The translations under genes were made by a program, and so were the position numbers. From a virus: a stretch of DNA of 25,188 nt. The notes beneath the pieces were generated by a model. That model was given only the letters and a program-made list of their open reading frames with translations. It searched no databases and had not been told where the DNA came from. Position 1 is the first letter of the stretch, and the number at the start of each line of letters is the position of its first letter. The stretch is from IMG/VR virus record IMGVR_UViG_3300042876_000182, positions 1-25,188 of that record, one strand, 5' to 3'. Below are positions 1 through 25,188 of the stretch, piece after piece.

Positions 1-36
1 TAAACCCGAGCCGTGGATTGTTAAGGAACTAAAGTG

Positions 37-345
37 ATGGCTATCAAACCCAACGATTGTGTAATCAAAATCGAGGACCTGGTCGTTGGGTCTGATACTG
101 TCAGAGACTGGGATGGTCGCCCAAAAACAGTTCCAGTGTATGAATCATACTGGACAAACTTTTTACAACACGTAAAGGACTCTACTGATTGGAAGGCGGG
201 TGGCTGGAATGCATACGATAAAAACTTTGAACAACAACTAGCAAAGTTCAATGCAATCTACAAACAAACCAAGAAGTATGACGAACGTTATGTCAAATTC
301 AAGTCACACCAAGACTTAACATTTTTTGTATTGAGGTGGGCATAA
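37..345 (+). CDS. Small phage protein of the C-terminal LRW family
   Basis: The 102-residue product has no assignable function. It is rich in Trp, Tyr and Lys and ends in the pattern F-K-S-H-Q-D-L-T-F-F-V-L-R-W-A, which recurs at the ends of the proteins at 6496, 6993 and 7463, so I place it in a local paralogous family. ATG 37 is preferred over the adjacent GTG 34 because AAGGAAC at 22-28 is well placed as a ribosome binding site. The codons for Leu-Arg-Trp contain GAGGTG (333-338), which serves the next gene, whose ATG overlaps this stop as TAATG. Coding is well supported; function is unknown. Confidence 0.75.
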   Translation: MAIKPNDCVIKIEDLVVGSDTVRDWDGRPKTVPVYESYWTNFLQHVKDSTDWKAGGWNAYDKNFEQQLAKFNAIYKQTKKYDERYVKFKSHQDLTFFVLRWA

Positions 346-452
346 TGTACATTACAAACAAATACGATTCAATTAGACTGCCCTATAGTGAAGAACTATT
401 AGAGTGGCTGATTGAAACATATCCTTTCTCAAAATATGTGGTGATAGAATGA
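345..452 (+). CDS. 35-residue hypothetical protein
   Basis: A short open frame fills the otherwise empty space between two good genes. Its ATG shares a base with the preceding TAA, and its TGA overlaps the next ATG (ATGA at 449-452). GAGGTG at 333-338 lies 6 nt before the ATG. The acidic, aromatic product carries the stretch S-E-E-L-L-E-W-L-I-E-T-Y. No domain is recognisable. The perfect coupling on both sides is the main evidence that it is translated. Confidence 0.6.
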   Translation: MYITNKYDSIRLPYSEELLEWLIETYPFSKYVVIE

Positions 453-664
453 ACGAACGAATTAAAGAACTTAGTAAGCAGGCTGAAATCTATGCTCTTA
501 CTTTAGTGGGTCGTGAGGACGATTATGTTGACGTATTTGAACAAAAGTTCGCCGAGTTGATTGTGAAGGAATGTGCCAAAGAAGCAGCATACTGGTGGCC
601 AGCGGACTATTACGGAGCGAAAACCGTTGAAGATCGAATACTGCAACATTTCGGAGTCGAATAA
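449..664 (+). CDS. Small phage protein beginning MNERIKEL
   Basis: This 71-residue acidic protein resembles a small family that I recall as common in large phages: it opens MNERI-x-EL, has a central F-A-E-L-I-V-K-E-C helix and ends in a D-R-I-x-x-H-F-G-V-E tail. Family function is unknown to me. A more distant relative appears to lie at 12812 (M-N-K-E-I, then K-F-A-E-L-L-L, then F-G-I). The ATG overlaps the previous stop (ATGA) and the TAA overlaps the next ATG (TAATG), so it sits in a translationally coupled string. Confidence 0.75.
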   Translation: MNERIKELSKQAEIYALTLVGREDDYVDVFEQKFAELIVKECAKEAAYWWPADYYGAKTVEDRILQHFGVE

Positions 665-951
665 TGGCATTACGTAGTGCATGGGCTGTAGTTGAAACCG
701 ACTACACAAATAAGATATTTGTAATCGAAGACATTGCCAACAAGACTGGCGGCACAACTATTACTAACGATGCTGAAAATGTGCTAAGATATGTTTTTGA
801 CCATTTTGACAGGAGTTGGAGAACAGTCTACAAAGACACCGATAACGAATGGTGGGAAATATATATGCAAGCAGACGGCTTATGGCAGAGTGATTTTAAA
901 GTAGGGTTCAAACCTTGGAATGGCCTTGCTTGGGATATTTTACAGAGGTAA
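664..951 (+). CDS. Hypothetical protein, 95 aa
   Basis: The 95-residue soluble protein is strikingly rich in Trp and Asp. No family or catalytic motif is recognised and no membrane segment is visible. Its start shares a base with the preceding TAA. Its last codons (CAG AGG TAA) contain AGAGGT at 944-949, which is the ribosome binding site of the next gene at 954. This is the same economy as in the LRW genes, although the protein is not obviously related to them. Confidence 0.7.
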   Translation: MALRSAWAVVETDYTNKIFVIEDIANKTGGTTITNDAENVLRYVFDHFDRSWRTVYKDTDNEWWEIYMQADGLWQSDFKVGFKPWNGLAWDILQR

Positions 952-953
952 AT

Positions 954-1301
954 ATGAGATTAATGTTAGGTACAAAAGACAATCCAAGTCTATTGGTCGA
1001 TGTTCGACAAGAGTTTTCACCAACTCATTTTGACTTTTGGGTAGTCAACGGTTGCTGGGAAGGTACGTACACAAACGGACATGTCACTGTATGGGACTGC
1101 CCTTCGGGTGACTTTTCTAGTCTTGACCAAGTTGAAATTCTAACAGACAATCAGGATCGGTTGCGGACTACTGGCTGGTATAGTGATGTAGATAGAGGGT
1201 ACCAAGCGGTGTTTGATAACTTCCACAACCCCAACTATATTGCACCTAAGCCTGAGAAGGTTGATCTACCCGCAGACTGGGATGATGACATTGCGTTTTA
1301 A
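954..1301 (+). CDS. Hypothetical protein, 115 aa
   Basis: ATG 954 is chosen because AGAGGT ends 4 nt upstream; an earlier in-frame ATG at 915 lies inside the previous gene and lacks such a site. The product looks like an all-beta protein with alternating aromatic and polar residues (D-F-W-V-V-N-G-C-W-E-G-T-Y) and ends in an acidic D-W-D-D-D-I-A-F tail. No domain is recognised. It belongs to the same leading operon and is followed 8 nt later by the next start. Confidence 0.7.
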   Translation: MRLMLGTKDNPSLLVDVRQEFSPTHFDFWVVNGCWEGTYTNGHVTVWDCPSGDFSSLDQVEILTDNQDRLRTTGWYSDVDRGYQAVFDNFHNPNYIAPKPEKVDLPADWDDDIAF

Positions 1302-1309
1302 GGATTAAT

Positions 1310-1516
1310 ATGAAAGATGAATCACACTTGCCAGTGAGTGAACAAAGCCTAGTCTTCCGTCTCAGGAAGCGAGCCGAAATTCGCAGACAAATTCCAGGCC
1401 GATTGGCAGTAACAGAAGGTAAGCCAGACAAGATAGCAAACTTGTTAGACGAAGCTGCTAGCGAGATTGAACGACTACGACATGTACTATCCCATCTAGA
1501 AGACGATGGGAAATAA
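1310..1516 (+). CDS. Small conserved phage protein, coiled and basic
   Basis: This is a 68-residue, largely helical protein. The central segment L-R-K-R-A-E-I-R-R-Q-I is followed by K-P-D-K-I-A-N-L-L-D-E-A-A-S-E-I-E-R-L-R. I recognise this pattern from many large phages, where the family has no assigned role. The charge pattern suggests a short coiled coil, perhaps nucleic acid-associated (inference). AAGGA lies just upstream of the start. It is the last gene of the first operon; its stop is immediately followed by a strong intrinsic terminator. Confidence 0.75.
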   Translation: MKDESHLPVSEQSLVFRLRKRAEIRRQIPGRLAVTEGKPDKIANLLDEAASEIERLRHVLSHLEDDGK

Positions 1517-1541
1517 TAGGGACTCACGTCCCTATTTTTTT
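1515..1541 (+). terminator. Rho-independent terminator of the first operon
   Basis: Perfect 9-bp stem (AATAGGGAC, TCAC loop, GTCCCTATT) running into a T tract through 1541. It begins at the stop codon of the 1310 gene and closes the leading operon. Confidence 0.88.
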
Positions 1542-1569
1542 GGCTAAAAGTTAGAAATTATTATATACG

Positions 1570-1577
1570 TATAAATA
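1570..1577 (+). promoter_or_regulatory. Possible late-type promoter TATAAATA
   Basis: TATAAATA lies 8 nt before ATG 1586, just after a terminator. It matches the T4-type late promoter core (TATAAATA; NATAAATA in T4-like marine phages). An alternative sigma70 reading is TTGGCT (1540-1545) with TATATA (1562-1567) at a 16-nt spacing. I cannot tell which is used. Confidence 0.4.
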
Positions 1578-1585
1578 GCAGTATC

Positions 1586-2050
1586 ATGTTACACTTCATC
1601 AGAGACCTCACAGACAAACTTTTAGACTTCATCAAGGACGATCCTGTACGTCCTGAAATACCTACAGACTTCCGCGTAAGCGATGGTCGAATGGTCGCCG
1701 CACTTGTTAGTGAGGATAAACCTGATGCAATGGTATGTGTAAGTTTTCACGACTTTGTTCCTGCTGATACGAATGACTTGAAGACAACAGCACAAGTGCC
1801 AACAACGGCAGTGTTCTATACAATCTGGAGTTATAAAGCTGGCAAAGGACAAGAGTTGTTATTTCAAGCTGTGAAGGGCATCCAAGAACAGTACCCAAGC
1901 GTGACTCGATTTGTGACACTCAGTCCAAAGACAAACATGGCAAGACGTTTTCACTTGAAGAATGGAGCTATCATTTTCAGAGAAAACGGAGAGACTGTGA
2001 ATTACGAATACCCATCAAAACTCGAAACAGTAGAAGAATCCCAATCTTGA
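1586..2050 (+). CDS. GNAT-like acetyltransferase domain protein
   Basis: The 154-residue product looks like a GNAT-fold protein. Around residues 75-95 the strand V-F-Y-T-I-W-S is followed by K-A-G-K-G-Q-E-L-L, a plausible acetyl-CoA pyrophosphate loop (Q/R-x-x-G-x-G/A is the family rule). Residues 117-128, N-M-A-R-R-F-H-L-K-N-G-A, resemble the GNAT motif B end, where a side chain precedes a final G-A/F strand. The substrate is not predictable. The gene stands alone after a terminator and has no clear ribosome binding site. Its TGA stop lies inside the -35 box of the next promoter. A structural role with degenerate catalysis remains possible. Confidence 0.6.
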   Translation: MLHFIRDLTDKLLDFIKDDPVRPEIPTDFRVSDGRMVAALVSEDKPDAMVCVSFHDFVPADTNDLKTTAQVPTTAVFYTIWSYKAGKGQELLFQAVKGIQEQYPSVTRFVTLSPKTNMARRFHLKNGAIIFRENGETVNYEYPSKLETVEESQS

Positions 2051-2075
2051 CAATAAATCAATTTCGTGCTATACT
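2047..2075 (+). promoter_or_regulatory. sigma70-type promoter, leaderless geometry
   Basis: TTGACA (2047-2052), 17-nt spacer, TATACT (2070-2075). The -35 carries the extended TTGACAATAAAT block shared by other promoters here. The TGA inside the -35 is the stop of the preceding gene. The expected start of transcription (about 7 nt past the -10) coincides with ATG 2082. Confidence 0.85.
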
Positions 2076-2081
2076 GACAGC

Positions 2082-2177
2082 ATGAAATTCATTAAAGAAC
2101 TACTCCAAGCGACCGTCATAGCATTGCTATTTGGCGGTCCCGTTTTTTACTACTTACTGTTTCAAATGAAGGCTTGA
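2082..2177 (+). CDS. 31-residue membrane peptide
   Basis: The product starts M-K-F-I-K-E and then forms one hydrophobic segment (V-I-A-L-L-F-G-G-P-V-F-Y-Y-L-L-F) with a basic end, so it is predicted to be a single-pass membrane peptide. There is no Shine-Dalgarno, because the perfect promoter ends only 6 nt before the ATG and the mRNA would start at the AUG itself. The next gene starts 4 nt after this stop. Translation is inferred from the sensible membrane topology and the promoter position. Confidence 0.5.
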   Translation: MKFIKELLQATVIALLFGGPVFYYLLFQMKA

Positions 2178-2181
2178 GAAA

Positions 2182-2388
2182 ATGTATACTTTAATCTTCG
2201 TTTCTAACTTTCTGTTTCTTGGTACCTATGCTGACTTATATTCTTGTCAGAATGCTATCAGTGAAATCTACACTCAAAAAGCAAACCCTCCCGGTATGCG
2301 CTTGCCTGAACTGGAAGAAGGCATTAACATCACGATCAAAACGCAAAAGCAATTGCTTTGCATCCCTGTGAAAAAGAGCAAAGACTGA
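2182..2388 (+). CDS. Small protein with N-terminal hydrophobic segment
   Basis: The 68-residue product begins with a hydrophobic stretch (L-I-F-V-S-N-F-L-F-L-G-T-Y) that could be a signal anchor or part of a small domain. It has Cys near residues 22 and 60 and a lysine-rich end. No family is recognised. The ribosome binding site is weak (TTGAGAA). It lies 4 nt after the 31-residue membrane peptide and shares its promoter at 2047. Its stop codon lies inside the stem of the terminator that follows. Confidence 0.6.
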   Translation: MYTLIFVSNFLFLGTYADLYSCQNAISEIYTQKANPPGMRLPELEEGINITIKTQKQLLCIPVKKSKD

Positions 2389-2411
2389 GTACTTTAGTAC
2401 TACAGTTTTTT
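2385..2411 (+). terminator. Intrinsic terminator after the 2182 gene
   Basis: Stem CTG-AGTAC / GTACT-(A bulge)-CAG with a TTTA loop, followed by six T. It overlaps the TGA of the upstream gene and ends the two-gene unit led by the 2047 promoter. Confidence 0.7.
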
Positions 2412-2507
2412 GAAACAAAAGTATTCATTTTTGTTGTTCAGGGACGCTAGGACCGATTCTTTGTTCAGGACTAGCTACTGACTCACAAGAAAAGAATTGC
2501 CCAAAAT
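2412..2507. other. Gene-free spacer with a short direct repeat
   Basis: About 96 bases with no credible reading frame, lying between a terminator and a promoter. It contains TTGTTCAGG twice (from 2434 and from 2461), each followed by a variant of GAC/ACT and a CTAG tetramer. It could be an untranslated RNA or a protein binding site; nothing decides between these. Confidence 0.35.
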
Positions 2508-2536
2508 TTGACAATAAATGGGTTTGGTTGTATAAT
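2508..2536 (+). promoter_or_regulatory. Consensus sigma70 promoter, leaderless geometry
   Basis: TTGACA (2508-2513), 17-nt spacer and TATAAT (2531-2536) are all perfect matches. The block TTGACAATAAAT is shared with other promoters here. ATG 2543 falls exactly where transcription should start. Confidence 0.9.
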
Positions 2537-2542
2537 TCATGT

Positions 2543-2872
2543 ATGAACTCAAGAAAACGCCGCTCAGATCGTAACCAAGTGATTTACTTCATCCAAGATG
2601 TTGTAACACTTGAGTACTACATTGGTCTGACTGCTATGGAATTCAATGGCAACGTTTTCAAGACTCTTCGCCGTCGTATGCAAAAGCACATGCAACGAGC
2701 CCTCACTGAAAACAAAGACTGGGGTCTGAGTGTTGCATTGCGTACACGTGGTGCCGAGCGTTTCGTTTTCGGTAAGTTGGAAGTTGTGCGTGGCAAGAAA
2801 GAAGCTCACGCACGTGAGACACAATTGATTAACACATTGCAACCAGCATTGAACACATTTGGAGTCAAATAA
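2543..2872 (+). CDS. GIY-YIG superfamily nuclease-like protein
   Basis: The 109-residue protein is a compact GIY-YIG domain. V-I-Y at 13-15 and Y-I-G at 26-28 form the signature pair. R-R-R-x-x-K-H around 43-49 supplies the conserved Arg and Lys-His. The A-R-E-T-Q-L-I segment near residue 92 holds the expected metal-binding Glu, followed by P-A-L-N, typical of the family. Such stand-alone phage domains may act as homing or host-DNA-degrading nucleases; which applies here is unknown. ATG 2543 is chosen because an upstream in-frame TTG lies inside the promoter. There is no Shine-Dalgarno, and the mRNA is predicted to be leaderless. Confidence 0.8.
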   Translation: MNSRKRRSDRNQVIYFIQDVVTLEYYIGLTAMEFNGNVFKTLRRRMQKHMQRALTENKDWGLSVALRTRGAERFVFGKLEVVRGKKEAHARETQLINTLQPALNTFGVK

Positions 2873-3018
2873 TGACAACTTACCTAGTGGTCTACAAGTC
2901 TTATCAAAAGCCCGGATTAGAACATTTTGAGGTTCTTGCTGAAAACAAATATGATGCAAGAATGAAATTTCTAAAATCAAATATCAAATACGATTACATC
3001 ATCAAGGTGATTCTATGA
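2872..3018 (+). CDS. 48-residue hypothetical protein
   Basis: The ATG shares a base with the TAA of the GIY-YIG gene, and the TGA overlaps the next ATG (ATGA at 3015-3018), so it is coupled on both sides. The basic, Tyr-rich product (Y-L-V-V-Y-K-S-Y, then F-K/L-K-S-N-I-K-Y-D-Y) is reminiscent of a small alpha/beta domain but matches nothing I can name. A site for ribosome binding, GGAG, is present at 2861-2864. Confidence 0.65.
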   Translation: MTTYLVVYKSYQKPGLEHFEVLAENKYDARMKFLKSNIKYDYIIKVIL

Positions 3019-3212
3019 CCAAATTCGTACACATCGTCCAAGTCCACCCCGTATACAACGGTATTCTACAAACTCACAAGATCAAGCACGAAGTAGAATA
3101 CGATACAAAAAAAGATGCTGATGCGTATATTGAAACATTTAATGCTCAGTATACTGACCTGAGAGCAGTCTACTACGGCTGTGTCAACGATGAAACCGGA
3201 GAACTGGTATGA
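3015..3212 (+). CDS. Hypothetical protein, 65 aa
   Basis: This small soluble protein (V-H-I-V-Q-V-H-P-V-Y at the N-terminus, acidic E-T-G-E-L-V at the C-terminus) lies in the promoter-2508 operon and overlaps both neighbours by 4 nt. The alternation of short strands with the K-K-D-A-D-A-Y-I-E-T-F helix suggests an alpha/beta fold similar to the preceding 48-residue protein, perhaps an ancient duplicate (weak inference). No function can be given. Confidence 0.7.
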   Translation: MTKFVHIVQVHPVYNGILQTHKIKHEVEYDTKKDADAYIETFNAQYTDLRAVYYGCVNDETGELV

Positions 3213-3364
3213 TGAAACAACTATTAGACCTGCTGTACAAAAAGCAGAGTGAGATTTATGCTGACCCTGATGGCCGAGACGAGTTTGATTGCCTAGTGGG
3301 TTTAATTGAAGACGGCACAATCGACTCCTTTGAAGAACTTGCCAAATACGGAGTTGAAGAATGA
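3209..3364 (+). CDS. 51-residue acidic hypothetical protein
   Basis: Two consecutive ATGs (3209 and 3212) open a frame that ends in ATGA overlapping the next gene, filling the gap between two coupled genes. The product is mostly helical and acidic (D-P-D-G-R-D-E-F-D, then E-D-G-T-I-D-S-F-E-E-L-A-K-Y-G-V-E-E). The closing Y-G-V-E-E resembles the ends of other small phage proteins here. Either ATG could be the start; the first gives a 4-nt overlap with the preceding gene. Confidence 0.65.
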   Translation: MMKQLLDLLYKKQSEIYADPDGRDEFDCLVGLIEDGTIDSFEELAKYGVEE

Positions 3365-3600
3365 AAGATTTTCTAGGGCGTGAACTTGAACTCGGGGACA
3401 GTGTGATTGTTGTCGCTCCTGGTTATCGTCATTTTGTTCTTGCTAGAGTAATTCACTTTACTCCTAAACAAGTTCGTGTGTCGTTTATGAACACTTGGAA
3501 CCACAGTGGTGACGGTTACTACACTGAACTATTGCAAGGTCCCTCGCAACTTACAAAAGTTGACGGCCCTGATCTAACTATGTACCTTTTGAAAAAATGA
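3361..3600 (+). CDS. Small phage protein, paralogue of the 11109 gene
   Basis: The 79-residue protein opens with D-F-L-G-R-E-L-E-L-G-D-S-V, has the central core T-P-K-Q-V-R-V-x-x-M and ends G-P-D-L-T-M-Y-L-L-K-K. The gene at 11109 has the same three blocks (L-G-R-E, T-P-K-Q-V-R-V, G-P-E-L-T-M-H-L-L-K), so the two are paralogues about 8 kb apart. The beta-rich pattern with G-D-x-V followed by a V-R-V core suggests a small SH3-like barrel (inference). Coupled by ATGA on both sides. Confidence 0.75.
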   Translation: MKDFLGRELELGDSVIVVAPGYRHFVLARVIHFTPKQVRVSFMNTWNHSGDGYYTELLQGPSQLTKVDGPDLTMYLLKK

Positions 3601-3845
3601 AAATCAATCCCAAACTACAACTGAATATCGCCTTTTGGGCAGTCACTCTTCCGGTAGTTCCATTTGTGGTAATTATATTACTACTGTCAGTCGTCATCGG
3701 CACTATACCAGGCATCGGAAACAAAGTCTTGGACAAAGTAGAGCGACTAATAACAAAGTTCGCAGTTTGGCGTAACAACATTCCCTTCATCAAAAACGCC
3801 TACGATAAGGTACATTTGTTCGATTACATCAAAAATTCCAATTGA
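3597..3845 (+). CDS. Small membrane protein, 82 aa
   Basis: A strongly hydrophobic segment of about 30 residues (residues 10-40, including V-V-P-F-V-V-I-I-L-L-L-S-V-V-I-G) is followed by an amphipathic basic tail with K-V-L-D-K-V-E-R-L. One or two membrane passes are predicted. The protein is not recognised. Its ATG overlaps the previous stop, and its TGA is embedded in the -35 box of the promoter at 3842. Such small inner-membrane proteins are common in phage early regions. Confidence 0.7.
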   Translation: MKINPKLQLNIAFWAVTLPVVPFVVIILLLSVVIGTIPGIGNKVLDKVERLITKFAVWRNNIPFIKNAYDKVHLFDYIKNSN

Positions 3846-3870
3846 CAATAAATCGTTTTGGGCATATAAT
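3842..3870 (+). promoter_or_regulatory. Consensus sigma70 promoter
   Basis: TTGACA (3842-3847), 17-nt spacer, TATAAT (3865-3870). The upstream gene's TGA (3843-3845) is inside the -35. The last two -10 bases begin the 10-bp palindrome ATACATGTAT (3869-3878). About 42 bases are nearly identical to the promoter at 4269. Confidence 0.92.
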
Positions 3871-3900
3871 ACATGTATAGATTGATTAAAGGACAAGTAC

Positions 3901-4272
3901 ATGGCAAGTCTATTCGTTATCCGTGAAAAGAACACTGGCACATTCTGTACCAGTAGCAAGTTCAAACACTTCGAAGCAGACCTGCAGAAGGCTGCTATGT
4001 TCAATCAGCGTAAGAACGCAGAGACTGCCGCCCGTAAGATGTTTGCAGGTGCTGACAAAGGTCAAGTCAATCCCTACGGTGGCTGGTGCTGGAGAGTCTA
4101 TAATGAAGATGAAAGTATTCAAGATTTTCACCATGCACTACTGAATGAGTACATCGAGTTCCTCAAAGCCCACAGCGGCAACCATGCTGACTCGATACAG
4201 TATCTGCAAACAAAAGTACGCGAACAACGATGCGAAATGGAAGTTGTTGAGGTAAAGTTGACTTTGGCTTGA
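3901..4272 (+). CDS. Phage hypothetical protein beginning MASLFVIR
   Basis: The 123-residue protein starts M-A-S-L-F-V-I-R-E-K-N-T-G-T-F, a pattern I associate with small phage proteins that open with a beta hairpin. It continues with K-A-A-M-F-N-Q-R-K-N-A-E-T-A-A-R-K, in which a strand reading A-x-x-F is followed by a basic helix. The C-terminal half is a long helix. No role is known. It has its own consensus promoter, a 30-nt leader and AAAGGA as ribosome binding site. Its TGA is inside the next -35 box, making it a single-gene cassette. Confidence 0.75.
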   Translation: MASLFVIREKNTGTFCTSSKFKHFEADLQKAAMFNQRKNAETAARKMFAGADKGQVNPYGGWCWRVYNEDESIQDFHHALLNEYIEFLKAHSGNHADSIQYLQTKVREQRCEMEVVEVKLTLA

Positions 4273-4297
4273 CAATAAATCACTTTGGGCATATAAT
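4269..4297 (+). promoter_or_regulatory. Consensus sigma70 promoter
   Basis: TTGACA (4269-4274), 17-nt spacer, TATAAT (4292-4297), with the preceding gene's TGA (4270-4272) inside the -35 and ATACATGTAT at 4296-4305. It is nearly a copy of the promoter at 3842. Confidence 0.92.
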
Positions 4298-4328
4298 ACA
4301 TGTATAGATTGAAACAAAGGTCAATGAC

Positions 4329-4556
4329 ATGGAATATCAGTGCTTTTATTTGAACCCAGACTTCAAACTGGCTCATGATGATGACGCGGAAGTCTTGTTT
4401 GAAACTGACAACCTGGCCGAGGCGTGTACTTTCGTTTACAATCTGTTCAAACAAGAAAAGCGTGATATCGCAGTCTATCAGCCACGTAGTCAGGGCTATC
4501 GTGAAATCTATCAAAACAAACTCCGTGACAGTAAGGGTCGATTCGTTAAAGGTTGA
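4329..4556 (+). CDS. Hypothetical protein, 75 aa, basic tail
   Basis: This is a 75-residue protein with an acidic N-terminal half (H-D-D-D-A-E-V-L-F-E-T) and a very basic C-terminal tail ending D-S-K-G-R-F-V-K-G. The helix N-L-A-E-A-C-T-F-V-Y-N-L-F-K-Q is clear. No known domain. ATG 4329 is chosen over ATG 4324 (different frame) because AAAGGT lies 7 nt before it. It forms a one-gene cassette: its own promoter in front, and its TGA within the -35 of the promoter at 4553. Confidence 0.7.
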   Translation: MEYQCFYLNPDFKLAHDDDAEVLFETDNLAEACTFVYNLFKQEKRDIAVYQPRSQGYREIYQNKLRDSKGRFVKG

Positions 4557-4581
4557 CTTTAATTCAGTTTGGGCATATAAT
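4553..4581 (+). promoter_or_regulatory. sigma70 promoter
   Basis: TTGACT (4553-4558), 17-nt spacer, TATAAT (4576-4581). The TGA of the preceding gene (4554-4556) is in the -35. It shares the GTTTGGGCATATAAT segment with the two upstream promoters but lacks the ATACATGTAT palindrome. Confidence 0.9.
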
Positions 4582-4613
4582 AGATTCATAGACAGTAAAG
4601 AACAGGACTTGAA

Positions 4614-4817
4614 ATGAAACCCGAAACAATGTATTACATCGCATTTGGTACAGTCGTTGATTGGTTTGCCATCAGTGATTCCTACAAAGTGTATGCTGAT
4701 ACAGCGGATGGCGAGGCAGAACGATGCCGTGCTAACCGTAAGTCGCTCAAGTACAAGGCAAAGGCTATTGTTGGGCTTGATCGTGAAATGGATCGCTTGG
4801 TAAAGGAATACAAATGA
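4614..4817 (+). CDS. Hypothetical protein, 67 aa
   Basis: A 67-residue protein with an aromatic N-terminus (M-Y-Y-I-A-F-G-T-V-V-D-W-F) and a basic helical end (K-A-K-A-I-V-G-L-D-R-E-M-D-R-L-V-K-E-Y). The ribosome binding site AGGACT lies about 7 nt before ATG. It is the first gene of the long unit driven from the promoter at 4553 and is coupled to the next gene by ATGA. Function is unknown. Confidence 0.72.
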   Translation: MKPETMYYIAFGTVVDWFAISDSYKVYADTADGEAERCRANRKSLKYKAKAIVGLDREMDRLVKEYK

Positions 4818-5113
4818 ACATCCAAACCGTAGCAGAAAATCTGCGTAACACAATCGCCGGCAAGGAAGCATTGCTGGAAGAATACAAGAAGGCAAGTTTG
4901 ATTGCCGTTCGCAACGATACTCCTGACCGAGTAACTATCGGAGCAATGGCAGGATTCTTGTCTACCAACATTGACGAACTCAAGCGTATTCTCAAGGATG
5001 TGGAACAGTGTGCCAAGCAAGCATCCGATGACAGCTGGATCACTAACCCAGATCGCATGGGCGGTGGCGGTTGGACACAAGATGAACTTGATCCTAACAG
5101 AGGTTGGAAATAA
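4814..5113 (+). CDS. Conserved phage protein with SW-x-x-NPDRMGG tail
   Basis: The 99-residue, mainly helical protein contains F-L-S-T-N-I-D-E-L-K-R-I-L-K-D-V-E and ends with D-S-W-I-T-N-P-D-R-M-G-G. I recognise this combination from large phages, where no function has been assigned. The conserved N-P-D-R-M-G-G tail may be a binding segment (inference). It is coupled to the previous gene by ATGA and followed 11 nt later by the next gene with a strong ribosome binding site. Confidence 0.75.
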   Translation: MNIQTVAENLRNTIAGKEALLEEYKKASLIAVRNDTPDRVTIGAMAGFLSTNIDELKRILKDVEQCAKQASDDSWITNPDRMGGGGWTQDELDPNRGWK

Positions 5114-5124
5114 GGAGAAACAAA

Positions 5125-5421
5125 ATGCCCTGCATGAGTTATGATGATCGTCCCGACTACAGTGACCGGGAGTGGAAAAACAAAACTGACAAACTGGCTC
5201 GCATCGCCTGCAAGGCTATGACTGAGTTGGTTGAGCAAGGTAAAGCAGACTTTTTGATTCTCCGTGATGATGAAGTCCGTGACTGGTGGGAGGCTCACCA
5301 AGAAGCTGATCGCAAAGCACGTGAGGCACGTGAACGTAAAGCACATGATGCACAAGTTCGCAAAGAAGCACTGGCTAAACTGACACCAGAAGAAAAGAAA
5401 ATTCTTGGGATTAAAAAATGA
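5125..5421 (+). CDS. Conserved phage protein beginning MPCMSYD
   Basis: The 98-residue protein begins M-P-C-M-S-Y-D, has a helix with L-A-R-I-A-C-K-A-M, the segment D-D-E-V-R-D-W-W-E-A-H-Q-E-A-D and a basic coiled helix ending L-T-P-E-E-K-K-I-L-G-I. The pattern is familiar from several phage genomes without known function. ATG 5125 is preferred to an upstream TTG because AAGGAG lies 7 nt before it, the best ribosome binding site in this stretch. It is coupled to the next gene by ATGA. Confidence 0.78.
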   Translation: MPCMSYDDRPDYSDREWKNKTDKLARIACKAMTELVEQGKADFLILRDDEVRDWWEAHQEADRKAREARERKAHDAQVRKEALAKLTPEEKKILGIKK

Positions 5422-5762
5422 TTAACGCAAAAGAAGCCCGTGAGTTAGTTGAGCAAAGTGATACTGTCCTGAAAAACCGATTGGACTCCATCGAAGTATT
5501 GATTCAATCAGCAGCCTCTTTGGGCAAGCGTGAGGTATTACTGAAGGAATATCTCTATCATGCAGACTGGATGAAGGTTGAAAAGCAACCATTCTACGAA
5601 CCTGAGTTTACGCCTACACAGCGACTTGTCAAGGTTGAACTTGAGAAGTTGGGATTCACTGTAGATATTCACGGATACCCGATCACTATCGGTGGCGGGC
5701 TTGGTAGCATGGACGAAGAGCCTCGTGAAGGAACTAGCTATGCTATCAGGGTGAGGTGGTAA
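5418..5762 (+). CDS. Hypothetical phage protein, 114 aa
   Basis: The N-terminal helix M-I-N-A-K-E-A-R-E-L-V-E leads into a second helix (L-D-S-I-E-V-L-I-Q-S-A-A) and then a small alpha/beta part (L-E-K-L-G-F-T-V-D-I-H-G-Y-P, then G-G-G). This order is known to me from phage hypothetical proteins. It ends Y-A-I-R-V-R-W; the codons AGG GTG AGG TGG include GAGGTG (5753-5758), the ribosome binding site of the next gene. It does not otherwise show the E-K-D core of the LRW family. Confidence 0.72.
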   Translation: MINAKEARELVEQSDTVLKNRLDSIEVLIQSAASLGKREVLLKEYLYHADWMKVEKQPFYEPEFTPTQRLVKVELEKLGFTVDIHGYPITIGGGLGSMDEEPREGTSYAIRVRW

Positions 5763-5763
5763 T

Positions 5764-6087
5764 ATGGAATATAAACACATTGGTTGGTGTAAAGACGAAA
5801 AGACAAACAGCGATAAAGTCTGGGGTGTTATTCTACTAGCAGAAGATGTCGCCATCAGCGATGCTTGGCATTTTAAATCAAATAAGTATGTAACATTCTG
5901 GGGCCGTCGCGGTGCCAAACTACAGACAAAACTGTGGAATGGTACTGACTGGGATGCTCGGGAAATGTTTATGAAAAAACAAAACAAAGGCTACAATTCA
6001 GTTGAGAAAAATGAATTGGATGAAGTCTATCCTGAGTTTCAACAAGACTTAGAGAAGACTGCATTCTGGGCTACATTTAAGATTTAA
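5764..6087 (+). CDS. Hypothetical phage protein with WGRRGAKLQTK
   Basis: This 107-residue protein carries K-Y-V-T-F-W-G-R-R-G-A-K-L-Q-T-K near its centre, then a helical acidic end. The W-G-R plus strand-turn pattern superficially resembles WGR-type domains of poly(ADP-ribose) polymerases, but the remainder does not convince me. I have seen W-G-R-R-G-K-x-L-Q-T-K in proteins of other large phages. The start lies 5 nt after the GAGGTG provided by the upstream gene. Confidence 0.68.
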   Translation: MEYKHIGWCKDEKTNSDKVWGVILLAEDVAISDAWHFKSNKYVTFWGRRGAKLQTKLWNGTDWDAREMFMKKQNKGYNSVEKNELDEVYPEFQQDLEKTAFWATFKI

Positions 6088-6088
6088 T

Positions 6089-6295
6089 ATGCCTAGAGTT
6101 TTGAACAAAAGTATTTGGCCCTATCAGGTCTTCATTGAGAGGGGCGATATAAAAGAATTTGGCAAAAGGGTCCAGTGGTTGAAAGATAACTTGTATCACG
6201 GCGGCTACTATGAACCAAAGTGGTATGTCAACGGAGACACTTATTGTTTTCAAGACGAAAAAGAATACCTACATTTTTTATTGGTGTGGCAGTGA
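6089..6295 (+). CDS. LRW-family protein (variant LLVW end)
   Basis: The 68-residue protein is a minimal copy of the local family. The helix V-Q-W-L-K-D-N-L is followed by an aromatic loop (Y-Y-E-P-K-W-Y-V-N-G), then Y-C-F-Q-D-E-K-E-Y-L-H-F-L-L-V-W-Q at the C-terminus, matching the family pattern of Phe, two residues, E-K-D/E, then F-x-L-x-W. Here Arg is replaced by Val, the codons lack GAGG, and the next gene is not coupled. Its own start follows the previous TAA by one base. Confidence 0.72.
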   Translation: MPRVLNKSIWPYQVFIERGDIKEFGKRVQWLKDNLYHGGYYEPKWYVNGDTYCFQDEKEYLHFLLVWQ

Positions 6296-6301
6296 TAGAC
6301 A

Positions 6302-6499
6302 ATGAACGAAAAAATTAATACATGGAGAGCACTACAAGACTTGCCACCAGCAGTGTCAAGTTTTTGGTGCCGCTTTAACTGGCACACTTGGACTAAGTGG
6401 AGTGATCCTGTATCTAGTAGTTATTCATCATTCACCCGGCAAGATCGTTACTGCATCCATTGCAATAGCGTAGAAACAAAAAAGTGGCGATCATCATGA
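6302..6499 (+). CDS. Small zinc-ribbon-like protein
   Basis: The 65-residue protein has F-W-C-R-F-N-W-H-T-W-T-K-W and, 40 residues on, R-Y-C-I-H-C-N-S-V-E. C-x-x-C with an upstream Cys/His pair in W-C-x(4)-H-x-W is a pattern of small phage zinc-binding proteins. Zinc binding is plausible but not proven. The start lacks a good ribosome binding site. Its TGA overlaps ATG 6496 of the next gene. Confidence 0.65.
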   Translation: MNEKINTWRALQDLPPAVSSFWCRFNWHTWTKWSDPVSSSYSSFTRQDRYCIHCNSVETKKWRSS

Positions 6500-6993
6500 A
6501 TAGTTCACAAAGACGCAAAAGCAAAAGAGAATTCCCTCATGTGATTAAATTGTTACCAGACGCAGGAATGCGTTACTTTGAGCATGATGACAAGGTGATG
6601 ACTGCACGTAATTGGTGCAGTCGTAATTGCCGCAGTGGCTTTAGAGTTGACAGTAGCTGGGACCATGCTGAATTCAAATTCGCAACAGAAAAGGATGCGG
6701 TAATTTTCGCATTGAAGTGGCTATTAAGTTTAGATGTAAATTCGATGTACCCACATCAAGTCAATGTCAATTTAACAGTGAAACCCTACACGTTATTGTG
6801 TTCTAGTTCAGACAGTTTTGGTACAATGTGGTATGAAATTGAAGTCTGTGTAAATAGCTTACGGCGTTGGATTGAAGATCAACCAGAAGACTTGTGGTGT
6901 GATGGTACATATACATGGGGTCGTAAAACATCGGGTATACCTTACTTGGTACACGAATCACTATACACGTTCATAACATTGAGGTGGGAATAA
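6496..6993 (+). CDS. Tandem-duplicated LRW-family protein
   Basis: The 165 residues appear to hold two copies of the family domain. The first copy has R-N-W-C-S-R-N-C and F-K-F-A-T-E-K-D-A-V-I-F-A-L-K-W; the second has R-R-W-I-E-D-Q and ends F-I-T-L-R-W-E. Only the terminal copy has AGG for Arg; the internal one has Lys (AAG). GAGGTG at 6981-6986 then sits 6 nt before the next ATG. ATG 6496 (ATGA overlap) is preferred to GTG 6484. Function is unknown; the Trp/Cys-rich core suggests a compact fold. Confidence 0.75.
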   Translation: MNSSQRRKSKREFPHVIKLLPDAGMRYFEHDDKVMTARNWCSRNCRSGFRVDSSWDHAEFKFATEKDAVIFALKWLLSLDVNSMYPHQVNVNLTVKPYTLLCSSSDSFGTMWYEIEVCVNSLRRWIEDQPEDLWCDGTYTWGRKTSGIPYLVHESLYTFITLRWE

Positions 6994-7466
6994 TGGGTAT
7001 TATTAGAAACACAACAGATGGTATCTACCCTTACCAACAAGCTATGTATAATAAAATATCACAGGGTGGATTTAAAACGGGCGCAATGCAGATTATATCT
7101 TCTGGTCGACAGTCTGGCAAGAGTATGCTGAATGCTATTTACAATAATAACCTTTGCAAGGAGATTACATTGTCAGGTCAAGAGTATCTCCATTTAGTAG
7201 AACTGAAAATGGGTTTTGCTAATCTAGCCACAGACAGAATCAAACAGAGAAAAAAAGTGAAGCAATATAAATTTAGTCGTGCCAAATGGTATGAGGGCAA
7301 ATTTAACTGGCGCAAGTATGAAGAGGTACATAACTGGTGTGAGCAACACTTTGGCAAGCATCCCAAGAGACCTGATGCTTGGTCGCGCTGGAACCATATG
7401 TATGAAGATATGATTCTTTTCCGTGACGAAAAAGATTACATGTTGTTCGTGCTGAGGTGGTCATGA
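6993..7466 (+). CDS. Walker A-like segment fused to an LRW-family domain
   Basis: The 157-residue protein begins Y-P-Y-Q-Q-A-M and, after a glycine-rich turn, has I-I-S-S-G-R-Q-S-G-K-S-M-L at about residues 34-46. This resembles the G/S-R-Q-x-G-K-S/T Walker A variant of phage terminases and related P-loop ATPases. No Walker B acid strand is visible and the length is far below a complete ATPase. The C-terminus is a family domain: H-N-W-C-E-Q-H-F-G, a Trp-rich loop and F-R-D-E-K-D-Y-M-L-F-V-L-R-W-S. Arg-Trp codons give GAGGTG for the next gene. Confidence 0.72.
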   Translation: MGIIRNTTDGIYPYQQAMYNKISQGGFKTGAMQIISSGRQSGKSMLNAIYNNNLCKEITLSGQEYLHLVELKMGFANLATDRIKQRKKVKQYKFSRAKWYEGKFNWRKYEEVHNWCEQHFGKHPKRPDAWSRWNHMYEDMILFRDEKDYMLFVLRWS

Positions 7467-7711
7467 AGTATTGGAACAAACAACACAAACTACGAGAAAG
7501 GTGGTACAAGGTTGAATTACCCAAGACACTTCTTATAAATAGTGTGTTTCCATCCATCGATGGATGGTGGACCTGGTCCAAGTTCGACTCTCTTAAAAGA
7601 GAGTTGCAAATGATTGATAGTCCTGGAAAGTTTTATATGAGTGTCATGCACCGAGATGTTTATTTTGAGCGTCAACAAGACGCAGTTTATTTTAGTTTGA
7701 GGTATCTATGA
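7463..7711 (+). CDS. LRW-family protein containing a cluster of dyad repeats
   Basis: This 82-residue family member has a basic N-terminus (K-Q-H-K-L-R-E-R-W), the Trp segment G-W-W-T-W-S-K-F and the terminal Y-F-E-R-Q-Q-D-A-V-Y-F-S-L-R-Y-L. The DNA of its first half contains TATAAATA (7534-7541) and three perfect inverted repeats in a row (7550-7604). ATG 7463 is chosen over GTG 7457 for the ATGA coupling and the GAGGTG of the upstream gene. Its own end (TTG AGG TAT) gives GAGGT 4 nt before ATG 7708. Confidence 0.75.
   Translation: MKYWNKQHKLRERWYKVELPKTLLINSVFPSIDGWWTWSKFDSLKRELQMIDSPGKFYMSVMHRDVYFERQQDAVYFSLRYL
7550..7604. repeat. Three adjacent perfect inverted repeats inside a CDS
   Basis: Dyad 1 (7550-7567) is an 18-bp perfect palindrome with arms CCATCCATC and GATGGATGG. 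Dyad 2 (7568-7580) is TGGACC, one T, GGTCCA. Dyad 3 (7587-7604) is ACTCTCTT, AA, AAGAGAGT. In RNA they would form consecutive hairpins within the 7463 coding region. Confidence 0.85.
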
Positions 7712-7986
7712 CAGTTTATTACAAAATCAGATATAAAGACGATCCTGAAAAGTACATTAAAGGTACGCCCTACTACCAGAGTTATGACAAGACTGGTAGA
7801 ATCTTTCAGACTCTTGGTCAACTACGTACCTTCTTGACTGGTGTGATGAATGCTGATGGGCGCAGTGATGGTAGAAATCGAGTCAGTGAATGGGAAATCG
7901 TTGAACTTGAAATGGTAGTGAAGGAAGTCAAAGGTGTTCATGAAGTCATCACTGCCAAGAAACTTAAAGAAATGATAATGAAATGA
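7708..7986 (+). CDS. Conserved phage hypothetical protein, 92 aa
   Basis: The 92-residue alpha/beta protein contains K-G-T-P-Y-Y-Q-S-Y-D-K-T-G-R-I-F, then L-G-Q-L-R-T-F-L-T, then W-E-I-V-E-L-E-M. I recognise this order from other large-phage genomes, always without a function. It is coupled to both neighbours by ATGA overlaps and sits between a LRW-family gene and a Cys-rich gene in the long operon. Confidence 0.75.
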   Translation: MTVYYKIRYKDDPEKYIKGTPYYQSYDKTGRIFQTLGQLRTFLTGVMNADGRSDGRNRVSEWEIVELEMVVKEVKGVHEVITAKKLKEMIMK

Positions 7987-8228
7987 GTTACTTTGAACAA
8001 GTATACGGAAAGTCTGGAGTAAGACTTGAATATAAACCTATGTACTTACCTTGCGGTGGAGTAGCATATTTTGATGATGGTTCAGGATATGGTTATCGAT
8101 GTGAATGTGGTTCTGTCGTGGGCTCGATCGGGCAACCACAACAGTGTAAAGATGAAGCACAAAAGTATGATAACTGGCAAACACTTGGTGGCAAGGGTTG
8201 GGATTATGATAAAGGATGTCCAAAATGA
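7983..8228 (+). CDS. Cys-rich, putative zinc-ribbon phage protein
   Basis: The 81-residue protein carries L-P-C-G-G-V-A-Y, then Y-R-C-E-C-G-S-V-V-G-S-I-G-Q-P-Q-Q-C, and a last Cys at G-C-P-K. The spacing is compatible with a zinc ribbon, and the S-I-G-Q-P block recurs in similar phage proteins I have seen. The metal is an inference. AAGGA inside its 3' end (8212-8216) is the ribosome binding site of the next gene, whose ATG overlaps its stop. Confidence 0.68.
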   Translation: MSYFEQVYGKSGVRLEYKPMYLPCGGVAYFDDGSGYGYRCECGSVVGSIGQPQQCKDEAQKYDNWQTLGGKGWDYDKGCPK

Positions 8229-8506
8229 ATAAAGAAGAAATAATCTATAACATGTGCATGACGTACAGACACGATTATGGATTGCGCAAAGAACAAAGTG
8301 ATCCAAGTTGGACAGCAGGCATGACTGAGCAGGATGCCATAATGCTGTACAAAACAATGGAACAGATATATAATAACAACATCGAACCGTTACTCAAAGA
8401 GTTTAACGACTTACGAGAAGGTAAGAGTGTTCAAGTTCCACAGAGCAAAGAACATGCGGCACTCATGTTAAAATTGGCACAAATGTATTTAGGAATAGAC
8501 AAATGA
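8225..8506 (+). CDS. Helical phage hypothetical protein, 93 aa
   Basis: This 93-residue, almost wholly helical acidic protein contains M-T-E-Q-D-A-I-M-L-Y-K-T-M-E-Q-I-Y-N-N-N-I-E-P, a block I associate with small phage proteins. ATG 8225 is preferred to in-frame ATG 8216 because AAGGA is 8 nt upstream of the former and nothing suitable precedes the latter. It is coupled by ATGA to both neighbours. No function known. Confidence 0.72.
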   Translation: MNKEEIIYNMCMTYRHDYGLRKEQSDPSWTAGMTEQDAIMLYKTMEQIYNNNIEPLLKEFNDLREGKSVQVPQSKEHAALMLKLAQMYLGIDK

Positions 8507-9021
8507 AACTAGCACAAGTAAACGAAGCACTCGACCACAAGATCACTAGTGGCTCAGAATATCAATGGAATTGTTATGGTCCCGATGCACGTTACTTGGA
8601 CTATGAAAGTGATTATGCAAGTGTAAGCGTAATCTACGATACGACCAATCAAGTGGTTTATCAAGCTGAGGTATCTGTCAAAGGTGATGCGTGGTCAGAA
8701 GATTCACGACCATATCGTTGGTTGTATCCCTACACCAAAGATGCATTCATCAATGAATCTAAGGATCGAAAGGTTGATCCTGATCAGGCATGGGATGATG
8801 TCAAGTGGATTGACTTGGAAACAGAAGAAGACTTCCTAGAAAAAGCAGTCGCTATGTTCAACGGTGATGAATGGGATACTCGTGTTCAGGTTCCATTAGA
8901 TTTAGACGATAATCTTTTGATGCATCTTGCAATGGAAGCACACAAGCGAGATATCACACTAAATAAGATGGTTGAGATTGTTTTGCAAGAAGCAATCGAC
9001 CGTCATAAGGAAACAGTTTGA
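8503..9021 (+). CDS. Two-domain protein with C-terminal ribbon-helix-helix
   Basis: The 172-residue protein has an N-terminal domain (K-I-T-S-G-S-E-Y-Q-W-N-C-Y-G-P-D-A-R-Y-L, then D-Y-E-S-D-Y-A) of unknown function. From about residue 127 a ribbon-helix-helix follows: strand V-Q-V-P-L-D-L-D, helix L-L-M-H-L-A-M-E-A-H-K-R, turn D-I-T-L-N, helix K-M-V-E-I-V-L-Q-E-A-I. This fold dimerises and usually binds DNA as a repressor or antitoxin. A DNA-binding role for the whole protein is inferred. Coupled by ATGA upstream and by TTGA to the next gene. Confidence 0.72.
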   Translation: MKLAQVNEALDHKITSGSEYQWNCYGPDARYLDYESDYASVSVIYDTTNQVVYQAEVSVKGDAWSEDSRPYRWLYPYTKDAFINESKDRKVDPDQAWDDVKWIDLETEEDFLEKAVAMFNGDEWDTRVQVPLDLDDNLLMHLAMEAHKRDITLNKMVEIVLQEAIDRHKETV

Positions 9022-9308
9022 CTGACTTACTTTTTAACATCATAGTCTGGATCAGAGAGGATTGGCGAAGTAATCCTCTCCGCTGTTTCTTAGAAATCTT
9101 AGCATGGTTCATGAGTATCGGTTGCTCGGTCACTATGATGTTGACTGTGCCCACTCCCCCTTTCTTAATTCTTTATCCACTGTTTATTGCCCAATGTGCA
9201 ATCTTTGCATGGGCAGCATGGACACGTAAGAGTTTAGGTATGTTAGCAAACTATATGCTGTTGGTAAGTATTGACAGCGTAGCACTTTTTAGAATGGCAG
9301 TATTATGA
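9018..9308 (+). CDS. Multi-pass membrane protein, probable TTG start
   Basis: The 96-residue protein begins at TTG 9018, overlapping the preceding stop as TTGA; AAGGA at 9007-9011 is well placed, and the next ATG (9110) would remove the conserved-looking N-terminus (I-R-E-D-W-R-S-N-P-L-R). About three hydrophobic segments follow (around residues 25-42, 48-66 and 75-92), with M-L-A-N-Y-M-L-L. Similar small membrane proteins occur in other large phages. A 9-bp hairpin lies in the first 60 bases of the coding sequence. Role unknown. Confidence 0.72.
   Translation: MTDLLFNIIVWIREDWRSNPLRCFLEILAWFMSIGCSVTMMLTVPTPPFLILYPLFIAQCAIFAWAAWTRKSLGMLANYMLLVSIDSVALFRMAVL
9055..9080 (+). repeat. 9-bp perfect inverted repeat near a TTG start
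   Basis: GAGAGGATT, an 8-nt loop, AATCCTCTC. It begins 37 nt after the TTG start of the membrane protein gene, lies within coding sequence and has no T tract, so it is not a terminator. Confidence 0.8.
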
Positions 9309-9619
9309 TTAATTGGACAGACCCCAACAACCTAGTAGTTATTGATGACAACATTGAGCCAGCACTTCACAAGTGGCTTAAAGATATCATGTCAGTTACA
9401 GAAGTAACAGTCACCTTTACAAAGGTAGATGGTACTGAACGTGTAATGAAATGCACATTACAAGCCGACAAGTTGCCTCCTGTAGTAATCAAAGAAGACG
9501 CAAAGCCTCGTAAAGAAACTACAAGCACAAAGGCATTGCGTGTGTTTGACATTGAAAAACAAGAATGGCGTAGCTTCACCATTAAAAATATCAAGCGAAT
9601 CGATCTATCACTGGTATGA
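9305..9619 (+). CDS. WYL_2 (DUF2693)-like phage protein
   Basis: The 104-residue protein has V-T-V-T-F-T-K-V-D-G-T-E-R-V-M-K-C-T-L, a linker with Pro and Lys, then L-R-V-F-D-I-E-K-Q-E-W-R-S-F-T-I-K-N-I. This arrangement (strand pair with M-x-C-T-L and a W-R-S-F motif) fits the Sm/SH3-like barrel of the WYL_2/DUF2693 family, widespread in T4-like phages, possibly nucleic acid or ligand binding. The assignment is from memory of the family pattern. Coupled by ATGA on both sides. Confidence 0.72.
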   Translation: MINWTDPNNLVVIDDNIEPALHKWLKDIMSVTEVTVTFTKVDGTERVMKCTLQADKLPPVVIKEDAKPRKETTSTKALRVFDIEKQEWRSFTIKNIKRIDLSLV

Positions 9620-10938
9620 CAGATATTGAGTTAAACGAACTATTCAATAAAGGCAATCAGCATTACTTCAACAAAGAGTTTGTGGAAGCATCACTGTGTT
9701 ACATGGAACTGTTGAAGTACGTGCCGGATAACCATGTGATTCATCACAATTTGGGATTGGCGTATATTGGGCTAGAGCAATACGAAAAATCGTTGAATTG
9801 TTTTGAATTACCGTTATCAAAAGGATATACTGATAGCTATCTTAGCAGAGGTAGTGCATTGCGTAGTCTAGGTAAGTACGAAGGGGCACTTGCTGATTTT
9901 TGTAAGTTAGTGACTTTGGATCCTACGTCGGCTGATGCATACTCTAATATCGGTAATACGTTGCGTGAGTTTGGTATGCCTGTTGCTGCCCTTCCTTTCT
10001 TAGAGAAAGCACTTGAGTCTCAACCCGATAATCCTACATTTAAATTGAATGAGAGTGTAGCTCATTTATTGAATGGTGACTTGGAAAACGGTTGGAAAAA
10101 CTATGATGCACGTTGGTACTATCAAAGTGATGTTTCCTTCAAGCCAAATTTGCCAGGAGTTGAGTATGACGGAACTCAAGACGTTGCTGGTAAGATTGTT
10201 CTAGTATATGGTGAACAGGGTTTTGGTGATAACATACAGTTTGTAAGATTCATCAAGATACTTCAAGAACGTGGCGCGACAATCACTATGGTTGTAAGAC
10301 CTCAACTTGTAGGTTTATTTGAATGTAACTTTCCTAACGTGAAGATAAAAACAGATTTTAGTAGTTTGGAATATCACTATCATTGTCCAATGATGGAGCT
10401 ACCTAAATGTTTGGGTATTACTATCAAATCTATTCCATACAACAACCGATACCTTACGGCCCCGTTAACCCCTGATGTTAAGTTACCTACTACTAAAAAG
10501 AAACGTGTTGGTATTCAATGGGGGAGCAACGGTGTTGCATTCATCACCCGCTTTAGAAAGATGGAGCTTGCTACATTGTTGGGAATAGCACGTGATGATA
10601 TCGAAATATATTGCTTGGGGTTTGAGCCCAATGAAGAAGAAGTCGAGCTATTAAAAAATTATAAAGTCAAGACACCTGACTTGGGAGATTTCTGTAAGAC
10701 TGCAAGCATAATTTCACAGCTTGATTTGGTCATCACTGTTGACACTGTGACTGCACACTTGGCCGGTGCACTTGGAGTCGAAACATGGGTCATGCTCAGT
10801 CAGTATGGTTGTGATTGGCGATGGTTCTTGAATAGAACTGATAGCCCATTCTATGAAAACATGAGGTTGTTTCGTCAAACAGACAACACATGGGATAGTG
10901 TCATTGACCAGATAAAATTGGCTCTTGACACTAAATAA
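9616..10938 (+). CDS. TPR protein with GT9-like glycosyltransferase domain
   Basis: Residues 8-150 form about four tetratricopeptide repeats (for example H-N-L-G-L-A-Y-I-G-L-E-Q-Y-E-K-S-L). From about 193 a GT-B, family-9-like region follows: G-E-Q-G-F-G-D-N-I-Q-F at 199-209, T-V-D-T-V-T-A-H-L-A-G-A-L-G at 374-387, D-W-R-W at 400-403 and L-F-R-Q at 418-421. These match bacterial TPR-linked ADP-heptose-transferase-like proteins. The acceptor may be a host surface glycan, a phage protein or DNA; the sequence does not say. It ends the long coupled operon, and the next promoter begins inside its last codons. Confidence 0.82.
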   Translation: MTDIELNELFNKGNQHYFNKEFVEASLCYMELLKYVPDNHVIHHNLGLAYIGLEQYEKSLNCFELPLSKGYTDSYLSRGSALRSLGKYEGALADFCKLVTLDPTSADAYSNIGNTLREFGMPVAALPFLEKALESQPDNPTFKLNESVAHLLNGDLENGWKNYDARWYYQSDVSFKPNLPGVEYDGTQDVAGKIVLVYGEQGFGDNIQFVRFIKILQERGATITMVVRPQLVGLFECNFPNVKIKTDFSSLEYHYHCPMMELPKCLGITIKSIPYNNRYLTAPLTPDVKLPTTKKKRVGIQWGSNGVAFITRFRKMELATLLGIARDDIEIYCLGFEPNEEEVELLKNYKVKTPDLGDFCKTASIISQLDLVITVDTVTAHLAGALGVETWVMLSQYGCDWRWFLNRTDSPFYENMRLFRQTDNTWDSVIDQIKLALDTK

Positions 10939-10953
10939 GACTCATGTTATAAT
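10925..10953 (+). promoter_or_regulatory. Consensus sigma70 promoter, leaderless geometry
   Basis: TTGACA (10925-10930), 17-nt spacer, TATAAT (10948-10953). The -35 lies within the end of the TPR-glycosyltransferase gene. ATG 10961 is 8 nt past the -10, so the mRNA has essentially no leader. Confidence 0.88.
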
Positions 10954-10960
10954 ATGGGTT

Positions 10961-11119
10961 ATGAAACGAGAAATACTATCCTTCAAAATTGAGCCGATGA
11001 AACATCGTGCTCACCGAGTGTTGTTTGATGAAAACACACCGTTCAAACCTAAGGTTGTAAAATCTAAAAAAGGTGAGTACAACCGTCGACCAAAGCACAG
11101 GAACAAAGATGAGTACTAA
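10961..11119 (+). CDS. Very basic 52-residue protein
   Basis: The product is rich in Lys, Arg and His (K-P-K-V-V-K-S-K-K-G, R-R-P-K-H-R-N-K-D-E-Y) and may bind nucleic acid (inference). ATG 10961 is chosen since upstream in-frame codons lie in the promoter; it has no Shine-Dalgarno and is predicted to be leaderless. Its last 11 bases overlap the start of the next gene. No family recognised. Confidence 0.6.
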   Translation: MKREILSFKIEPMKHRAHRVLFDENTPFKPKVVKSKKGEYNRRPKHRNKDEY

Positions 11120-11360
11120 AGTAGTACACGAAGACCACCGTGATCTACTTGGTCGCGAAGTCAAAGAGGATGATGCTGTAGCATTCACGCATCACAATAC
11201 CCTTTATGTGGGTAAGGTTATCAAAATCACGCCCAAGCAGGTCCGTGTGGTACCCATGTTGTCAACTTATCGGAATGATACGGGTTATCTAAAGTATACA
11301 AATCAATGTGTACTGATAGGTGGCCCTGAACTGACGATGCACCTCTTAAAAAATCTCTAA
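11109..11360 (+). CDS. Paralogue of the 3361 small phage protein
   Basis: The 83-residue protein shares L-G-R-E, T-P-K-Q-V-R-V, an M-containing Tyr/Gly-rich loop and G-P-E-L-T-M-H-L-L-K with the 3361 product, so a duplication is clear. ATG 11109 is preferred to an earlier in-frame ATG at 11073 because the family core begins soon after it and AGGA lies 7 nt upstream. It overlaps the preceding gene by 11 nt. A small beta-barrel fold is inferred; function unknown. Confidence 0.75.
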   Translation: MSTKVVHEDHRDLLGREVKEDDAVAFTHHNTLYVGKVIKITPKQVRVVPMLSTYRNDTGYLKYTNQCVLIGGPELTMHLLKNL

Positions 11361-11365
11361 AAAAT

Positions 11366-11394
11366 TTGACAATAAATCCATTTCCTGATACAAT
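11366..11394 (+). promoter_or_regulatory. sigma70 promoter
   Basis: TTGACA (11366-11371) within TTGACAATAAATCC, 17-nt spacer, TACAAT (11389-11394), with the ATACATGTAT palindrome at 11393-11402. It lies 5 nt after the preceding stop. Confidence 0.88.
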
Positions 11395-11425
11395 ACATGT
11401 ATTGAAACGATAAGGAATTGGAAGT

Positions 11426-11569
11426 ATGAAATTCACTCTCATTACAACTAACGGTAAAGTTCTCACTTTCTTCGTCAAGGCTGTCGCAGAAACGTTTCAA
11501 CAAGCATACGGTGGCAATCTGTTCACCAATGAAATTCTCAACACAAAGGAAACTCAAAATGTCGCTTAA
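11426..11569 (+). CDS. 47-residue hypothetical protein
   Basis: The frame starts 32 nt after a strong promoter with GGAATTGGAAG as a plausible ribosome binding region. The product begins M-K-F-T-L-I-T-T-N-G-K-V-L-T-F-F-V-K and ends in an Asn/Thr-rich tail. The first part could be a beta hairpin. It overlaps the next gene by 11 nt, and AAAGGA within its end serves that gene. No family is recognised; translation is inferred from the promoter and spacing. Confidence 0.6.
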   Translation: MKFTLITTNGKVLTFFVKAVAETFQQAYGGNLFTNEILNTKETQNVA

Positions 11570-11786
11570 ACAAAAAGCATTACTTATTACCCTCAGCGTG
11601 ATCCTATCTGCTGTAGTCGGAGCAATGGTCGCCGCATTTCTCGTTGCAAACGTAAGTATTCTAACACTGGCTAATATTGCTATCGTCTTGGTGCTAGGTT
11701 GGGCAGTCTATCTGTTGTACGGCGCCACGCTCAACCGACTTGAGTATGAGGAAACACTCAAGAAAATGACCGAAAAAAAGGATTGA
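11559..11786 (+). CDS. Two-pass membrane protein, 75 aa
   Basis: Two hydrophobic segments (about residues 6-28 and 32-52) are joined by a short loop and followed by a charged tail (E-T-L-K-K-M-T-E-K-K-D), so a small inner-membrane hairpin protein is predicted. This topology is also that of some holins, but nothing nearby supports lysis. It overlaps the 47-residue gene by 11 nt. Its TGA lies inside the -35 box of the next promoter. Confidence 0.7.
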   Translation: MSLKQKALLITLSVILSAVVGAMVAAFLVANVSILTLANIAIVLVLGWAVYLLYGATLNRLEYEETLKKMTEKKD

Positions 11787-11811
11787 CAATAAATCATTTC
11801 GGGTATATAAT
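11783..11811 (+). promoter_or_regulatory. Consensus sigma70 promoter
   Basis: TTGACA (11783-11788), 17-nt spacer, TATAAT (11806-11811). The TGA of the preceding gene (11784-11786) is inside the -35. It keeps the TTGACAATAAATC block but lacks the ATACATGTAT element. Confidence 0.92.
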
Positions 11812-11843
11812 AGAATCTTAAACAGTCGAAACAAGGAATCAAA

Positions 11844-12269
11844 ATGTCTACTCGTTCAGCAATCGGTATCATGCATGGTGACAACTGCAAAGCTATCTAC
11901 TGTCACAGCGACGGCTACCTTTCTTACGTGGGTAAGGTTCTGTTGAATCACTATGACAGCACCAAAGCTAACTTCTTGGTTGCTCAGGGTGACTGCTCTA
12001 TGCTCGGTAAAGAGATTGGTGAGAAGATTGATTTCAACGACCGCATGGTCTATGACACTGACAACATTGCAAAGCAATGCCGTTTCTACAAGCGTGACCG
12101 TGACGAGACCGGTGTTGATTTCAAAACATTCTTCAATGAACAAGAGTTGTTCGAGGGTATCGATGCCGAATATTTCTACGTGATGAAAGACAATGTGTGG
12201 TATGTGTCTGAAGGCAGTGAGTGGAAAGTCTTGTCAGAAGCTATTGCAGAAGAAATGGTTGGTGCTTAA
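11844..12269 (+). CDS. Conserved phage protein of the MSTRSAIG type
   Basis: The 141-residue protein begins M-S-T-R-S-A-I-G-I-M-H-G-D, continues Y-C-H-S-D-G-Y-L-S-Y-V-G-K-V-L-L-N-H-Y and then L-V-A-Q-G-D-C-S-M-L-G. I recognise this N-terminal pattern from many phages and some bacteria, always as a conserved protein of unknown function. The H-G and C-H-x-D-G motifs are the best candidates for an active or binding site (inference). AAGGAA precedes ATG 11844, with its own consensus promoter. Its TAA overlaps the next ATG. Confidence 0.82.
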   Translation: MSTRSAIGIMHGDNCKAIYCHSDGYLSYVGKVLLNHYDSTKANFLVAQGDCSMLGKEIGEKIDFNDRMVYDTDNIAKQCRFYKRDRDETGVDFKTFFNEQELFEGIDAEYFYVMKDNVWYVSEGSEWKVLSEAIAEEMVGA

Positions 12270-12637
12270 TGAAATACTTTGAAGAGGTCACTGATTGGGG
12301 TTCTGCCACAGCACAGAACCATATTTATTACTTGAAAGATGACAAGACTACTATGGTAGGTTACATCAAGCAAGGTACTAAAGACCTCTTCAAATTCAAG
12401 CAACCCATTACGTTTTACCCTAAGGGTCGCAAGTTCGTAGAGTTGAAACGAAAGGGCGAACCTGATTCAGTATACTTCACTAAGTCAGAGGTATTTGCAC
12501 CCAAGCAAGCTATCGAAGTCGAAGGGTCGAACGGTAAAAAGTATTATCTCACTAAGATCGGTGCTAAGTACTCATGCACATGTCCTGGATTTGCATTCAG
12601 GCATACATGTAAGCACGTTCAGGAGATGAACAAATGA
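12269..12637 (+). CDS. SWIM zinc-finger protein
   Basis: The 122-residue protein ends with Y-S-C-T-C-P-G-F-A-F-R-H-T-C-K-H-V, a textbook SWIM pattern (C-x-C, about eight residues, C-x-H) that binds zinc and mediates DNA or protein contacts. The rest is beta-rich (F-K-F-K-Q-P-I-T-F-Y-P-K-G-R-K-F). ATG 12269 shares a base with the preceding TAA and is preferred to an upstream in-frame start at 12221 that would lie deep in the previous gene. Stand-alone SWIM proteins of this size occur in other phages; the target is unknown. Confidence 0.85.
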   Translation: MKYFEEVTDWGSATAQNHIYYLKDDKTTMVGYIKQGTKDLFKFKQPITFYPKGRKFVELKRKGEPDSVYFTKSEVFAPKQAIEVEGSNGKKYYLTKIGAKYSCTCPGFAFRHTCKHVQEMNK

Positions 12638-12858
12638 AATATATTCCACTGATTATTGTGGTTGGTTTTTTCTGTGTTGTGGGTTATATCGGCTCAAGTA
12701 TTGTAGGGTCCTTCACTAGGATTCAAGCTCGATATGATTGTCAGTTAGCAGAAATTTCACCTGACATTCCTGTTAAAGTAAAACAGGAATGCAGAGAATT
12801 AAGGATTAAAAATGAACAAAGAAATATTCAAGGAGATAGCACTACAAGCGGGCGGTAG
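12634..12858 (+). CDS. Signal-anchored small protein, 74 aa
   Basis: An N-terminal hydrophobic helix (residues 4-25, P-L-I-I-V-V-G-F-F-C-V-V-G-Y-I-G) is followed by a charged domain with two Cys (Y-D-C-Q-L and Q-E-C-R-E-L), so the domain may face the periplasm with a disulfide. The ribosome binding site AGGAG lies in the loop of a 5-bp hairpin (GTTCA/TGAAC, 12617-12631). It overlaps the next gene by 47 nt in another frame. The last dozen residues are low in conviction. Confidence 0.65.
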   Translation: MKYIPLIIVVGFFCVVGYIGSSIVGSFTRIQARYDCQLAEISPDIPVKVKQECRELRIKNEQRNIQGDSTTSGR

Positions 12859-13108
12859 TCATTACCCGGACGTGGGTGGAGCAACACTCGAAAAGTTTGC
12901 AGAATTGCTACTAGAAAAGGTAATCGAAGTAGTACAGCAAACACCAATTCATTGCGCAAGCACTACCTTTCAGCTAGGTATTGTTGAATGCACGATTGAT
13001 AAAAGCGTGGAAGCAATCGAACAAACGTTCGGTATCCCACATAAACACAGGGACACAAATGAAAATCGCACTCGCATCGGACTTGCATCTAGAGTTTCAG
13101 GACATTGA
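12812..13108 (+). CDS. Small phage protein related to the 449 gene
   Basis: The product starts M-N-K-E-I-F-K-E-I-A-L-Q-A-G, then K-F-A-E-L-L-L-E-K-V-I, and reaches E-A-I-E-Q-T-F-G-I near residue 75, echoing the MNER family at 449 (F-A-E-L-I-V, H-F-G-V). The remaining 20 residues run into the metallophosphoesterase gene in another frame, an overlap of 50 nt. AAGGA precedes the start. Both long overlaps (47 and 50 nt) are unusual for this window. The core of the protein is convincing; its tail may be unselected. Confidence 0.65.
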   Translation: MNKEIFKEIALQAGGSHYPDVGGATLEKFAELLLEKVIEVVQQTPIHCASTTFQLGIVECTIDKSVEAIEQTFGIPHKHRDTNENRTRIGLASRVSGH

Positions 13109-13907
13109 ACTGAAAAACACTGAGGGTGCAGAAGTCCTCATTCTGTCAGGTGACATTATGATTGCAGATTACTTGCACGATCATCCTAGCCCTGACCCAT
13201 ACACCCCAGGTGGTATGAAAGAGTACGGGCACAAATTGCTTATGAGCATTCGCTTCCGTGACTTCCTCAAACGGGTGAGTTTTGAGTTCCCTCACGTTAT
13301 TTACGTTGCAGGTAACCACGAGTTCTATCACGGCAAGTGGAAAGGTAGTTTGGATGACTTGCGCTTTCAGTGTGCTCAGTTGCCTAACGTTTACTTTTTA
13401 GAAAACGATATCAAGACAATCGGTGAGCATACGTTCATTGGTTGTACCTTGTGGACTGACTGCAACAACGGTGATCCATTGACACTTCACTGTCTCACTG
13501 ACATGATGAACGACTTTAGGATCATTCGTAACGACACCCTTGGGTACACTAAGTTGCGTCCTGCGCACACACTAAGCCGTCACGTTCAAAGCAAACAGTA
13601 CATCAAGAATATCGTTCAAGGTATGCATGATGAAAAGTTTGTGGTAGTAGGACACCATGCACCTAGCAAGTTGAGTACGCACGAACGCTATCAACATGCT
13701 GTCCATTCTACAATGAACGGTGGCTATAGTAGTGACTTGAGCGAATTCATTATGGATCATCCTCAGATCAAATTGTGGACGCATGGACACATGCACGACC
13801 CATTTGATTACGTGATTGGTGAGACTAGAATCGTTTGTAACCCTCGTGGTTACGGTGGTCATGATCCTCAGGCTGATGTGTTTGAGTTGAAGTTTTTGGA
13901 GATTTAA
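13059..13907 (+). CDS. Metallophosphoesterase
   Basis: The 282-residue protein has the calcineurin-like metal-binding motifs in order: D8-L-H10, G-D32, G-N-H-E at 85-88, G-H-H near residue 200 and G-H-M-H near 245. Two metal ions and phosphoester hydrolysis are expected. It could act on nucleotides, nucleic acid ends or phosphoproteins; the motifs do not decide. ATG 13059 gives the family's normal start M-K-I-A-L-A-S-D-L-H; an upstream in-frame start at 12981 would add residues unlike the family. It overlaps the previous gene by 50 nt. Confidence 0.9.
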   Translation: MKIALASDLHLEFQDIELKNTEGAEVLILSGDIMIADYLHDHPSPDPYTPGGMKEYGHKLLMSIRFRDFLKRVSFEFPHVIYVAGNHEFYHGKWKGSLDDLRFQCAQLPNVYFLENDIKTIGEHTFIGCTLWTDCNNGDPLTLHCLTDMMNDFRIIRNDTLGYTKLRPAHTLSRHVQSKQYIKNIVQGMHDEKFVVVGHHAPSKLSTHERYQHAVHSTMNGGYSSDLSEFIMDHPQIKLWTHGHMHDPFDYVIGETRIVCNPRGYGGHDPQADVFELKFLEI

Positions 13908-13908
13908 T

Positions 13909-14100
13909 ATGGGACATTGGCAAGAAAAATACGAGTCTATTGAAGTGGGCACTACAGAAGTTGATGGTGAAGTCATTAAGGTATACGGAATGATTGCAAA
14001 GAAGGACCGCTGGATTCCTAACATGATCCGTGATCCTTTGACCAACAGCATGGTCTACGACCTTACTGACAAAGAGCCATCGACTGTTCTGGACACATGA
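13909..14100 (+). CDS. Hypothetical protein, 63 aa
   Basis: This small acidic protein (V-G-T-T-E-V-D-G-E-V-I-K-V-Y-G, then K-D-R-W-I-P-N-M-I-R-D-P-L-T) is predicted to be mainly beta. It begins 1 nt after the phosphoesterase stop and may be co-translated with it. No family is recognised. An ATGA at its end opens a frame that runs into the HTH gene, but the promoter that follows argues for the later start of that gene. Confidence 0.65.
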   Translation: MGHWQEKYESIEVGTTEVDGEVIKVYGMIAKKDRWIPNMIRDPLTNSMVYDLTDKEPSTVLDT

Positions 14101-14123
14101 GTGATTTTGTTTCACCATATGTC

Positions 14124-14152
14124 TTGAGAATCTCCTCTGGTTCTGTCATAAT
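14124..14152 (+). promoter_or_regulatory. sigma70 promoter of the HTH gene
   Basis: TTGAGA (14124-14129), 17-nt spacer, CATAAT (14147-14152), followed by ATACATGTAC (14151-14160), a 9-of-10 match to the palindrome seen at other promoters here. Confidence 0.78.
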
Positions 14153-14192
14153 ACATGTACGTTCTAAGAACGAAACACTTAAGGAAAATAAA

Positions 14193-14450
14193 ATGACAGC
14201 AACTAAACAGACCCGTGTCCTAGAGGCACTACAAGCCGGTGAACAACTTACAGCAAAACAAATTGGCGCACGTTTCGGCGTAGCTAATCCAACTGCAACT
14301 ATCAGCGATATTCGTTTCGCAGGTTATGCAGTTTATGCTAACAAGCACACCGACACTAAAGGTCGTGTCACTACCAAGTACCGTTTGGGTCGCCCAAGCC
14401 GCGAATTGATCGCCGCAGGTTACAAGGCTATGGCACAAGGTCTAGTCTAA
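14193..14450 (+). CDS. Winged-helix/HTH phage DNA-binding protein
   Basis: The 85-residue protein reads as a small helix-turn-helix: helix R-V-L-E-A-L-Q-A-G, then L-T-A-K-Q-I-G-A-R-F-G-V (first helix and turn), recognition helix N-P-T-A-T-I-S-D-I-R-F, and a wing with K-G-R-V-T-T-K-Y-R-L-G. The same pattern is familiar from T4-like and aquatic phages. Start ATG 14193 has AAGGAAAA upstream and follows its own promoter; the in-frame ATG 14097 lies ahead of that promoter. A terminator follows, so it is a stand-alone transcription unit, probably a regulator. Confidence 0.82.
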   Translation: MTATKQTRVLEALQAGEQLTAKQIGARFGVANPTATISDIRFAGYAVYANKHTDTKGRVTTKYRLGRPSRELIAAGYKAMAQGLV

Positions 14451-14467
14451 TCTCGTGAGAGACTGAC

Positions 14468-14493
14468 AAAAAAGGCTCTTCGGAGCCTTTTTT
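14468..14493 (+). terminator. Rho-independent terminator with UUCG loop
   Basis: AAAGGCTC, TTCG, GAGCCTTT: an 8-bp stem on a UUCG tetraloop, preceded by A and followed by T residues. It ends the HTH unit. Confidence 0.95.
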
Positions 14494-14496
14494 CAT

Positions 14497-14525
14497 TTGC
14501 ATTTAATTCAAAACTGTGTTACAAT
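14497..14525 (+). promoter_or_regulatory. sigma70 promoter of the cupin-like gene
   Basis: TTGCAT (14497-14502), 17-nt spacer, TACAAT (14520-14525), directly after the terminator and 29 nt before ATG 14555. Confidence 0.75.
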
Positions 14526-14554
14526 AGTACATCGCAAATTATCAGGAGTGTAGT

Positions 14555-15073
14555 ATGAGTTTCTTTCACAAGATTATGAATAAGCTAGGTCGCTATCGAT
14601 TGATTCCCGATCGTCAAACTGGTGAAGACTATTTGCATCGGTACTACCTCTTTCTCAAAGATCGCAAATGGTTCCCCTTCAATGTCACACTGCACAAAAT
14701 TGTTCGCAGTGATGACCCAATCATGCACGATCACCCCTGGTCATATACCACTATTGTCTTGAAAGGTGGTTACTGGGAACACACTCCGGTCTTCACGAAG
14801 GATGGTACGAAGTTTGCAGAGTTTCAAACATGGCGTGGTCCCGGCTCTATCATTCATCGTAAAGCAAACGAATATCACTGGCTTGAACTTGACGAAAGTG
14901 TAGGCCCTGCTACGACACTATTCTTTATGGGTCGTCAACAACGTGACTGGGGCTTTCTCGTACAGACCAAGAAAGGTCTGCATCGTTGGATCAAGTGGAC
15001 AGACTACTTGACCGACTGGAAGAACTATCACGCAAAGTATGTGGCAAAGGCTGCAAGCAAAAAGAAAGACTAA
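14555..15073 (+). CDS. Cupin-like protein
   Basis: The 172-residue protein has a cupin-type core: M-H-D-H-P-W-S-Y-T-T-I-V-L-K-G-G-Y-W-E (the H-x-H and Glu of motif 1) and, 35 residues later, P-G-S-I-I-H-R-K-A-N-E-Y-H-W (the His of motif 2). A metal site on a double-stranded beta-helix is expected. The substrate is unknown; many phage and bacterial relatives are unassigned. CAGGAG precedes the ATG and it has its own promoter. The end is Lys-rich. Confidence 0.75.
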   Translation: MSFFHKIMNKLGRYRLIPDRQTGEDYLHRYYLFLKDRKWFPFNVTLHKIVRSDDPIMHDHPWSYTTIVLKGGYWEHTPVFTKDGTKFAEFQTWRGPGSIIHRKANEYHWLELDESVGPATTLFFMGRQQRDWGFLVQTKKGLHRWIKWTDYLTDWKNYHAKYVAKAASKKKD

Positions 15074-15074
15074 C

Positions 15075-15380
15075 ATGGATTACGAACAATTCTCATATTC
15101 CCCACAAGACTATGGAACTGAATTGACCGCAAATGCACATCAGGTATTGTATTGGTTAAATCGCAATGGGTATCTTGACAGTGATGATACTATAGAACTT
15201 GCAAGTCGAATGATCGTGGTGCCAGTGAAAAACAACAAACGGTTTGGTCAGCGTTTGTTGGAACGCTTTTTTAATAAGAAATCAACTGATACCACTTACG
15301 TGTTCCCAATCACATTGCTTGAGGATCATAGTAATAATAGAGTGACAGATGACAAACCAACACTGAAGGTAGTGAAATGA
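15075..15380 (+). CDS. Hypothetical protein, 101 aa
   Basis: ATG 15075 follows the previous TAA by 1 nt; an earlier in-frame start at 15039 would overlap the cupin gene. The N-terminal half contains L-Y-W-L-N-R-N-G-Y-L and I-E-L-A-S-R-M-I-V-V-P, the middle is basic (K-N-N-K-R-F-G-Q-R-L-L-E-R-F-F-N-K-K), and the end is strand-rich. No family is recognised. ATGA couples it to the MazG-like gene. Confidence 0.68.
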   Translation: MDYEQFSYSPQDYGTELTANAHQVLYWLNRNGYLDSDDTIELASRMIVVPVKNNKRFGQRLLERFFNKKSTDTTYVFPITLLEDHSNNRVTDDKPTLKVVK

Positions 15381-15658
15381 ACGAAGAAACAAGAGAGATT
15401 TTAGTTATTCTAGGTGAGGAGGCAAGTGAAGTCTCTAAAGAGATTTTCAAGATCATGCGTTTTGGTCCAGATCAATGCAAGCCAGACAGTGATGAAACAA
15501 ACATTCAAGCACTAGAAAAAGAACTCGGTGACTTGATGGCTATGATTGAACTAATCATGGAACAGAATGTGGGAATAACGAACAAAGGCTTGAAAGAGGC
15601 TAAAAAGGCTAAGTTCGAGAAGCTAAAACAGTGGTCTAACATTACTATCAATAAATAA
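15377..15658 (+). CDS. MazG-like nucleotide pyrophosphohydrolase
   Basis: The 93-residue protein fits the all-helical MazG/HisE-type fold: E14-E15-x-x-E18 in G-E-E-A-S-E-V-S-K-E and E49-L-G-D52-L, the two Mg-binding clusters of the family (EExxE...ExxD). Members hydrolyse (d)NTPs or (p)ppGpp-like substrates to the monophosphate, and phage copies are thought to adjust host nucleotide or alarmone pools. The gap between the clusters (30 residues) is slightly long. It precedes the dCMP deaminase region, which suits a nucleotide role. Confidence 0.72.
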   Translation: MNEETREILVILGEEASEVSKEIFKIMRFGPDQCKPDSDETNIQALEKELGDLMAMIELIMEQNVGITNKGLKEAKKAKFEKLKQWSNITINK

Positions 15659-15661
15659 CTT

Positions 15662-16021
15662 ATGCTTGAAATTATCATTATCGGATTCATTTTTTGGTTG
15701 GGGTACCAAGTAGGATGTCATCTTACAGCCTGGCACTTGCGTGAGTTTATCATAGAAGCTGCCAAAAAAGAAGGTATAGTCATCAAGGATAATAAAGTTG
15801 TTGACATGAACGAGACACCAACCGTATACAAACTTGCTATAGAAAAGGTTAAAGATACATTGTATCTGTACGACCATAAAGATGATTTTGTGTGTCAGGC
15901 ACTAACAATAGAGGAACTAGCTACATTGGCAAAACAATATAAGAACATCAAATACGCCGCGGTGTTGTATGGAGATGAAACATATATGTTTGTTGATGGC
16001 GAAGTGAAAACAAAACTATGA
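15662..16021 (+). CDS. Membrane-anchored phage protein, 119 aa
   Basis: An N-terminal hydrophobic helix (L-E-I-I-I-I-G-F-I-F-W-L-G-Y) is followed by a soluble domain with K-L-A-I-E-K-V-K-D-T-L-Y-L-Y-D, Q-A-L-T-I-E-E-L-A-T-L-A and Y-A-A-V-L-Y-G-D-E. A similar anchor-plus-small-domain protein is familiar from T4-like aquatic phages, with no function given. It begins 3 nt after the MazG-like stop; AATAAATA (15650-15657) lies just upstream. Coupled by ATGA to the next gene. Confidence 0.7.
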   Translation: MLEIIIIGFIFWLGYQVGCHLTAWHLREFIIEAAKKEGIVIKDNKVVDMNETPTVYKLAIEKVKDTLYLYDHKDDFVCQALTIEELATLAKQYKNIKYAAVLYGDETYMFVDGEVKTKL

Positions 16022-16557
16022 AAGTAAAACTAGGTAATTACCCTAAAAAGGGTGACCGAAGAAAAGTCAGTGTTGAGATCGAAGGCTTTGACACATGGAG
16101 CTTTGACCACACACTTGCACATATTATCTATCCGGCACTACTTCAACTCAAAGCTGAGAAGCACGGAGTACCAAGTAATATTGTTGATGATGTAGGCGGC
16201 GAAGATTGGGCTGCCCAAGAAAGTTTTGACTTCTACAAAGAGACTCATGATGAATCTTGGACTATTGCTAGTAAACGTTGGGATGAAATACTTGATAAAA
16301 TGATTTGGTCATTTGAACAATTAATCACAGATGACTATAGTAGCAAATACTTTCACGGTAAAGCAGAATATGATTGGGTGAAGTCAGACCATACATTCCC
16401 TAACCCAATAACAGGTAAAGTAGAAGAAACTTATCAAATGGTTGACAAGAATCCAAACGACCACTGGTACGATAGTGTAGGACATCAACTACACGAGGAA
16501 CGAATCCAAGAAGGACTCGATTTGTTTGGTAAATACTATCGGAGCCTCTGGGACTAA
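16018..16557 (+). CDS. Conserved T4-like phage protein, 179 aa
   Basis: The 179-residue helical protein contains F-D-H-T-L-A-H-I-I-Y-P-A-L-L-Q-L, then R-W-D-E-I-L-D-K-M-I-W-S-F-E-Q and ends G-L-D-L-F-G-K-Y-Y-R-S-L-W-D. I recognise this set of blocks from a protein widespread in T4-like cyanophages and related viruses; no function is established to my knowledge. The His, Asp and Trp-rich conserved blocks suggest a binding or enzymatic role. Overlaps the next ATG by one base (TAATG). Confidence 0.78.
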   Translation: MKVKLGNYPKKGDRRKVSVEIEGFDTWSFDHTLAHIIYPALLQLKAEKHGVPSNIVDDVGGEDWAAQESFDFYKETHDESWTIASKRWDEILDKMIWSFEQLITDDYSSKYFHGKAEYDWVKSDHTFPNPITGKVEETYQMVDKNPNDHWYDSVGHQLHEERIQEGLDLFGKYYRSLWD

Positions 16558-16784
16558 TGAACGCATTCAATCACATGGTGTCGTTTTTAGATACGATGCC
16601 TAAAGTAGAGATAAGTAAACAAGATTATGAAGTCTTTTGCAAAGAGTATATCTTTGACCAACTACAAGGTAAAAGGTTTGGAAGAGCCTTTTGCGAAAGA
16701 TTCGACATTGAAGACACCGTAGTTAAATGCTTATTTGACGAAGATATCGCCCGAGAAATGATTGAAGAAAATTATATCCAATGA
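16557..16784 (+). CDS. Small conserved phage protein, 75 aa
   Basis: The 75-residue acidic helical protein has [25 protein letters not shown], a block familiar from proteins of T4-like aquatic phages, commonly next to the preceding 179-residue family. The pairing suggests linked function (inference). Coupled by TAATG upstream and ATGA downstream to the ferredoxin gene. Confidence 0.72.
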
Positions 16785-17110
16785 CACACTTAGTAACAGA
16801 AAATTGTATCCAATGTAAGTACACAGATTGCGTACAAGTTTGCCCTGTAGATTGCTTCTACGAAGGCCCCAACTTCCTAGTAATCAATCCAGATGAATGC
16901 ATTGACTGTGCAGTTTGTATCCCAGAATGCCCTGCAGGTGCAATCGTATCAGAAGATGATCTACCAGAAGATGAACGCAAGAAATGGTATGATATCAATG
17001 CACGATTGGCAGCAAGTTGGCCAACGATCACAAAACGCAAAGATCCACTACCTGATGCAGATCAGTGGAAAGACGTACCTAACAAACTTAGCAGCCTCAA
17101 AGAAGAATGA
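16781..17110 (+). CDS. fdxA: FdxA-type 7Fe ferredoxin
   Basis: The 109-residue protein has C9-x2-C12-x4-C17-x3-C21-P, then C25, and C40-x2-C43-x2-C46-x3-C50-P, with the family text [13 protein letters not shown] and [14 protein letters not shown]. By analogy with Azotobacter ferredoxin I it should hold a [3Fe-4S] and a [4Fe-4S] cluster and carry electrons in the cytoplasm. The C-terminal extension (K-K-D-P-L-P-D-A) is also typical. Length is normal and all ligands are present. The sequence looks host-derived; the redox partner is unknown. Coupled by ATGA to both neighbours, including the deaminase. Confidence 0.93.
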
Positions 17111-17646
17111 AACAAAAATATATTGACTACTACATGGATGTAGCACAGCGTACTGGTAAACTCAGTCACGCTATTCGTAGACAAGTTGGAGCAGTCATTG
17201 TTAAAGACAATAGAATTCTCAGTTATGGCTATAATGGTATGCCTACTGGCTGGCCCAACGATTGTGAATACAAAGAATACATGAGTCCGGATGCAGGCGG
17301 CTGGCTTAATCCCGACGAGATCGAAGAACGCTGGCCGTTTCAAGAGTGGGTGGATAAAGTCTCAGAAACAGGTGAGACCTGGGGCTATAATGCTCGTTAT
17401 CGCTTAGTCACTAAAGACGAAGTACTCCATGCTGAAAGTAACGCAATCGCTAAAGTGTCCGGCTCAACAGAATCTAGCGAAGATGCTACCATGTTCTGTA
17501 CGACTGCACCATGCATTCACTGTGCCAAGATGATTTTTCAGTCTGGCATTAAAAACGTTTTCTATCGAGATACCTACCGCGATAGTAACGGAGTAGACTT
17601 CTTGGAAAAGAGTGGGGTTAATGTTACCAAATACGAACAAAGTTGA
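17107..17646 (+). CDS. dCMP deaminase
   Basis: The 179-residue protein carries the zinc-dependent cytidine/deoxycytidylate deaminase motifs H108-A-E110 and P-C136-x-x-C139, with the N-terminal block [10 protein letters not shown] and Y-N-G-M-P-T-G expected of dCMP deaminases. An insert of about 50 residues lies between these (Trp and Glu-rich, residues 53-105), as in the T4-type enzymes, where a comparable insert is known. The product converts dCMP to dUMP for dTTP synthesis. It belongs to a nucleotide module with the MazG-like protein here and the nucleotidase at 23468. Confidence 0.93.
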
Positions 17647-17818
17647 AATCAGTTTAGGATACGGTGAGCTTACACCATTGATTCGATGGTGTGAGTCAAA
17701 CTGTTCTAATGAATGGGCTTATGAACAACTGTTCCCTGCAGGCAGGGATGCAGGGTTGTATGAGTTCTATTTTCAAAGTGAGAAAGACTTGGTAGCTTTT
17801 ACTATATGGAAAACATAA
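17621..17818 (+). CDS. Short LRW-family protein (variant TIWKT end)
   Basis: The 65-residue protein overlaps the deaminase by 26 nt. After a short lead it has L-I-R-W-C-E-S-N-C-S-N-E-W and ends Y-F-Q-S-E-K-D-L-V-A-F-T-I-W-K-T, the same spacing as in the LRW proteins at 6089-7711. Arg is replaced and the codons contain no GAGG; the next gene is not coupled. ATG 17621 follows GAGTGGGG, a plausible site; GTG 17612 is the alternative. A palindromic CCCTGC/GCAGGG run lies inside (17734-17755). Confidence 0.65.
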   Translation: MLPNTNKVEISLGYGELTPLIRWCESNCSNEWAYEQLFPAGRDAGLYEFYFQSEKDLVAFTIWKT

Positions 17819-17821
17819 CAT

Positions 17822-18067
17822 ATGAAATACTTTACATTTAGCCGAGAAGATAACAATTTTGACGATATCCTAAAGGATGTCAACTTAAAGAAACGCATCG
17901 ACTTTAAACTACGCTGGTACCAACATTTGATGATCGGTATGGTTGAAGATGATCGGACTAGCAGCTACATCACATTGAAGTATGGTGATGAGATGGTTAA
18001 TGAGATGGTAAAGGACTTTAGTCCTATACCCGGAGTAGACTACACTCCTAAACGAAAGATTGTTTAA
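17822..18067 (+). CDS. Conserved phage protein with SPIPGVDYTP end
   Basis: The 81-residue protein starts M-K-Y-F-T-F-S-R-E-D-N-N-F-D-D-I-L-K-D and ends K-D-F-S-P-I-P-G-V-D-Y-T-P-K-R-K. Both blocks are familiar to me from hypothetical proteins of T4-like aquatic phages. Function unknown. It is the last + strand gene of the operon and converges on the minus-strand peptidase; the two stop codons share the palindrome TTAA (18064-18067), so there is no room for a terminator between them. Confidence 0.78.
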   Translation: MKYFTFSREDNNFDDILKDVNLKKRIDFKLRWYQHLMIGMVEDDRTSSYITLKYGDEMVNEMVKDFSPIPGVDYTPKRKIV

Positions 18068-18801
18068 ATCTTAGCTAACAGAATAGCTTCGGGAATACGT
18101 GTCTTAGTATTCTTGCTTCCCAACAGGACTACGGTCCTGATTCCATTGATAGTGTTCAGCATCATAACGATGCAACCACCACTGCGATTGATAAACCCTG
18201 TCTTACTTACTAAAAATGAACGCAAACCTACTGCGGGATTTGTGTTGTGAAAGACTAGATTGTTTTTCTTGACTGGAACTTGAACTGATGGTTTATTGCT
18301 AGCTTCTACAATTTTAGGATACGTGCTTGCAGACATTACTAATTTGATTAAGTCTTCTGCGGTACTGACGTTCATTACGGTCAACCCTGTAGGATCGGCG
18401 AATCTTGTATTCATCATATCCAATTCGACTGCCTTACGATTCATTGCTGATATACATGCACTAAACCCACCGGGGTAGTATTCGCATATCAATCTAGCCG
18501 CTTGATTGTCTGACTTGACTATTGCTAGGTCAATCAATGTCTGTCGGTCATGTTCTTTGCCGTACATCTTAACTGGAATGACTTCTGTTAATGACTGACC
18601 TGCGTCTAGTACGACCATGACTGTCATTAACTTTGAGATACTAGCGATAGAACGGACATCAGTAGTATGAACACCTTCTAATATATTGCCCTTCTCATCG
18701 GCTACTAACCATGCTTTAGCAGTAACCGCAGGAGTAGCACCGCATCCTATTGCAGTGCATAGCACGGATGCTAATAGTGTTTTACGTAGATACTTAACCA
18801 T
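18064..18801 (-). CDS. Secreted S11-type D-Ala-D-Ala peptidase
   Basis: The 245-residue protein has a Sec signal peptide (M-V-K-Y-L-R-K plus a hydrophobic core, probable cut after A-K-A near residue 30; a lipobox at A-I-G-C is a weaker reading). The penicillin-binding active site is complete: S54-I-S-K57, S97-D-N99 and K200-T-G202, with F-A-D-P-T-G-L as in PBP7/8. It should cut D-Ala bonds of peptidoglycan in the periplasm, as carboxypeptidase or endopeptidase. ATG 18801 is chosen over an in-frame TTG at 18837 that lies in the promoter. It may aid cell-wall weakening late in infection or remodel the wall. Confidence 0.88.
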   Translation of the reverse strand: MVKYLRKTLLASVLCTAIGCGATPAVTAKAWLVADEKGNILEGVHTTDVRSIASISKLMTVMVVLDAGQSLTEVIPVKMYGKEHDRQTLIDLAIVKSDNQAARLICEYYPGGFSACISAMNRKAVELDMMNTRFADPTGLTVMNVSTAEDLIKLVMSASTYPKIVEASNKPSVQVPVKKNNLVFHNTNPAVGLRSFLVSKTGFINRSGGCIVMMLNTINGIRTVVLLGSKNTKTRIPEAILLAKI

Positions 18802-18807
18802 AAGTTT

Positions 18808-18837
18808 AATATAACAGATTAACTGATTTTTAGTCAA
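18808..18837 (-). promoter_or_regulatory. Minus-strand promoter of the D,D-peptidase
   Basis: Reading the minus strand: TTGACT (18837-18832), 18-nt spacer, TATATT (18813-18808). ATG 18801 follows the -10 by 6 nt, so this mRNA too would be leaderless, and no Shine-Dalgarno is visible. Confidence 0.6.
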
Positions 18838-18852
18838 CTGTTACGGTACAAA

Positions 18853-18868
18853 AGCCCCTTTCGGGGCT
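18853..18868 (-). terminator. Minus-strand terminator of the DUF4337 gene
   Basis: On the minus strand, AGCCCC, GAAA, GGGGCT forms a 6-bp stem with a GNRA loop, then TTTTG. It lies just past the stop at 18875. The T run is short, so strength is uncertain. Confidence 0.7.
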
Positions 18869-18874
18869 GTTTGT

Positions 18875-19411
18875 TTAGAACCAAAGCCAGAGTGCTTGAC
18901 TCATCAGTATCATCGCTAACCCACCTACGTATAAACTTGCAGTGTACAATTTGTTGTTTACGGCTAAAATAGATGCTGATAATAGAACGATTGCGATTTG
19001 GAACAATGATCCAGCAAATGTATACCAAGGACTACGAGTCTTTGCTACGGCACGTTCATCTTCTAGTTTACGTGCTTTAGCCATCAACTCTTTCTTGCCT
19101 TCACCTGTCGCAGGATCACTTTCGTAACGTGCGATTTTCTTCTCTAGTATCTCAGCTTTCTTGGTATCCTTGCGAGAAACAGCATCGTCTAATGCCATTT
19201 CTGCTAGCGTACCTTTGATGCTCTTAGCTTGATAGAATGCCCATGTGTTGTTAGCTTCAATCGTGTTGTTCAGCACTTTTGAGCTATTGCCACCGGCCAT
19301 GTATGTATTGATTGCAAGCAACGCTGCGAAAACGACAATAACCCAGCCGGCTTTGTCTTTGATTAATGCCTCACGTTCCGAGCGTGATAGAGGTTTCTTT
19401 TCTTCTGCCAT
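18875..19411 (-). CDS. DUF4337-like membrane protein
   Basis: The 178-residue protein has a charged N-terminus, a membrane helix (about 22-42, G-W-V-I-V-V-F-A-A-L-L-A-I), the block E-A-N-N-T-W-A-F-Y-Q-A-K-S-I-K, a basic helical region, and two further membrane helices at 133-178 starting F-Q-I-A-I-V-L-L-S-A-S-I. The W-x-x-Y/F-Q-A-K-S-I-K and Q-I-A-I-V-L blocks are the marks of DUF4337, found in bacteria and phages, function unknown. AAAGGAG lies close upstream of the ATG. It is divergent from the secreted Asn-rich protein and precedes the D,D-peptidase on the same strand. Confidence 0.85.
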   Translation of the reverse strand: MAEEKKPLSRSEREALIKDKAGWVIVVFAALLAINTYMAGGNSSKVLNNTIEANNTWAFYQAKSIKGTLAEMALDDAVSRKDTKKAEILEKKIARYESDPATGEGKKELMAKARKLEDERAVAKTRSPWYTFAGSLFQIAIVLLSASILAVNNKLYTASLYVGGLAMILMSQALWLWF

Positions 19412-19468
19412 GTTAACTCCTTTGTTATTATTGTTGGTTTTAATAGCTATAGTATATTTAGCAGTTTA

Positions 19469-19497
19469 TTGATAAATATCAATGAGATATCAATCTC
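19469..19497. promoter_or_regulatory. Paired dyads in the divergent intergenic region
   Basis: TTGATA-AA-TATCAA (19469-19482) and GAGAT-ATCA-ATCTC (19484-19497) sit side by side, with ATATCAAT repeated 11 bp apart (19476 and 19487). GATAAATA (19471-19478), a possible late promoter core, is inside. The site could be an operator controlling the divergent DUF4337 and secreted-protein genes. Confidence 0.45.
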
Positions 19498-19532
19498 CTC
19501 TTCCAAATAAAAACAATAACAAAGGAAAGAAG

Positions 19533-20711
19533 ATGAAAAAGACCTTTTTAGCACTGGCTATAGCTGCCAGCTTTGGTGCGACCGCCCAAACCCTAATCAA
19601 TCAGGGAACGTATGATAGTACATCTTTGGTTGACACGAACAGTACCAGCAACAGCACCAGTTCGGTTACTACCAATAATACTAGCGCAAGTACTAGCACA
19701 AATACTAGTACAAGTACGGTAAATTCTAATAGTACTAACACCAACAATAATATTAACAGCGGGACTATCACGTATAACAACAATAATAATAACGTGCAAA
19801 GTGGTACCGTGACTAATATTAATCAGAATACCAATAGTGGTACGATGACTTATAACAATAACAATGCTATGAGTGGAAGTGTTACCTACAACAACAATAA
19901 CGTTCAAAGCGGTATGTTGACTAACAATAACAATAACGTCAACACTTCTACTAGCGTTAACACAAACAACAACGTGAATTCAGGTACACAGACGTTTAAC
20001 AACAATAATGCTAGTACCAGTACTAACACGAATAACAACATCAACAGTGGAACAATGACCTACAACAATAACAATGCCAGTACGTCAAATAACACTAATA
20101 CCAACATCAATAGTGGTACAATGACGAATAATAATAACAACGTCAACAATAGCACAAGTGCAAGTACAAACGTGAATACCAACAATAACGTCAACACAGG
20201 TACCATGACGTATAACAATAACAACGTTAACCAGTCTGCAAGTACTGCTACTAATAATAACAATAACGTTAACCAAAACACTAGTACAGCGACAAACGTT
20301 AACCAAAACATTCAGTCAGGTTCATTAACTAACAACAATAACAACGTTAGTAGGATTGACCAGACGATCCATCAACCGCCACCAACAGCTATTGCTCCTG
20401 CGATGATGAGCATGGGAACTGACTTGTGCGTTACTGGTGTTAGTGCAGCAACACAGACACAAATTTTCGGTCTAAGTTTTGGATCTACTATGCGTGATGC
20501 AAACTGTGAAAGACTAAAGTTATCTAAGACTTTGTTTGACATGGGCATGAAAGTTGCAGCAGTTGCTACTATGTGTCAAGACCGTCGTATTTGGGACGCT
20601 ATGATGCAAGCTGGTACACCGTGCCCATATGAAGGCAAGATCGGTGAAGCTGCCAGAGCAGAATGGGAAGCAAATCCTAAGAAGATTCCTACAGTTGGTC
20701 TAAAGGACTAA
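19533..20711 (+). CDS. Exported Asn/Thr-rich repeat protein
   Basis: The 392-residue protein begins with a Sec signal peptide (M-K-K-T-F-L-A-L-A-I-A-A-S-F-G-A-T-A, cut before Gln19). Residues 28-272 are almost only Asn, Thr, Ser, Val and Gly, built on S-G-T-M-T-Y-N-N-N-N units, spaced 12 residues apart in the segment 90-126 and 22-28 later. A beta-solenoid or amyloid-like fold is possible (inference). Residues 285-392 form a compact domain with four Cys (299, 325, 348, 364). ATG 19533 has AAAGGAAAG upstream; in-frame ATG 19482 lies inside the dyads. Confidence 0.82.
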   Translation: MKKTFLALAIAASFGATAQTLINQGTYDSTSLVDTNSTSNSTSSVTTNNTSASTSTNTSTSTVNSNSTNTNNNINSGTITYNNNNNNVQSGTVTNINQNTNSGTMTYNNNNAMSGSVTYNNNNVQSGMLTNNNNNVNTSTSVNTNNNVNSGTQTFNNNNASTSTNTNNNINSGTMTYNNNNASTSNNTNTNINSGTMTNNNNNVNNSTSASTNVNTNNNVNTGTMTYNNNNVNQSASTATNNNNNVNQNTSTATNVNQNIQSGSLTNNNNNVSRIDQTIHQPPPTAIAPAMMSMGTDLCVTGVSAATQTQIFGLSFGSTMRDANCERLKLSKTLFDMGMKVAAVATMCQDRRIWDAMMQAGTPCPYEGKIGEAARAEWEANPKKIPTVGLKD

Positions 20712-20712
20712 G

Positions 20713-22740
20713 ATGAAGAAGTTTGTATTTCTTGTATTGTCGCTATTGACCACGGTTGTCTTTGCTCAATACATACAAAACGTGGGTATGATTGATGGTG
20801 CTACTGGTAACTTAGTATACACCTCGGTCAATCCACCGCCACCAGGCGCCGATCTAATAACTTGGTCTGGGTTTACAGGTACAAATTCTAATGGTGGAGG
20901 ATACAGCGGCGGTTATATACCGGGATATAATTCAAACACAGGTACATTCATGTTTGGTTATACTCAAGGCACCATCGCCTATTCAACTCCAGTAAACTAT
21001 GCATTATCTATGGCCGGAACGAATATTCAAGTGAATGGTTTTAAGTATTCTTGGGAATATTTTAACCAAGACTACTCTCGAGGAACTCTTAGTGGAAATA
21101 TTAACTTGACTAATAAGAACGGTCAGATAGTAGAGAACTACAATTACAACATGCCACAAACAACAAGTGGCTGGACAACGATGAGTGGTATTGAAAATTT
21201 CAACACTCAATATTCAGCCTCTACAATAGATCGCCTGAATGTGAGTTTTACAGGTAAAGATGATCGTTGGTGGGCTGGTTATTACGGTCCGCAAATTAGA
21301 GACATTGATGTGAAGTTATTATACAGCGTTGCACCTCCGCCAGTACCGACGGATTTTTCAAAGTGGGTTCCATTGACAAATGAGAATGGTGACTTCACGC
21401 TTACTAAATCTGGTGTAGTTCGCTATGGTGCTAATGATACATACGTTTATCACGAGTTCCAAGCTGGTACATATAGCTGTAGTAATAGTGCTTGGGGCAC
21501 CGACCCCATAGGTGGAGTGTATAAGTCTTGTTCACTGGGTACCAATACAACGACAACTACTGTACCAAAAACCACAACAACTACAGATACATTTACGGTG
21601 TTGCTAGATCCGGTAACTACTGTAGCTTCACCTACATCTACTACTGCGACAACACCTACTACGATTGTAACTGAACCAGTAACTGGAACTACAACAAGTA
21701 CAGCACCTGCATCACAACCTAGTGTAGTTGCTTCTGTAGTATCTGCACCTGCACCGACAGCTACAACTAGTTCATCTACCGCATCATCTAGTTCATCTAC
21801 CGCATCATCTAGTTCGCAAACAACTAAAGAAACAAGTGGTTCTAGTGGGAATGTAAGTCTAGCATTAAGTATTATCGGGAAGAATTCAGAACGTGATGCT
21901 GCCGGATCAGCAGTAGCGCAAGCTGCGGTAGCACAGGCACAAGCAACCGCTACTCAAGCACAACAAGATGCAGCAACTGTTGCAGCCAGTGCTGTAGCAA
22001 ATAGCATGACTGCAAATGCAGCAACTGGTGGTGGGCAACAAGCTAATGGAAGCGGCACGCGAACAAATCAAAGCACTAACAGCACAAACTTTAGCCTACA
22101 ATCAGGTGTTGCGAGTGTTGCCAGTGTAACAATAGGACCTCAGTCGCCTACACAAATGGTTGGTCAGCAACAATCAACTGGTACTGGCATCAATATATTG
22201 AACAATCAACCTGTTATTACCAGTACTAATACTCAGCAGTCATTCTATGATTCATCCTCTGCGGTAGCATTGTTGCAGCCACAATCTGTAGCTATGTTTA
22301 TTCCAACAGTAGTAGCACCGACTGAGCAACAAACACAAACAATGCAATCAACACAGACTAACACTAACACATCAACACAATCTACTGAAACATATGCTTT
22401 GGTTACACCAAACATGTTGACCGACAAGACTAACCCACTTACTGATATCATTGAGGCGAAACAGACTATTCCTCAAACCAGTACGATAGCAATGTCAGGA
22501 CCAGTAGTCAATAAAAACACACAGGACAATGACGTTGCCGGTGGAGTTTCTATTGCTAAGATGGCTATTGATCCCGCAGGATATAATAGCTATTTGAATA
22601 TAGCATTACGTGACGTAGCATTCTATGCACCAAAAGAGGTTTATAAGAATCAGCGTAACGTTGATAACGCTAGAGCATTGCGTCTAATGACCAATGATAG
22701 CAGGCATAAAGAGATGATGGAGATGCAGTATGCTAAATGA
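20713..22740 (+). CDS. Large exported protein with Ser/Thr/Ala-rich linker
   Basis: The 675-residue protein has a Sec signal peptide (M-K-K-F-V-F-L-V-L-S-L-L-T-T-V-V-F-A, cut before Gln19). Residues 30-205 are aromatic and Gly/Asn-rich and look like a beta sandwich (ending G-P-Q-I-R-D-I-D-V-K-L-L-Y). A second small module with two Cys is at about 215-275. A long Thr/Ser/Ala/Gln-rich stretch follows (about 276-590), and the C-terminal 70 residues are helical (D-V-A-F-Y-A-P-K-E-V-Y). Similar proteins accompany tail genes in some T4-like aquatic phages I recall. It starts 1 nt after the preceding stop. Role unknown. Confidence 0.8.
   Translation: MKKFVFLVLSLLTTVVFAQYIQNVGMIDGATGNLVYTSVNPPPPGADLITWSGFTGTNSNGGGYSGGYIPGYNSNTGTFMFGYTQGTIAYSTPVNYALSMAGTNIQVNGFKYSWEYFNQDYSRGTLSGNINLTNKNGQIVENYNYNMPQTTSGWTTMSGIENFNTQYSASTIDRLNVSFTGKDDRWWAGYYGPQIRDIDVKLLYSVAPPPVPTDFSKWVPLTNENGDFTLTKSGVVRYGANDTYVYHEFQAGTYSCSNSAWGTDPIGGVYKSCSLGTNTTTTTVPKTTTTTDTFTVLLDPVTTVASPTSTTATTPTTIVTEPVTGTTTSTAPASQPSVVASVVSAPAPTATTSSSTASSSSSTASSSSQTTKETSGSSGNVSLALSIIGKNSERDAAGSAVAQAAVAQAQATATQAQQDAATVAASAVANSMTANAATGGGQQANGSGTRTNQSTNSTNFSLQSGVASVASVTIGPQSPTQMVGQQQSTGTGINILNNQPVITSTNTQQSFYDSSSAVALLQPQSVAMFIPTVVAPTEQQTQTMQSTQTNTNTSTQSTETYALVTPNMLTDKTNPLTDIIEAKQTIPQTSTIAMSGPVVNKNTQDNDVAGGVSIAKMAIDPAGYNSYLNIALRDVAFYAPKEVYKNQRNVDNARALRLMTNDSRHKEMMEMQYAK
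21768..21816 (+). repeat. 21-bp tandem repeat within the 20713 gene
   Basis: Two identical 21-bp units (21768-21788 and 21789-21809) and the start of a third encode a seven-residue Ser/Thr/Ala unit in the linker of the exported protein. The units are identical in sequence, so the duplication is recent. Confidence 0.85.
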
Positions 22741-22861
22741 TATAATTAGTTGGAATACTATGGTAATGATAGTTGTGTCTGTTTTAGCAACACACGCAGG
22801 CATCAAAATCATAAACAAGTTGTTTGAAGGAACAACAAAGAAAAAGAATTCATTGTTTTAA
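22730..22861 (+). CDS. 43-residue membrane protein
   Basis: The frame starts 11 nt before the previous stop and ends 3 nt before the next ribosome binding site, with GGAG about 8 nt upstream of the ATG. A hydrophobic segment (T-M-V-M-I-V-V-S-V-L-A-T) is followed by a basic tail (T-K-K-K-N-S-L-F). One membrane pass is predicted. No family recognised; the snug fit between neighbours supports it. Confidence 0.65.
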   Translation: MLNDIISWNTMVMIVVSVLATHAGIKIINKLFEGTTKKKNSLF

Positions 22862-22870
22862 GGAGTGAAT

Positions 22871-23458
22871 ATGACAGAAGAAATTAAAGACGTTAACGCT
22901 AAGATTGACGCAGCCGAAGAAGCAGTTAAGAAGTATGCTAGTAAAGACACCGTGATTAGCATTGGTGGGTATGAATTTACTCCAGCCAAACTAATGGTTG
23001 CATTCACATTAGCAAGTTCGTTGCTTGGTGGATTGTACGGTTGTTTTGAGGTCTACAAGGACTATCAATCGATGAAGAAAAAGATTGCCGAATACTCAGC
23101 ACCTGACTTGAGTGAGTTTGATAAGCGTTTGGCCATCATCGAAGAAACTAATCAGAAGACCGGTGATTACACACGTGATATCAAGAACGATTTGAAGAAC
23201 GATATTCGCCGTAATGAGTCAGTCACTGAGCAAGTTGAACGCAGTGTAAAGACTGCCCAACGTGAGACTGAACAAGAAATGCGCCAAGCACGTAAAGATG
23301 TCCGAGAAGATTTAGACAAAGCGCGTTCCGAAGTCAACGCAATTCGTAAAGAAATGGCAGACGCTCGTAGAGAAATTTCACGTGAAGTGGAAGTACTAAA
23401 GAGAGAAGTTGACCATAAAATTCAGAAAGCTATTGACAATCCACTTGCAAACAAGTAA
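22871..23458 (+). CDS. Membrane-anchored coiled-coil protein
   Basis: The 195-residue protein has an acidic N-terminal helix, one membrane segment (about residues 40-60, L-M-V-A-F-T-L-A-S-S-L-L-G-G-L) and then more than 100 residues of charged heptad-like sequence, so a long coiled coil. ATG 22871 has TAAGGAG 5 nt upstream and is preferred to GTG 22865, which overlaps that site. Together with the preceding 43-residue membrane protein it could form a membrane complex. The layout recalls some spanin or lysis-accessory proteins, but no lysis gene is visible beside it, so I leave the function open. Confidence 0.75.
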   Translation: MTEEIKDVNAKIDAAEEAVKKYASKDTVISIGGYEFTPAKLMVAFTLASSLLGGLYGCFEVYKDYQSMKKKIAEYSAPDLSEFDKRLAIIEETNQKTGDYTRDIKNDLKNDIRRNESVTEQVERSVKTAQRETEQEMRQARKDVREDLDKARSEVNAIRKEMADARREISREVEVLKREVDHKIQKAIDNPLANK

Positions 23459-23467
23459 AATGATTGA

Positions 23468-24019
23468 ATGAAAACAGACGATTTAAAGAAAATGCCCCAT
23501 CTGTACTTAGATATGGATGGGGTCCAAGCCGATTTCTTCGGTGCTTGGGCAGACAAACATAATGTCTCACATTGGAAAGCTATCCAAGACAAAGAAGGTG
23601 AGATTGAAGAATTAGCAAACAGTACACCAGAACAAGTGTATGGTTTCTTTCGCAACTTGCGATTACTCAATGGTGGTAAAGAAATCATCGATTGGATTCA
23701 AAAACATAATATTCCCTATACAGTACTATCAGCACCCTTACGTGGACCCTATGCTGACGATAGCAAACGAGGCAAGCGTGATTGGTTAGATGAACATCAC
23801 CCTGGTTCCAGTGAATCTGCTATCTTTACTAGTCAAAAGCAGAAGTATGCAGTCACTGATGGTGTTGCAAACGTATTAGTTGACGACTTCGGTCCATACA
23901 TTCAAAAATGGATTGATGCCGGTGGCATTCCAGTTAAGCATGAAGATGAATCGGAAGTACCAAATGCTGCCCAAGATACGATTGACAAACTAGAAAAGAT
24001 TTATGCACCGTATCTATGA
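23468..24019 (+). CDS. 5'(3')-deoxyribonucleotidase (NT5C-like, HAD fold)
   Basis: The 183-residue protein has the HAD motifs: L-D15-M-D17-G-V (nucleophile and acid), a Ser in T-V-L-S-A-P as motif II, basic residues in K-R-G-K-R-D-W as motif III, and V-D-D-F-G as motif IV. Length and the small cap suit NT5C-type deoxyribonucleotidases, which dephosphorylate dUMP, dTMP and similar. It joins the dCMP deaminase as a second pyrimidine enzyme. ATG 23468 has no clear ribosome binding site; ATG 23492 (M-P-H-L-Y-L-D) is the alternative. It is coupled to the next gene by ATGA. Confidence 0.82.
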   Translation: MKTDDLKKMPHLYLDMDGVQADFFGAWADKHNVSHWKAIQDKEGEIEELANSTPEQVYGFFRNLRLLNGGKEIIDWIQKHNIPYTVLSAPLRGPYADDSKRGKRDWLDEHHPGSSESAIFTSQKQKYAVTDGVANVLVDDFGPYIQKWIDAGGIPVKHEDESEVPNAAQDTIDKLEKIYAPYL

Positions 24020-24777
24020 AGAATCTGTATCTGATTAACTTCTTAGGTGGAACCGCTGGAAACTTTATTCAGCAGTTGTTAATTAGATTGATTACTAAAA
24101 GTAGTAGTGATATACAAATGAGCATAAACGGTGGGGCACATGTAGACTGTCTTTCGTTTGATATGCCAATGAAACATTCTTATCAAAACGTAATTAATAT
24201 AGAACCTGTATACAGGTATTTTGATATTGATTTGTGTTTTCCATTTGATGATTATATTGCAGTAGATCACGTATCTCCTGATTGGGATGAACTGTTCATG
24301 TTGTACCCAACGTGTAAGAACATTGTAATTACTCTACCAGTGTCGATGGCTTTGAGAGTAGTGGGCAATTTATTCTTCAAATCAACTTGTATACAAGTCC
24401 TGGAACCAGAAAGCAATGTTCCTTGGCAACACATGCGTACTAATAATCCAATGTTGGCGCAATATGTGCGACCAGAAGATGTACCAATAGAGCTATTAGA
24501 GAATGAATTTAGGGACTTTGCTAGTCAATATGATGATGTCATTATTACACCATATGATAATTCCCCTGTGCCAAACCAGTACAAAGATCAGATATGCTAT
24601 ATTTCTTACCATGATATAATTCACGACATGGATAAGGTACTTGGTCAATTAAAAGACTTTACTGGACTAGAGCTTCCGGATGGAATTCGAGATTCCTACC
24701 AGATGTACTTAGATGCACAGACAGAGCTAGTAAAAACAAAGATGCCGTGGGTTGACGATAAATATCCGTATGAGTAA
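24016..24777 (+). CDS. Sulfotransferase-like P-loop protein
   Basis: The 253-residue protein begins N-L-Y-L-I-N-F-L-G-G-T-A-G-N-F-I-Q-Q-L-L, whose strand, Gly-rich loop and helix match the 5'-PSB loop region of the sulfotransferase P-loop fold in position and style. Near the C-terminus, I-S-Y-H-D-I-I-H-D-M-D-K-V-L-G-Q-L-K-D-F-T-G-L fits the typical terminal helix of this fold. I see no firm 3'-phosphate motif, so catalysis is unproven. Similar phage proteins sit near tail genes and could decorate virion or host glycans (inference). Confidence 0.55.
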   Translation: MKNLYLINFLGGTAGNFIQQLLIRLITKSSSDIQMSINGGAHVDCLSFDMPMKHSYQNVINIEPVYRYFDIDLCFPFDDYIAVDHVSPDWDELFMLYPTCKNIVITLPVSMALRVVGNLFFKSTCIQVLEPESNVPWQHMRTNNPMLAQYVRPEDVPIELLENEFRDFASQYDDVIITPYDNSPVPNQYKDQICYISYHDIIHDMDKVLGQLKDFTGLELPDGIRDSYQMYLDAQTELVKTKMPWVDDKYPYE

Positions 24778-24952
24778 ACCAGGACAGAATAACAATCGCT
24801 ATGAAGTAATCGTACAAGAAGATCCCGAGACAGGGGACTTGTTGATGCCTATTCCACCCGTCCTATTAAAACAAATGGGCTGGAAAGAAGGTGATGATAT
24901 CGAGTTCGTTCTTGACGAAACCGGTAACTACATTTTAAAGAGAAAAGAATGA
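24770..24952 (+). CDS. AbrB/MazE-like swapped-hairpin protein
   Basis: The 60-residue protein carries the AbrB pattern: strand L-M-P-I-P-P-V-L-L-K-Q-M-G-W-K-E-G-D-D-I-E-F and a final strand Y-I-L-K-R-K-E. The fold dimerises and usually binds DNA as regulator or antitoxin; no toxin gene is next to it. ATG 24770 overlaps the preceding stop by 8 nt, and GATAAATA (24757-24764) lies just upstream, so transcription may be late. Its TGA overlaps the next ATG. Confidence 0.78.
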   Translation: MSKPGQNNNRYEVIVQEDPETGDLLMPIPPVLLKQMGWKEGDDIEFVLDETGNYILKRKE

Positions 24953-25188
24953 GCTATACATACATAAATCCATGGGATAACATGTCATCAGACCTGTCTA
25001 CAGTTGGTACTAGTGTTACTGGCGCTGCTGGTCAAGTATATACTGTTTCTGGAACTAATGGAACGAGTGCTAGCTGGGCTACAATAGCTGACCCAAACTT
25101 ATCAGGTGCTTCACTTCAAGTTAAAGGTAACGCTAACTTTGACGGTGACGTAACCATTAAGGGCAAGAGCATTAATGATTCACTTGAA
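24949..25188 (+). CDS. Probable virion structural protein, N-terminus only
   Basis: The frame opens with ATGA overlap and continues to the window edge (80 residues seen). It starts M-S-Y-T-Y-I-N-P-W-D-N-M, then a Gly/Ser/Thr-rich stretch, and reaches L-Q-V-K-G-N-A-N-F-D-G-D-V-T-I-K-G-K-S-I-N-D. The repeated G-x-x-x-F-D-G-D-V-x-I-K-G-K-S-I pattern is that of N-terminal domains of phage tail or baseplate-associated proteins in large myoviruses. The rest lies outside the window. Confidence 0.65.
   Translation, partial: MSYTYINPWDNMSSDLSTVGTSVTGAAGQVYTVSGTNGTSASWATIADPNLSGASLQVKGNANFDGDVTIKGKSINDSLE

Follow-up and report, generated by a model that had tools for sequence, protein, structure and literature searches.

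The ends of several genes in a 25 kb virus record raise the question of whether their last codons are chosen only for the protein that they complete or also for the gene that follows. The stretch of DNA analysed here, referred to as the window, is 25,188 nucleotides long (Table 1). At five of its gene ends, four of them with a terminal Leu-Arg-aromatic motif, Arg is encoded by AGG and a GAGGT lies just before the next start. The original prediction was that this rare codon appears where a downstream start needs a Shine-Dalgarno site, and that this RNA function may partly account for the conservation of the protein motif. A Shine-Dalgarno site embedded in the end of the upstream gene very probably explains the choice of AGG, as judged from the codons of about a thousand related gene ends.

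Table 1. Features of the window, with the codons at gene ends and the layout of the following start (offsets are counted from the stop; spacing runs from the end of GAGGT to the ATG).
Feature	Positions (strand)	Codons or spacing	Next start	Basis
Source record, virus IMGVR_UViG_3300042876_000182	1 to 25,188			
Motif-family gene, C-terminus FVLRWA	37..345 (+)	TTG AGG TGG GCA TAA	ATG 345 (-1), TAATG overlap	Profile search, 1191 relatives
Candidate Shine-Dalgarno site GAGGTG in TTG AGG TGG, for ATG 345	333..338 (+)	7 nt		Sequence and spacing
Small ORF, 35 aa, from the TAATG overlap; its end overlaps the gene at 449	345..452 (+)			Read from sequence
Gene with RVRW end, phrog_5321 relative, outside the motif family	5418..5762 (+)	ATC AGG GTG AGG TGG TAA	ATG 5764 (+1), gap 1	Profile search
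Candidate Shine-Dalgarno site GAGGTG for ATG 5764, in a non-family gene end	5753..5758 (+)	6 nt		Sequence and spacing
Motif-family gene, Val (GTG) replacing Arg; query of the structure model	6089..6295 (+)		6 nt past stop	Profile search
Motif-family gene, one internal and one C-terminal motif copy	6496..6993 (+)	TTG AGG TGG GAA TAA	ATG 6993 (-1)	Profile search
Internal motif copy (Leu-Lys-Trp), without downstream start	6712..6720 (+)	TTG AAG TGG		Read from sequence
Candidate Shine-Dalgarno site GAGGTG for ATG 6993	6981..6986 (+)	7 nt		Sequence and spacing
Motif-family gene, C-terminus FVLRWS; 56% identity to L344 relative	6993..7466 (+)	CTG AGG TGG TCA TGA	ATG 7463 (-4)	Profile search
Candidate Shine-Dalgarno site GAGGTG for ATG 7463	7454..7459 (+)	4 nt		Sequence and spacing
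Motif-family gene, C-terminus FSLRYL	7463..7711 (+)	TTG AGG TAT CTA TGA	ATG 7708 (-4)	Profile search
Candidate Shine-Dalgarno site GAGGT for ATG 7708	7699..7703 (+)	4 nt		Sequence and spacing
Motif-family gene without the Arg, C-terminus FTIWKT	17621..17818 (+)	ACT ATA TGG AAA ACA TAA	3 nt past stop	Profile search

Gene ends in the window

The five ends are arranged as originally described. GAGGT precedes the next start by 4-7 nt, and anti-Shine-Dalgarno complementarity is present at the proper distance in 5/5 ends. Four ends overlap the next gene, while the ATG at 5764 follows its stop after a gap of 1, so that the layout is overlapping or abutting throughout. The copies without AGG were also correctly reported, with AAG in the internal copy and with Val (GTG) and Ile (ATA) at the Arg place of the genes ending at 6295 and 17818.

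Treated as one motif group, the five ends hold together in part. Iterative profile searches that start from the genes at 37, 6089, 6496, 6993, 7463 and 17621 converge on 1042-1414 relatives each in the sampled loci described below, so that these genes belong to one family. Four of the five ends lie in genes of this family. The fifth, in the gene at 5418-5762, does not belong with them, as the same search gathers no relatives in the sampled loci. Its RVRW end is, as far as sequence can tell, an independent case of overlap between AGG and a Shine-Dalgarno site.

The placement of AGG where a downstream start needs such a site is evident in the window, although it is not confined to genes with the motif. 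Among Arg codons that end 3-10 nt before a start, 9/10 are AGG, as compared with 16/315 of the other Arg codons of the window (Fisher p 2e-10). The nine positions are 334, 946, 5754, 6982, 7455, 7700, 11099, 12802 and 13049, and 5/9 are in genes outside the motif family. Those at 946, 11099, 12802 and 13049 are found in ordinary genes that the original prediction did not list. Given these four, the use of AGG before starts is a general feature of this genome and is not tied to the motif only.

Codon choice across the family

The sample for the family-wide comparison comes from IMG/VR, which was scanned with DNA patterns in which the Arg codon is unspecified (MGN), two more patterns placing no constraint on either Arg or Trp; loci were taken from among the matches listed. 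The sampling pattern is independent of which Arg codon is present. The sample consists of 357 uncultivated-phage loci (3.1 Mb) with 1012 distinct gene ends of the form [FWY]-x-[LIVMF]-[RK]-W-x-stop, gene starts being assigned by a simple ORF rule. An end is considered coupled when an ATG that opens at least 30 codons begins between -4 and 0 relative to the stop (between -4 and +3 for the within-contig and offset analyses). It is considered uncoupled when no start is near or when the sole nearby ATG falls between +4 and +14.

In these 1012 ends, AGG accounts for 443/625 (71%) of the motif Arg codons in coupled copies and for 23/126 (18%) in uncoupled copies (p 2e-28). Its share of Arg codons within long ORFs, taken as background, is 0.087. 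AGG is thus clearly not equally frequent in uncoupled copies, and the claim that it serves as the Shine-Dalgarno codon of the next gene is upheld well beyond the window. The difference between coupled and uncoupled copies is present in every GC class. Stratified by contig, the Mantel-Haenszel odds ratio is 10.7 (75 informative contigs, permutation p 2e-4). The AGG share of a contig is only weakly related to its general Shine-Dalgarno use (Spearman 0.17, p 0.03), which speaks against the Shine-Dalgarno explanation.

The position of the start is also reflected in the codon. The AGG share is 0.67 when the ATG is at -4 and 0.84 at -1, and it falls to 0.32 at +1 and 0.12 at +3, a dependence that follows Shine-Dalgarno spacing. 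The bias is accompanied by pairing potential. The longest anti-Shine-Dalgarno match has a mean of 5.2 nt with AGG and of 3.1 nt with other Arg codons, and the preceding Leu codon can end in G, which completes GAGG. It does so in 87% of the copies that are coupled and use AGG, in 57% of those that are coupled but non-AGG, and in 40% of those that are uncoupled and non-AGG.

The last codons would seem to carry two messages, namely, in the protein the F-x-L-R-W residues that close its C-terminal helix, and in the mRNA GAGGTG. The codons xxG AGG TGG yield a GAGGTG able to base-pair with the 16S rRNA 3′ tail, and this hexamer would serve the next gene where the ATG of that gene overlaps the stop or adjoins it, as in ATGA and TAATG. 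Since the protein nearly fixes Arg, the phage would obtain the site through the otherwise rare AGG together with a Leu codon ending in G, and selection would favour AGG wherever a start is suitably spaced and would not do so in the absence of one. Ribosomes presumably use the site. Coupling may occur via termination-reinitiation or via ribosome-opened initiation.

The site appears helpful but is not required, and AGG at these ends is a bias. A minority of coupled copies keep Arg-Trp with other Arg codons, 29% of the coupled Arg copies using AGA or CGN in place of AGG, and all coupled Lys copies are without the site. Internal copies of the motif offer a thin control, with 16 strict matches in which Trp is followed by 4 or more residues. 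Among those at least 9 residues from the stop, AGG is found once, in L020, in a match unlike the motif, which agrees with the role of AGG near starts and proves little. A looser count of internal copies was dropped because its pattern also matched an upstream F-K-F-R-Y segment.

Protein motif, descent and codon rarity

If codon choice at the motif answers to the RNA, the Leu-Arg-Trp motif itself, beyond its codons, could partly be kept as a ribosome-binding site. This is a tentative reading and we rather doubt it, although the amino acids do vary with coupling. When neither Arg nor Trp is required (60% dereplicated), Arg is found at the motif in 0.78 of coupled and 0.61 of uncoupled copies (p 0.02). 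The ratio of Arg to Lys is 360:51 in coupled and 83:32 in uncoupled copies (odds ratio about 2.5-2.7, p 1e-4), and the excess of Arg is seen again within contigs (p 4e-4) and in matched relatives (22:9, p 0.03). The last residue is Ser in 0.37 of coupled and 0.18 of uncoupled copies, because the ATGA overlap favours codons that end in A. On the other hand, Trp is equally frequent in uncoupled (0.92) and coupled (0.93) copies, which means that the protein maintains the motif, and Arg or Lys forms the majority in both classes. The L-x-W positions coincide with the end of the last predicted helix (residues 57-67), so that the protein would suffice as an explanation.

The suggestion that an RNA function keeps the motif in part is therefore borne out weakly, by the frequency of Arg and not by that of Trp. 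RNA selection seems to pick the codon and to tilt the residue modestly toward Arg over Lys, and it does not appear to maintain the motif. It is possible, though on balance doubtful, that the ribosome-binding need of the downstream gene feeds back on the protein through Arg in place of Lys and an A-ending last codon, and that the conserved peptide is in this sense partly an RNA signal.

A common origin of the coupled copies could produce the same association if a few ancestors with AGG had been duplicated in tandem, coupling and AGG then travelling together by descent and not by selection. The arrangement of the genes would be in keeping with such a history, as in 506/709 coupled copies the gene that comes next is also a member of the family. 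Moreover, between close relatives that are both coupled (50-92% identity), the Arg codon of the motif agrees in 0.57 of cases and other Arg codons in 0.58. Codon identity at the motif is thus not raised, a result that counts against the Shine-Dalgarno explanation and that the analysis reads as a maintained bias with codon turnover. Descent is nevertheless a very improbable explanation. When copies are dereplicated by the identity of their last 36 residues, the bias persists and becomes stronger at cut-offs of 80%, 60% and 50%, and at 60% AGG makes up 271/360 (0.75) of coupled against 12/83 (0.14) of uncoupled Arg codons (odds ratio 18, p 5e-25).

Matched relatives largely refute this inheritance. 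Each uncoupled copy was paired with its nearest coupled relative (at least 30% identity), and AGG is found solely in the coupled member of 46 pairs and solely in the uncoupled member of 2 (p 8e-12); at identities of at least 50%, the counts are 15 and 1. The synonymous bias is thus present with a close downstream start and absent without one. In addition, the bias extends to unrelated genes, both in these loci and in the window. At non-motif gene ends with a close ATG, the AGG share is 0.53 and 0.45 at the third and fourth codons before the stop, as compared with about 0.13 at uncoupled ends.

Least credible is the explanation that AGG, which is indeed rare in the background, is favoured as a ribosome-slowing codon that aids reinitiation and not for pairing with 16S rRNA, since CGG, the rarest Arg codon in the background, is not enriched (13/625 coupled versus 7/126 uncoupled), nor is CGA (20/625 versus 23/126), and the Leu xxG codon is selected together with AGG to form GAGG, in an effect that depends on the spacing of the start.

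Known systems and the protein family

The embedded Shine-Dalgarno site, the preferred explanation of the AGG choice, is of a kind that was reportedly already known from the work of Eyre-Walker in 1996, who is said to have dealt with such sites inside the end of the upstream gene.

Upstream coding ends that hold the Shine-Dalgarno site of the next gene, with a biased choice of codons there, have been described (Palleja et al. 2009, PMC2784483). The gene ends studied here resemble them in both respects. They differ in that the site is found in a conserved protein motif, that about a thousand sampled ends allow coupled and uncoupled homologues to be compared directly, and that a small amino-acid shift, of Arg over Lys, is also seen. 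The fusellovirus SSV4, according to its description in PMC2784483, has a GGTGA in which stop and Shine-Dalgarno site overlap. In both cases, a compact virus genome would reuse a gene end as a Shine-Dalgarno site, but the stop codon TGA takes part in SSV4, as described there, and the sense codons for Leu-Arg-Trp here.

What such sites do in coupled gene pairs is known as well (PMC6728339; review PMC12548453). In E. coli, removal of the intragenic sites lowered reinitiation by 60-90% in 3/5 pairs, and in a fourth pair reinitiation was lost (Huber et al. 2019, PMC6728339). The effects thus range from none to complete, as would be expected of a site that helps and is not needed. These termination-reinitiation pairs and the phage genes have in common the ATGA or TAATG overlaps and an intragenic Shine-Dalgarno site before the downstream start. 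In the former, the intragenic sites raise reinitiation, whereas the likeness of the latter is known from their layout. The mechanism is thus already known in kind, and the present family is an unusually large and well-controlled natural example of it. Because Arg occupies the same position in all these genes, with or without a following start, Shine-Dalgarno selection becomes measurable apart from selection on the protein.

The less expected part is the unannotated family that bears the sites. It is very abundant in uncultivated phages, with 1012 strict copies in the 3.1 Mb of sampled loci, and the 53 diverse members that were checked are without a Pfam or PHROG model, searches of Pfam-A and PHROGs at E below 0.01 giving one isolated weak match per library and none in common. 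The core comprises about 65 residues and ends roughly as F-x-x-E-x-D-A-x-x-F-x-L-R-W-x-stop. Three residues follow the Leu in 250/270 strict matches, and the motif lies nearly always one residue short of the stop.

Four members compared with isolated phages by tblastn have no convincing relative there. The sole match (E 0.01) is to a gp41 primase-helicase that appears in two records of a single phage. For one window protein, a search of bacterial genomes gave no relative. AlphaFold2, run on an alignment of 115 rows with the gene at 6089 as its first sequence, predicts a beta-alpha-beta-beta-alpha fold (E-H-E-E-H) with a mean pLDDT of 82. Foldseek against the PDB gives no match at E below 1; in a second PDB comparison, which bears on the question of a ferredoxin-like fold, the best Z is 5.2, for a designed protein, a middling score with many others nearly tied. 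Foldseek does retrieve similar predicted proteins from uncultured Caudovirales phages, all of them uncharacterised. Weak structural matches to proteins of the jumbo phages PA5oct and Atu_ph07 are also observed.

Tandem arrays and lysine copies of the motif family

Genes of the motif family, which encode small phage proteins ending roughly in F-x-L-R-W-x, occur in tandem. In the 357 viral loci, the gene that follows a coupled copy (one whose stop codon is overlapped or abutted by an ATG) is itself a member of the family in 506 of 709 cases, and the largest count, 20 copies, is found within a single 14 kb locus (L284). Where Lys replaces the motif Arg, the AAG:AAA ratio in these loci is 48:36 for coupled copies versus 7:34 for uncoupled ones (p 2e-5). 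In such copies, AAG gives no improvement over AAA in the Shine-Dalgarno match; the AAG excess of the coupled ones is perhaps due to recent AGG ancestry.

Proteins 5764-6087 and 6993-7466

The N-terminal third of the 6993-7466 product contains IISSGRQSGKS, a Walker A loop-like segment fused to the motif domain and retained in a relative (L344:3197-3673). The protein encoded at 5764-6087 carries a WGR domain-like stretch, WGRRGAKLQTK, and has seven relatives within the sampled loci; a Pfam search with it gave no match.

Promoter-like repeats and cargo genes

Predicted sigma-70 promoters with perfect or near-perfect TTGACA-17-TATAAT recur upstream of short genes at 2047-4596 of the window, and five 44-nt promoter copies are similar to TTGACAATAAATCGTTTTGGGCATATAATACATGTATAGATTGA. 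The carboxypeptidase and DUF4337 genes, on the opposite strand, are unusual cargo for a phage.

Predicted promoters and genes of the window
Feature	Position	Strand	Remarks
Predicted sigma-70 promoters, same type	10925 and 11783		
Bacterial-type 4Fe-4S ferredoxin gene in phage	16781-17110		Fer4 plus DUF3470
D-alanyl-D-alanine carboxypeptidase gene	18064-18837	(-)	Peptidase_S11, E 3e-32
DUF4337 protein gene	18875-19411	(-)	E 3e-31
Asn/Thr/Ser-rich low-complexity protein	19482-20711		Made of NNNN and SGTMTYNNNN-like repeats
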